From assembly GCA_018434685.1 (NCBI GenBank), contig JAHDOV010000020.1, positions 1 through 48,969 on the forward strand: a DNA stretch of 48,969 nucleotides, in the 5' to 3' direction. Below the pieces are notes generated by a model. The model saw only the letters and a program-made list of their open reading frames with translations, searched no databases and was not told the origin of the DNA. The translations under genes were made by a program, and so were the position numbers. Positions 1 to 48,969 of the stretch are shown piece after piece (within the stretch, counting starts at the first letter, position 1; the number at the start of each line of letters is the position of its first letter). Source of the DNA: Deltaproteobacteria bacterium (lineage in GTDB: Bacteria > Desulfobacterota > Desulfomonilia > UBA1062).

Positions 1-2
1 CG

Positions 3-1283
3 CTTCCTGAGGATCTGCCGCGGGTGGTAGTGGAGCATGACCTGAGCGAGGAAGAGAAGGTCTGCGCATGCGGGAGCACGATGGAGCGCATCGGGCAGGA
101 GGTCAGCGAACAGCTCGAGATCATCCCCGCGAAGATGCAGGTGATCAGGTATATCCGCTACAAGTATGCGTGCAAGGTCTGCGAAGGGGTACAGGGCGAG
201 GGTCCCACGATCAAGATAGCCCCTGTCCCCGAGCAGATCATCCCAAAGAGCATAGCCACCCCCGGGTTGCTGGCATACATCTTTACCGCGAAGTTCGTGG
301 ACGCGGTGCCGTTTTACCGGCAGGAGAAACAGTTTGGGCGGATCGGGGTGGAGCTGAGCCGGACGAACATGTGTACGTGGGCCATGAAGGTGGCAAGCCG
401 GTGCGGGCCTCTGCTGGAGATGCTGCACGCCGAGATTCTTTCGGGTCCGCTGATCAACGCTGACGAGACCACGGTCCAAGTACTCGATGAGCCGGGAAGA
501 TCGAGCACGAGCAAGTCGTACATGTGGGTCTACCGGGGAGGACCCCCAGGCAAGCCCGGATTGATCTACCAGTATCATCCCAGCCGTGCCGGAGAGGTGG
601 CGAGGTCCTTCCTTGAAGGGTATCAGGGCTATGTGCAGACTGACGGGTACAAGGGCTATAATTTCCTGCAGGGGCTCGATGGGATAACGCACGTGGGGTG
701 CTGGGCGCATGCGAGGCGTAAGTTTGTGGAAGTCATCCAGGCTAGGGGGAAGAAGGGCAAGGCCGGCAGTGCGGATGTTGCCCTTGCGTACATCCAGAAG
801 CTCTATAGGATAGAGAGTGAAGCCAGGAACAGGGACCTGAAAGAAGAGGAACTGAGCCAGGAGCGAGAGCTCAAGGCCAGGCCGGTCATGGTCGAATTCA
901 AGGACTGGCTGGACAAGAAGGTCGTACAGACCCCGCCCAAGAGCCTGCTGGGGCAGGCGATAGCCTATACCTTGGGGCAGTGGAGCTCCTTGATCAGATA
1001 TATTGATTCTCCCCATCTCACACCGGACAACAACCTGGCGGAGAATGCCATCCGGCCATTCGTGGTGGGAAGAAAGAACTGGCTGTTTTCCGGGAACCCG
1101 GAAGGGGCCAGGGCAAGCGCGGTCCTGTACTCCCTGATCGAGACAGCCAAGGCGAACGGCTTGGAGCCCTACAGCTATCTGCGCTACCTGCTCGAACGCC
1201 TTCCTCATGCGTACACCAAAGAAGAGTACAAAGCCCTGCTACCTCAATACCTCAACCCGGCAGATCTCGTGGCTGCACAGTAA
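3..1283 (+). CDS. IS66-family transposase (TnpC), 5' end outside the window
   Basis: DDE transposase of an IS66-type insertion sequence. The reading frame is open to the left edge, and the residues before the first GTG (LPEDLPR) are typical IS66 sequence, so the gene starts upstream of this window. Visible parts are the IS66 zinc-binding region (CACG followed by CKVC), the catalytic core with acidic residues in NADETTVQ and VQTDGYKG, and the conserved end NNLAENAIRPFVVGRKNW carrying the catalytic Glu. About 426 residues are present; full-length members are near 500 with an N-terminal leucine zipper, so roughly 80-100 residues are missing. The accessory genes tnpA and tnpB, if present, would lie upstream. 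The frame is intact to its stop, so the element may still be functional. Confidence 0.93.
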   Translation, partial: LPEDLPRVVVEHDLSEEEKVCACGSTMERIGQEVSEQLEIIPAKMQVIRYIRYKYACKVCEGVQGEGPTIKIAPVPEQIIPKSIATPGLLAYIFTAKFVDAVPFYRQEKQFGRIGVELSRTNMCTWAMKVASRCGPLLEMLHAEILSGPLINADETTVQVLDEPGRSSTSKSYMWVYRGGPPGKPGLIYQYHPSRAGEVARSFLEGYQGYVQTDGYKGYNFLQGLDGITHVGCWAHARRKFVEVIQARGKKGKAGSADVALAYIQKLYRIESEARNRDLKEEELSQERELKARPVMVEFKDWLDKKVVQTPPKSLLGQAIAYTLGQWSSLIRYIDSPHLTPDNNLAENAIRPFVVGRKNWLFSGNPEGARASAVLYSLIETAKANGLEPYSYLRYLLERLPHAYTKEEYKALLPQYLNPADLVAAQ

Positions 1284-1310
1284 AAATACTCGCCCTTGTT
1301 CATGCGCAAA

Positions 1311-1348
1311 TACATTCTCTCGTCAACGTGCGGTTTACTTGGCGGTTA
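1311..1348 (+). mobile_element. Candidate right end of the IS66 element
   Basis: Read on the minus strand, the sequence ending at 1338 begins GTAAACCGCACGTTGACG. IS66-family inverted repeats characteristically start with GTAA, and the site lies about 55 bp past the transposase stop, where the right end is expected. A second GTAACCGCC-like end occurs at about 1340-1348. The left end is outside the window, so neither the matching repeat nor the target duplication can be checked. Confidence 0.45.
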
Positions 1349-1580
1349 CAATAGTGTGAAGCCATTAACCTTTAACAGCTCAAGACAAAATGCCCCTACT
1401 TGTCCACAAGTAGTAACAATATGTCTGATCCCTTCAAAAATCAGGCTTCACGTGAAAAATGACAGCGTTGACTGTAGCTAAAATGTAACCACGACCTCTT
1501 TAAAAACCCATTTCTTACCCCACAAAACCAAAAGTTCTGCACATTCAAAATGGGGGTTGAATATCTCCTGGATCATGGAA

Positions 1581-1605
1581 TAGAGGGGGTTTACAGCCCC
1601 CTCTA
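1581..1605. repeat. Perfect 9-bp hairpin before the first tRNA-Sec-like repeat
   Basis: TAGAGGGGG and CCCCCTCTA form a perfect 9-bp stem around a 7-nt loop. It sits directly before the tRNA-Sec-like copy at 1602-1688. A different hairpin occupies the same place before the second copy (3395-3420). It could be a terminator or part of the end of an integrated element. Confidence 0.6.
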
Positions 1606-1688
1606 TCTAATTCTTGGCATGAACTTCAAATCCGGTATGGGGTGCGACGAGCGTCCTTGGTGGGTTCGATTCCCATGCGCTTCCGCCA
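1602..1688 (+). repeat. tRNA-Sec 3'-half remnant / attachment-site-like repeat, copy 1
   Basis: From about 1621 the sequence carries a UCA anticodon loop (ACTTCAAATCC), a long variable arm, a T-arm (GTGGGTTCGATTCCCAT), an 8-nt acceptor strand GCGCTTCC, a discriminator G and an encoded CCA. This is the layout of the 3' half of a bacterial selenocysteine tRNA (8-bp acceptor, long extra arm). The 5' half is absent: no GGAAGCGC partner precedes it, and the bases before the anticodon loop do not pair with those after it. That is what remains at one end of an element that integrated into the 3' part of a tRNA gene. A related copy lies at 3418-3494. Confidence 0.6.
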
Positions 1689-2005
1689 ACATTATCCTTA
1701 TTATTATAGAGTTATAAGCATGAACCAGCTCCTGGATACTGCAACCAACAGCAAACAAACCTAGAGATTACAGGGCATATCTTCCACGTCCAGTGGCTGT
1801 TAGTATTGGTTAAGATTGAGCATTATGAGATCCCTCGACAACTGGTGGAGATGATGAAATTGCCCCCCTGCCCTGTTCACAAAGATTTTATTCAGCCGGG
1901 CTTGGTTTCAGGCCAATCATCTGGGCTTTGGCTCAAGAAGCCTTGCATTTGACCTCATGATGGGCTATCCAGTCCGGATTCCAAAATAAGAAGAGAGGGT
2001 GAAAC

Positions 2006-3190
2006 ATGAGTGCACATATCGGAACACCACTGACCAGCGGCGCCCTGCGGGTACTGCTCCTGGGCTCGGGCGAACTGGGCAAGGAAGTGGCTATCGAACT
2101 GCAGCGCTTCGGCATTGAGGTTATCGCCGTGGACCGTTATGCCAACGCCCCGGCCATGCAGGTTGCTCATCGCAGCCACGTAATCTCCATGCTCGACGCA
2201 CAGGCCCTGCGCCGTGTCGTCGAGGCCGAACAGCCGCACCTCATCGTGCCCGAGGTTGAGGCCATCGCCACCGAAACGCTCCTGGAACTGGAGAGTGAGG
2301 GGTTCCAGGTCATCCCCACGGCCCGCGCCACCCGGCTGACCATGGACCGTGAAGGAATCCGCCGCCTGGCGGCCGAGGAACTGGGGCTCACAACCTCGCC
2401 CTACCGCTTTGCCGACACGCGTGAGGAGTTTGCAGCCGCCATCGATGACCTGGGCCTGCCCTGTGTCATCAAACCGGTCATGAGCTCGTCGGGCCACGGC
2501 CAGTCCCTGGTCCGTACCCCTGCTGACATCGAGGCCGCCTGGCACTATGCCCGCGAAGGCGGCCGCGCCGGCGCCGGCCGCGTCATTATCGAGGGTTTTG
2601 TGGACTTCGACTATGAAATCACCCTGCTGACCGTGCGCCACACCGGCGGCACCAGCTTCCTCGAACCCATCGGCCATCGCCAGGAAGGCGGCGACTACCG
2701 AGAATCCTGGCAGCCCCAGCCCATGAGCGACAGCGCGCTGAGAGAGGCACGTCGAATGGCAATGGCCATCACCGATGCCCTGGGCGGCCGGGGCATCTTC
2801 GGGGTGGAACTCTTCATCCGCGGTGACGAGGTCCTCTTCAGCGAGGTCTCCCCGCGCCCCCATGACACCGGCCTGGTGACCCTCATCTCCCAGGATCTCT
2901 CCGAATTCGCCCTGCACGCCCGCGCTATCCTGGGCCTGCCGATACCCGCCATCCGCCAGTTCGGCGCTGCCGCCTCCTGCGCCCTGGTGGCCGAAGGTGA
3001 CTCGCAGAACGTGGTTTTTGAAAACGTTGCCCAGGCCCTGGCCGAACCCGACACTCAACTGCGCCTCTTCGGCAAGCCCGAGATTCACGGGCACCGCCGC
3101 CTGGGTGTGGTGGTGGCCCTGGACGAATCGATCGCCAAGGCACGCGCCAAGGCCACCCGTGCCTGCCAGAGCATCAAGGTGAGGCTCTAA
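2006..3190 (+). CDS. purT: Formate-dependent phosphoribosylglycinamide formyltransferase (PurT)
   Basis: Third step of purine synthesis: formate, ATP and GAR give formyl-GAR plus ADP and phosphate. Unlike PurN this enzyme needs no folate, which suits a formate-using anaerobe. The 394-residue length matches the family (about 392). Visible features are the N-terminal nucleotide-binding loop [11 protein letters not shown], the ATP-grasp domain ([16 protein letters not shown]; later [23 protein letters not shown] with metal and ATP ligands) and the conserved C-terminal IHGHRRLGV. The ATG is preceded by the ribosome-binding site AAGAGAGGG. Third codon positions are much richer in GC than in neighbouring genes, and the gene stands alone between two tRNA-Sec-like repeats, suggesting acquisition by transfer. 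Confidence 0.96.
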
Positions 3191-3417
3191 TGTTACCCAT
3201 AAGTCCATAATATTTAAAGGCTGCAGTAAGGGGATCACGAACTTGAGTACGCTATCTGACGAGAATATTTTTTTGAACAGGGATCAACACCGATCAACCT
3301 TCTCACGTGAGACCATGAAATCCTGTGCAACAGCCCTAGCCAGAACGGTTATTGTTAATATGTTATGCAAAGGGTGAATCGCTGTTGGATTAAGGAAGAG
3401 AGAAGTTGACGACTTCC

Positions 3418-3494
3418 TCTATTTAATTCTGGCAATGAACTTCAAATCCGGTGTGGGGTGCGATGAGCGACCTTGAAAGGGTGTGTTTCCCATC
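3418..3494 (+). repeat. tRNA-Sec-like attachment-site repeat, copy 2 (diverged)
   Basis: This copy matches 1602-1688: CTCTATTTAATTCT, then GGCAATGAACTTCAAATCCGG, then a long-variable-arm segment GTGTGGGGTGCGATGAGC. The T-arm and acceptor parts (GGGTGTGTTTCCCATCCGATGCC) have decayed and no longer pair cleanly. Because the similarity also covers about 20 bp upstream of the anticodon loop, which is not tRNA sequence, both copies probably carry the end of related integrative elements as well as tRNA sequence. A hairpin built from GAAGT/ACTTC with flanking AGAG/CTCT precedes it at 3395-3420. Confidence 0.5.
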
Positions 3495-3530
3495 CGATGC
3501 CCCCTGTGTTCCCTTGAACACGCCTGCTCC

Positions 3531-4766
3531 TCACTGGTCTTTCTTGAAATACAGGTGTTCCATAGCAGTGTAGGCCTCCTGGTAATAGTTCCCCGGGCTC
3601 CACAGGAGCCAGCCGATGCCCCCGGAATCCGTCGATGCCGTGATCTGGCTCTCGATGAATTTCGGCCCGTATCCGATGGTCACCTTCAAGGGGAACGACT
3701 GCAGCCACGGCCGGATGATCACCCCATCCCCCACAATCTCCTTGAGCCTGGCAATCCCGTCATTCACAAAGAAATAGGGTTCATCGGCAGGGTTCTTGAC
3801 CCCGGCAAAGTCTTTTCCGAAATGCGAGGGGTAGAGCATGGGGGAGATGATATCCACATGCTGCTTTATCTTCTCGATGTCCTGGCCCACGATGAGAATA
3901 TCCTGGTCCTGTTTCCATATGACAATCCCGAACATGTCCAGAGAGAGGAGAATCCCGCGGGATGACGTGACCCTGTGCATGCGCTCTAGGAATTCCGCGA
4001 TGATGTCAGCGCGCGTCTTTCCTTCGACGCCGGTGGTGAATTTACCGTCAGCAGGGTACCGGCAGTAGTCCAGCTGGATCTCATCCACACCGTAGCCGAT
4101 CAGCTCGTTCACAATGGCCTCGATGTAGGCCTGCACCTCGGGATTCGCGGGGTTGAGCCACTCCGTGTCTATCCTCCAGTGATGCATCGCCCCTGCAACG
4201 AGCACGTCCCTGAACACGCACACCCGTGCCACGACATGAATATCCATGAGGTGCAGGTAGGCTACGAGCTTGCTCATATCCTCTATGCCATGGGCATATG
4301 AGGACACCGGCGTGAACTCGCCTGGGATTCCGCTCCCGTAGGAGAGCCCGCCCCGGACATCCTTGGCATCGAACACAATGGTATTCGCGCCGTATACCTT
4401 CAGCCGGTCGGCAATGGCAAAGATCTGCCTGGAACCCGCGTTCCACTGATTGACATAGACCCCCTTTGCCGCAAAGCTTTTTGCGTGTTTCAAACTCTGT
4501 GATTGCACCGCCCTGTCCCGGATAACCGGGATTAACAGCTCCTGACCGATCTTGAGGCTCTGTTTTTCGATCCCGTTGATTTCAATGATATCCTCAACGA
4601 GCTCCTGCTTCGTGTACGATGCCGTGTAGGGAAAATACTCTCCGGCAATCTTCGAGATGTTGTCGCCTTTCTTTACCTTGTGATAGGTCGCTGCCTGAAC
4701 AGGGGGACTCAGGAGGAAGATGAAGACCACCAGGCATCCGGTAAGAAGATACTTTCTATAAGACAT
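3531..4766 (-). CDS. Exported LysM plus DUF4015 putative glycoside hydrolase
   Basis: A predicted exported enzyme of 411 residues. An N-terminal signal peptide (about residues 1-25, ending VQA) is followed by a LysM domain (about 28-75: YHKVKKGDNISKIAGEY ... LKIGQELLIP) that binds peptidoglycan-type glycans. From about 98 to the end is a TIM-barrel domain of the DUF4015 putative glycoside hydrolase family, with FDAKDVRGGLSYGS, a central VVARVCVFRD, IQLDYCRYP with candidate acidic catalytic residues, and SPMLYPSHF. The substrate is unknown; binding to the cell wall with hydrolysis of a polysaccharide is inferred from the domain pair. The gene stands alone, with about 110 bp to the next gene on the same strand. 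Confidence 0.85.
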   Translation of the reverse strand: MSYRKYLLTGCLVVFIFLLSPPVQAATYHKVKKGDNISKIAGEYFPYTASYTKQELVEDIIEINGIEKQSLKIGQELLIPVIRDRAVQSQSLKHAKSFAAKGVYVNQWNAGSRQIFAIADRLKVYGANTIVFDAKDVRGGLSYGSGIPGEFTPVSSYAHGIEDMSKLVAYLHLMDIHVVARVCVFRDVLVAGAMHHWRIDTEWLNPANPEVQAYIEAIVNELIGYGVDEIQLDYCRYPADGKFTTGVEGKTRADIIAEFLERMHRVTSSRGILLSLDMFGIVIWKQDQDILIVGQDIEKIKQHVDIISPMLYPSHFGKDFAGVKNPADEPYFFVNDGIARLKEIVGDGVIIRPWLQSFPLKVTIGYGPKFIESQITASTDSGGIGWLLWSPGNYYQEAYTAMEHLYFKKDQ

Positions 4767-4879
4767 ACTCTCTCTTGGTCGGCTTATTTGGAGTAAAGGT
4801 TAATCGTTCTGAAGACCGAAGGCAAGAGCGGAAACTCGCCTCACCCCCGCGAGGGCACCGGGATCGAGTGCCTGCAACC

Positions 4880-5749
4880 CTACTTCTGCGTGATCCCCAT
4901 GATGGCACGGGCCTCATCAGGGGTTGCAACCTCTCTCCCGAGTGACTCGGCTATCCTGACCGCCCAGAGCACCTGCTCATAGCTGCCTTTGGCCAGCTCT
5001 CCGTTCGGGACCCTGATATTGTCTTCCAGACCCACCCGCATATGACCTCCCATGAGACATGACATGGTCACCGCTGGGAACTGGTCAAGACCCACACCGC
5101 AGGCAGTAAAGTTTGCCCCCCTGGGTAATGCGTTCACCATGGTGATGAAGGCCTCGGGCCGAAACCGCTGTCCGCCGGCAACACCCCACACAAAATTAAA
5201 ATTCATGGGATCAGTGAATATGCCCTGTCTGGCAATGAGAAGCGTGTTGTCAATGCCACCGATATCATAGCATTCGATCTCGGGTTTGACACCTTGCTGC
5301 TCCATGGCCCTGCCGAAATCCTGAAGCATGGTAAAAGTGTTCTCAAAGACGTTGTCAAAGATTATCTCTCCGGTCGTCCGGTCAATGAAGCTGAAGTTCA
5401 TGGTATTCGTGTTGAGCGATGCCATTGCCGGCCTTATGGCCATGATCTGGGCGAGCCGCTGCACGGGTGTTTTCCCGAGGCCGACAGCGGAGCTGAGATT
5501 CACGATCAGCTCGGGCGTCCTGTCCTTGATGGCATCATGGGTTGCCCTGATCCGGTCGATCTCATGGGTGGGCATCCCATCGTCACCCCGGGCATGCACA
5601 TGAACCATGGCTGCGCCCGCATCAAGGCACCTGGCGGCCTCTTCGGCAAATTCTTCGGGGGTGTACGGAACTGCCGGATTCTGGTTCTTCATGGTTGCTG
5701 CACCGGCAAGCGCAGCGCAGATGATAACCCTTTGTCGGTCGTTTGCCAT
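4880..5749 (-). CDS. Beta-keto acid cleavage enzyme (BKACE family)
   Basis: A 289-residue protein of the BKACE family, formerly annotated as 3-keto-5-aminohexanoate cleavage protein. Family members condense a beta-keto acid with acetyl-CoA and release acetoacetate plus a new CoA ester, using a metal ion in a TIM barrel. The metal-binding pair is visible as HVHARGDDG (His50 and His52), with the later GGHMRVGLEDN supplying further His/Glu ligands. The start at MANDRQRV is preferred to the longer frame because it begins the conserved fold and has a purine-rich site (GAGAAAGAAGAC) upstream. The TetR gene lies 89 bp upstream on the same strand, so the two probably form an operon or regulatory unit. 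The exact substrate cannot be told from sequence alone. Confidence 0.9.
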   Translation of the reverse strand: MANDRQRVIICAALAGAATMKNQNPAVPYTPEEFAEEAARCLDAGAAMVHVHARGDDGMPTHEIDRIRATHDAIKDRTPELIVNLSSAVGLGKTPVQRLAQIMAIRPAMASLNTNTMNFSFIDRTTGEIIFDNVFENTFTMLQDFGRAMEQQGVKPEIECYDIGGIDNTLLIARQGIFTDPMNFNFVWGVAGGQRFRPEAFITMVNALPRGANFTACGVGLDQFPAVTMSCLMGGHMRVGLEDNIRVPNGELAKGSYEQVLWAVRIAESLGREVATPDEARAIMGITQK

Positions 5750-5838
5750 TGTCTTCTTTCTCACACGCCAGCGATGATCATCCCGGGATGAACCGTCTCC
5801 TGTCCAGAAGTCGTGCATCCGTGCCGGAACAGCCGCAG

Positions 5839-6435
5839 TTATTTCGCCTGCGCCTTTGCCCCGTCTATGAATACCTGCAGGATGGCACTGGTGGCGCGCT
5901 CCTGCCTTTTTCTGGTGAGCGGCTCCCTGCCGAGAACCATGACGGAGATAAACGTCTCAATGGCCCCGTAGAAAATGTATGTGAGGTGATGGGGCGAGAT
6001 CTCCCTGTTGAGGAAGCCTTTCTCCTGGCCTTCGACCATGATCTCCTCACAGAGGCTGAAAAACTTCAGGAATTTCGAGAGCCCTTCTTTGGTATGATAG
6101 ACCGAGCTCCGGCAAACCTCGCTCACGAATATCGACATGAGGTTCGGTCTCTTCACATACGTATCAAGAAAGAACTGGATGATATTGACGAGCTTCTCGC
6201 GAAACTGCGCAGTCGACGCCTTTTCCCTCTCCATCATGGAGTAGAGATCGCTCCACCACGTTTCCACAATGAGGTCGAAGAGCACCTCCTTGCTTCCGAA
6301 ATAGTGGTAGACAAGGCCGTAGGAAACACCTGCCCTCCTGGCAATGTCCGCCATCCGGGCATTGGCATAGCCCTTGTCGCGAAACACCTCGAGAGCGGCA
6401 TCTATGATCATCTCCTGTTTATCGTTCTTCGCCAT
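5839..6435 (-). CDS. TetR/AcrR-family transcriptional regulator
   Basis: 198 residues. The N-terminal helix-turn-helix of the TetR family is clear (about residues 10-55: IIDAALEVFRDKGYANARM, then IARRAGVSYGLVYHYFGSKE). The C-terminal ligand-binding half is variable, as usual for the family. Such regulators near acyl-CoA or beta-keto acid enzymes commonly sense CoA esters, and control of the downstream BKACE gene is inferred from adjacency. An AT-rich inverted repeat at 6446-6465 lies just upstream of the start and could be its operator. Confidence 0.92.
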   Translation of the reverse strand: MAKNDKQEMIIDAALEVFRDKGYANARMADIARRAGVSYGLVYHYFGSKEVLFDLIVETWWSDLYSMMEREKASTAQFREKLVNIIQFFLDTYVKRPNLMSIFVSEVCRSSVYHTKEGLSKFLKFFSLCEEIMVEGQEKGFLNREISPHHLTYIFYGAIETFISVMVLGREPLTRKRQERATSAILQVFIDGAKAQAK

Positions 6436-6445
6436 ACACTACCCT

Positions 6446-6465
6446 TATATATGATATTATATAAG
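6446..6465. promoter_or_regulatory. Candidate TetR operator, 7-bp inverted repeat
   Basis: TTATATA and TATATAA form perfect 7-nt arms around a 6-nt centre, about 10 bp upstream of the TetR start, in the region between it and the divergent gene at 6596. Position and symmetry fit an autoregulatory operator, but simple AT richness could produce it by chance. Confidence 0.35.
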
Positions 6466-6595
6466 AAATTATTTTGCCTGCTTCACCCTGCATAGTCAAG
6501 GGATTAATAATGCTCGGAAATATTTGCACCAGTGCTGCCTTTTTCTACAGGATATGGTATTATGTGTGAACTGATACGATGACAGGGGAGCCAGT

Positions 6596-7060
6596 ATGCA
6601 TACCGAACTCAGAGATGTCACACCGGGCTGTAACATACGGATAGACAAGGAGGGTCGCTGGTTTTACGAGAACCAGGAGATTATCAACGAGAATATTCTC
6701 TCTGCCTTCTGCAACGCCCTGGAAAAGGATGGCGACGGCCGGTACCGCATCGTGATCGAACCCGAGGTCTGCTATGTGGAGGTGGAGGACACGCCGTTTG
6801 TCGTTGCTTCTATTCGAGGAGACACCAAGAATGGCTTGTCCGTGCTCCTCAACACCTCAGCGGTCCATGAACTGGACCCATCAACCCTGAGCATCGGCGA
6901 GAGCAATGTCCTCTACTGCACGCTCCCAGACGGGATGAGGGTGCGGTTCTCGCGTGCAGCCTATTATGCCCTGGCACTCATGATGGAGGAGGATGAAGCA
7001 GGGAGCATCGTGCTCAAAACAGGTAATGCGGTCCACATGATCCATCAGACAAAAGCATGA
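6596..7060 (+). CDS. DUF1285-like protein of unknown function
   Basis: A soluble 154-residue protein with no signal peptide or membrane segment. The early IRIDKEGRWFYENQEIINENI followed by the central YVEVEDTPFVVASI resembles the DUF1285 family, in which a short WFYxG-type opening precedes a VEDxPF segment. No catalytic motif is recognised and the biochemical role is unknown. The ATG has a GGGGAG ribosome-binding site 8-12 bp upstream. It is divergent from the TetR gene and convergent with the flagellar cluster, with no obvious functional link to either. Confidence 0.7.
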   Translation: MHTELRDVTPGCNIRIDKEGRWFYENQEIINENILSAFCNALEKDGDGRYRIVIEPEVCYVEVEDTPFVVASIRGDTKNGLSVLLNTSAVHELDPSTLSIGESNVLYCTLPDGMRVRFSRAAYYALALMMEEDEAGSIVLKTGNAVHMIHQTKA

Positions 7061-7315
7061 TCTGCTCAGAAATTCAGGGTGCCGAAGAAATTCACAGTGA
7101 AAGAGGCGATTACAAAACCCCCATGAAATGTAACCCCATAAAGGGGTCGAAAACTTATTGCTAATACTGGATTCCCGCATAGGATGGGATGACGGTCGTG
7201 GACTTTTTCAATTTGCTCCAATTATATCAATACAGGTACTGTACGCTGAACAGGGGATATAATAAAAGATAAAAATTCCGATATTATTCAATCTTCTCAG
7301 TACATCAGCTAGAAA

Positions 7316-9208
7316 TCATTCCCAGCCCGAACTCAAGGTATCGATCTGGCTGGTGAGCCAACTCTGCTGGGACTGCAGGGTGCTCAACATCGACTCCATG
7401 GTCGAGAACTTGGCGATCAGGGTTTTCTGGTACATGGTCAGACGTACTTCCATTGCATCGATCTTTTCGTCAATATTGTCTATCTGGTTCTGCAGCGAGT
7501 CCTGCTTGTTCGCCACATAGCCGTCGATGCTGTCAGTCATGGTATACAGAGCCTGGTCAAGCTTCTCACCGATACCCTTGGTGAATGTGAAGTCCAGGGT
7601 TCCGGTAGTGGTCCCGGTATATTTGATAACCAGGCCGTCTACCCCCTGGTCGTCATCGCCGGTAAGGGTCTGACCCTTGCCGGTCATGGTCATCCATTCG
7701 GAAGCCCCCTGCTCCCTTATCCTGCCGGCCACATCGATCCCTGTGTACGTGCTGTCCGCAATGCCGAGTTCCGCACTGATACCGGCTACGGTAAAATTTC
7801 CGGAACTCCCGTAGGAACCGCTCGATAAGCTGAGCTGGCCGCTATCGTTCTGCGCGGTGATGCCCAAAGTATTGCCCGCGTTGATGGCAGCTACGATGGC
7901 ATCCATGTCCATCCCCGCAGTCAGCGAAATGTTCTCTTCGGTCCCGCCGGAGCCGGTCAGTATCAGGGTGGTGTCACTGCCGAGCGTTCCGGAGAACCCG
8001 CTGCCCACAGTACCGGCCTTGGTGGCGGTCTGGGTGATCTCCACCTCGTAGTCACCTTCCATCGTGGTGCTGTCGGTTGAGTAGATGTAGGTAAGGTCGC
8101 TGCTCGTGCTCGACCCTTGGGCCACGAAGAGATTCACGACATCTTCGAAATTAGTCTGCAGGAATCCGTCCAGTTCGTCATCATCGATAGATAGCTGGCC
8201 ATACCTATCGATATTGATGCCGATGAAGCTCAGGTGATCGAGGGTGGAATTCAGACCGCTGACTTCAGACAGGATGACGTCTCTCAGCGTCGTCTTTACA
8301 GACCGGAGAGATGAATCGGCAAAGAGTGTCCCCGTGGTTTCGCCGTCTCCGGATGCGGTGTTCTGTTTGTCTATGTAACTCATCAGCTCGTTGTAACTGT
8401 CCACGAACTCCTGGATTTTCTCCTTGATACCGTCATTGTCCCGGTTGACATTGAGGGTTATAGTCGCACCTGTATCCTCTCCGACAAGGTCCAGGGTCAC
8501 ACCGCTGATCACATCGGTTATAGTATTCGTACTCCTGGTGATGGTGAAACCGTCAACAATGATCTCGGCATCCTGCCCGGCCACAAGTTCAGTCAGCCCC
8601 AAGGCCCCGGTGCCGTCGGTTATGGACATGCCATCCGCACCGGTGTTCTTTGATGTCAGGGTCAGATGGTATTCACTGTCAGAGATGGCAATGATCGATG
8701 CCGTGACGTCTGCAGGGTTGTCTCCGGAGTTCAGGGCATTGATCTTTGTCTGGATGTCCGACAGGCTGTCCGTTGCGGCGATGCTGACCTCCCGGTCGTT
8801 GATGGTGATATCGCCGGAAATCCCCAGGGCCTCGCTTGACGAACTGAGGCTGCCGCTGACAAGCTTCTGGGCGGTCGCAAGATGGTTGATGGTAATACTG
8901 TAGGATCCTTCTGATGCATTCGAGCCAACGGCATAGCCCAGGAGGTCTTCCACATCGGTGCCCGTTCCGATGACGGTGGCGGATGGTGTAAAGACATCAA
9001 AGTCTTCAAGAGAGGAAAGGGAACCGGCAGCGGTTTTCAGGGAAGCAAGCATGGTATTCACTTCATTCCAGGCAGACTTTTCCTCGCTGAGGGTAGTTTG
9101 TCTCTCCTCCAGCAGTGTGATGGGCTTGCGCTCAACCGCTACCAGCTGGGTGATCATGCTGTTCCAGTCCAAGCCGGATGCCAGTCCTGAAATAGAAAAC
9201 GTTGACAT
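7316..9208 (-). CDS. fliD: Flagellar filament cap protein FliD (HAP2)
   Basis: Caps the growing filament and helps flagellin fold and insert at the tip. 630 residues, within the family range of about 450-660. The N-terminus FSISGLASGLDWNSMITQLVAVERKPI is the conserved FliD start, with a coiled-coil region to about residue 70. The C-terminus, with a SYNELMSYI segment and the final coiled coil ending TMESMLSTLQSQQSWLTSQI, is the family's C-terminal domain. The middle is rich in Ser, Thr and Gly with repeated beta-type segments, as expected for the exposed part. It is the last gene of the flagellin-flaG-fliD set, 64 bp after flaG, with an AGGGATTT site before the ATG. Confidence 0.96.
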   Translation of the reverse strand: MSTFSISGLASGLDWNSMITQLVAVERKPITLLEERQTTLSEEKSAWNEVNTMLASLKTAAGSLSSLEDFDVFTPSATVIGTGTDVEDLLGYAVGSNASEGSYSITINHLATAQKLVSGSLSSSSEALGISGDITINDREVSIAATDSLSDIQTKINALNSGDNPADVTASIIAISDSEYHLTLTSKNTGADGMSITDGTGALGLTELVAGQDAEIIVDGFTITRSTNTITDVISGVTLDLVGEDTGATITLNVNRDNDGIKEKIQEFVDSYNELMSYIDKQNTASGDGETTGTLFADSSLRSVKTTLRDVILSEVSGLNSTLDHLSFIGINIDRYGQLSIDDDELDGFLQTNFEDVVNLFVAQGSSTSSDLTYIYSTDSTTMEGDYEVEITQTATKAGTVGSGFSGTLGSDTTLILTGSGGTEENISLTAGMDMDAIVAAINAGNTLGITAQNDSGQLSLSSGSYGSSGNFTVAGISAELGIADSTYTGIDVAGRIREQGASEWMTMTGKGQTLTGDDDQGVDGLVIKYTGTTTGTLDFTFTKGIGEKLDQALYTMTDSIDGYVANKQDSLQNQIDNIDEKIDAMEVRLTMYQKTLIAKFSTMESMLSTLQSQQSWLTSQIDTLSSGWE

Positions 9209-9272
9209 AAATCCCTGCCTTTTAAATGAAGTAGCGGCCCACGCTGTTCAATGCCGGGGCCTGCTCCTGTCT

Positions 9273-9656
9273 CTACACTTCCTCTTCAACAATCAGCCCG
9301 GATACCTCCGCCATGTGCTCGCGGAGCCGAAGCACACTTTCCGGCGGCAACTGCCTGATGACCTTACCGCTTTCCTTGTCCACCAAACTCACCACGATAT
9401 CGTGGGTGTCATCGTCGACGCTGAACTGTATGGACCGGTTCATGATCTTGAGCTGATTGTTAATCACGTCGAGATCCTTCCTGATCTTTTCGGCAGATCG
9501 TGTTTCTTTCTGAAGAACATTATGAGGTTGAGTAACTTCTCTTTTCTGGCTGGTCGATGTCTGGGTAATGGCCTTCAGTTCCACTCCGATTCTTTCGATC
9601 CGGACAGGATCAATCTGTATGGAGCTTGTACTTTCAATCTTCATGGCCACACTCAC
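9273..9656 (-). CDS. flaG: FlaG-family flagellar protein
   Basis: A 127-residue FlaG-family protein. The conserved C-terminal half is visible: LKIMNRSIQFSVDDDTHDIV followed by VSLVDKESGKVIRQLPPE, where the IRQLPPE motif is diagnostic. The N-terminal half is variable and polar. FlaG proteins of polar flagellates affect filament length; the mechanism is not visible here. The gene lies between flagellin and fliD on the same strand, as in many bacteria. It is separated from flagellin by a strong hairpin (9669-9699), so its expression may depend on read-through. AAAGGTGAG precedes the ATG. Confidence 0.9.
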   Translation of the reverse strand: MSVAMKIESTSSIQIDPVRIERIGVELKAITQTSTSQKREVTQPHNVLQKETRSAEKIRKDLDVINNQLKIMNRSIQFSVDDDTHDIVVSLVDKESGKVIRQLPPESVLRLREHMAEVSGLIVEEEV

Positions 9657-9668
9657 CTTTCAGTCATT

Positions 9669-9699
9669 GATAATGGGGGAGGAGACCTCCCCCATTATC
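9669..9699 (-). terminator. 14-bp perfect hairpin after the flagellin gene
   Basis: GATAATGGGGGAGG pairs perfectly with CCTCCCCCATTATC around a 3-nt loop, 14 bp after the flagellin stop and 13 bp before the flaG start. There is no T-run on the minus-strand side, so it may stabilise the flagellin mRNA or give partial termination, which would explain high flagellin and lower flaG/fliD expression. Confidence 0.7.
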
Positions 9700-9712
9700 T
9701 TTCTGACTGGTA

Positions 9713-10468
9713 TTAGCCGAACAGGGAGAGAACACCCTGAGAGGACATGTTGGCCTGGGCCAGCATTGCGGTACCGGCCTGGAGCATGATCTGGTTCTTG
9801 GTGAAGTTCACCATCTCCGCGGCCATGTCAACATCCCTGATGGCCGATTCCGATGCGGAGAAGTTCTCGATCTTCGTCTGGAGGTTTGCATAGGTGTATT
9901 CGAGGCGGTTCATGGCGGCACCCATATCACCCAATATACCGCCTACCTCCGCTATAGCTGCATCGACGGCAGCGATGCCACTAGAATCGGCAGTTACTGT
10001 AGCGACGTCAAGAGAGGTGGCAGTCAAAGAGAAGGTGGCGACGGTTATCACGGAATTTGAGGTGGCGTCAATACCTACCTGGATGTCCCCACCTGTGTAT
10101 GTATTACTAGCAGCAATACGGTCGATCTCTTCTATCAGTGTATCCATCTCTGCCTGAGTTGTCGATCCACCACCTTTGACGCACAGTTCCTTCATCCTCT
10201 CGAGGATGCCTTCAATCGTGTTGGCGTCACCTTCTGAGATCGACAGCTGGGCCTTGCCCTGGACGGTGTTCTGGGCGGCAACATTGAGGCCCCGGATATC
10301 GGCGCGGAGCGCGTTTGCCTGGACCAGACCTGACGCATCGTCGCCTGCGCGGTTGATGCGGTAGCCGCTGGAGAGTTTCTCCATGCTGGAGTTGAGTTTT
10401 GCTTCGGTTCCGAGTAACTGCCTGTGTGCGTTGAGTGCTGCTACGTTGGTGTTAATACGAAGTGCCAT
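9713..10468 (-). CDS. fliC: Flagellin
   Basis: The filament subunit, exported by the flagellar type III system. At 251 residues it is short for flagellin: it keeps the N-terminal D0/D1 helices (MALRINTNVAALNAHRQL, SSGYRINRAGDDASGL) and the C-terminal D1/D0 (NFSASESAIRDVDMAAEM ... ANMSSQGVLSLFG) with only about 70 residues between. That middle part is rich in Thr, Ser and Ala and would be surface-exposed, so it is a plausible O-glycosylation region given the glycosyltransferases encoded divergently next door. One Cys (KELCVKGG) is unusual for flagellin. The ATG follows a strong GGAGG and a clear sigma28 promoter about 140 bp upstream. Confidence 0.96.
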   Translation of the reverse strand: MALRINTNVAALNAHRQLLGTEAKLNSSMEKLSSGYRINRAGDDASGLVQANALRADIRGLNVAAQNTVQGKAQLSISEGDANTIEGILERMKELCVKGGGSTTQAEMDTLIEEIDRIAASNTYTGGDIQVGIDATSNSVITVATFSLTATSLDVATVTADSSGIAAVDAAIAEVGGILGDMGAAMNRLEYTYANLQTKIENFSASESAIRDVDMAAEMVNFTKNQIMLQAGTAMLAQANMSSQGVLSLFG

Positions 10469-10602
10469 AATTTGAATCCTCCTTGATTTTTTAGGTTTCC
10501 GACCATCCTTGGTCGTTTTTTTTGTTGATCAGTGTTAAAGGTCCTGATCAAAACCTGGGTTCCCCTCTACCTCCCTTCACAGATTTTCACTTCCAATGTC
10601 TC

Positions 10603-10629
10603 TGATCGGCGATGATAAAAAATACTTTA
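10603..10629 (-). promoter_or_regulatory. Sigma28 (FliA) promoter of flagellin
   Basis: On the minus strand TAAA, 15 bp, then GCCGATCA matches the FliA consensus TAAA-N15-GCCGATAA at 11 of 12 conserved bases with exact spacing. The mRNA leader would be about 125 nt before the strong GGAGG site of the flagellin gene. Confidence 0.85.
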
Positions 10630-10831
10630 ATATTTTTTTCACCATCAACACCTATTAAGTATTGAGTATATTGGCTGCGTGAAGAATGTATTACAACAAT
10701 AGACACCAGCGTATTGCCTGTAATTTTCCAAGATGCTGTTTTTCTGTCGTCAAGTCAATAATTTGACTTACTCACAAACAGCCAATTATCACAATGTCCC
10801 GAATATATTATATATCTTACAGACCACACTC
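10630..10831. other. AT-rich non-coding spacer between flagellin and glycosylation promoters
   Basis: About 200 bp separating the sigma28 promoter (leftward) from the sigma54-like promoter (rightward). No credible reading frame is seen. An activator-binding site for the sigma54 promoter would be expected here, but no clear inverted repeat was recognised. Confidence 0.4.
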
Positions 10832-10848
10832 TAGGCATATATCTTGCT
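10832..10848 (+). promoter_or_regulatory. Sigma54-like promoter of the glycosyltransferase operon
   Basis: TAGGCATATATCTTGCT carries the invariant GG and GC 12 bp apart (10834-10835 and 10846-10847) with the -12 core TTGC, matching TGGCAC-N5-TTGC apart from one base in each half. It lies about 120 bp before the first frame of the operon. Sigma54 drives middle and late flagellar genes in many polar flagellates, so co-expression with the filament is plausible. Confidence 0.55.
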
Positions 10849-10969
10849 TTCCTTCATACCTGAATGATCAATATATCCATAATCATAAATAAGCTGAGGT
10901 CGGGAAAGTTAATCAATCGTACTTTCTCTGGGCAATATGAGACAAATGGACAGTGAATGGGGTACATAT

Positions 10970-11179
10970 ATGAAAGTGGCTGCACTCTTGCCGGTAAAAG
11001 GAAGTAACGATCGAACACCCAACAAGAATACCATGCTTGACGGTGAACCTCTATTTCTGAGATGGTTGAAGAAATTCATGAACTGCATCTCCATAGACGA
11101 GTTCTTCCATAGTTTCAGTATACTCCTTCATCACAAAAAGGAATTTTTCTCAAATACAACGATCATCCGAGGAGAATAG
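10970..11179 (+). pseudogene. Truncated CMP-sugar (acylneuraminate-type) cytidylyltransferase
   Basis: The 69 residues open with MKVAALLPVKGSNDRTPNKN followed by MLDGEPLF, which is the nucleotide-binding start of CMP-sialic/pseudaminic/legionaminic acid synthetases (pattern IPVKGxSxRxPNKNxxxLxGxPLF). Those enzymes are about 230 residues, and here the frame loses similarity after LKKFMNCISIDEF and stops. No continuation was found in the other two frames before the next gene at 11183. It is therefore most likely the stub of a gene that once supplied an activated nonulosonic acid, a common flagellin sugar. It lies 3 bp before the giant glycosyltransferase gene, in the same direction and behind the same promoter. 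Expression as a short protein is possible but function is doubtful. Confidence 0.55.
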
Positions 11180-11182
11180 TTT

Positions 11183-14100
11183 ATGGAGACAAGCCAGCCT
11201 TCTAAAAATTGGCACAATTCATCTATACATCCTGGTGCCATATTCGTTCAGCTTACAACAGCATGTAATGCCAAATGTATTAATTGTCCTCATCCTTTTA
11301 CCTATGGACGAAAGGGTACTCATCCAAAGGGGGTTATGGCAGACAATATTTGGGACAAAATTATCCAAGACATTCAGGCAATGGGATATCGGAATCAAAT
11401 CGGGCTCTATCTTCACCATGAACCGCTTCTTGAAAGGACCCTTTTCAGAAAAATCAGACAAATAAACGATGAAACTGAAGCTTTTGCGGTAATCTCGACG
11501 AACGGCTCACTTCTTAATGAAAAGAATCGAAAGGCATTGATAGATGCCACACCCCGTATTGTACATATCAATATCAACTCTGCAGACAAAAGACAGTACG
11601 AAAGAATGACGGGGCTTAATTTTGAAACAACGATCAATAATGCAAAGCGATTCATTGTTGAAGCATCTAGGCAGATTCATATTGAGATAAACTGCCCTAT
11701 ACTGCCGGAAGTTGATATCGAAAAGTTGATCCATTTGTTTCCCGATGTAAAGGTCAACGCAGAATACTGGGCAAACAGTCGTGGTGGATTGCTTGAGGGA
11801 ATCACCAGCGATAATCGTGGAAGTCGGTTTAAGCTATCTGACTATTGTCTCCAGCCAGAGCAGAATTTCAATATTCTCTTTGATGGCAGCGTGGTTCTCT
11901 GCTGCCTCGATTGGGCACACGAATCAAGAATGGATTTCCCGAATGTCGGGAACAGCTCCATTCTGGAGATATACAACTCCGATTTAATGCAAAAAATCAT
12001 ACATGAATTCAAAAAGGGGAACTACAGTCGCTATCAAATGTGTAAACACTGCTCAGAGGAAATGGGATTTATCAATAAGGACACGCCTGTCGTCAGTCCT
12101 GAAAAGCAGTGTCATCTCTCAAAGAACAACAACATAGAAAACACCGATACGCCAGTGATCGCAGAGTCAGACAATAAGATTAGCCATTGGGGGAAAACCT
12201 ATGAACCCGATTCTGCAATTCAGACACATGGCGGAGAAGTGAATAGAAAAGAGAAACGTCATTTGAACATATTGTTAACCAATCACCATCTTTTGGACTT
12301 TACAGGCAGTGAAGTATTCACCTTCACCATTGCTGATTTTCTGAAAAGGAATGGGCATAAAGTCACCATCTACTCCAACTATATTGATAGAATCCGCAAG
12401 TATTTTGACTTGAGGGGTATACCCATCACGAATAACCTTGCTACACTCAAAGGAAGCCATTTTGATGTAGCACATGTCCATCACAACATCAATGCCCTAG
12501 AAGTACGATATTTTTTTCCTAGACTACCGATAGTTTTTTTATCGCATGGAGTACTACCTTTTTTAGAACAGCCACCCCAGATTGATATTCGAATCTCAAA
12601 ATTTCTTGCTGTAAGCGAAGAAGTGAAAAACAATCTTATTACCAAGGTGGCAGATAAGGATACTGTTGATATCTATCGAAACATAGTGGACTCAGACATA
12701 TTCAGGCCAAGATCCAAGATAAACAACAAACCTCGTAATGCCCTCATCTTAAGCAACAGAATCGACACATCAACCGAGCATACCATTCGGGAGGCGTGTA
12801 ATCTATTAAATATTGAGTGTACTTTTATAGGTTCGCGGTTTAGCGAAATCGATTATTTTCAAGTCCCCAACGTTATGAATCAGGCAGATATCGTATTCAG
12901 TCTGGGGCGTGGAGCAGTTGAAGCAGCGATGTGTGCCAGAATACCTATAGTGTATGACTATCAGGGAGGAGATGGACTTGTAAGGCCTGGTGATCTTCAG
13001 GATATTATGAAATGTAACTTTTCAGGGAGAAGCAAAGGAATTAATTTCTCTGTCAAAACTCTAGTGGATGAAATCCGCAAGTATAAAGCAGAATATGGCG
13101 AAGAATTACGAGAAATTGCCTGTCAATATTTTAATGCTGAATTTAAAATAAATGAACTGATTGAAATCTACCACGCTGCAATAAAAGATGATATCCGTCC
13201 ATTAACTTCTCAGAATCAGGCTCTTTTAAATTACATTATATCAAGTATAATTGAATCACGTTCATATACTCAAAACTATCTGAAAAGAAAGAACGTCAGA
13301 ACACCAGTCTATAATGCCACTAATCGGATCGAATCATTCAAACACATTTGCTCAATCATTATACCAGTATTCAATAAAGTTGAATTTACTAGAAAGTGTC
13401 TTGAGGCCCTTATTGAGAACACCCCGGACGGTTTGTATGAGGTCATAATTGTCGATAATGCTTCAAGTGATGGAACTCATGAATTTCTCACCTGCCTGGA
13501 AGGCGATGTAAAAATCATTACAAATGAAACCAATCTAGGCTTTGCCAAGGCATGTAATCAGGGCGCGCATGCAGCTTCAGGAAAATATCTGGTATTCTTG
13601 AATAATGATACTATTCCTCTTCCTGGTTGGCTCAGTGAGTTAGTGAGTGTTGCTGATAAACATGATGACATAGGCATTGTAGGCAGCAAACTGTTATTTC
13701 CTGACGGAACGTTACAACATGCGGGTGTGGTTCTCGTTGAAACACCTTCAGGCAAGCTTGGTAATCATCTCTACTGGGGTTATCCTGGCGATTTTCCACC
13801 AGCAAACAAAGCAAGAGACTTCCAGGTGGTGACTGCGGCATGCATGCTTATGCCGGGAGATTTGTTCTTCAATGCTGGTGGGTTTGATGAAAGATATATT
13901 AATGGGATGGAGGATGTCGATCTCTGCTTAAGAATAAAGAGATCGGGGAAAAGGGTCTTTTATTGCCCAAACAGTGTATTGACCCATTTTGAAAGCAAAA
14001 CAGAGGGAAGATTTGATAGAGTTAATGATAACGAAAAACTTTTTGTGCAGTTATGGGACGACAAAATACAAGCAGATAAAAGCAAATATCTCATCGAAGA

Positions 14101-16012
14101 TGGATTCAGAATAGAACAGGTCAATGGCAAGGTATCCTGGATATATCATGAAGAATTATCAAACAAATTACTGAGTGTCATTATAAACACTTATAATTCT
14201 CTTCCAGCGATTCAAAGGTCTATTGAAAATATTATTTCTTGTACCTCAATGCCCGTTGAGATCATAATTGTGGATAATCATTCAACAGATGGCACGAAAG
14301 ATTATCTGAAAACACTTTGTGATATCAATACAATATCCCTGAATGAAAAAACCAATTCTGATGAATGTTTCTATATGGGCCTTAAAGAAGCTAGGGGCGA
14401 TTATATCGCATTCTTGAGTCCCGAGGTCATATTATCTACAGGGTGGGACACACAATTTATCCTCAGTTTCAAGGAAACTGCTGGCGCGGTGAGTGCATTT
14501 ATTTACAAATATGATGAACTGCTGAACTTTAAGGATCTTATCACAAACCCTTTGAACGGAGAGATCGACCTCAACTACTTCGCATCCATGATCGCAAGAT
14601 GGAATAAAAACAAATGCGAAGAGAAGGGAATTCTTGATCCTCAATGCTATATGATAAAAAAGAGTCTTATTGAAAGAATAGATATGCTTGATAGCGGCTT
14701 AAAGAACAACTTTGATAAGGATCTTTCCCTTAGAATGAATGAAGCAGGTTATGAAATTATTCGGGCAACCGGCGCCCTAGTATATACTCATGAGCCTTCT
14801 CAACCTTATGCACATCAGAATTCATCGTTCTGGGAAAACAAGAATAGTATTTCACAATCCATTGGAATACCATTGACATCAATAGTAATACTTACTTTCA
14901 ATCAGATCAATATCACTAAGAAGTGCCTAAACAGCATCCTCGAATATACAAATATACCGTATGAGCTAATACTCGTAGATAACGGGTCAACCGATGGCAC
15001 GAAAGATTATCTCAGAGAATTTGCTCGGGTTCATAAAAATGTAGAGTTAATCTCAAATAAAAAAAACCTCGGATTTGCTGCAGGAAATAATCAGGGCATT
15101 GAGAAAGCACATGGCGATTATATACTTCTCCTGAATAACGACGTCGTTGTTGCACAAGGCTGGCTCGAAAGAATGATCTCCCATCTTGAGCAATCACCAG
15201 ACATCGGCATGGTCGGACCCATGAGCAATTCAGTTTCCGGGGCTCAACTTGTGAAGAATGTACCATACAAGAACAAGTTGAATGCCATGCAGAACTTTGC
15301 CCAAGAGTTCGCAAAGAATAACCAAGGAAAAACCACCGAGGTTATGCGTCTCGTAGGCTTCTGCCTTCTCATCAGAAAAGAGGTTCTCGAGGTCATCGGA
15401 GGTCTTGATGAAAACTACGGCAGTGGCAATTTCGAGGACGACGATCTCTGTCTGAGGTCATGCATCGCCGGGTATAAAAATATCATTGCGGGAGATGTGT
15501 TCATCCACCACTTTGGCAGTATGACCTTCAAAGGAAACTCCATAGATTATGCAGCTACGATGAAAAAAAACCTCTCTTACTTTGGGGAAAAATGGAAAGA
15601 TATCATAGAAATCAATAATGATACCGGCTACAGGATTCATGCCACAAAAGAACAACAGATCCAAAAGCTTATATGCTGGGGAGAGGAAAAATATGCATCG
15701 GGTGATCTGAGATCAGCTGTTAAACTTTTTAGGAGAGTTCTCATGCTTGACAGAAGAAACTCCCAGGCCCTGAGCAACCTCGGCGTGATACAATGGCAGC
15801 TCGGCGAGACCACATCGGCTGTGGACATCTTTCAGAAAGCGCTCTTCCTTGATCCGAACGACACTGATGCCCTGGCGAATCTTGTTCAGGCAGTCGAAGA
15901 GATCAAAAGAGCCGACCTGGTTCAGAATAACCTTATTGATCTGCTGCGGCAGTCTCAGCCTGCAAATCCAGACCTCGGGAGGCTCATTGACGGGCTCCAG
16001 GGAAATGTATGA
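11183..16012 (+). CDS. Radical SAM / GT4-like / triple GT2 / TPR multidomain protein
   Basis: A 1609-residue single chain. Residues 1-320 form a radical SAM domain with its iron-sulfur motif CNAKCINC (Cys28, Cys32, Cys35) and a C-terminal SPASM-like cysteine set (about 221-289, including VVLCCLDW and CKHC). About 360-660 is a GT-B (GT4-like) glycosyltransferase fold. Three GT2 (GT-A) domains follow, starting near 722, 996 and 1231; the first and third have NND at the DxD position and the acceptor-site ED motif (GMEDVDLCLR, NFEDDDLCLR). The second has SPEV instead and looks inactive. TPR repeats end the protein (about 1493-1609). The start has GAGGAGA before the ATG, and the stop overlaps the next gene by 4 bp. 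Glycosylation of flagellin or a surface glycan is inferred from position; the radical SAM substrate is unknown. Confidence 0.88.
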   Translation: METSQPSKNWHNSSIHPGAIFVQLTTACNAKCINCPHPFTYGRKGTHPKGVMADNIWDKIIQDIQAMGYRNQIGLYLHHEPLLERTLFRKIRQINDETEAFAVISTNGSLLNEKNRKALIDATPRIVHININSADKRQYERMTGLNFETTINNAKRFIVEASRQIHIEINCPILPEVDIEKLIHLFPDVKVNAEYWANSRGGLLEGITSDNRGSRFKLSDYCLQPEQNFNILFDGSVVLCCLDWAHESRMDFPNVGNSSILEIYNSDLMQKIIHEFKKGNYSRYQMCKHCSEEMGFINKDTPVVSPEKQCHLSKNNNIENTDTPVIAESDNKISHWGKTYEPDSAIQTHGGEVNRKEKRHLNILLTNHHLLDFTGSEVFTFTIADFLKRNGHKVTIYSNYIDRIRKYFDLRGIPITNNLATLKGSHFDVAHVHHNINALEVRYFFPRLPIVFLSHGVLPFLEQPPQIDIRISKFLAVSEEVKNNLITKVADKDTVDIYRNIVDSDIFRPRSKINNKPRNALILSNRIDTSTEHTIREACNLLNIECTFIGSRFSEIDYFQVPNVMNQADIVFSLGRGAVEAAMCARIPIVYDYQGGDGLVRPGDLQDIMKCNFSGRSKGINFSVKTLVDEIRKYKAEYGEELREIACQYFNAEFKINELIEIYHAAIKDDIRPLTSQNQALLNYIISSIIESRSYTQNYLKRKNVRTPVYNATNRIESFKHICSIIIPVFNKVEFTRKCLEALIENTPDGLYEVIIVDNASSDGTHEFLTCLEGDVKIITNETNLGFAKACNQGAHAASGKYLVFLNNDTIPLPGWLSELVSVADKHDDIGIVGSKLLFPDGTLQHAGVVLVETPSGKLGNHLYWGYPGDFPPANKARDFQVVTAACMLMPGDLFFNAGGFDERYINGMEDVDLCLRIKRSGKRVFYCPNSVLTHFESKTEGRFDRVNDNEKLFVQLWDDKIQADKSKYLIEDGFRIEQVNGKVSWIYHEELSNKLLSVIINTYNSLPAIQRSIENIISCTSMPVEIIIVDNHSTDGTKDYLKTLCDINTISLNEKTNSDECFYMGLKEARGDYIAFLSPEVILSTGWDTQFILSFKETAGAVSAFIYKYDELLNFKDLITNPLNGEIDLNYFASMIARWNKNKCEEKGILDPQCYMIKKSLIERIDMLDSGLKNNFDKDLSLRMNEAGYEIIRATGALVYTHEPSQPYAHQNSSFWENKNSISQSIGIPLTSIVILTFNQINITKKCLNSILEYTNIPYELILVDNGSTDGTKDYLREFARVHKNVELISNKKNLGFAAGNNQGIEKAHGDYILLLNNDVVVAQGWLERMISHLEQSPDIGMVGPMSNSVSGAQLVKNVPYKNKLNAMQNFAQEFAKNNQGKTTEVMRLVGFCLLIRKEVLEVIGGLDENYGSGNFEDDDLCLRSCIAGYKNIIAGDVFIHHFGSMTFKGNSIDYAATMKKNLSYFGEKWKDIIEINNDTGYRIHATKEQQIQKLICWGEEKYASGDLRSAVKLFRRVLMLDRRNSQALSNLGVIQWQLGETTSAVDIFQKALFLDPNDTDALANLVQAVEEIKRADLVQNNLIDLLRQSQPANPDLGRLIDGLQGNV

Positions 16013-17709
16013 ATGAACGCAATACACTGAAAAAACACCGCAAGAGACTGCATAGGATCGCCCAGGAACCAACCATTGGTGTGATCATGATCGTGAAGAA
16101 CGAGGAAGCGAGGTTGGGGAATATCCTTGCGGATATCAAAGGTGTGGTGGATGAAATTGTGGTTATTGATACCGGTTCGTCTGATGCTACGGTATCGATC
16201 GCCCGGGAGCATGGTGCCAAGGTGGGTTTTTTCTCCTGGTGTAATGATTTCTCAGCCGCACGGAACGCCTCCATATCCCTGGCCACATCCGATTATTTAT
16301 TATGGTTTGACGCCGATGACCGGCTTGACCCCGGCGAGGGCCGGAAACTGGCCGCCCTCAAGAAGCACCTTCGTCCTGCAAAGGACCGTGCCTACATGCT
16401 CAAGATCAACAATGTAACGAGTCAAACTGGTGATAGGCTATGCTTCCAGGTCCGTATCTTCCCCAACCTGCCGGGGCTCCATTTTGAAAACAGGATCCAT
16501 GAGCAGATCGCACCCTCCATCGAGCGTGCCGGCATTGTAATAGAACGTGTGGATATCCTCATCCGTCATACGGGGTATCATGCAATAGACGACACTCATG
16601 TCAAGTTCAGGCGCAACCTTTCCATTCTCCTCGAGGAACTGGAAGCGGGCAACATTTCGTCATCACAGCGCTTCTTCATTGCCTCGACCTATTTCGGGCT
16701 GGGTGAATACGAACAGTGCATCGACCATATTAAGGCTGCCCGAGCCATGGGGGATTCCCAGAGTTGGCTTAAAAACAGCTATTCCCTGGCATCAGAGAGC
16801 TACCTCAATCTTGATCGGACCGAAGATGCCCTGGCTGAGCTCGAGCAGGGGGTTGCCGTCTTTCCGGATATGGGGCTCATGCATTACCTGTTGGGCACTG
16901 CATATCTTAGGGCCAATAAGATTGAAGCCGCCACCACCGCCCTGGCAAGGGCGATGCATTTGGGGATCAAGGTGGAGACCTTTTCCTTCCCATCTCAAAT
17001 CTACGAACTGCTCCCGTACTTTTATGGTATGGCCCTGGAAAAGGCCGGCCGGCTGCAGGAGGCCGCCGAAGCGTATAAGGCTTCACTTGCAGTCAAACCA
17101 GCGGGTTTGCAAGCGGTCATGGCGCTGGGCAATGTCCTGCTCCAGGCCGGAAAGATCGACGAAGCCCTGCTCCATCTCACTACAGCCAAGGACATGTCCG
17201 ATACGGTCAACGTTCCCGTGTGGTTGAGTCTTGCAAAGATCCACAGCTACAGAAAAAGCCCTGAAAACGCTCACGCACTCTACCTTGACATCCTCAATGA
17301 AGCACCTTCGAACCTGCAGTGTCTCGCCAGCATTCTGGATACGAGCATCGAGCTGGACGATATCGAGACCTTCCTCCGTGCGCTCGAACAACTCCTGCTC
17401 ACCCTCGACATACCCACACCGGAAGCAACCATCGACTCCCTTGCCGAATGTGCCGACCTGTGCTTGAAAACAGCGTTTAGGCTCAAGGAAACCGGGGAAC
17501 ATGCCCTGGCCCAGCATCTCGCCGAAATCGCAGTCCGCTTGGATGGGTCAAGTCCCGGCGCCCATCTTTTCCTGGCCGATCTGTCTGCCGAGAAGGGAGA
17601 CACCCCCCGGATGATTGCGAGTCTCGAGACGGCACTAAAAAGCGGGGCTGATCCACAGGAAGTGCTCACGAGAATCAACAGTATAGAGCAGTCAAAGCTC
17701 TCTCCATGA
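16009..17709 (+). CDS. GT2 glycosyltransferase with C-terminal TPR repeats
   Basis: 566 residues. The GT2 domain covers about residues 20-250: IGVIMIVKNEEARLGNIL, then VVDEIVVIDTGSSDATVSIA, and the catalytic metal-binding DADD near residue 101 in LLWFDADDRLD. This is the pattern of the SPBc2/WaaE-like glucosyltransferase group. From about 215 to the end are TPR-type helical repeats (for example RTEDALAELEQGVAVFPDMG and GRLQEAAEAYKASLAVKPAG), which commonly hold protein acceptors. The ATGA overlap with the 1609-residue gene indicates translational coupling and a shared pathway. Unlike its upstream neighbour this gene is GC-rich, and the switch begins within the TPR part of the upstream gene. 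Confidence 0.9.
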   Translation: MNERNTLKKHRKRLHRIAQEPTIGVIMIVKNEEARLGNILADIKGVVDEIVVIDTGSSDATVSIAREHGAKVGFFSWCNDFSAARNASISLATSDYLLWFDADDRLDPGEGRKLAALKKHLRPAKDRAYMLKINNVTSQTGDRLCFQVRIFPNLPGLHFENRIHEQIAPSIERAGIVIERVDILIRHTGYHAIDDTHVKFRRNLSILLEELEAGNISSSQRFFIASTYFGLGEYEQCIDHIKAARAMGDSQSWLKNSYSLASESYLNLDRTEDALAELEQGVAVFPDMGLMHYLLGTAYLRANKIEAATTALARAMHLGIKVETFSFPSQIYELLPYFYGMALEKAGRLQEAAEAYKASLAVKPAGLQAVMALGNVLLQAGKIDEALLHLTTAKDMSDTVNVPVWLSLAKIHSYRKSPENAHALYLDILNEAPSNLQCLASILDTSIELDDIETFLRALEQLLLTLDIPTPEATIDSLAECADLCLKTAFRLKETGEHALAQHLAEIAVRLDGSSPGAHLFLADLSAEKGDTPRMIASLETALKSGADPQEVLTRINSIEQSKLSP

Positions 17710-17819
17710 TCCTGCCAGGCAGCCCCACATTACACAGTCAGTTGATGTTTCGATAGATATTCTGAACTTGGTAAAGGATTCAACAATTCATCAGGATACT
17801 GATTAATCGTATCTTCCTC

Positions 17820-18287
17820 TTACTTCCTCGGTCTCCATTCACCGGCCATTCTCTTGGCCTCGGCAATCTCAGCCGGACTCATCCTGGCCGCCACCGTCCT
17901 CTTCAGATCCCTCGCATTGCTGTTGCCGCCTTTTGCCGCAAGGGAAAACCACATGTAGGCAAGTATGTAATTCTGGGGGACCCCCTTGCCCAGCAGGTAC
18001 ATGTTGCCGAGCTGCGACTGCGCAATAGTGTTTCCCTGTTCGGCAGCCTTCTGGTACCATTGCGCCGCCTTGGTATAGTTCTGGGTGACCGTCTGGCCGG
18101 TCTCGTAGAGGTAGCCGACGAACACCTGCGCCTGGGGGTCTCCCTGCTGTGCGGGCAGCAGGTTCTCCTGGAAGACCGTATCGGATTCTTCTGACTGGGC
18201 GCACAACGCAACACAAGGACAAAAACCGGACACAAGGCATGCACAGACACACAACAACCCTACCCAAAAAGGCGCACGCCTTTTCAT
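17820..18287 (-). CDS. Exported Sel1-repeat protein
   Basis: 155 residues with a signal peptide (about 1-30, MKRRAPFWVGLLCVCACLVS; signal peptidase I cleavage near ALCA). About 44-125 are Sel1-type TPR-like repeats: AQVFVGYLYETGQTVTQNYT, KAAQWYQKAAEQGNTIAQSQ, then LGNMYLLGKGVPQNY. Sel1 repeats mediate protein-protein contacts; no enzymatic domain is present. A GGCGGGGGG tract lies before the ATG. It lies 99 bp downstream of the primase-helicase gene on the same strand. Because it is exported it is unlikely to be part of the same DNA-processing system. Confidence 0.88.
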   Translation of the reverse strand: MKRRAPFWVGLLCVCACLVSGFCPCVALCAQSEESDTVFQENLLPAQQGDPQAQVFVGYLYETGQTVTQNYTKAAQWYQKAAEQGNTIAQSQLGNMYLLGKGVPQNYILAYMWFSLAAKGGNSNARDLKRTVAARMSPAEIAEAKRMAGEWRPRK

Positions 18288-18386
18288 GGAACCCCCCGCC
18301 TCAAAACTGCAAAATCATGCATCAATAAAATTCAAGAACTACCATAAAACCATCTCGTTCATAAGTCAATACCCGCAACTTTCACT

Positions 18387-21227
18387 TCAGACTCGGCCCC
18401 TGCCCATTATGCTTTCCATCAACTCATGGGCAATGTTGGAGCTGACGAGCCGCATCATGCTTTCTTCCGCACTCCCGAAGCTTAACAGGTTGATGCTTCC
18501 ATACCAGACGATCCTCCTGTCCAGTACAGCGAACTTCTGGTGGATATTGGGTCTGAACACCACGCGGACAGCGGATTTCTTCAACAGATCCAGCGTTGCC
18601 TCCAGGGCCGGCCGGTCACTGTTTTTACAATCGGTTGCCGGTCTTGTCACGACAACCACCCTGACCCCTCTTCCCAATGCAGCGTTCATATACTCCAGCA
18701 TCTGCATACTGCGTCTCTTTGCAACGAATGGGCTGACGATCACGATCTCTCTCGATGCATTCATCATGTCATTACTATATACGGGAAGAAAATTGCTCTT
18801 ATCGAATATGCTGTCCACGGGTTCATCGGCAATGCTTTCCGCTTTTGCCCGGTAGCCGATGGCAGCATATCCGGCAAGCCGTTTGCCGTACATTTTCTCA
18901 AGCATCCTTACCTGGATATCGACATAGTCGTAAATCCGGACCTCCTTCTTGTTTCCGGACAGTCGGTGCAGCCTGCCTGCATATTGCTGCAGGGTCCCTT
19001 TCCACGATATGGGCATTGCCAGAAACAGGGTGTCCAGGCGGGGCTCGTCAAATCCCTCGCCGATGTACTTGCCCGTGGCAATCAGTGTTAATTGCCTGCC
19101 GTCGGGCATATTCCGTATCCTTGCAAGGACATCTTTCGTTTCTTTCGTGCCCCTGCCGCCGATCAGGGTGATCGCATCCGGTATTTTTTCACGCAACATC
19201 TTTGAGAGCGATGCGACATGGGCTGTTCTCTCGGTCAGAACGAGTGAGTGCCTGCCCTCCTGATAATTTTTTATCACGTCCTGGACAAGCAGTTGATTCC
19301 TCAGTTCATCGCCGGCAATTTCAGTGTACAGTTCCTGGATCGTCAGATCCTTCTCATCCTGTGCAAACGGTATTCTGAGTCCGGTAAATCTCGGGATAAC
19401 GTAATGTGCGAACGGTCTTTTTTCTGCCTGGGTCTTTGCATCAACCTTGTATCTGACCGGCCCGCAATGCATGAAGATAATCGGATGATGTCCGTCCGAC
19501 CTTACCGGTGTGGCCGTCAACCCATACACGTATCTTGCATGCACGTGCTTTAGTATCTGCTCGAAGCTGAAGGCCGGAACATGGTGGCATTCATCCACAA
19601 TCACCATGCCGTAGTTCCTGATAAGGTCCTTCACCTCGCCCCTGCAGTTTAAAGACTGCATGATCGCAACATCGATGATGCCGCTCGGGTTTTCCTTTCC
19701 CGCACCTATCTGTCCGATCAGGCTTTGCCTCTTCTTCCGCCCCCTCTTTTTCTCCGGTGCCGGCAGTTCCTCATCAATACTCAGGAACTCCGACAGCCTT
19801 GTTATCCATTGCGCAAGGAGCTGCTTCCTGTGCGTCAATATCAGCGTGTTTGTCTTTCGCTGCGCAATCAGCTTTGCCGCAATGACCGTTTTCCCGAAGG
19901 CAGGTGCGGCCGAGAGGACGCCATGATCGTGTTTCATCATTTCGTTCAGTGCCTGCCGCTGTTCTTCCCGCAGGTCCCCTGTGAACACAACCTTAATGCA
20001 CCTTCCGGGATTTGTATGGTCGCACCAGATTGCCTCAGCACCAGCGTCGGCAAGCAAGCCTGCAACATCGGCATCGCACCCCCTGGGCAGGCACAGGTAT
20101 TCCGTTGTTTCGTCGGAGCAGGAAATGATCCTCGGCTTGTTGAACGTCGGCATTCGAAGGGCCTGGGCTTTATAAAAATCCGGGTTTTTAAAGGCGGCAA
20201 GCCTTTTGACTTCGTTCAATGCCCGCTCGGAAAGATTCGATTTTCTGACATAGATCATATTCGCCCGTATCAGTTCGACCCTTTTCGGAAAGTCCTGCTC
20301 TGTCCATCTGATTCGGCTCGTCAACCATGGTTTCGCCTCATCTTCCTGGTCTGACTTGAGGACGCCAAGCCCGTCTCCATGGCAGATCCTTGATATCAGC
20401 ATGGCGATATCGGCTTCGGTCAGTTTTACTATTCCAGCCAGGAATCCCCATTGGTCTTCATAAGGATGGAGCTTCTCGTCGATGAAAACGCTGTTGCCGC
20501 CTTCCCGCGCCTTCTTCTGCAGCGGCAGCGCAATCAGGTTGCCGAGACCGCCTTTCGGCATGGTATCCTGGTTGGGAAGGAGTCGGTCATAGGAGCTGAA
20601 TTCGAGTTCATGACGACTGTTCATCGACGAGGTCAGCAGGGTCGTGCCCAACTTCCGAGCAAGGCTCGCTTTTATCGGATCCGTAAAGAAAAACCAGGCA
20701 TGGGCGCCATTACCTGAACGCGAACGTTCTACTGCCACCGGGATATTGAAGTCTGTGCAGACATCCCTGAGTGTGGATACATCCTTCTGCCAACCCTGAC
20801 CGTCCAGATCGATTGCCAGAAAGTGACACGTCTCATCGTGCAGCAAAGGATACATCCCGACAACGATATTCCCCCTCAAATGATTCTCTATGACCTTCTC
20901 ATCGGGCGCAGCATATGATTTATGCCTGCATGCAGAGCATTTGGCCCCCGGCTTCCCGCAGATGCCCGATTTCCATTCATTCAGACAGACCGGCGCATAG
21001 CCGGACCTGCCTTCCCGATTCTCCCACCTCCTGGCATACACATCATCGCGCCCCCTGAACAGAGACATGAAAAGCCTGATCTTCGCTGAGGCTTCAAAGC
21101 TACCGTCAATCTGAACCGGGGAGCTAACACCGAGCCTCGCCTTCAGCAGATCGTTCTCCTCCCTCAAGGCACTGTTTTGAGCAAGCAACGCCTGATACTT
21201 TTCCAACAGTTCTTCAAAATCAATCAT
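18387..21227 (-). CDS. TOTE-type primase-DEAD/DEAH helicase-PLD fusion protein
   Basis: 946 residues if it starts at MIDFEELLEKYQ, preferred because a long open extension upstream overlaps the divergent gene and lacks domain character. The order is a leucine-rich coiled coil (about 1-35), a Cys4 zinc knuckle (Cys81, Cys90, Cys97, Cys100) and an archaeo-eukaryotic primase domain with catalytic AIDLDG (Asp140, Asp142) and SGNGAH (His176). A superfamily 2 helicase follows with Walker A APAFGKTV near 441, VDECHH near 542, TATPVR near 573 and motif VI QYAGRLHRL. The C-terminus carries a phospholipase D-type HQKFAVLD near 895 followed by GSINLLSFG. The primase domain resembles that of TOTE conflict-system proteins, so mobile-element defence or primer-dependent repair is the inferred role. 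The SNF2 helicase starts divergently. Confidence 0.88.
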   Translation of the reverse strand: MIDFEELLEKYQALLAQNSALREENDLLKARLGVSSPVQIDGSFEASAKIRLFMSLFRGRDDVYARRWENREGRSGYAPVCLNEWKSGICGKPGAKCSACRHKSYAAPDEKVIENHLRGNIVVGMYPLLHDETCHFLAIDLDGQGWQKDVSTLRDVCTDFNIPVAVERSRSGNGAHAWFFFTDPIKASLARKLGTTLLTSSMNSRHELEFSSYDRLLPNQDTMPKGGLGNLIALPLQKKAREGGNSVFIDEKLHPYEDQWGFLAGIVKLTEADIAMLISRICHGDGLGVLKSDQEDEAKPWLTSRIRWTEQDFPKRVELIRANMIYVRKSNLSERALNEVKRLAAFKNPDFYKAQALRMPTFNKPRIISCSDETTEYLCLPRGCDADVAGLLADAGAEAIWCDHTNPGRCIKVVFTGDLREEQRQALNEMMKHDHGVLSAAPAFGKTVIAAKLIAQRKTNTLILTHRKQLLAQWITRLSEFLSIDEELPAPEKKRGRKKRQSLIGQIGAGKENPSGIIDVAIMQSLNCRGEVKDLIRNYGMVIVDECHHVPAFSFEQILKHVHARYVYGLTATPVRSDGHHPIIFMHCGPVRYKVDAKTQAEKRPFAHYVIPRFTGLRIPFAQDEKDLTIQELYTEIAGDELRNQLLVQDVIKNYQEGRHSLVLTERTAHVASLSKMLREKIPDAITLIGGRGTKETKDVLARIRNMPDGRQLTLIATGKYIGEGFDEPRLDTLFLAMPISWKGTLQQYAGRLHRLSGNKKEVRIYDYVDIQVRMLEKMYGKRLAGYAAIGYRAKAESIADEPVDSIFDKSNFLPVYSNDMMNASREIVIVSPFVAKRRSMQMLEYMNAALGRGVRVVVVTRPATDCKNSDRPALEATLDLLKKSAVRVVFRPNIHQKFAVLDRRIVWYGSINLLSFGSAEESMMRLVSSNIAHELMESIMGRGRV

Positions 21228-24200
21228 AACAGCCTGCTGTCCGGGATAGATCGGAGAGAATGTATCAGTCCTCTTTATACGCTCATCGCGGTTGAAGAGA
21301 AACCGGAAATCGGCTATAGATTCCTGCCAGGTGTTATACCCGCTGTTGGAAGAGGATGGAACGTGCCTGAAGACAACCTGCCTGACGTTACACAAGATGA
21401 TCTCCATTGCATCGAGTTCCACCGCCATGCGATCGCACTGCTCCCACAGGCAGACGACAAACGGCCCGGGGTAGCCTTTTTTATAAAGACAGACTCCCTT
21501 GTCTCTGACCAGCGCTTCTGCACCTGTGCCACTTCGAAGAAAAGAACCTGCCAGCACATCCTCAGGCTTACCCGGGTGCTCCGGCATCTCAGGTCAGAGC
21601 TCGGCAGAAAGAGCATCGACGAGCATTTCAGGTCAGGCATTTTCTATACCATAGCCTCGATCCTGGCCCAGGAGTCACCCCTGGCCCCTGAAAATATCCG
21701 CTGGAAACACGCCTCGATTCAGAAAAAGCCCTCAATCCTGGGCATCGATGAACAGGGGGCCACTGTTTTAACCTACCTTGCACCAGATGACAGCGCGACG
21801 AGACTTCTCGAGCGCCTTGACCAGGGGGGAGACAACGAGCAGTTCCTTCTGAGCCGGCGAGGGGTTCTCTTGCAGCTCTCCCTGCACACCTTAAGCCCGA
21901 ATGAGCGAGCACTCATGGGTGCCGGAATGAAGTCCAGGCGCATGGCGATAGAAGAGAGTTTCTGGTACAGGCTCTTCTATCATGCATACCTGGAATTCGG
22001 CGGCACCTGCCATCTCTCACCTGCTATCGACATAGAAACCGGGGCGTTTACCGTCACCTGCAGCAATGACCAGGAACAGGTCCTCTTCCGCATGGAGATC
22101 CCGAGAAACAGCGTAAAGAGGTTTATCGTGGAAATGGGGGCTCACCTGCCTGCACATCACCACCTCTCCATCTCGCCCGTCCCTTTGCGGAGCATCTTCC
22201 TGGCAAACCAGAATACCGGGCTTGATCTGGAGGTGCGGCCCGCCATCGAGCTTATTCAACAAAGCGGCGAGAAACAATATTACGAAGAACATGAGCTGGC
22301 AAGATACCGCTACGGAAACCTTGTCTACCTCAGAGAGCTGGAAATCATGGCCGAGCTCGAAGACGCGGGAAGAAAGAACCGGAAATTCACCACCCCCGGA
22401 AAGCTCGTGTTGAAAAAGGCCCAGATTCCAGGCTTCCTCAATGATAACAGGGTGGAGATTGCCGACGGAACCATTGTCCTGGATGAAAAGGCAAGGGACA
22501 TGCATATATTCAGGGAATACGACAGGCTGGACATCACCCTGTCCGCCCTTGACAGGGACTGGTGCTGGCTGAGCCTGAACTATGGTTTCGGCAGCAGCGA
22601 GATATCGCTTGCCGAGATCATTCAGGCCAGAAAGACCGGTCAACGCTACATCGCCACCGTCGAAGGATGGATCGACTGTGCATCACCCACCCTCGATCAC
22701 CTCGACCAGTTTTCAAAAGACAACAGCCCTGCCGATGATCATGCAGAGAAGGATTACTTCAGGCTCAGGAAGATCGATCTGTTCAGGATGCAGGCCCTTT
22801 CCGGCTCGGCGCCAATGCATATTCACGGACATGATGACAAGGTGGTGCACCTGGAACGGGTACTCGAACTCAAACCGGCCGATCCCTTCCCTGATCTTGA
22901 AGGAAAGATCTCTCTGCTGAGGCAGTACCAGGTCAACGGGGTACAATGGATACGATTCCTCCATGAGAATGGGCTCGGCGGACTGCTCTGTGATGATATG
23001 GGGCTCGGGAAGACCCACCAGGTCATGGCCTTCATGGTGTGGCTGAAGCAGGAGCACAAGGGTCGGTTCCTCGTTGTGTGCCCCACGACCGTCATGAGCC
23101 ACTGGGAAGATAAGATCAGGAAGCATGCGCCGGCGCTCAATGCCTGCCTGTACCACGGCATCGACCGCAGCATCGAAGCAGCACTTGACGGTAACGACGT
23201 GATCATAACATCATACGGCATACTCCGGCGGGATGAGGATATTCTTGGTAGAATACCCTGGAGTCTCGCGGTGTTTGACGAGGCGCAGCACATAAAGAAT
23301 CCCCATACCAGGGCATATCGATGCGCATATAATCTCGGGGCCGGCATGAAGATCGGGGTGACAGGCACCCCCATCGAAAACAGGCTCGAAGAACTCAAGG
23401 CACTCTTCGATCTGGTGCTCCCGGGCTATCTCGGGTCTGATGCACATTTCTCCTCCCGGTACGCCGAGCCCATCGAGCATGATCACGAGGCCCCGGCTCG
23501 CCAGGAGCTGGAACGGCTCATCTCCCCGTTCATACTCAGGCGGCTCAAACAAAGTGTGCTTGAGGAGCTCCCGCCGAAGATCGAGGATATACGCACCTGC
23601 CTGCTTAGCGATGACCAGATCGTGCTCTACCGTGATGCCATCGATTCCCGGGCGCCTGCCCTCATGGATGAGCTTGGAGATGCCGGCAGGATGGTCCCCT
23701 ACATGCACATCTTTGCCCTGCTGAACCTCCTGAAGCAGATCTGCAACCATCCCGCCCTGGTGGACGGGGGTGTGAAGAACTACGAAAACTATGGCTCCGG
23801 CAAGTGGGACCTGTTCACCGAGTTGCTCTCAGAGTCTTTGGACAGCGGCCAGAAGGTGGTTGTATACTCCCAGTACCTCGGCATGATCGAGATCATATCC
23901 AGGCATCTTGAACAATCAGGCATCGGCCATGTCACCCTCACCGGAGCAAGCCGCAACCGGGGCCACCTCATCGACCGGTTCAACACCGATGAGGGCTGCC
24001 GTGTCTTTGTCGGGAGCCTCAAGGCAGGGGGTACAGGCATCGATCTGATCGCTGCCTCGGTGGTCATCCATTACGACAGGTGGTGGAATGCAGCAAAAGA
24101 AGACCAGGCAACAGACCGGGTCCATCGCATCGGTCAGACACGGGGAGTGCAGGTGTTCAAGCTGGTGACCCAGGGAACGCTCGAGGAAAAGATCGCGGCA

Positions 24201-24371
24201 TTAATCGAGAAGAAGCGTTCGCTTGCAGGAAGCGTAATAGCAGAAGACGACCCCGGCCTGCTCAAGACATTTACCCGTCAGGAACTCATGGACATCCTCT
24301 CGGCACCCGGGGCGAGAACTTCCACAACACAGCTGGATAGTATCCACATCCCCGGACAGCAGAACATGTGA
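21177..24371 (+). CDS. SWIM zinc finger-SNF2 family helicase/ATPase
   Basis: 1064 residues from a TTG at 21177. The N-terminus has a SWIM zinc finger, CTCATSKKRTCQH (Cys115, Cys117, Cys125, His127). The SNF2 ATPase core occupies about 575-1030: Walker A DDMGLGKT near 605, DEAQH near 700, TGTPIENRLEEL near 725, and C-terminal GGTGIDLIAAS and DRVHRIGQTRG near 982. SNF2 proteins translocate on double-stranded DNA and remodel nucleoprotein. The start is uncertain: there is no internal ATG before the core, TTG 21177 has no good ribosome-binding site and overlaps the divergent primase-helicase gene by 51 bp, and GTG 21363 is the next candidate. The 5'-to-5' arrangement with the primase-helicase suggests shared regulation and function. 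Confidence 0.9.
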   Translation: MSKQRLILFQQFFKINHNSLLSGIDRRECISPLYTLIAVEEKPEIGYRFLPGVIPAVGRGWNVPEDNLPDVTQDDLHCIEFHRHAIALLPQADDKRPGVAFFIKTDSLVSDQRFCTCATSKKRTCQHILRLTRVLRHLRSELGRKSIDEHFRSGIFYTIASILAQESPLAPENIRWKHASIQKKPSILGIDEQGATVLTYLAPDDSATRLLERLDQGGDNEQFLLSRRGVLLQLSLHTLSPNERALMGAGMKSRRMAIEESFWYRLFYHAYLEFGGTCHLSPAIDIETGAFTVTCSNDQEQVLFRMEIPRNSVKRFIVEMGAHLPAHHHLSISPVPLRSIFLANQNTGLDLEVRPAIELIQQSGEKQYYEEHELARYRYGNLVYLRELEIMAELEDAGRKNRKFTTPGKLVLKKAQIPGFLNDNRVEIADGTIVLDEKARDMHIFREYDRLDITLSALDRDWCWLSLNYGFGSSEISLAEIIQARKTGQRYIATVEGWIDCASPTLDHLDQFSKDNSPADDHAEKDYFRLRKIDLFRMQALSGSAPMHIHGHDDKVVHLERVLELKPADPFPDLEGKISLLRQYQVNGVQWIRFLHENGLGGLLCDDMGLGKTHQVMAFMVWLKQEHKGRFLVVCPTTVMSHWEDKIRKHAPALNACLYHGIDRSIEAALDGNDVIITSYGILRRDEDILGRIPWSLAVFDEAQHIKNPHTRAYRCAYNLGAGMKIGVTGTPIENRLEELKALFDLVLPGYLGSDAHFSSRYAEPIEHDHEAPARQELERLISPFILRRLKQSVLEELPPKIEDIRTCLLSDDQIVLYRDAIDSRAPALMDELGDAGRMVPYMHIFALLNLLKQICNHPALVDGGVKNYENYGSGKWDLFTELLSESLDSGQKVVVYSQYLGMIEIISRHLEQSGIGHVTLTGASRNRGHLIDRFNTDEGCRVFVGSLKAGGTGIDLIAASVVIHYDRWWNAAKEDQATDRVHRIGQTRGVQVFKLVTQGTLEEKIAALIEKKRSLAGSVIAEDDPGLLKTFTRQELMDILSAPGARTSTTQLDSIHIPGQQNM

Positions 24372-24404
24372 GGAGATGGACAGTCATCCACTCCGGAATC
24401 CGGC

Positions 24405-24695
24405 TTACTCCCGGGGTGTTGCACCGGGCCTCGCCTGAACAGGAATTCTCGTGATCAACAGCATGCCGTCATCAGCAGGCCTGCTGATTGTAACATAATT
24501 CTGCGCAATCTTTTCAACTCTCCACCCGGCGATCACGTCTCCTGCGGCTGCAGCATATTCTTCCCCGGTATCCTGATCGAGCAGCACGACCAGGGAATGA
24601 TCTCCCTGCATTTCTATCACCTCAAGACCCTGGCCATACGCCGAAGAAAAAACCATTGCCGCAACAAGGACCACCAGGAAAACAAACTTGCCCAT
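24405..24695 (-). CDS. Small exported protein resembling the GspC/PilP core
   Basis: 96 residues with a signal peptide (about 1-22, MGKFVFLVVLVAAMVFSSAYG). The mature part, LVVLLDQDTGEEYAAAAGDV followed by IAGWRVEKIAQNYVTISR, resembles the small beta-barrel of GspC and PilP-type secretion/pilus proteins, in which a G-D-x-I-x-G-x-x-V pattern is typical. No other secretion genes are nearby, so this is a fold-level guess. The ATG has a GGAGGG site. It ends the four-gene exported-protein run, 28 bp downstream of the phospholipase-like gene. Confidence 0.6.
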   Translation of the reverse strand: MGKFVFLVVLVAAMVFSSAYGQGLEVIEMQGDHSLVVLLDQDTGEEYAAAAGDVIAGWRVEKIAQNYVTISRPADDGMLLITRIPVQARPGATPRE

Positions 24696-24723
24696 CGGAT
24701 TCCCTCCTGTGTTTCAAGCCTGT

Positions 24724-27222
24724 CTAGTCGACCGATTCAAAGTTTACATCGATATCAGTGTCAGAACAGCCCAAGCAGTCATCAAGGTTACAGAGACATC
24801 CAAACCAATAATCATAGATCTTACCTCCCCACATTTCAATTCCCCTGACACTTCTGAAAATGGAATATTCCTTTACCATACAACCATGTTCAGGGTCATA
24901 CCTGAGCTGATTGGAAATCCCCATGAATGGATTTGTGTATATTGGGTATAAACCTAATTCTTCATAGATACTGGAATAAAAATCATAATCACTGAGCAGA
25001 TATGTTCTCTTATATTTCCCAGCAGCCAGCGGAGGCATCAGATAGAGGCAGCCACCCACCTCTTTTGAAGCATCCAGTTTATTCACAAGAGGAGAAAACC
25101 TGATATAAATACGATCGAGTGGTCTGGGTTCAATTTCACCTTTAAAGTATTTATGGGCTTGCTCTTTCGCCTCGGCCAATTCTTGGGGGTCTGTTGTCTG
25201 ATACAGAATATCATCTATGCAAACAAAATCCAGACCATTACATATGGTAAACGGGGTAGGCTCACAGATATCTTTAAACCCCACACGGATGGCATTTGAC
25301 TCCACGGAGCCATCTTCATGGAGGATATCACCTCGATAGACAAGATACAAATAAACATCGGTGGCCCACAGGGGGATCTCCCTATCAAGGTCAAAAGAAA
25401 GCTCCACAGGATTGTCCGATGGGATCGAATAATTATCGGCCACGCCAAGACACTTGTGACTGAAATGCATTTCGGAAGCGGTCGGCGGATACGGGTCGTA
25501 ATTTTTAAAGGGATCCACCTCCGAGATGCGGTATTCCGCTACAAGGTCTATCCTGCCATTGATCAGTTGTTCTCCTGAGGCAGAGTTGTTCCGCACCAGG
25601 AGCTTTATCTGATCGAATCCTTGCGTTGCCGGGTCTTCAGGAGGTGAAGGGATGAAAGAATACACCCCTTCGTCCGGCAATGACACCTCGATGGTGTCAA
25701 GGTGTTTTGCGGCGCCGATACACACCGCCTCTGTCTCATCACCAAGTCTTCCCTGAAATACGAGGAATACCGTACTCCCACAGGAATAGATGGGAACGTA
25801 GCGTTCCAGGTCGAAATCAAAACAGGTGTGGTAATCATGAGAAATTGACAAGACCTCCCGGGGTTCAGAGACCATGTATTGATACTCTTTATCTACGGCA
25901 GACTTGTATTTGATCACGAGCCGCACTGTCCCACTTCCCATAGCTTCAGTGCCGGCATCGTTATCCGAGGAATTCCTGGCACACACCCTGACCCTGAAAT
26001 AGTCAGTCGATTCGGATACCGAATAATGAATATCCATCGTGCCGCGGAAGAAGTATTTCAGCAAGCCTGCAGAATAACTGACAGCCCTGGGGATCAGTCT
26101 CTTTGCGTAGTCTTCATAAACATAATTATCCAGGCGGGAAGCCATCGTTGTCCATTCATCATACACCGGCACCGTACAGAGCCGGTATCCCGTATCCCCG
26201 TGGCGTGCTTTGGTATAGAATTGCCTATACACCATCCTCGAGGGGTCTCTCGGATCCGGGATCGGCACATCATCTGCCTTCTCAATACTGTCTAAATTAG
26301 GAAATGGAAAATCCGTTGTTTTGAACATGGTATCCTTGCTGAAAAAATTGGCATTGGAATACTCTGCAAGCCCTATGGCCTGATCCATCGTCGCATCAGG
26401 GTCTGGCGGGCTTGAAGGGGTTGTGGTGTAATCCCATTCATACCTGTCCGTATCTACGAGCCGGGCTATGGGAAGCAGATCAGAAGGAATCGGGGTTCTA
26501 TCCAGGACAGAGTCATGATACGTATATCTCGACTCATCAGAAAGCCACCCGGCGTATGTATCATCTATCGAATCACTGTATTTGTCACCGACATTTTGCA
26601 CGTAGCTCTCATAGTTATACACCATGTGGAAATCATTCCGCGTATGCGAGGGTACCGACGAGTCCTGGACCATGTGCATGAGCCGTCCCAGGCCTTCAAA
26701 TGTCTTCACAAAATTCCGCGATCTCACACTCGGATCAGTCGATATCAGCGCCTGATAGAAGTATGAGCGCACATCGTTCCAACTGTATTTTCCATATGGC
26801 TGATTTTCGAACTGGGCCCAGAGTATCGAAGAAAAAGCTGTCCCTTTAAAGCCGGCCTCGAGCCAGGGCTTGAGAGGATCATGGAAATGACTTGCCGAAC
26901 GCATGCGCGGGCTGTCTTCATACTTGCCTCCATTGGCCAGGCATTTGAATACGGGCAGATCTTCGGGGATGCCGATATGAAACTCATATCCAGAGAAGTT
27001 TATCCACCCTATACGGCCAATGACTTCCTTTCTTCCTTCTTCAAATCCTAGAAATGATTTAAGATAAGTATCAAAGGAAAAACCATCGATTATATGTTCT
27101 GAAATGTATTTGTTAATCCTATAATGATCTGATCCCTCATATGAAAACCCGGGAAGACTGAATACAGATATCATAAAAGTCAGAATTACAATTAAATTTA
27201 CAAAATATATCTTCCTAATCAT
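24724..27222 (-). CDS. Exported zinc phospholipase C-like protein
   Basis: 832 residues with an N-terminal signal sequence (about 1-28). About 30-330 resembles the zinc-dependent phospholipase C / S1-P1 nuclease fold. The family's metal-binding elements are visible as SHFHDP (His112, His114, Asp115) and LMHMVQDSSVPSHTRNDFH (His183, Asp187, His193, Asp197). Two beta-rich segments follow (about 380-490 and 520-660) that resemble CARDB-type adhesion modules, then a C-terminal region with an acidic, Cys-containing tail (CNLDDCLGCSDTDIDV). The start overlaps the preceding lipoprotein gene by 8 bp and has AGGGAGGTAAGATC, so the two are translated together. Phospholipase activity is inferred from motifs; a metal-binding structural role is possible. 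Confidence 0.7.
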   Translation of the reverse strand: MIRKIYFVNLIVILTFMISVFSLPGFSYEGSDHYRINKYISEHIIDGFSFDTYLKSFLGFEEGRKEVIGRIGWINFSGYEFHIGIPEDLPVFKCLANGGKYEDSPRMRSASHFHDPLKPWLEAGFKGTAFSSILWAQFENQPYGKYSWNDVRSYFYQALISTDPSVRSRNFVKTFEGLGRLMHMVQDSSVPSHTRNDFHMVYNYESYVQNVGDKYSDSIDDTYAGWLSDESRYTYHDSVLDRTPIPSDLLPIARLVDTDRYEWDYTTTPSSPPDPDATMDQAIGLAEYSNANFFSKDTMFKTTDFPFPNLDSIEKADDVPIPDPRDPSRMVYRQFYTKARHGDTGYRLCTVPVYDEWTTMASRLDNYVYEDYAKRLIPRAVSYSAGLLKYFFRGTMDIHYSVSESTDYFRVRVCARNSSDNDAGTEAMGSGTVRLVIKYKSAVDKEYQYMVSEPREVLSISHDYHTCFDFDLERYVPIYSCGSTVFLVFQGRLGDETEAVCIGAAKHLDTIEVSLPDEGVYSFIPSPPEDPATQGFDQIKLLVRNNSASGEQLINGRIDLVAEYRISEVDPFKNYDPYPPTASEMHFSHKCLGVADNYSIPSDNPVELSFDLDREIPLWATDVYLYLVYRGDILHEDGSVESNAIRVGFKDICEPTPFTICNGLDFVCIDDILYQTTDPQELAEAKEQAHKYFKGEIEPRPLDRIYIRFSPLVNKLDASKEVGGCLYLMPPLAAGKYKRTYLLSDYDFYSSIYEELGLYPIYTNPFMGISNQLRYDPEHGCMVKEYSIFRSVRGIEMWGGKIYDYWFGCLCNLDDCLGCSDTDIDVNFESVD

Positions 27223-27991
27223 CTGATCTTACCTCCCTTAAATAATCATCCTCTCCTTGAATCATTTTTCTTAATAATGGAGGTGTCCTTGGAGTATATG
27301 TATCATATGATGTAGCCTGTCTTCGCTCCTCCCACGTTTCAGCCTTCTTCAGGCCTAAAACCCAGAAGGGTCTATCCAGGTCTTGTCTTGGTATCCTCAT
27401 GAAATCCTCAGAGTACTGGAAAGAGAATTCCGATGACTTGAGCAGTGCTATTGGATCTTCAACCGGAACAAACGGCATCTCATATTCATAGTCTTTCAAG
27501 AACTTCTTTACCTCTTCCCGTGTGTTTCCTGGGCGCCACAGGACAATCCCTTCCATCCCCCTCTTTTCATCCCTGTATGCATGGGCAGTGAATCCACCCG
27601 GCTTCTGTGGCGGCCGGCAATAGCCGGGTTTATAAAAGATAAAAGACGGCTTTTTCGTGTAATAAATATAGGTGATCAGGTAGAACACCTCCATCCACTC
27701 GTTCTCTCTCGATAGCTGTCTCCCCCTCGGCCCCTTTATGCTCCACTCGCCGTTTGCATCCGTGAGGACCTCTCTGGCCATCTTGAATTTCGTTTCCGTC
27801 CCTGCCCCGATGCCTGGCCAGCTCTTGTTCCAGACCGCCACCACCACAGCACCCTCGATCGGCTCGAGGGTATCCGCATCGATGACCCTGCCGCTGTATG
27901 TCCGGTTGCCCCAGAAGGTACAGCTCACTACGATCCGGGGAACAACAATTATCAACAGAATCCAGATGACAACCTTGTTCGACCGCTTCAT
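27215..27991 (-). CDS. Putative lipoprotein with carboxypeptidase regulatory-like domain
   Basis: 258 residues. The hydrophobic N-terminus ends in VVSC, a usable lipobox with Cys24. About 30-95 is a carboxypeptidase regulatory-like beta-sandwich (YSGRVIDADTLEPIEGAVVV ... DANGEWSIKGPRG), a module common in surface and polysaccharide-linked proteins. The rest is unrecognised, with aromatic-rich stretches. Its stop overlaps the phospholipase C-like gene, so it probably anchors or assists that protein at the membrane. The upstream 1984-residue gene ends 97 bp away on the same strand. Confidence 0.75.
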   Translation of the reverse strand: MKRSNKVVIWILLIIVVPRIVVSCTFWGNRTYSGRVIDADTLEPIEGAVVVAVWNKSWPGIGAGTETKFKMAREVLTDANGEWSIKGPRGRQLSRENEWMEVFYLITYIYYTKKPSFIFYKPGYCRPPQKPGGFTAHAYRDEKRGMEGIVLWRPGNTREEVKKFLKDYEYEMPFVPVEDPIALLKSSEFSFQYSEDFMRIPRQDLDRPFWVLGLKKAETWEERRQATSYDTYTPRTPPLLRKMIQGEDDYLREVRSDD

Positions 27992-28088
27992 TATCTATAT
28001 TTCTCCCATAGTCATTCACACCAAGGCCCTGTGATGCCAGGCATCTTCTCATTGCACCTTCGGGCCGGAGCAACTTATCGAGAAAAGA

Positions 28089-31000
28089 TCAGAACCCGAC
28101 AATCTTCCACAGCCCGTCCTCATCCATCTCAAACAACAGGTAGAAGGAATACTCCCTCTCGTCTCTGAATATCCTGATGTCGTATTCAACAGATCTTCCC
28201 ATCATGCTGATAAACTGAACATCTTCCAGTTCCTGGGCCAGGTGTATTCTCTGTGATTCTGATAACGAGCTGAATGCATTATATTTGAGTTCTCTTTTCC
28301 TGTTGCAGAAACAGCTGGCCGCAGCAACCACGTCATTCTGCACCAGCGCTGTCCTCATCCGTTCCCACTTCGTGTCGAGCAGTGCTTCCAGATCGCCTTT
28401 GTCCAGGGCCTGAACAGTAACGACATCAAGAAATTCACCGCTGTCGGTCATCACCTGTGCCGTGAAACTGTAGACGCCTTGTGAATCGATCCTCACTCTA
28501 TACTCGCCATCTTCCCCGTTTTCGAGAAACTCAATCTGTCCTGAACCCATAGGGGTAATCGTTGCGATATCAGGGCTGAATGCCGGCTCCAGCCGTAAGG
28601 TGATCTCCAGCGGGCAGACCCCGATCTCGTCACTGGCTGACAAGGTAATGTAGGGACCGGCAACCTCGGAATATACGATGACCCGTGCTCCTGCCGTATG
28701 CCCATAAGCATCTGTTGCCTGCACGATGATGGAATTATCTCCTTCAGTCAGGTCAATGTGATTCGCCACGAACTGATCTTGATAAACCAGGGCAGGCACA
28801 CCATTTACCGTTACGCCGACCTCGCCGGTCAAGGTATGGTTTATGGTACCCCTCACCAGGGTATCCGGCCGGAAGATGCTGGAACCTTCTGCCGGGTAGG
28901 TAACCGTGATAAGGGGGTCCATTACCGTGATGGTTACCGAGTCCGATACTGAACCACCAGGGCCTGTTGCGGTAATGGTGTAGGTGGTTGTCTCGGTTGG
29001 GGAGACAACAGCAGACCCATTCGCACTGACGGTTCCCACTGAGTTGTCTATGCTTATGCTCTGGCCGTTCTCAGAGGTCCAGTGCAGTTCTGCTGTTTCT
29101 CCTGTGATGATCTCCGATACATCAGACGAGATATTTACCGAAGGTCTCTGATACACTGTAACGGTGACTTCTTCCGAAACCGTCCCGCCGGGCCCTGCAG
29201 CCGTGACGGTGTATGTCGTGGTAACATCAGGCGAGAGGCTCACCAGTCCGTTTGCCTCGACAGTTCCGATACCGGGTTCAATGGATACGGTCTCAGCATT
29301 ATTCGATGTCCAGCTCAGGCCCGCAGCCTCGCCCATGATTATCACAGCAGGTTCCAGTGAGAGTTCAACCTCAGGAGGCTGATGCACCGTTATGGAAACC
29401 GACGCTGTCTCAGTTCCACCGAGGCCTGTTGCCGTGATTGTATAGCTCGTTGTTTCAGAAGGTGAAACAACCATGGATCCTACTGGAACGACCCTGCCGA
29501 TGCTGTTGTCTATCCACGCATGGTAAGTGTCGGAACATTCCCACAGGAGCTCACAGGTACCTCCGGCAGCAATCTCGAGATGATCCACCGAAAAATCTAT
29601 GCCCGGCGGCTGAAAGACAACGAGCGTCTGGCTCGAAGAAACTCTCTGGCCATCGCTGCTGGTCCCCGTGATCGTATAGACTGTTGTCTCTTCAGAAAAC
29701 ACCTCTATGGATCCGCTTTCAGTTACAGAACCAATGCCGTTATCGATCGACAGAGATGATGCATTGGTCGAATCCCAGCTCAGGACGAAGGATTCTCCGG
29801 AAACTACGGCATCGACGCTGGTTGAGATATCAACACCCAGATACGTATCGATGTCCTGAACGGTCGCACCTCCTGACCCAATCTGTATCGAAACTGTTTC
29901 CGGAGAAAAGACATACCCTTCTCTCGATGCACCGATGGAATACTCCCCTTCAGGAACAAACAGCGTATACCTGCCCTGCTGGTCGGTCAGGGTTGTCCTA
30001 GCGAGAGCCTCTCCTCGAATAGTGACCTTGACCCCTTCAATCCCGGTGCCATTCGATATGACTCTCCCGGAGACCTTACTGTTCATTGCGGCGATAAAAT
30101 GGCCGCACGTATAGGGCCAGTTCATCTCACCCTGGACAGTGTCGACGACTGTATTCGTCAGGGTTTCGATGACATGGACACTGTTGGAGAGTGCATCGGG
30201 GGCATAGAGATATGTCCCATCGGGGGTAAAAGACATGCCCGAGAGAACTTCACCGAGGGACATCATCGCTGCCACCTCGTTGGTTGCAGTATCGATGGTG
30301 AAAAGATAACCCATCTCGGTCGAAACATATGCCCTGGACCCATCGGGGCTGATTGCAAAAGACCGTGGAGAAGCACTCATCCCCGGCAGGAAGAATATAT
30401 CGATAGTGTCGATTATTGTGTTTGTGGCTGTATCAACAACCCAGACGCAGTCATACGAGGTGACATACAGAACCGAGCCGTCGGGCGACACCTCGACCTC
30501 GAGAGGAGAGGACCCCTCTGCGAGCGATATATTGTCAATGACATCAAGGCTGGTTGCATCTAAAACAGAGACACAACCACTGCGTATTTTTGCCAGATAC
30601 ACACGAGAGCCGTCCGGACTCACGGCAATGCCGTGAGGATAATATTCAGCCTCAATGCCGGCCCTGATTTCATTCGAAAGGGTATCGATCACGCTAAGCT
30701 CGTTTTCATACATGGACGCGGCATACAGGGTTGAACCGTCAGGACTCACTGCAACAGTTGTGGCAGGCACCTCGATGGTTCCAACTACCGTATTGTCGGC
30801 CGCATCGATGATGTAAACCCCTCCTCCCATGCATGCCACATACACCTGTGTGCCGTCCGGGCTGACCGCGACACCGTAGGGTTCTGAACCGACCTCCACC
30901 CCTGCAACAACCGTGTTTGAGGACAGATCTATCACCGACACATCGGTGCCCTGGTTATTGGTGATGTATGCATATGAAGAGCCGGCTACAGACGCTTCAT

Positions 31001-34000
31001 TCACCACCACGATCACACTGTCTGTAGCTGTCCCTCCGGGGCCGGTAACGGTAATGGTATACGTTGTTGTCCCTGATGGAGAAATCTCTTGTGTATCGAT
31101 GACATTCACATATCCGATACCCCGGTCAATGACTGCAGTATCAGCGTTGGTCGAAGTCCATGCCAGGCTTGTAGCTTCACCCGCAACAATCGGATTCGGG
31201 TCGGCTGAAATGCTGACTGTCGGCGGCTCATAGACCGTTACGGTAACACTGTCGGTGACAGCACCTCCCGGTCCTGATGCCGAGATGGTATATGTTGTGG
31301 TGCTCTCCGGCGATACCGGGCTCGATCCGCCCGGTTCGACCGGGCCGATACCATTATCGATTTCCAGGGTCTCGGCATGAGTTGATGTCCAGCTCAGGGA
31401 GCTCGACGTCCCTGCTATGATAGCATCCGGGGCAGCCGTTATACTCACGGCAGGGGCCTGATATACGGTGATCGTTACGCTGTCTGTCGCCGATCCGCCA
31501 TCGCCGGAGGCGGTTATCGTATATGTTGTTGTACGCGTTGGGGAAACCAGGGATGTTCCGCTGACATCAACACTCCCCACTCCGTTATCAATAAACACTT
31601 CTGATGCGTTTTCCGTTATCCACGAGAGAGAAGATGCTCCTCCGGAGACAATTGCCTCGGGATCGGCCGATAGAGTGACAGTGGGCACTGGCAAGACAAT
31701 AACCGTCACGTCGTCGGTCGCCGTTCCTGCCTGCCCGTGAGCCACGACTGTGTATGTTGTTGTTACAGCAGGGCTTACCACTGAGGAGCCGTTTAAACCA
31801 ACTGTCCCAATCCTATTATCAATGCTCACACTATCCGCATCTGTGGAAGACCATGAAAGGATCGTTGGTTCACCGGCAATTATAGTGTTCGGGTCTGCCC
31901 AGATACTCACGGTGGGGGGCTGAATCACCGTGACGGTCACGCTGTCAACTGCCGATCCATCAGGTGTTACTGTTGTGGCCCTATAGGTGGTGGTCATGGC
32001 AGGAGAAACACTGAGCATGCCTTCGGGACCGACATTTCCTACACCATTGTCAATAGCCACGGCATCGGTATTCTCTGAAGCCCAGGTAAGCACCGATGAA
32101 TCTCCCGCTGCTATCGTCATGGGTTCGGCCGAGATATCAACAACAGGCGGGTGCAGAACCACAACCGTGACGCTGTCGTATACCGTCATGCCCGGTCCGT
32201 GCGCAGAACCAGTATACGTTGTTGTGATCAGGGGGGATACAATTGTGGATCCCTGCGGTTCAACGGTTCCAATGCCATTGTCGATGCTTACAGACTCTGC
32301 ATTCTCAGATGTCCAGGATACAGCGGATGATGATCCTACTATTATGGTGACCGGATCTGCTGAGATGGCAATGTGGGGAACAGGTTCAACCGCAACAGTC
32401 ACACTGTCTGTGGCTGTTCCGCATGGTCCTGTTGCCGTGATCGTGTAGGTAGTCGTGCTCGATGGCGATATCGCTGTCGCTCCGTTCGGCTCTGCGCTGA
32501 TATCCCCGATGCCGTTATCAATAGTCAGGGCAAGGACGTTCGAGGACGTCCAGGTGAGTAAGGTATCCACGCCATCGACAATGGTATCCTGCAGTGCATA
32601 TATCTTGACGCTTGGAGGATAACACACCGTGACCGTACAGCTGTCGGTCGATGTCCCGCCAGGTCCCACGGCACTGATTGTATAGGTAGTTGTGACACCA
32701 GGACTTGTACTGGTCGATCCATTGAGTTCTACTGAACCGATATCATTATCAATGCTCACCGTATCTGCATCCGAAGAGGTCCAGGCCAGTATCGAGGCAT
32801 CGCCTGCGAGTATCATACTGGGGTCAGCCGAAATACTCACCGTGGGCAGCTTGTGTATGGTTGCAGAGGTGCTGTCTTCAGCAAAGCCTCCCCGGCCGTC
32901 GCTTACTGTCAGCATCACGGTGTAGGTATCTGCCTCGGCATAGGCATGAACCGGTGTTGAGCCGGTCCCGGTGGCACCGTCTCCAAAATCCCATAGAAAA
33001 CTCAACCCGTCGCTGTCAGGGTCAGCAGACAATGTGCCATCAAACTGGATCTCATGGCCGGTAAGTCCTGTGTACGGACCGCCCGCATCGGCAACAGGCG
33101 GCTGATTCAACGGTGGAAGCTCTCCCACCACCAGGGAGTAACCCTGGTCGGCAGTGCCGCCGCTTCCATCGGAAACATGAACTTCAACGTCATATGACCC
33201 TGGCTGTGAAGGCGTCCAGGCGATCAGCCCGGTAGAGCTGTTTATCTCCATGCCGGGTGGAGCCGCCACGAGGCTATAGGTCAAGGCATTGCCGTTCGGA
33301 TCTGTAGCATTGACATCGTAGTTGTACACGATGCCTGCCATGCCGTGCTCAATGGGTGAGGAATAGATCACCGGTGCATAGTTCACCAGGCTGCGTGTCC
33401 TGACCGCGGTCGGGTGAGAACTCACCACGTTCGAGTAGCACCAGGTTCCGCCGGAGAGTGCACCGACCACGTACAGGTAGGTATTCTCGTTCGTTACGGT
33501 ATCGTCGAGGTGGGTGGAGTACGTGGATGTTGTTTCCGCAATCTTGACAAAGGCTCCGGGGTCTGACTCGTGAGAACGGTATACATCGTACCGCTCTGTT
33601 CCCTCGATATTTGTCCAGACAAGCTGAACCAGGCCTCCCTTTGCCCTGGGAGTGATGGAAAAACACGGGGTGACGGTAACGAGTGCTGTATCCACCACGG
33701 AGCGGGCAGTCTCATCACTGACGATGAGCGATGCCCTATACGAACCCTCGGGAACAGCAACCAGGGGACCTGCCCCCTGGGCTTCCGGGAACGGGCCAAA
33801 CCACTGGTAGATTATCGAATCCCCGTCAGGATCTGATGAGAGCGTTCCGTCGAGAACCAGCTGCCCGCAGAGAAGCTCGTCCTTGGAAACTGTTACATCC
33901 GCTCCGGCATCTGCAACTGGCATTTCAGCCCGGGCAACCCCGGCAAGACAGGCCAGGAAAAGGAAAAATGCCACCAGGGTACCAGGGAAAAACCGGAATC

Positions 34001-34043
34001 CGGACGCAGATATACCTCTAGACTGCTTACAAGTGTCATTCAT
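28089..34043 (-). CDS. Giant exported PKD / Ig-like repeat / beta-propeller protein
   Basis: 1984 residues. A signal peptide (about 1-40, ending GVARA) is followed by a PKD-like domain (42-130), a fibronectin III-like domain (about 130-210), an Ig/cadherin-like domain of the putative-Ig type (about 218-305) and a canonical PKD (about 313-395). Eight Ig-like repeats of about 77 residues (398-1013) share a core SWTSxNAxSVSIDNGIGxV and an end TTTYTITATGPGGTATDSV. A YVTN-type beta-propeller (about 1013-1318, VSPDGTxVYVA blades), a carboxypeptidase regulatory-like domain (about 1319-1404), four more Ig repeats (to about 1708) and a C-terminal domain of about 270 residues follow. GAGGAGGT precedes the ATG. 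It is probably a cell-surface or extracellular adhesion/matrix protein; no membrane anchor or sorting signal is visible. Confidence 0.9.
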   Translation of the reverse strand: MNDTCKQSRGISASGFRFFPGTLVAFFLFLACLAGVARAEMPVADAGADVTVSKDELLCGQLVLDGTLSSDPDGDSIIYQWFGPFPEAQGAGPLVAVPEGSYRASLIVSDETARSVVDTALVTVTPCFSITPRAKGGLVQLVWTNIEGTERYDVYRSHESDPGAFVKIAETTSTYSTHLDDTVTNENTYLYVVGALSGGTWCYSNVVSSHPTAVRTRSLVNYAPVIYSSPIEHGMAGIVYNYDVNATDPNGNALTYSLVAAPPGMEINSSTGLIAWTPSQPGSYDVEVHVSDGSGGTADQGYSLVVGELPPLNQPPVADAGGPYTGLTGHEIQFDGTLSADPDSDGLSFLWDFGDGATGTGSTPVHAYAEADTYTVMLTVSDGRGGFAEDSTSATIHKLPTVSISADPSMILAGDASILAWTSSDADTVSIDNDIGSVELNGSTSTSPGVTTTYTISAVGPGGTSTDSCTVTVCYPPSVKIYALQDTIVDGVDTLLTWTSSNVLALTIDNGIGDISAEPNGATAISPSSTTTYTITATGPCGTATDSVTVAVEPVPHIAISADPVTIIVGSSSAVSWTSENAESVSIDNGIGTVEPQGSTIVSPLITTTYTGSAHGPGMTVYDSVTVVVLHPPVVDISAEPMTIAAGDSSVLTWASENTDAVAIDNGVGNVGPEGMLSVSPAMTTTYRATTVTPDGSAVDSVTVTVIQPPTVSIWADPNTIIAGEPTILSWSSTDADSVSIDNRIGTVGLNGSSVVSPAVTTTYTVVAHGQAGTATDDVTVIVLPVPTVTLSADPEAIVSGGASSLSWITENASEVFIDNGVGSVDVSGTSLVSPTRTTTYTITASGDGGSATDSVTITVYQAPAVSITAAPDAIIAGTSSSLSWTSTHAETLEIDNGIGPVEPGGSSPVSPESTTTYTISASGPGGAVTDSVTVTVYEPPTVSISADPNPIVAGEATSLAWTSTNADTAVIDRGIGYVNVIDTQEISPSGTTTYTITVTGPGGTATDSVIVVVNEASVAGSSYAYITNNQGTDVSVIDLSSNTVVAGVEVGSEPYGVAVSPDGTQVYVACMGGGVYIIDAADNTVVGTIEVPATTVAVSPDGSTLYAASMYENELSVIDTLSNEIRAGIEAEYYPHGIAVSPDGSRVYLAKIRSGCVSVLDATSLDVIDNISLAEGSSPLEVEVSPDGSVLYVTSYDCVWVVDTATNTIIDTIDIFFLPGMSASPRSFAISPDGSRAYVSTEMGYLFTIDTATNEVAAMMSLGEVLSGMSFTPDGTYLYAPDALSNSVHVIETLTNTVVDTVQGEMNWPYTCGHFIAAMNSKVSGRVISNGTGIEGVKVTIRGEALARTTLTDQQGRYTLFVPEGEYSIGASREGYVFSPETVSIQIGSGGATVQDIDTYLGVDISTSVDAVVSGESFVLSWDSTNASSLSIDNGIGSVTESGSIEVFSEETTVYTITGTSSDGQRVSSSQTLVVFQPPGIDFSVDHLEIAAGGTCELLWECSDTYHAWIDNSIGRVVPVGSMVVSPSETTSYTITATGLGGTETASVSITVHQPPEVELSLEPAVIIMGEAAGLSWTSNNAETVSIEPGIGTVEANGLVSLSPDVTTTYTVTAAGPGGTVSEEVTVTVYQRPSVNISSDVSEIITGETAELHWTSENGQSISIDNSVGTVSANGSAVVSPTETTTYTITATGPGGSVSDSVTITVMDPLITVTYPAEGSSIFRPDTLVRGTINHTLTGEVGVTVNGVPALVYQDQFVANHIDLTEGDNSIIVQATDAYGHTAGARVIVYSEVAGPYITLSASDEIGVCPLEITLRLEPAFSPDIATITPMGSGQIEFLENGEDGEYRVRIDSQGVYSFTAQVMTDSGEFLDVVTVQALDKGDLEALLDTKWERMRTALVQNDVVAAASCFCNRKRELKYNAFSSLSESQRIHLAQELEDVQFISMMGRSVEYDIRIFRDEREYSFYLLFEMDEDGLWKIVGF

Positions 34044-34100
34044 TACACTAACCTCCTCAAGTCAGTGTTCATCAACAAATTACAATTATCAAAAATAGTA

Positions 34101-34133
34101 AGAAGCAGAGGCGGGGTTTGCAACCCTGCTTCT
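34101..34133 (-). terminator. Hairpin terminator after the PEP-CTERM gene
   Basis: AGAAGCAG and CTGCTTCT, with inner GGGTT/AACCC, form a strong imperfect hairpin. On the minus strand it is followed by TACTATTTTTG, as expected for a factor-independent terminator downstream of the gene ending at 34158. It separates that gene from the giant protein's gene. Confidence 0.65.
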
Positions 34134-34157
34134 GTAAAAAATATTCAAATTCACTTA

Positions 34158-34850
34158 TTAGTTTTCCACTATACGCCGCATTGAACTCATCACTTTTTTG
34201 CGTACCGTCACCATACCCACAAGACCGGAACCGAGAAGGAGCATGGTAGCAGGCTCGGGAACCGGAGCAGGAGGTACACCGCCGTCCTGAATATCCAGTG
34301 TGCTAAAGAAGAAGACCTGCTCCAGACTGTCCGGATCAATCTGGGTGAGGTAGAACTCAGTGTAACCCGCCAGGAAGGAATTGTCCTCGGTATAGTAATA
34401 GAAGATCGAGGCGCTCTGGTCAGCCGCAAGGGTGAAATCCCAGGCAAGGGCCATGGAAACATCGTCCGGCCCTGTGGAATCCACGCTGTTGGTATTGTCC
34501 AGCGTACCACCCTCGAAATTACCGTAGATGTCACCGAATACATAGCCGGGCTCATCGATCTCCCAGGACTGCCCTGCTGCAAGCAACCCGCCTGTCTCCC
34601 CATACTCGTTGAAAAAGGTATTTACTTCTGAACTGAACTCAAGGTCCAGAAAGAGACTCACGTGATGGCCGCCTGCACCTGTAACGGTAACCGGAAGAAA
34701 CCCCGCATCGAAATCGATATCCAAGGTGGTGCCTGTTATCGCGCCGTCGACATTTAAGGCCGAATCATATACCGCCGGCACTGCCCAGAGACTCATACCC
34801 CACACCATACAAGCGACGAACGCAAGTGTGGCCCTGACTGTTTTATTCAT
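34158..34850 (-). CDS. PEP-CTERM sorting-domain protein
   Basis: 230 residues. A signal peptide (about 1-23) precedes a beta-rich, aromatic and acidic domain. The C-terminus has the PEP-CTERM signal: VPEPATM, a hydrophobic stretch LLLGSGLVGMVTV and a basic end RKKVMSSMRR. Such proteins are cut and sorted at the envelope by an exosortase (EpsH/XrtA type) and are linked to exopolysaccharide or biofilm. No exosortase gene is in this window, so it must be elsewhere on the genome. A GAGGAGGT ribosome-binding site precedes the ATG. The gene is monocistronic, with its own terminator. Confidence 0.92.
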   Translation of the reverse strand: MNKTVRATLAFVACMVWGMSLWAVPAVYDSALNVDGAITGTTLDIDFDAGFLPVTVTGAGGHHVSLFLDLEFSSEVNTFFNEYGETGGLLAAGQSWEIDEPGYVFGDIYGNFEGGTLDNTNSVDSTGPDDVSMALAWDFTLAADQSASIFYYYTEDNSFLAGYTEFYLTQIDPDSLEQVFFFSTLDIQDGGVPPAPVPEPATMLLLGSGLVGMVTVRKKVMSSMRRIVEN

Positions 34851-35049
34851 AGATTGTACCTCCTCACCGTATCACAATGTAAAACAATTTCATGTGTTCG
34901 GAACCGCTCATGCAAAAACTATGCACTAACCTGCGTTGTTAAATTTCAAAAGGTTATCGTTTGCGCGCAAGGTATTCTCTTGGAACAACAGAACTATGTT
35001 TCCTCTTGAAGGAGAAAATAAATTCACACTGTGGTGTACTCAGCGGAGA

Positions 35050-35530
35050 TGTCAAGCAGCTCTCCGCAGCGGCGGATCGCAGCCAGACCTACAATCTCGG
35101 TCCCAAGTAACAGGATTATCAAAATCACCCAGATTGTAGGGCAGGTTGTGAGTTCGCCCCTGGCGGACGAATTACCTGCCGATCCTGTGCCTATGTCTTC
35201 TTCTCTAGCCCTGTGTCAAGCAGCTCTCCGCCGCGGCGGATCGCAGCATGACCTACAATCTCGGTCCCACGTAACAGGATTTTCAAAATCACCCAAATTG
35301 TAGGGCAGGTTGTGAGTTCACCTTTGGCGGACGAATTACCTGCCGCTCCTGTGCCCATGTCTTCTTCTCTAGCCCTGTGTCAAGCAGCTCTCCGCCGCGG
35401 CGGATCGCAGCATGACCTACAATCATGGTCCCACGCAACAGGATTAACAAAATCATCCAAATTGTAGGGCAGGTTGTGAGTTCGCCTCTGGCGGACGAAT
35501 TACCTGCCGCTCCTGTCCGCATTTCCTGGT
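35050..35530. repeat. Three tandem copies of a 164-bp REPIN-like unit
   Basis: Units begin at 35050, 35214 and 35378, an exact 164-bp period, and are about 90% alike. Each unit holds a hairpin over the palindrome TCCGCCGCGGCGGA, then CTAC, a spacer of about 45 nt, GTAG, and a second hairpin with arms GGCAGGT and ACCTGCC, then about 35 nt of linker (CCTGTGCCTATGTCTTC-like). Hairpins flanked by GTAG/CTAC in inverted orientation define REPINs, the mobile repeats moved by RAYT transposases. More units surround the RAYT gene at 39272. The array lies between the PEP-CTERM and acyl-CoA dehydrogenase genes; the remaining spacer (34851-35049) shows only the PEP-CTERM leader. Confidence 0.85.
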
Positions 35531-35567
35531 GCCTAGCACCCCTCGCCCAGGGGCCAGCGCCTCTCTT

Positions 35568-37160
35568 TTACCGTTCTATCTCCTCGAGTGCCGCATCCTG
35601 ATACGCATGGAAGAGTTCGTGGCAGAAGGTATCCCAGCGCCGGCACACCTCCATGGTTTTATCGTCCATGGTGAAGAGGCTCGGGTGGGCAATGAGCTCG
35701 TCCATCTCGGCTCCGAGCGAGCTGATCCGTTTCTCGGCAGTTCCGTGCAGGATGTTCCTGACGAACTGCGATGGTGTGTACCAGCTGGAGGCACGCTGGA
35801 AGTCGCGGTGCATCTGGGTGAGGAGCACATTTCTCGGGCCTTCCCACAGCTCGTTGATGGCAGAATCGCGGAAGAGCCTCGGCAGGGACGAGAAATCCTC
35901 CATGACGCCGTGGCCGCCGAATATCGACATGGCCGTCCGTATGACATCGGTGCAGTCCCACGACGCCGCGATCTTCTGCAGCATGATGAGTTCCCTCACA
36001 TCGAACCGTTTTCTCTTCGCCTCTTCGGTCTCATCGGTTGCCAGCCCTCCCTTCAGGCCTCCGGGAAGGGTGAGGAATTCTTGGTAGAGCTTGAAGGTAG
36101 CGGCAATGGTCCTTCTGGAGACATGCTCGATCGTTCGTATCTGGCCTTCCAGCATGGGAAATTGGCCGACCTTCAGGCCGAAGGCATCCCTGAACTGCGC
36201 GTACTGCCGGGCCTCCCTGACGGCGCGGGCCATGAATGCCGCGGCAGACAGACCTACGGTGAGCCGCGAGTAGGTGAGCACGATGCCCACAACATTGGCC
36301 ACGCCGCGGTCCAGAGGGCCAACGGGATAGGCCTCTGCGCCGTCAAACGTGATCTCTGCGGTTGTCAGCTCGGAGGTGCCCATCTTCCACTTGATACGGT
36401 CGATCCTGTAGCCGTTTCTGATCTCCTTTTCCTTGTTCCCCGGCAGCCACGACGGCACTACAAAGAGCGCCACCGTCTCGGATCCTGCGGGCTTTGCAGT
36501 CACAACCGCGTAGTCCGCATGGGTTGCCGAGCAGAAGAACTTGGTGCCGTAGAGGCGCCACGCATCACCATCGCGGACCGCCTTCAGCACATTTGCCGGC
36601 ACATCGGAACCGCCCTGGATCTCGGAGAGATACTGCGCGCCGATGGCAAATCCTCCAGCAATGCCTTCCTTCGTGTGCTCGAGGATGTGACGGGTCTCCG
36701 GGGTATCGGCATATTTCTCCAGCAGGGCGACGAGCCCCTCGGTACAGGTGAGCGGGCAGGCAATACAGGCCTCGCCGTTCTGGTAGATGAGGTACATCTT
36801 TGCGAGCCTGAGCCAGGGGGATGTCCTGTCGGAAAAGAGGCCTTCGGAGAAGATCTCCTGCTCCATGATCTCGGTCTCTCTCGGCCGGACGATCCGGTCG
36901 ATGCGGTGATTATGACCGTCAAAGTGCATCATGTACGGCCGCTTTTCCGGCCATGCGATCGCCTCGGCAAAGTCGCGCCACCGGTACGATGCCTTTTCCG
37001 AGATCCGCACGAGCTCGCCGTGGACAGCCTCCCACTGCGCTCCTGCAAATTGCCTCACCACCTTCTGGCAAAAGGGATCATCGAGGTAGTAGTTGACCGT
37101 TTGCCGCCACTGAAGAAACTCGTCAAACTCATAGGGGTTATTCCTGTTTGCCACTGACAT
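35568..37160 (-). CDS. Acyl-CoA dehydrogenase, AidB-like
   Basis: A 530-residue FAD enzyme that oxidises an acyl-CoA to the enoyl-CoA. Family features are GGSDVPANVLKAV with the following LYGTKFFCSATHADY (flavin-binding region), and the C-terminal IFGGHGVMEDF and ELWEGPRNVLLTQMHRDF, which match the AidB/adaptin-like branch rather than the short-chain group. The start MSVANRNNPYEF is chosen over a longer frame because an AGGAGGGTG site lies just before it. In an anaerobe it may act on aromatic or branched CoA esters, but the substrate is not deducible. It is monocistronic, flanked by repeats on both sides. Confidence 0.92.
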   Translation of the reverse strand: MSVANRNNPYEFDEFLQWRQTVNYYLDDPFCQKVVRQFAGAQWEAVHGELVRISEKASYRWRDFAEAIAWPEKRPYMMHFDGHNHRIDRIVRPRETEIMEQEIFSEGLFSDRTSPWLRLAKMYLIYQNGEACIACPLTCTEGLVALLEKYADTPETRHILEHTKEGIAGGFAIGAQYLSEIQGGSDVPANVLKAVRDGDAWRLYGTKFFCSATHADYAVVTAKPAGSETVALFVVPSWLPGNKEKEIRNGYRIDRIKWKMGTSELTTAEITFDGAEAYPVGPLDRGVANVVGIVLTYSRLTVGLSAAAFMARAVREARQYAQFRDAFGLKVGQFPMLEGQIRTIEHVSRRTIAATFKLYQEFLTLPGGLKGGLATDETEEAKRKRFDVRELIMLQKIAASWDCTDVIRTAMSIFGGHGVMEDFSSLPRLFRDSAINELWEGPRNVLLTQMHRDFQRASSWYTPSQFVRNILHGTAEKRISSLGAEMDELIAHPSLFTMDDKTMEVCRRWDTFCHELFHAYQDAALEEIER

Positions 37161-37377
37161 TATGCACCCTCCTGCGAATAGAATATATAACCATAGCGGC
37201 TCACTGACAGGCATGAGCCTCAATGACAGAGAATAATTGTTTTATTACTGGTTGTAAACCATGTTTGCCGGATCAATTCCGGAAAGATGAAAATCATAGG
37301 ATCTTGCAGACACGGTTGGATTTGTTCTGCAGGAGCATCTTCAGGTGCGTCATTTTTCGAGAGCCGGCCTGGCTTCG

Positions 37378-37447
37378 GTCGCGGCTGGAAGCCGCTCCTA
37401 CAGTGACATCAGGCACATCACGATGTAGGAGCCGGTTCAGCGGCGAC
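37378..37447. repeat. REPIN of a second family, copy A
   Basis: GTCGCGGCTGGAAGCCGCTC then CTAC, a 20-nt spacer, GTAG and GAGCCGGTTCAGCGGCGACC: two hairpins in inverted orientation with CTAC/GTAG facing the spacer. This is the widespread GTAGGAGCGGCTTCAGCCGCGA type of REP and is distinct in sequence from the 164-bp units. Downstream sequence (GGAATCTCC.CCAAACG) is shared with copy B. Confidence 0.8.
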
Positions 37448-37491
37448 CGGAATCTCCTCCAAACGAAACATCACGCATAATCAGCTGTAGA

Positions 37492-37540
37492 CTGTAGGTC
37501 ATGCTGCGATCCGCCGCGGCGGAGAGCTGCTTGACATTCC
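37492..37540 (-). repeat. Single half-unit of the 164-bp repeat, reversed
   Basis: GTAGGTCATGCTGCGATCC followed by GCCGCGGCGGAGAGCTGCTTGACA is the reverse complement of the left half of the 164-bp unit, here alone between two copies of the other REPIN family. It shows that the left hairpin with its GTAG can exist separately. Confidence 0.75.
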
Positions 37541-37570
37541 AGGTGCGAAACAGGCACCTCCGCCCGAAAT

Positions 37571-37642
37571 GTCGCGGCTGAGAGCCGCTCCTACAGCGTT
37601 ATCAGCTACACATCCTCTGTAGGAGCCGGTTCAGCGGCGACC
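37571..37642. repeat. REPIN of the second family, copy B
   Basis: Same layout as copy A: GTCGCGGCTGAGAGCCGCTC-CTAC, spacer, GTAG-GAGCCGGTTCAGCGGCGACC. The spacer differs (GCGTTATCAGCTACACATC) while both hairpins are conserved. The rest of 37161-37757 holds no gene. Confidence 0.8.
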
Positions 37643-37757
37643 GGAATCTCCCCCAAACGCAACATCACGGATAATCATATGCTTGCGGGCCTCCATCATT
37701 ACAGATCAGCGCAACCTCTCTCCGTCATTTTCAAGGAACAGGGCTACTTCTTCCCGG

Positions 37758-38447
37758 TCATTCCTTGTTTTCATCGATCCATTTGATCAGCTCGTCCTGC
37801 ATGGGGGTGAGGTACTGGACGGGATAAGGCTTATCCATGGCCGAACTCGAGAGAAGCTCTGAATACCACTGCCTTTGTGCGGGGATTAACCTGTCGAGGA
37901 TCAGGTCATCGTCCATGTTCAGCCGCTTGGCCAGTTCCACCTGAGTGATGAAGATCTGCTTGTCGCTGAGCCCCTTGACCAGGTAGCTGAACATGGTGGC
38001 CTTCACGAGCTCGATCTTCTGCCTGCAGATCTTCCCGCTCCACGCAGTAGTATAACCTTTCCCCGACAAGACCTGTGCCCTGAGCGCTTCCAGATCCGCG
38101 CCGGTGATGTTCGTGCAGAAGTCGAACACCTCAGGTCTGGTCAGGTTGCGCGTCTGCAGCTGGATCTCCCGGTACGGCCTCATGAGGAACATGACATCGT
38201 TGTAATCCTTGAGGATCTGGACCGAGGGCCGGACGCCCAGTTCGAGAAAATGGCCGTTCACCTTGATACCCCGCATATTCTCCCGGGGCGAGCTCAGGAA
38301 GTCTTCAAGACCGCGCGGAGTCTTGGCACTGACATAGGTAAGGGGCAGAAGCCCCATCATGGAAAAAATCCAGAAAACACATATCGCCACGAATCCTATT
38401 GCCAGCACCCACATCACCTGGGCCATTTTTTCTGATTTTTCAGCCAT
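37758..38447 (-). CDS. Single-pass membrane protein of unknown function
   Basis: 229 residues. One N-terminal transmembrane helix (about 12-33, VMWVLAIGFVAICVFWIFSM) precedes a soluble part of about 190 residues with charged helices. Two cysteines (FCTNITG and KICRQK) could form a disulfide outside the membrane. No family is recognised. The ATG at 38447 has AAGGGG and overlaps the stop of the DciA-like gene by 8 bp, so the two are co-translated. A longer upstream extension of this frame overlaps the DciA-like gene in another frame and is not real. Confidence 0.75.
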   Translation of the reverse strand: MAEKSEKMAQVMWVLAIGFVAICVFWIFSMMGLLPLTYVSAKTPRGLEDFLSSPRENMRGIKVNGHFLELGVRPSVQILKDYNDVMFLMRPYREIQLQTRNLTRPEVFDFCTNITGADLEALRAQVLSGKGYTTAWSGKICRQKIELVKATMFSYLVKGLSDKQIFITQVELAKRLNMDDDLILDRLIPAQRQWYSELLSSSAMDKPYPVQYLTPMQDELIKWIDENKE

Positions 38448-38850
38448 TATCATCCCCTTGTATCTCAACCAGTTCCTGTAGCACGCTTCTGAGCTGCGGG
38501 TCTGCGATCTTTTCGATATCCCCGGGGTCGATATCAAGCCTTCCGATCTTCGGCCTGACGCGCACCTTCTCACTCGGCTTATACCCCATGCCGAACGTGC
38601 CGGAAACCTTATCCACACGGATACCTGCTATCGTTTTTATCCTCGGCTGGAGCGTGGGCCCAAGGATGCCGACCTGTTGCACCCAGACAGGTGAATCACA
38701 CAGCACATAGAGGGTCTTTCCCTTGAGCTGCACCGGCTCGGTGTGAGAGGCCAGGACATCGCCTGCTATCTCATCCCACTTATGGCGTATCCTGATAACA
38801 TTTGTGAGTATGCCGTGGTTTTTTGCGAGTATCTGACCCACCCTGTTCAT
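38440..38850 (-). CDS. DciA-like (DUF721) protein
   Basis: 136 residues from ATG 38850 (TAAGG site; alternatives at 38886 and 38877 add 9-12 residues). The DUF721 core is clear: LAKNHGILTNVIRIRHKWDE then IAGDVLASHTEPVQLKGKTL, YVLCDSPVWVQQVGILGPTL. DUF721 proteins of the DciA type interact with the replicative helicase DnaB in bacteria lacking DnaC, so a role in replication initiation is inferred. The C-terminal 45 residues (DPGDIEKIADPQLRSVLQELVE) are an extra helical tail. It is the first gene of a two-gene operon with the membrane protein downstream. Confidence 0.8.
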   Translation of the reverse strand: MNRVGQILAKNHGILTNVIRIRHKWDEIAGDVLASHTEPVQLKGKTLYVLCDSPVWVQQVGILGPTLQPRIKTIAGIRVDKVSGTFGMGYKPSEKVRVRPKIGRLDIDPGDIEKIADPQLRSVLQELVEIQGDDNG

Positions 38851-38955
38851 GACCTTATAATCAACTATGGCATGCATATTTGTCAAACAGTAATAAACAA
38901 GGCCTGGGATAGAGCTCCGTTCAAGATGCTCGGGATTGCAGGCGCAAGGCTGGGG

Positions 38956-39255
38956 CTGTCAAGCAGCTCTCCGCCGCGGCGGATCGCAGCGTGACCTACA
39001 ATCTCGATTTCGGATGTCAAGATTATCAAGATTACCATAACCGTAGGGCAGGTTGTGAGTTCGCCCCTGGCGGACGAATTACCTGCCGCTCCTGTGCCTA
39101 TGTCTTCGTCTCCAGCCCGGTGTCAAGCAGCTCTCCGCCGCGGCGGATCGCAGCATGACCTACAATCTCGATCCCATAGGACAAGATTACCAAGATGACC
39201 AAAACTGTAGGGCAGGTTGTGAGTTCGCCTTGGCGGATGAATTACCTGCCGCATT
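38956..39255. repeat. Two 164-165-bp REPIN-like units downstream of the RAYT gene
   Basis: Units begin at 38956 and 39121. Both hold the left hairpin with TCCGCCGCGGCGGA, CTAC, a spacer, GTAG and the GGCAGGT/ACCTGCC hairpin. The second ends about 17 bp from the RAYT stop codon, so the repeats directly abut the gene. Orientation is the same as in the 35-kb array. Confidence 0.85.
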
Positions 39256-39271
39256 CAAGCACTCAACCAGA

Positions 39272-39790
39272 TTATTCAAAATTCATCCCGTAAATATCAC
39301 CGGGCTCTTCTATTGATGCCCATTCCTTTGGATAATAGCCCCGGTCCACATATGTTCTGAATGATGACCACTGATAATCAAACGGTGACTTGAGGCGTCC
39401 GTGCTTTACCGGGTTATAATGAATATACTCGATATGCCGCTGCATATCCTCGTGATCACGAATAACATGATCCCAGAACCGTTGCTGCCAGATCCTGGTT
39501 TCTGATTCTATCCCATTATTCCTCTTGTAACGATCTGTGAATCTCACTTTTACTGCCTGCATAATCTGTGAGAAATCATGAGTGGGGCCAGGGACAATTA
39601 TCCAGTGGAAATGGTTGTCCATAATGGCATATGCAACCATTGAAAATGGTTTTGAGCCCTTTACCTCCCGCATGACCTCAAGGAGCACCTGTTTGTCTTG
39701 TTCGTCTTGAAGAAAAGGCTTGCGATTATAGCAAACAGCGGTGATGAACACAGGAGCATCGGGAATGTAAAACCTTATGATATTGCTCAT
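39272..39790 (-). CDS. REP-associated tyrosine transposase (RAYT)
   Basis: 172 residues, a single-domain Y1 HUH transposase of the IS200/IS605-related RAYT (REP-associated) type. The metal-binding HUH motif is DNHFHWII (His-x-His), and the catalytic Tyr lies in HIEYIHYNPVKHGR, the family signature. The C-terminal FDYQWSSFRTY is also conserved. It would nick and rejoin single-stranded REP hairpins next to GTAG. It is intact from an ATG preceded by AAAGGAGAT. REPIN-like units flank it on both sides (38956-39255 and 39909-40325), the expected arrangement for a resident RAYT and its repeats. Confidence 0.93.
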   Translation of the reverse strand: MSNIIRFYIPDAPVFITAVCYNRKPFLQDEQDKQVLLEVMREVKGSKPFSMVAYAIMDNHFHWIIVPGPTHDFSQIMQAVKVRFTDRYKRNNGIESETRIWQQRFWDHVIRDHEDMQRHIEYIHYNPVKHGRLKSPFDYQWSSFRTYVDRGYYPKEWASIEEPGDIYGMNFE

Positions 39791-39908
39791 GATCTCCTTT
39801 ACAATACATTGTATATAAAAATAGCACTAACAACTATCTCAACTGATATAATTATAATCTCCAAAAAGTATTGTGGTAGATCCTTGCCACACAGACAGTT
39901 CTAAAATG

Positions 39909-40325
39909 TCAAGCAGCTCGTTTCACTCGCAGCATGACCTACGATCTCGGTTCCAGATGTCAAGATTTTACAAAATTACCAGAATTGTAGGGCAGGTTGT
40001 GAGTTCGCCTTGGCGGACGAATTACCTGCCGCTCCAGCACCATTCCTGTGTCTTCGTATCAAGCCCGGTGTCAGGCAGTTTCTGTCCTGTTCCTACGTCT
40101 TCTTCTCAATCCCTGCGTCAAGCAGCTCTCCGCCGCGGCGGATCGCAGCATGACCTACGAACTCGATCCCAGGTAACAAGATTATCAAAATCATCCAAAT
40201 TGTAGGGCAGGTTGTGAGTTCGCTTCAGCGGACGAATTACCTGCCGCTCCTGTGCCTATGTCTTCGTCTCCAGCCCTGTGTCAAGCAACTCTCCGCCGCG
40301 GCGGATCGCAGCATGACCTACATCT
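39909..40325. repeat. REPIN-like units upstream of the RAYT gene
   Basis: Units begin at 39909, 40116 and 40279 (the last stops after its left hairpin). The first has lost the CCGCCGCGGCGG palindrome, replaced by CGTTTCACT, and a degenerate partial unit lies between it and the second. The right hairpin GGCAGGTTGTGAGTTCGC ... GCGGACGAATTACCTGCC and its GTAG are kept. The remaining bases to the rluD stop have no gene. Confidence 0.8.
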
Positions 40326-40382
40326 TACTCCAATATTGATACCCGGTCATTTCCTAGTGCCCAGTGCCCAGCGCCTAGCGCC

Positions 40383-41339
40383 TCAAACACTCGCATCGAG
40401 CAAATCGATGAGCCCCTGCATATCTTCGGGAATGGGTGAGGTGAATTCCATCAACTGCCCGGTTACCGGATGGGTGATGCCCAGGAGGCAGGCATGGAGC
40501 ATCTGCCGTTCCTGGGATTTTACGTGTGCCCTGATCTGCGGGTCGATTATGCTGTTTGCCCGACCTCTTCCGCCGTATTCAGGGTCTGCCACAACAGGGT
40601 GGCCCATGTCGGAGAGATGGACCCGGATCTGGTGGGTCCGCCCGGTCTCGAGGCTCAGCTTCAGGAGGGAAAACTGCGGCCACTGTGCCAGCACCTCCCA
40701 GTTGGTGATCGCCTCCCTGCCCTGGTCCACCTTTGAGCTCATCTTCTTCCTGTTTTTGGGATGCCGGTCCATGAAGGTCTCTATACGGCCGGTGGCCTGC
40801 TCCAGGTGGCCATAGCACAGAGCCTGGTAAACCCGGGTGTGCCGGTGTTCCTTGAATGCCTGAATAAGATTGTGGTAGGCATCCTCTGTGCGGGCAACGA
40901 CCATGACGCCAGATGTCAGCTTGTCGAGCCGGTGCACGATGCCGGGGCGTTCCTCACTGCCCACCCCTGCGATCTCAGGATAGTGCTGGATGAGGGCATT
41001 CACCAGGGTCTGGTCACGGTTGCCTGCCCCGGGGTGCACGACGAGCCCGGCAGGCTTGTCGATCACGATGATCGATGCATCCTCATAGATGATATCCAGA
41101 GGGATATCGTACGGATTGAGCGTACCCGGCGCCTGCTCCTCTTTCCTGCGGACACTGACGGTCATAGCCTCTGCAAGCTTGAACGAGGGTTTTCTCGGCC
41201 TGCCGTCCACGAGCACGTCTCCCTCTGAGATCAGGAGAGCAGCTGCACTGCGAGTGGTCTGCAGATGCTGAGAGACAACAATATCGAGACGCAGGCCTGC
41301 ATCTGCCTCACCGGCGATAAACTCTATCGTTTCGGCCAC
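40383..41339 (-). CDS. rluD: Large-subunit rRNA pseudouridine synthase, RluA/RluD family
   Basis: 318 residues. An S4 RNA-binding domain (about 15-75) precedes the pseudouridine synthase domain, with YEDASIIVIDKPAGLVVHPG, the catalytic loop GIVHRLDKLTSG (catalytic Asp in HRLDK; Leu replaces the usual Asp or Glu next), and LETGRTHQIRVHLSDMGHP. Length and S4 domain fit RluD, which modifies the helix 69 region of 23S rRNA (positions 1911, 1915, 1917 in E. coli numbering). The start overlaps the patatin gene by 16 bp, indicating coupling. The exact target within the RluA family is not certain. Confidence 0.9.
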   Translation of the reverse strand: MAETIEFIAGEADAGLRLDIVVSQHLQTTRSAAALLISEGDVLVDGRPRKPSFKLAEAMTVSVRRKEEQAPGTLNPYDIPLDIIYEDASIIVIDKPAGLVVHPGAGNRDQTLVNALIQHYPEIAGVGSEERPGIVHRLDKLTSGVMVVARTEDAYHNLIQAFKEHRHTRVYQALCYGHLEQATGRIETFMDRHPKNRKKMSSKVDQGREAITNWEVLAQWPQFSLLKLSLETGRTHQIRVHLSDMGHPVVADPEYGGRGRANSIIDPQIRAHVKSQERQMLHACLLGITHPVTGQLMEFTSPIPEDMQGLIDLLDASV

Positions 41340-42229
41340 AGGAGTGCCCTGACCTTTCTGAACCGCAACGCCTTTTTCAGGTCTTTTATGCTGTCTTTTG
41401 CTGCCCGGTAGCCGGAAGCTATATAATCGTCCAGGTTGTCGAAATCAGACCAGTCGGCACTGCCGACCTGCGGGTGAATGATAAAATCGGCCTCCCGCGT
41501 GCGCAGCGTGTTCATCATGGAACGTGCGATATCGTCTGCCCGGAAGATGATATCCATGCTGTTCTTGATGTCGTCCTTGAAGTCAATCGTCTCTATGTCC
41601 CGTGACACATCGACACCCACGACAAAGCCGGCGCCGAGGGCCCTGGCAGCCGATACCGGCACGGTCTCCACCCATCCCCCGTCCACGTACATCCTATTGT
41701 CGATCCTGACAGGCGGCAGCATCCCGGGAACCGAGCTCGATGCCCGTACCGCCTGTCTGATGGAACCGGAGTGGAGGATCTCCGGGTAGCCCGAAACAAT
41801 ATCCAGGGCGACGCAGGCGAACCGTATCTTCAACTGCGAGAAGTCCTTATCCGGGATAAACCGGTCCATCTCCAGAAAAAAGAGCTCCGGCGAGATCACC
41901 GATTTACGGAAGAGAAACCGGTAGAAAAAATAGCCCTTCTTGGCAGTGCCGTAGATCCTGTCGAGGAAACCCCGGTCCATATCGGACGAGAACGAGAGCT
42001 TGTGGGCCTTGTGCACGAACTCCTCGGAACTCAGGAATTTCTTGATTATCGCCTGGACTGTGGCAACATCGAGCGTGTCGGCATAGATGGACCCGACAAT
42101 GGCGCCCATGCTCGTGCCGGTGACGATGTCCGGCACTATACCAGCCTCTTCCAGGGCACGAAGCACCCCGATATTCGCGAGTCCCCGTACGCCCCCGCCG
42201 CCGAGGGCAAGTGCAAGCCTGTTCGCCAT
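41324..42229 (-). CDS. Patatin-like phospholipase
   Basis: 301 residues of the RssA/patatin type. Near the N-terminus are the oxyanion loop GGGGVRGLANIGVLRAL and the nucleophile elbow GTSMGA (Ser in GxSxG). The catalytic Asp is in YVDGGWVETVP (DGG motif). The family hydrolyses phospholipids or related lipids, and its bacterial physiological role is often unknown. There is no signal peptide, so it is probably cytoplasmic or membrane-associated. Its ATG directly follows the selA stop codon and its end overlaps rluD, so selA-patatin-rluD form an operon. The C-terminal end is basic (RKVRALLWPKR). Confidence 0.92.
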   Translation of the reverse strand: MANRLALALGGGGVRGLANIGVLRALEEAGIVPDIVTGTSMGAIVGSIYADTLDVATVQAIIKKFLSSEEFVHKAHKLSFSSDMDRGFLDRIYGTAKKGYFFYRFLFRKSVISPELFFLEMDRFIPDKDFSQLKIRFACVALDIVSGYPEILHSGSIRQAVRASSSVPGMLPPVRIDNRMYVDGGWVETVPVSAARALGAGFVVGVDVSRDIETIDFKDDIKNSMDIIFRADDIARSMMNTLRTREADFIIHPQVGSADWSDFDNLDDYIASGYRAAKDSIKDLKKALRFRKVRALLWPKR

Positions 42230-43585
42230 CTATTTGAGCGCCTTGTTGATCGTATCCGCGAGCACCTCGATCTGCGATGCCTCCACGGTCTTCATATCGA
42301 ATATGAGCCTGTCTTCCTCGATGCGGGAAACCACTGCCGGCTCGCCTCTGCGCAACCGGGCATGGACCGTGCTCGCATTCTTCACTTGGACGACAACCCC
42401 GCACGAGGGGAAACTCTTGGTCGGTGCAGAGCCGCCGCCGATAACCGCCCGAGTGGGTATGATCTCGGCCTGTGCTCTGGTGATGAGCCCCTTGAGCTTC
42501 TCGGCCCGTTCCTTCACTTCGTCCACACCCTCACAGATCATCTTGAGGACCGGGATCTCCATATGCCTTCCCCTGGCCAGGAGCCGCAGCGTGGTGCTCA
42601 GGGCTGCGATCCCGAGCTTGTCGATCCGCAGGGCCCGGTGCAGGGGGTTCTTTGCCATCCTTTCGACCAGGTCTGCCCTGCCCAGAATGATGCCCGCCTG
42701 GGGACCGCCGAGCACCTTGTCTCCGCTGAAGGAGAGCACGTCCGCATATTCGAGGCACCCCGGGATGGTCCATTCATCAGAAATGCCGTAAGGCCCCAGG
42801 TCAAAGGGAATTCCGGAGCCCATGTCCACATACAGCGGAATGCCGAATTCGTGCGAAAGATCGGCAAGTTCTTTGATCTCAACTTCTTCGGCAAAACCCA
42901 CGATGGAAAAATTGCTCCGGTGCACCTTGATAATGAGCCCGGTATTGTCGGTTATGGCCCCCCGGTAGTCGGATATCCTGGTCTTGTTGGTAGCGCCCAC
43001 CTCTTTCATGATGGCGCCGCTCATGGTCATCACCTCCGGCATCCTGAACGACCCGCCGATCTCCACGAGCTCTCCCCGTGACACGATCACCTCTTTGCCC
43101 TGTGCAAGGGTGGAAAGTATCAGCAGCACGGCAGCGGCATTGTTGTTGACCACCAGGGCATCTTCAGCCCCGAAGGCACACCGCGTGATGGGCCGGATAT
43201 GGTTCTGGCGCGACCCCCTTTTGCCCTGCCCCAGATCATACTCCAGGTCGGAATACCCCTTCGCCGTCATGACCATGGCCTCTATTGCCTCGGCGCAGAG
43301 CGGAGCCCTGCCTAGATTCGTGTAGACCACCACGCCGGCGGCATTTATCACGCTTCTCAGCCCTGACTCCAGAACCGATGTCAATTCCCCGGCCACCCGC
43401 GCTGCCACCGCAGCGGCATCAGGGCTCTCCTGAACCTCACCTGCTGCAATAGATGCCCTGATCTTCTCGATTGCCTCCTGCACGGCCCTCTTGATAAGCT
43501 CGGGGGAATAGGAAAGCCCCCGCACCACAGGTTCGTTCAAGATAACATCAACTTTCGGAATCGTTCGGTATGCTTTATTCACCAT
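42230..43585 (-). CDS. selA: L-seryl-tRNA(Sec) selenium transferase (SelA)
   Basis: 451 residues. A PLP enzyme that converts seryl-tRNA(Sec) to selenocysteinyl-tRNA(Sec) with selenophosphate. The family start PKVDVILNEP, the central INAAGVVVYTNLGRAPL, the PLP-binding lysine in FSGDKVLGGPQAG and the C-terminal TRAVIGGGSAPTKSFPS region are all present, and length is as expected (about 460). The gene shows that the organism makes selenoproteins, and it matches the tRNA-Sec-like repeats at 1602 and 3418. Its partners selB, selD and selC are not in the window. It heads the operon with the patatin and rluD genes. Confidence 0.97.
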   Translation of the reverse strand: MVNKAYRTIPKVDVILNEPVVRGLSYSPELIKRAVQEAIEKIRASIAAGEVQESPDAAAVAARVAGELTSVLESGLRSVINAAGVVVYTNLGRAPLCAEAIEAMVMTAKGYSDLEYDLGQGKRGSRQNHIRPITRCAFGAEDALVVNNNAAAVLLILSTLAQGKEVIVSRGELVEIGGSFRMPEVMTMSGAIMKEVGATNKTRISDYRGAITDNTGLIIKVHRSNFSIVGFAEEVEIKELADLSHEFGIPLYVDMGSGIPFDLGPYGISDEWTIPGCLEYADVLSFSGDKVLGGPQAGIILGRADLVERMAKNPLHRALRIDKLGIAALSTTLRLLARGRHMEIPVLKMICEGVDEVKERAEKLKGLITRAQAEIIPTRAVIGGGSAPTKSFPSCGVVVQVKNASTVHARLRRGEPAVVSRIEEDRLIFDMKTVEASQIEVLADTINKALK

Positions 43586-43884
43586 GCATCTCCCTGTTAT
43601 TCATATATAATAAGGCAGTTGTAACTCCCGATGTCGGTACCAGAATTGTCATTCCAGCGGAACCGGGAATTCAGCAATTACAGAGAATTCTAAATCCCAG
43701 TCGTCGCAGAGTCCACAATATAAAAGTAATTCTGCAATTTGCTTTAATATAATAAACATATTTTGATAATATTTTACAAGACCTGCCTTGATCAACCCCT
43801 CTTATCCGGTCAAAACCTTTGAGTAGCCCTGGAGAAACCTTCAACTGCTTATAGCACATTCTGCGTCTGATATTGCTTTACCCT

Positions 43885-43964
43885 TGTAGGAGCGGGTTCA
43901 GCCGCGACCTCAGCAGAGCCGTGTTCAGGAGGAGACCGGGTAGCGCCTGAAGTCGCTCCTACAG
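43885..43964. repeat. REPIN of the second family, copy C (inverted layout)
   Basis: GTAGGAGCGGGTTCAGCCGC and, about 30 bp on, GCGCCTGAAGTCGCTCCTAC: two REPs in inverted orientation, this time with GTAG/CTAC at the outer ends. Same hairpin family as 37378 and 37571. It lies in the selA upstream region, about 300 bp from the selA start. Confidence 0.7.
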
Positions 43965-43982
43965 AACAGGGCCATGCCCGGT

Positions 43983-44118
43983 TTATTTCCCTCCAGAAGC
44001 ATCTCTAACGGCCGTAAAATCAACCTTGTCAATATTGAGCACATAGCTTTCTTCTTCAACACCATGGTACTTCAAATTGGATCCGATCAACCAAGCAGTC
44101 CTGACACCGCCGAACCAT
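43983..44118 (-). pseudogene. 3' remnant of an unidentified protein gene
   Basis: A minus-strand frame ending at TAA 43983-43985 reads a protein-like tail: SCSWFGGVRTAWLIGSNLKY followed by HGVEEESYVLNIDKVDFTAV and RDASGGK. Composition and pattern look coding, but the same frame meets a UGA about 45 bases farther upstream, and no start codon with a ribosome-binding site was found. No family is recognised. It is most likely the end of a lost gene in a degraded spacer (43586-44397). The rest of that spacer holds a REPIN and AT-rich sequence; a 65-residue plus-strand frame at 44117-44314 is not convincing. Confidence 0.35.
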
Positions 44119-44397
44119 GAACAACTTATTCCCTTCGCCTCAAATCATGCCAGATATATTATCGCAGAGAATTGACAATGTGCTTCCACCCGCACATATT
44201 TATCAGTATAATAACAATATAGGGATGGTGTATGATCTTTCTTCTTTTCCCGTACCATCATCCTTGAGAGGCCAGTGGGTTAAAGTACCAAGTCGAAGCA
44301 TGGCAAGTTCTTAAAAACAGAGTGGTTATGAGCATACTGAGAATACAAAAAACAGATTCCCGCATTGAACATAATCCCCCTGCCCCGGAGTGTTACC

Positions 44398-45258
44398 ATG
44401 CCAAAACCTGAAACCATCGACCGCAAAAGATGCCACGGAAAAGACAAGGAAGAGAAGTATAAGGACCTCACCGCCCTTGATTACTGGTGGGGTCTTCGCG
44501 AGCTGGCCGCAGATTTCGATATTACCAACTATGAAACACTAACCGGGGAAGAACTCACCCAAAAGCAGCAGAACGAAATCGCTTACATCCAGCTTCTTCA
44601 TTACACAGTGGAAGTTAAGCTCTCAGGAGCTTATTACCAGATGGACAACATGGAGAAATTGTTCTCTTCTCCGCTTGATGAGAACTCGAGCCTGGATCTG
44701 AGAGTATTCGAAGCCAAAGAGGCATTCGATGCATTGCACGAGGATCTGTACCAGGCATCCTGCGCCATTGCAAATCAGCTCTATATGCTTATGAACAGGT
44801 CATATTACACCCCAGTAAAAGTTGATCCGAGAAAACCCGTTGCCATGAGTCCATCTGACCTGAGATACTGGCTGAAAACGAATAAACACCCTGACTTTAA
44901 ATTGTTGAGCAGATTACTCACTGACTGTGACAATCAGTTAGACATCAGGCATCATGCCACTCACTATGGTGCTGTCCCGGTATTCGCTAATAAAGAAACC
45001 GGGGTCCTATATATTCAGCGAGATTTCAGGATCGGCGATCTTCTCACCAAGTATGATGTGGGCCGGCATATGAAAACCGGTGGGAAAATGGTGAACCTCG
45101 TAGAATCTTCAAAACCCCGGGCAAAAGAACTCTGCAAACAAATCAATAAAACATACAAATATATCTACCTAAATAATATTCTTGATCAATTTATGAAAGA
45201 TCATTCGCTTAATATAAAGGAAAGCTACAAAACTTATTGGGAGAAAGAAAACCAGTAG
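44398..45258 (+). CDS. HEPN-motif protein of unknown function
   Basis: 286 residues, start chosen at MPKPETID with a CGGAG site upstream. The protein is helical and has no signal peptide. Near residues 182-189, DIRHHATH (Arg184, His189) fits the Rx4-6H motif of HEPN domains, many of which are RNases in toxin-antitoxin and defence systems; a preceding helix LLSRLLTDCDNQL and the segment after it are consistent with that fold. It may resemble Cthe_2314-like HEPN proteins, but this is not certain. No antitoxin-like partner is adjacent: the neighbour at 45384 is convergent and exported. RNase activity is inferred from the motif only. Confidence 0.6.
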   Translation: MPKPETIDRKRCHGKDKEEKYKDLTALDYWWGLRELAADFDITNYETLTGEELTQKQQNEIAYIQLLHYTVEVKLSGAYYQMDNMEKLFSSPLDENSSLDLRVFEAKEAFDALHEDLYQASCAIANQLYMLMNRSYYTPVKVDPRKPVAMSPSDLRYWLKTNKHPDFKLLSRLLTDCDNQLDIRHHATHYGAVPVFANKETGVLYIQRDFRIGDLLTKYDVGRHMKTGGKMVNLVESSKPRAKELCKQINKTYKYIYLNNILDQFMKDHSLNIKESYKTYWEKENQ

Positions 45259-45383
45259 CGCGATATCCGACTATCTCAGCAACCAGTTCTATTCGGGAAT
45301 ATTAATATTATCATTTAATGAAAAGAACGTGTCCTGTGGCATAGGAGTTACAGTTTTACATTAACACAGGAGGTACGTTTCAA

Positions 45384-46115
45384 TTATTCATCCTCATCAT
45401 ATCCCAATACAAAATTAATGACCATGTGCCCCCATCCTTTATTGTACATGGAATCAATGAATTTACATTTTTCTTCATATGCTAGTTTGTTAAAATATTT
45501 GCTGTGTTCCATGAAAATTATATCTGTACCACCATGTTCCATCAGGTCAGTCCATATCTTTTGAGCCTCATTATAGTTGTAGCCCATACATTCAATGCAA
45601 ATTGGCGTATATATGGCCAGATATTTTCTAAACTCATACTCATCACCACCATAGTGCTTCGTAAATGTGACCTGATCTGGTTTTCTAAATACATAAGGAA
45701 CTATCATTATGAGTTTGTTTCTTTCTAGGTCATGAATCCAATTGTTGATCTCTTTTGCAGCATTTTCATTTCTCGTAAATAATGTGAGTCTAACTGCACT
45801 GGGATGATATTTTGATCTGTTTAAATAGTATCCAGTTGACCCTGGGATATTCCCCTTATATTTACTTAATATCATTCCAAAATAATAAACTGACTTATGG
45901 TAATCCATATCTTGAGAACCAGAGGGAAGGATGTGATAGACAGTATATAAATCATCAAGACTTGGATCTGGTTTATAATCAGAGAAATCGAATTGTGCGT
46001 TTCCAAACAGATCTTCAGCACGACTATCATCAGCATTGCATGTCATGGGCAATAAGAATATCGCAAAGCCCAGCATAGCGAAGATAATTTTTTTATAACA
46101 TTTATTAATTATCAT
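45384..46115 (-). CDS. Exported protein of unknown function
   Basis: 243 residues, start chosen at MIINKCYKK after the purine-rich GGGGGAAGGA. A signal peptide ends near TCNA (about residue 28). The mature protein is rich in Tyr and charged residues, with CIECMGYNYNEAQ and two further Cys. No family is recognised. The gene is distinctly AT-rich compared with selA and rluD, suggesting separate acquisition. It is convergent with the HEPN gene and appears monocistronic. Confidence 0.7.
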   Translation of the reverse strand: MIINKCYKKIIFAMLGFAIFLLPMTCNADDSRAEDLFGNAQFDFSDYKPDPSLDDLYTVYHILPSGSQDMDYHKSVYYFGMILSKYKGNIPGSTGYYLNRSKYHPSAVRLTLFTRNENAAKEINNWIHDLERNKLIMIVPYVFRKPDQVTFTKHYGGDEYEFRKYLAIYTPICIECMGYNYNEAQKIWTDLMEHGGTDIIFMEHSKYFNKLAYEEKCKFIDSMYNKGWGHMVINFVLGYDEDE

Positions 46116-46480
46116 TCCTTCCCCCAATCCTCTCTATACAGAACACCTATTAACATACCTTCTTTGATCGACGAAGACTATCTTTTCCATACAGGCTGTG
46201 TTGACATATTATTTGTTATCAACTAGTGTCAATTCACAGAAAATATTAACAGGAGCGGCTTTAGCCATCATATGGAACAGTTAAGTCGCGGCTTTAGCCG
46301 CTTTTTGAGCATTTACACAAAATTGATTAATTATTTTTATCTGCCCACTCATGAGAATAGAAAAATCAATAAAGAGATGAGTCAGTTGCATAATTATAAC
46401 TATCTTGTTGTCCCCGCCTTCGCGGGAATGACAACGGAAAAGTTATACAATTACCGCTGATGAGTTGTTATTAATTTACT
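46116..46480. other. Non-coding spacer with hairpins
   Basis: Holds no credible gene. It contains a REP-like fragment at 46251-46260, the hairpin at 46288-46306 and a small hairpin CCCGC-CTTC-GCGGG near 46413-46426 within a TTCGCGGGAATGAC sequence, a short repeat common in proteobacterial spacers. Confidence 0.5.
46288..46306 (+). terminator. Terminator-like hairpin derived from a REP
   Basis: GCGGCT, loop TT, AGCCGC then TTTTT. It has the form of a factor-independent terminator, but no plus-strand gene ends nearby; the sequence around it (GTCGCGGCTTTAGCCGC) belongs to the second REP family, so it is more likely a repeat remnant. Confidence 0.4.
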
Positions 46481-47596
46481 ATGATATCGTTTAATAAAAA
46501 GACTGTCTTTTCTTTGATCATAGGCCTTTTGTTCTCAGGCATAGCTCTTTACTTCACTTTCATCAACATCCCTCTGGGTGGTCTCACCGGTTATATAAAG
46601 ACTATAAACTACTGGTGGATCTTTCCATCACTACTATCTGCACTTCTGAGTTATGTATTTCGTGTAGTCAGATGGCAACTTATCCTGAAACCGGTTAAAG
46701 AAACTCAATTCTGGCAGGCATTCCACCCACTCGTGATCGGATTTATGGTCAATTGCGTCTTTCCTGGACGCATTGGTGAGATTGCCCGGCCGGCCATCTT
46801 CTATAAGAGAGAAAAGGTTGAGTTCTCGAAAGTTCTCGCTACGGTAGCGGTTGAAAGAATCTTCGATCTAATCACAATGCTCGTCTTCTTTATCATCACC
46901 CTAACCTTCATCGAGATCGATCCAGCCATCGATATCACCTTCGGAGGATACCACCTCACTTCTTCGACACTCAATACGATCTGGAAAACAACCCTCAAGA
47001 TAAGTATTGTTCTGGTGGCATTGCTCGTTCTCATAAGCGTTTCAAGTACACGTGCTCTCTTCAGCAGGGTCATCATGAAATCGCCGGACATACTCTTTTT
47101 CACCTGCAGCCATCTCAGAGAAAACCTCAGACACGGCATATGCAAAAAGGTCATCCATGTCCTCGATAACATTGCAGTAGGCTTCGAGGTGGTAAAAAGC
47201 CCCAGGAACATCATTGTCTGTCTGATTCAGTCTTTCCTTATGTGGGGGCTGATTGCACTGTCTCTCTACTTCCTCGCATTCGGATTTCCTGGAATAAGTA
47301 TTACGTTTCTCCAGGCCTTTGCCGTCGAGATCATCATCTGCTTTTTCATTATGCTGCCGTCTGTTCCTGGCTTCTGGGGATTGTGGGAGGCAGGGGGCGT
47401 TTTCGGGCTTATGATCTTCGGCATACCGGCAACAGAATCTGCCGGTTTAACGCTGATCTACCATTTCCTCCACGTCGTTCCTATTGTTATAATCGGGATT
47501 GTCTCTGCCATGATCATCAGCGTGAACCTTATCCAGTCCAGCCGGAATGGAGAAGCAGCACTACGCATGCAGGAAGAGCACGAAAGATGCGAATAA
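46481..47596 (+). CDS. LPG-synthase-type transmembrane protein (flippase-like)
   Basis: 371 residues with about eight transmembrane helices, of the lysylphosphatidylglycerol synthase TM-region family (formerly UPF0104). Typical sequence is IGEIARPAIFYKREKVEFSK and VAVERIFDLITMLVFF in the first half, and ALSLYFLAFGFPGISITFLQ and LPSVPGFWGLWEAGGVFGLM in the second. Without the soluble aminoacyl-transfer domain such proteins are thought to flip lipids or lipid-linked molecules, and they are often near glycosyltransferases. The start follows no strong ribosome-binding site. It is convergent with the TPR gene, which belongs to a glycosyltransferase-type family, so a lipid-linked sugar role is possible. 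Confidence 0.85.
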   Translation: MISFNKKTVFSLIIGLLFSGIALYFTFINIPLGGLTGYIKTINYWWIFPSLLSALLSYVFRVVRWQLILKPVKETQFWQAFHPLVIGFMVNCVFPGRIGEIARPAIFYKREKVEFSKVLATVAVERIFDLITMLVFFIITLTFIEIDPAIDITFGGYHLTSSTLNTIWKTTLKISIVLVALLVLISVSSTRALFSRVIMKSPDILFFTCSHLRENLRHGICKKVIHVLDNIAVGFEVVKSPRNIIVCLIQSFLMWGLIALSLYFLAFGFPGISITFLQAFAVEIIICFFIMLPSVPGFWGLWEAGGVFGLMIFGIPATESAGLTLIYHFLHVVPIVIIGIVSAMIISVNLIQSSRNGEAALRMQEEHERCE

Positions 47597-47720
47597 GAAC
47601 CATAAGAGAATCTTCAGATGCGATAAAACACAACCATCGTTGGTCAAGCAACTCCTACAAAGTTCAAACCATAGCAGTCAGGCCCTCTGTTTTCTGTAAA
47701 TTGTATGATAAGTCTTTGAA

Positions 47721-48968
47721 TTAATGATTATTGATAAGTTCTTGATAGTATGAGGATGACCTGATATTATCAAGATCCTTGTCTGTTCTTATATGATTCC
47801 AATCATTAAAACCTCGTCTTATAGATTCATTTAGTAACCGGATGGTCTCTTCAATATTATCCTGCAATGAATAAATGCACGCCATATTATAATATACTCC
47901 GGGATTATCCGGATCTATATCAACCAACTTTTTCAAATATATAAGAGCATCAACATATTGCTTCTTCATTGAGTATACAATGGCAAGGCTATGTAATGCT
48001 CTGAATGAGTCAGGAGAAATTGAAAGAGCCTTTTTGTATGAGGAAATAGCTGAATCCAGGTCACCTTTCCGTTGATATAATTGCCCAAGCTGATAATGAA
48101 GAGCATCATCTTTGGGGTGGATACTCAAAGAATCTTTCAACTTTACAATTTCAGAACCAATTTTTTCTTGCATATGCACAGCCATGATGAGATTATTTTT
48201 AACTTCCTGATTACAAGGATTTATGCGAAGCGTTTCTTTATAATGATAAATTGCCTTGTCCAACCGACCCATTCTGGCCAATAGATTCCCAAGGTTAAGA
48301 TGTACCTGCTCTGAATCAGGAATTCTTGATAGGGCTTTCATAAGATGATAAAGAGCCTTATCATCCTCGTTGATTCTGGAATACGCAATACCTAGATTCA
48401 AATAAGCATCAGCATAATCAGGATTTATCTTCAACTCTTCTTTATATTGAAAAATCGCATCTTCGGTTTTTCCTTCAAGAAGAAACGTATTCCCCAGATT
48501 ATTATGTGCCTTCTTAAAAAAAGGATCTAATCTCAAGCATTGTTCAAAGTGATGAATAGCATCGTCAATCTTACCTTTCTTCGCCAGTATTATTCCTAAA
48601 TTATTATAAGCATCGGGAAAGTACGGATCACTATCCAGAGCCTCTTTATAATGAAACATGGCTTTATCGATTTCATCTGATTTTTCTAATGCTGTAGCAA
48701 TATTATAGTGAAGATATTTATCTTTCGGGTCTATTTTCAATCCTGCATCATACTGTTTGATCGCGTCATTAGCTCTATTATTATGTAGTAAAGCAAGTCC
48801 AAGGTTATTGTATGGCCTAGCCTTAGTGGGGGATTTTTTTATGCAGTCTCTCCAGAGGGACTCCTCGCTGGCCCAGACACTATTTCTCTGATACGTCCAA
48901 AGCGAGCACACAGATACCAAAACACAAATGGTGGTAATACCCACCCACTTGGGCTTCACGTACCTAAT
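47721..48968 (-). CDS. TPR-repeat protein, 5' end outside the window
   Basis: About 415 residues, frame open to the right edge (IRYVKPKWVG precedes the first GTG), so the gene starts beyond it. A membrane segment near the visible N-terminus (WVGITTICVLVSVCSLWTYQ) is followed by SEESLWRDCIKKSPTKARPY, which is the linker typical of TMTC-like membrane glycosyltransferases with C-terminal TPRs. About ten TPR repeats follow to the end (for example YNNLGIILAKKGKIDDAIHH). The missing part is therefore expected to be a multi-pass membrane domain, possibly a mannosyltransferase. The gene is AT-rich. Confidence 0.85.
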   Translation of the reverse strand: MRYVKPKWVGITTICVLVSVCSLWTYQRNSVWASEESLWRDCIKKSPTKARPYNNLGLALLHNNRANDAIKQYDAGLKIDPKDKYLHYNIATALEKSDEIDKAMFHYKEALDSDPYFPDAYNNLGIILAKKGKIDDAIHHFEQCLRLDPFFKKAHNNLGNTFLLEGKTEDAIFQYKEELKINPDYADAYLNLGIAYSRINEDDKALYHLMKALSRIPDSEQVHLNLGNLLARMGRLDKAIYHYKETLRINPCNQEVKNNLIMAVHMQEKIGSEIVKLKDSLSIHPKDDALHYQLGQLYQRKGDLDSAISSYKKALSISPDSFRALHSLAIVYSMKKQYVDALIYLKKLVDIDPDNPGVYYNMACIYSLQDNIEETIRLLNESIRRGFNDWNHIRTDKDLDNIRSSSYYQELINNH

Positions 48969-48969
48969 C

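Follow-up and report, generated by a model that had tools for sequence, protein, structure and literature searches.

A putative modular flagellin glycan synthase with a fused radical SAM domain in a deltaproteobacterial genome

The stretch of DNA analysed here (the window; 48,969 nucleotides from a Deltaproteobacteria bacterium) encodes, beside flagellin, a 1609-residue protein in which a radical SAM domain is fused to glycosyltransferase (GT) domains and a TPR tail. Radical SAM enzymes are familiar from antibiotics, cofactors and peptides, and flagellin glycosylation is familiar for nonulosonic acids and GlcNAc. On balance, the large protein and the product of the next gene appear to form a modular flagellin glycan synthase, with a GmaR-like starter, the 1609-residue protein as extender and radical SAM tailoring of a sugar. 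Fusions of radical SAM and GT domains recur in other genomes. The features concerned are the following.

7316-9208, minus strand: FliD (flagellar cap), from Pfam.
9713-10468, minus strand: flagellin of 251 residues, short D0/D1 type, the presumed acceptor, from Pfam.
10833-10848, plus strand: sigma54-like site AGGCATATATCTTGCT, facing the GT genes, from a consensus count and comparison of intergenic regions.
10970-11179, plus strand: 69-codon remnant, its first 46 residues 72% identical to a CTP_transf_3/RraA protein in the same place in the relative L089, from alignment.
11169-11174, plus strand: Shine-Dalgarno-like GAGGAG, 8 nt 5' of the ATG of the large ORF, from sequence.
11183-16012, plus strand: 1609-residue ORF with the order rSAM-twitch, GT-B, GT2a, GT2b, GT2c, TPR, from the ORF list, translation and Pfam.
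11183-12112, plus strand: radical SAM and four-cysteine twitch/SPASM-type domain, residues 1-310, closest solved relative BtrN, from Pfam and structure and profile comparison.
11264-11287, plus strand: CxxxCxxC motif CNAKCINC, residues 28-35, from sequence.
11846-12052, plus strand: predicted auxiliary cluster cysteines C222, C240, C287 and C290, from sequence and alignment with BtrN.
12245-13252, plus strand: GT-B (GT4-like) domain, residues 355-690, from Pfam below cut-off and alignment to other loci.
13334-14107, plus strand: GT2a, residues 718-975, LNNDT motif intact, from Pfam and motif reading.
14108-14857, plus strand: GT2b, residues 976-1225, degenerate metal motif (SPE), from Pfam and comparison with relatives.
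14858-15622, plus strand: GT2c, residues 1226-1480, LNNDV and EDDD intact and conserved in the family, from alignment.
15623-16009, plus strand: short TPR tail, residues 1481-1609, from Pfam and alignment.
16009-17709, plus strand: GmaR/SunS-like GT2 and TPR protein, its ATG overlapping the stop of the large ORF, from Pfam, model and profile.

The large frame opens with ATG and runs for 1609 codons with zero internal stops, which confirms the single chain described by the first-pass annotation. A genome search places the protein once in its own 4.29-Mb genome. In Pfam, Radical_SAM matches residues 23-183 (8.3e-9), SPASM residues 222-290 (1.2e-11), Glycos_transf_2 three stretches (1.5e-84) and TPR_16 residues 1500-1560 (1e-7). 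The TPRs read earlier are present but short, with repeats at about residues 1500-1570. The GT-B fold is also borne out: its Pfam match is weak (Glyco_transf_4, 27.0 bits, below the cut-off of 28.5), and it is backed by alignments of residues 329-961 (GT-B and GT2a) with a Desulfatitalea protein (L138, 37% identity) and of residues 357-696 (GT-B) with a Melioribacteraceae protein (L181, 40%). LNND and ED motifs are found in both GT2a and GT2c. In GT2b, FLSPEV replaces the NPD of the orthologous domains of two related loci (L093 and L094), so the metal motif is degenerate and the domain is probably weak or dead; the three GT2 domains proposed at first are therefore three stretches of which two have intact motifs.

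The product of the downstream gene has an N-terminal GT2 domain followed by TPR helices (Pfam), and its structural model is good (pLDDT 90.5). Foldseek ranks SunS, a peptide S-glycosyltransferase, first (3.1e-16). In a search with a 12-row profile, GmaR comes out at E 2.7e-43 and SunS at E 1.4e-29. The fold is common to SunS and this protein, which scores below the NCBIfam cut-off of the SunS family (60.8 vs 350 bits). GmaR, the flagellin GlcNAc transferase and antirepressor of Listeria, has the same succession of a GT2 domain and TPR-type helices, and a flagellar context. According to the excerpted text of PMC9638930, GmaR adds GlcNAc to flagellin, and its TPR part was proposed by its authors to recognise flagellin; a multi-GT radical SAM partner of 1609 residues, as found here, is not mentioned in that excerpt. 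Both the GmaR-like GT2 and TPR protein and the genetic linkage to flagellin, as in GmaR-type flagellin O-glycosylation, are found in the window. The GmaR-like neighbour is likely the initiating enzyme, and the idea of a single-protein builder is not supported, since this conserved, overlapping neighbour likely starts the glycan and one GT2 domain looks degenerate.

As first noted, the large gene lies beside flagellin; flagellin and FliD are transcribed divergently from the GT genes, on the side opposite the GmaR-like gene. Between them, an ORF of 127 residues (9273-9656, minus strand) is FlaG-like by position only, and similar-sized ORFs are found there in relatives. Occurrence in non-flagellated relatives had been named as evidence against a flagellar role, and the outcome is favourable to that role: in the class (n = 42), a match to the GT part at E<=1e-39 occurs in 13 of the 15 genomes that have flagellin and in 1 of the 27 that lack it (Fisher p = 5e-8), at a cut-off chosen after inspecting the tables. 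The same association is seen, more weakly, inside the window's own family (13/15 vs 1/9, p = 5e-4). The GmaR-like gene is present in 13 of the 42 class genomes, 12 of which are flagellin-positive, and in six family genomes (L087-L092) the GT pair lies within the same 20 kb as flagellin. At the cut-offs applied, neither GT2c nor the GmaR-like gene is found in two flagellin-positive family members (G006 and G011), and the pair is therefore dispensable for flagella. Other exceptions are G005 (79% complete; flagellin and GT match, no GmaR-like gene), G001 (82% complete; GmaR-like gene, no flagellin) and G003 (GT2c 43% identical, neither GmaR-like gene nor flagellin). In most flagellated relatives, flagellin stays together with the GT2c-TPR end and the GmaR-like gene.

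More distant relatives were sought in named genomes. The whole 1609-residue protein as a single query gave five pattern matches and no relatives, and therefore a GT2c-TPR alignment was used, which found 493 relatives; the best 80 of these were analysed as loci. A flagellin-like ORF is present in 37 of these 80 loci, which were picked by GT2c similarity only, and in 32 of the 49 that are at least 15 kb long; no flagellin is seen in the other 43 loci, and 31 of all 80 fall below 15 kb in length. By chance, we estimate, about 1 in 100 stretches of 20 kb from a genome of 3-5 Mb would carry flagellin. The flagellin HMM behind these counts drew 9 of its 21 seeds from counted loci (L117, L121, L126, L159, L171, L174, L181, L182 and L184), initially found with the window flagellin as query, some at 18-30 bits. 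The sigma54-like promoter of the first-pass annotation is weak alone, being one of 22 sites that score at least 13 in the window on both strands by an ad hoc consensus count. It gains from comparison: of 11 intergenic regions, 6 (window, L087, L089, L091, L092 and L101) have a similar site (core GGCA...TTGC) directed at the GT genes, and the other five (L088, L090, L096, L098 and L099) have none of such a score in this orientation. The earlier reading of a flagellin-tied glycan builder with a radical step, for which a sugar rather than a peptide substrate is presumed, is in line with the linkage to flagellin, with the presence of a GmaR-like partner and with the conservation of the sigma54-like site. 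Flagellin is very probably the target of glycosylation.

The radical SAM motif read at first, CNAKCINC, provides the CxxxCxxC of a SAM-binding cluster, as in a BtrN-like twitch dehydrogenase. The SPASM-like cysteines also noted at that stage number four, as in BtrN: in a profile alignment, which compares residues only and leaves the cluster a prediction, C222, C240, C287 and C290 align with the C, C and CxxC of BtrN. After the CxxxCxxC, the only cysteines in the first 350 residues are C171, C222, C240, C241, C287, C290 and C310. Two-cluster SPASM peptide maturases have at least seven cysteines for two auxiliary clusters, a pattern that this domain does not show, and the CxxCxxxxxC run of that type is absent from the first 350 residues. 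HHEP is found where GGEP, the usual radical SAM motif, is expected. BtrN, a twitch radical SAM dehydrogenase of butirosin synthesis, is the best solved relative by single-sequence search (2.3e-8) and by profile (2.4e-26), and the best Foldseek match (1.2e-9) of the predicted domain model, which is of moderate quality (pLDDT 66.9, pTM 0.70). In VIA, the same model gives Z 17.6 against BtrN, with rmsd 3.2 over 216 aligned residues and about 17% identity, followed by ChlB (Z 16.4) and anSME (15.4). The spiro-SPASM family (TIGR04321) matches residues 17-167 at 4.1e-12, below its NCBIfam cut-off (45.5 vs 250 bits).

BtrN removes two electrons from an aminocyclitol and ligates its auxiliary cluster by four cysteines (excerpted text of PMC9012708). 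It is a free-standing antibiotic enzyme, whereas the domain in the window is fused to glycosyltransferases. DegT sugar aminotransferases occur in clusters with radical SAM genes (L087, L097 and L101); none is encoded on the window's contig, and others lie elsewhere in the same genome. A sugar is probably the substrate of the radical SAM domain. Because BtrN is the best relative, the cysteine pattern is shared and DegT genes occur in the clusters of relatives, the likeliest radical reaction would be sugar oxidation or epimerisation.

Fusion of radical SAM and GT domains was called unusual by the first-pass annotation, which proposed a domain search for recurrence. The exact rSAM-GTB order is indeed found in one genome only, that of the window, but the fusion as such is recurrent. 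PF04055 and a GT family share one ORF in 9 of the best 80 of 493 loci (Pfam): L108 (the same protein as L088), L110 (= L087), L114 (= L093), L116 (= L091), L117 (Nitrospinae), L133, L143 (Armatimonadota), L150 and L162 (Thermodesulfovibrionales). The view that the fusion is unique to the window's genome was therefore rejected, as fusions are found in relatives and in other phyla. Two further loci are probable fusions, L118 (its GT2c found only with our own query) and L165 (truncated at the start of the contig and showing SPASM only). A scripted count gave 10 of the 80 as fused and scored L116 as separate, its ORF lying only partly inside the locus. L176, a weak radical SAM-like frame without CxxxCxxC, was left out of the fusion count. 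In L143 (3173-11230), the second cluster cysteine is replaced by serine (CNARSVMC); the domain is possibly inactive, and therefore not every fused radical SAM domain need be active. Separate radical SAM genes are found in further clusters (L097 and L101 of the window's genus, L121, L130, L131, L170 and L179), including those of the cultured strains Geotalea toluenoxydans (L121) and Geomonas propionica (L130), where they lie near a similar GT cluster. A plasmid search (196 records) gave GT2 parts only among the matches listed, none above 80% of the query.

Several of these loci hold other large or composite proteins. In L091 (6544-17667, minus strand), an ORF of 3708 residues beside flagellin combines GT2, two radical SAM stretches, GT1, WbsX, TPRs and a methyltransferase, and in Geotalea sp. 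SG265 (L126, 614-12739) an open frame of 4042 residues with GT2 and TPR parts lies near flagellin. In a Nitrospirae MAG (L131, 5303-7174), hexapeptide acyltransferase-like repeats are fused to radical SAM-SPASM in a gene adjoining a GT giant. In L087 (11570-12832, minus strand), a methylthiotransferase-like protein (UPF0004 and Radical_SAM) is encoded within the flagellin glycan cluster.

Modules are exchanged within this family. The proteins of L087 (1192 residues) and L088 (1198 residues) are 79% identical over the last 493 residues and 64-86% identical in windows across residues 101-300, and the radical SAM stretch shows 18-31% identity in most 50-column windows. The L091 protein can be aligned with that of L087 across the radical SAM domain (22-1001, 52%), but with that of L088 only on the two flanks of this domain. 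Judged from these identities, the close relatives L087 and L088 hold different radical SAM modules in one slot of otherwise similar proteins. The radical SAM modules belong to unrelated types: among 28 compared, that of the window falls in a broad SPASM/twitch group, seven form a B12-type group, one is methylthiotransferase-like and that of L088 is isolated. A B12-binding domain is found in L093, L118, L121, L162 and L170 (Pfam). The closest kin of the window's radical SAM domain are stand-alone genes from other families of the phylum (28-29% identity, E 4e-27 to 2e-30), and the modules of its cluster relatives are more distant than these. Searched alone at order level, the window's domain is found in its own genome only (1 of 24 at E<=1e-20); at phylum level, 65 of 395 genomes have matches at E<=1e-9, mostly separate genes, the best non-self match being 31% identical. 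By domain queries, one long frame of the phylum search (G291, 1131 residues) holds GT2 and radical SAM, and another (G306, 723 residues) radical SAM only.

The region 5' of the large ORF also differs between relatives. In L089, the sigma54-like site is followed by a CTP_transf_3/RraA gene and then by the large GT gene, and in the window the 46-residue start of such a gene lies after the sigma54-like site, directly 5' of the radical SAM ORF. The 69-codon ORF was dropped as a functional gene, as it has no Pfam or NCBIfam match and the cytidylyltransferase similarity ends after residue 46. The stretch at 10.5-15.3 kb is AT-rich (GC about 0.39 vs 0.51 for the whole window), with GC3 of 0.35-0.43 compared with 0.63-0.69 in flagellin, FliD and the GmaR-like gene. 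The module mismatch, the distant radical SAM kin, the cytidylyltransferase remnant and the AT-richness together indicate that the upstream end of the cassette was replaced, presumably by an incoming module, at an age that is likewise presumptive. GC3 suggested a recombination point near residue 1350, which is not claimed here, as the GT2c identities show no clean break.

Elsewhere in the window, a TOTE conflict-system primase fused to helicase and PLD-like domains (18387-21587, minus strand; Pfam AEP-TOTE 3.7e-100) lies directly behind the glycosylation genes. Two overlapping ORFs of 832 and 258 residues (24724-27222 and 27215-27991, both minus strand) have no Pfam match at 0.001. A 1984-residue protein with beta-propeller repeats (28089-34043, minus strand; TIGR02276, TIGR03866) is followed by a PEP-CTERM protein (34158-34850). 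A second AT-rich stretch (GC about 0.40 over 4.8 kb) lies near 44001-48800.

An alternative is that the radical SAM domain modifies flagellin itself, by amino-acid oxidation or epimerisation in the manner of anSME or RiPP maturases, after which the GT domains glycosylate it. SPASM/twitch enzymes frequently act on peptides, TPR domains bind protein acceptors, and ChlB, anSME and SuiB come close behind BtrN in fold comparisons with the moderate model. Nevertheless, there are cysteines for one auxiliary cluster only, in the BtrN pattern, the Pfam list of the 1609-residue protein contains no peptide-recognition domain, and radical SAM types are diverse while flagellin is conserved, which fits glycan diversity better; direct modification of flagellin is thus considered unlikely. 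A different target for the whole cluster, such as FliD, the small protein encoded between flagellin and FliD, or a surface polysaccharide, would make flagellin a mere neighbour. FliD adjoins as well, polysaccharide loci often hold multi-GT2 proteins, and the 43 loci without a visible flagellin could be read this way, though many are short. We regard this as improbable, as the cluster co-occurs with flagellin across the class, has a GmaR-like partner and shows a conserved sigma54-like site, and no O-antigen polymerase or flippase is found among ten scanned neighbours in the window.

A passenger or decaying radical SAM module, one that has no function here and came with a recently captured cassette, is also quite unlikely. 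The AT-rich composition, the truncated cytidylyltransferase upstream, the degenerate GT2b and HHEP in place of GGEP would agree with this, but all seven cluster cysteines are present, the 310-codon frame is intact, and relatives repeatedly carry similar modules whose motifs are intact.

Under the preferred reading of a modular flagellin glycan synthase, the GmaR/SunS-like protein would add the first sugar to flagellin in the cytoplasm. The 1609-residue protein would dock via its TPR tail, and its GT2c, GT2a and GT-B domains would extend the chain. The N-terminal radical SAM-twitch domain, if active, would oxidise or epimerise a sugar in the manner of BtrN, either as a nucleotide sugar or on the growing glycan, and through this radical step the filament would gain a sugar beyond the reach of ordinary enzymes. 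A swappable cassette may thus form the upstream end: among relatives, the GT2c-TPR part and the GmaR-like gene are kept, and radical SAM and other tailoring modules are exchanged. More tentatively, such giant proteins could work like assembly lines in several phyla: radical SAM modules of twitch, B12-dependent and other types would be exchanged between lineages in a fixed slot, edit the glycan while it sits on flagellin and act as a glycan-type switch.

Related arrangements have been described. The flagellin glycosylation islands with Maf in Clostridium likewise hold variable glycan genes beside flagellin, and Maf-1 obtains its flagellin specificity through a TPR domain; radical SAM or giant fused proteins are not mentioned in the excerpted text of that source (PMC13317340), and no Maf domain is found among the Pfam matches of ten scanned window proteins. 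A capsule cluster with a radical SAM gene near a glycosyltransferase appears in an excerpt of PMC8743553. No description of a radical SAM-GT flagellin fusion was found in open-licence PMC full text, a scope outside which most subscription papers fall. The loci in the window and its relatives suggest an apparently unrecognised family of glycan synthases that are linked to flagellin, have a GmaR-like partner and exchange their radical SAM modules. If this is true, the flagella of some bacteria would carry sugars unforeseen by any pathway described so far, and the glycan may be encoded in the order of domains within a single gene.

Follow-up and report, generated by a model that had tools for sequence, protein, structure and literature searches.

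RAYT genes are always flanked by two inverted REPs, and these can be 'dimorphic', as in E. coli, where yafM lies between Y and Z2 (Nunvar 2010, PMC2817692). The same study describes BIMEs, i.e., tandem modules with two inter-REP segments, as well as hybrid BIMEs that mix the REPs of two RAYTs, and a build-up of REPs close to a RAYT gained recently. REPINs may also be heterodimers, an accepted form that occurs in Stenotrophomonas maltophilia, where hybrid dimers make up about 10% (Di Nocera 2013, PMC3733652). Tandem GI-GIII arrays are known from P. fluorescens (Bertels and Rainey 2011, PMC3116915), and the REPtron Ma of Marinomonas sp. MWYL1 has two long REP types (42 and 38 nt) that are concentrated near the gene (2021 study, PMC8266576). 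Pairs of non-identical REPs, and tandem modules that contain two inter-REP segments, are part of how BIMEs and heterodimers are usually described (PMC2817692, PMC3733652, PMC8266576). A 'non-standard REPIN class', as suggested by the initial annotation of the locus discussed here, therefore finds no support.

We analysed a window of 48,969 nucleotides (contig JAHDOV010000020.1) from the 4.29 Mb genome of a Deltaproteobacteria bacterium. Its ORF at 39272-39790 (minus strand, 172 aa) matches Pfam Y1_Tnp and scores 140.6 bits with NF047646, the NCBIfam model of REP-associated tyrosine transposases (cut-off 80). The nearest solved structure is E. coli TnpAREP (PDB 4er8, E=9.6e-25). In an alignment with 4er8 and homologues, the conserved residues W101, Q102, R111 and Y122 align with E. 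coli W94, Q95, R104 and Y115, such that Tyr122 is the presumable catalytic residue. With a score above the REP-associated cut-off, the HUH motif H60-F-H62 and a catalytic tyrosine assigned by alignment, the ORF is, as judged by homology, a RAYT that closely resembles E. coli TnpAREP; a RAYT is what had been annotated. The gene is single-copy, i.e., the next-best match in the genome is only 25% identical.

Next to the gene we find two different hairpins in inverted orientation, with CTAC after the one (B) and GTAG before the other (D), just as initially described. D reads GTAGGGCAGGTTGTGAGTTCGCC...GGCGGACGAATTACCTGCC, while B, read on the minus strand, is GTAGGTCATGCTGCGATCCGCCGCGGCGGAGAGCTGCTTGAC. 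Folded as single-stranded DNA, D reaches -11.5 kcal/mol (z -3.35, 0/200 shuffles equally good) and B -11.6 kcal/mol (z -2.14, 5/200 shuffles equally good), so the folding check proposed along with the annotation supports both hairpins. The alignment of D with B gives an identity of 0.65-0.68, i.e., their pairs do not have the near-identical REPs of a homodimer-form REPIN. A common origin of the two gains no support from the alignment, since an identity of 0.65 is not significant (90/1000 shuffles reach the same value); their kinship is an impression given by the shared 5' arm. Rfam yields no match at gathering score in the window. Genome-wide pattern searches return 34 matches for B (31 forward, 3 reverse) and 7 for D, compared to 0 matches for the reversed control patterns of both, which excludes chance. 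All 7 D matches lie inside the window, confined to about 5 kb near the RAYT.

The D/B repeats are arranged head-to-tail with a tandem period of 164 bp (TRF), as initially reported, and flank the RAYT gene on both sides. At the gene, the array is opened by a B hairpin without preceding D (38958-38999, minus strand; B pattern search and hairpins), followed by a REPIN of the form GTAG[D]-linker-[B]CTAC with 121 bp (39043-39163; hairpins, folding and linker comparison). A 43-bp spacer between adjacent REPINs, which lies within the unit of the initial annotation, comes next (39164-39206; linker/spacer comparison). The following pair holds the gene itself: the RAYT fills the linker position between GTAG[D], starting at 39207, and a short-loop variant of [B]CTAC, ending at 39942 (sequence, hairpins and a slot survey of loci). 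This variant, upstream of the RAYT at 39908-39942 (minus strand), is an exact match to a wider GTAGGKCA... family with 38 genome matches at up to 3 mismatches. Two further D-B REPINs follow according to sequence (and, for the second, hairpins), namely one of 172 bp with a linker about 50 bp longer (39987-40158) and one of 120 bp with a paired C-G to T-A change in the D stem (40202-40321).

The initial annotation had overlooked a second array, made up of three units (35050-35516), and an A-B copy at 37494-37594 (see below). The second array is opened by a B hairpin without preceding D (35051-35092, minus strand; B pattern search and hairpins), continues with two D-B REPINs (35136-35256 and 35300-35420; both by pairing and linker analysis) and is closed by a D hairpin without following B (35464-35508, plus strand; D pattern search). 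Both regions, i.e., 35050-35516 and 38957-40321, consist of head-to-tail modules with two inverted REPs and two inter-REP segments and are BIMEs in this sense. Their units are not uniform, given the short-loop B at the 5' side of the gene, one long linker and a final unit having B without D. Elsewhere in the window, a 1984-aa ORF (28089-34043, minus strand) shows by eye many Ig-like/PKD-like and beta-propeller-like repeats.

Outside these arrays, B is joined to other left hairpins. Among the 34 B copies, the left partner is hairpin A (GTAGGAGCGGGTTCAGCCGCGAC) in 18 cases, hairpin C (GTAGGTCGGGTTGTGAGCGCAGCGAGCTACCCGACA) in at least 5 and D in 4, while 7 were left unassigned by the script; the latter include one long-linker D-B pair, the two array-starting B of the window and some copies cut by contig ends. 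All but one of the A-B copies (17) are located outside the window; the remaining one is the hybrid at 37494-37594 (minus strand; pairing and hairpin analysis), in which B is combined with an A hairpin belonging to a different RAYT. Next to it, A/A' REP copies run in tandem with a period of 194 bp (37378-37677). A second RAYT with one in-frame TGA is encoded on contig C26 of the same genome at about 40854-41285 (L045:2855-3286). Since it has A/A' REP tandem modules of its own in both flanks (a BIME), ends that stem from two RAYT systems are probably joined in the A-B pairs. REPs of two families within one pair are also found in the hybrid BIMEs and dimers of S. maltophilia (PMC2817692, PMC3733652), but there hybrids account for about 10% of dimers, compared to 23/34 B copies in A-B or C-B pairs here. 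This frequent sharing of B, with A-B pairs making up about half of the B copies and B-B pairs absent among the 34, is the sole unusual feature of the finding, and a mildly unusual one. One might read B as an exchangeable right end that is joined to the left ends A, C and D, such that two-system elements are mobilised and hybrids outnumber parental pairs, perhaps by one RAYT that accepts foreign ends or by two acting together; we hold this idea to be speculative and give it little credence.

Which stretch is the element follows from the dispersed copies. The 23 A-B and C-B copies are similar as far as CTACA and divergent beyond, and linkers are conserved within each of the two classes. The dispersed element is thus GTAG[left REP]-linker-[B]CTAC, i.e., a normal REPIN (HH dimer) with GTAG outside, and A-B, C-B and D-B copies alike show inverted REPs, outer GTAG and a conserved linker. 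Within the window, the four ordinary D-B pairs have linkers with identities of 0.88-0.97, against a mean of 0.77 for the seven spacers. This is in accordance with the published rule of conserved HH and variable TT spacers (PMC3733652). The B-CTAC...GTAG-D unit of the initial annotation is the gap between adjacent REPINs together with its borders, i.e., a TT pair plus hairpins. A genome-wide 164-bp family was rejected, as D was found nowhere but in the window and B is paired elsewhere with other left hairpins. The absence of units elsewhere in the genome, named beforehand as an outcome that would speak against the family, is thus observed for the D-containing unit and does not hold for hairpin B.

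One may still ask whether the 164-bp block B-spacer-D was the duplicated unit, multiplied by replication slippage or recombination and not by the RAYT. The 164-bp period found by TRF agrees with this, as does the phase of the arrays: B opens 3/3 of them (35051-35092, 38958-38999, 39908-39942) and D closes 2/3. The tandem blocks are hence out of phase with the REPIN, and tandem duplication may have had other boundaries. Yet dispersed relatives carry GTAG outside and CTAC at their end, and linkers are better conserved than spacers; the block would account for the tandem phase but not for the dispersed copies. As an explanation of the repeats we consider it unlikely.

We also compared the locus with those of relatives. 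None of 23 sampled genomes of the genus and family holds a close relative of the RAYT (best match 58 bits), while relatives with 37-43% identity occur in other families and matches extend across many phyla, a pattern that fits horizontal acquisition. In 394 other genomes of the phylum, neither hairpin occurs, except for single chance matches to B with 3 mismatches in five of them. Among 80 named relatives, the flanks commonly contain REPINs whose GTAG lies outside. Of 49 loci flanked on both sides by family REPs, the window being one of them, the gene sits inside a GTAG-outside pair in 17, as it does in the window, and between complete pairs in 11, while the other 21 are of mixed type. The position of our RAYT inside a D-B pair was considered as a peculiarity and rejected, since it is the commonest arrangement of this survey (17/49). 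Unlike hairpins are frequent as well: of the 20 loci in which two or more REPIN pairs could be measured, 10 have a mean left/right hairpin identity below 0.8; the 20 include the window, for which the script also counted the hybrid pair. In two loci (L140, L155), the gene is bordered by the same two REP types that occur in the neighbouring REPINs, i.e., left and right types are fixed. The RAYT of one relative (genome G025) has a tandem array on either side (L097:1022-1487 and 2014-2336), both built of 103-bp REPIN modules with nearly symmetric hairpins.

The position of the gene exactly between GTAG[D] and [B]CTAC would also suit an autonomous IS200/IS605-like insertion sequence with unlike ends, of which the D-B pairs are internally deleted, MITE-like derivatives; IS200/IS605 elements have subterminal hairpins at their left and right ends (PMC6006769). 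This is very improbable given that the IS200 model NF033573 yields only 34.9 (cut-off 55) against the high score of the REP-associated model, that a single copy of the whole element exists with the best other genome match to its gene as distant as stated above, and that D-B linkers hold no obvious gene remnant; moreover, the literature provides no evidence of tnpAREP mobility (PMC8266576). Least credible of all is that the hairpins are kept for gene regulation, as terminators of transcription or stabilisers of mRNA, with an incidental RAYT: they are intergenic and stable, and E. coli REPs have such roles (PMC8266576), but spread by a RAYT better explains why they carry GTAG tags, are oriented in pairs, occur at unrelated loci and are missing from relatives.

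We are thus highly confident that the locus is a REPtron, i.e., a TnpAREP/RAYT gene bordered by its cognate REPs in BIME-like tandem REPIN arrays, with a left REP D unlike the right REP B. The analysis shows what the gene is, that the hairpins fold, where the elements end, how many copies exist and that linkers are conserved; cleavage, movement and the question of which RAYT acts on which REP are matters of inference, and we picture them as follows. When the region becomes single-stranded, e.g., as lagging-strand template, the RAYT would bind D and B via the GTAG at the hairpin foot. It would cut beside the hairpins and rejoin the ends, such that D-linker-B units are copied or moved. The tandem array may result from repeated local copying or from slippage between units. 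B-type ends would have been joined to C-type REPs as well as to A REPs, which have a RAYT of their own on a different contig; the resulting hybrids would then have spread. Given the confinement of D to about 5 kb, dispersal by the RAYT of the window is supported at most for B-type ends.

Among described systems, the E. coli REPtron (TnpAREP, y/z2 REPs, BIME-2) resembles the locus in its related transposase, in two unlike long REPs with irregular stems and in tandem BIMEs flanking the gene on both sides, whereas hairpin sequences, linker and host differ and REP D of the window is confined near the gene. The Marinomonas REPtron Ma shares two long REP types with different stem irregularities near the gene (PMC8266576), but its sequences differ, and B of the window is also dispersed and paired with other REPs. 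For each main feature of the finding there is a precedent, i.e., the class is already known and the arrangement is essentially ordinary. As discovery of a class it is thus of no importance. What it contributes is a further REPtron whose two REPs are unlike, from an environmental lineage, and the A-B, C-B and D-B pairs within one genome form a natural set for studying how strictly a RAYT requires that both ends of a REPIN carry its own hairpins.
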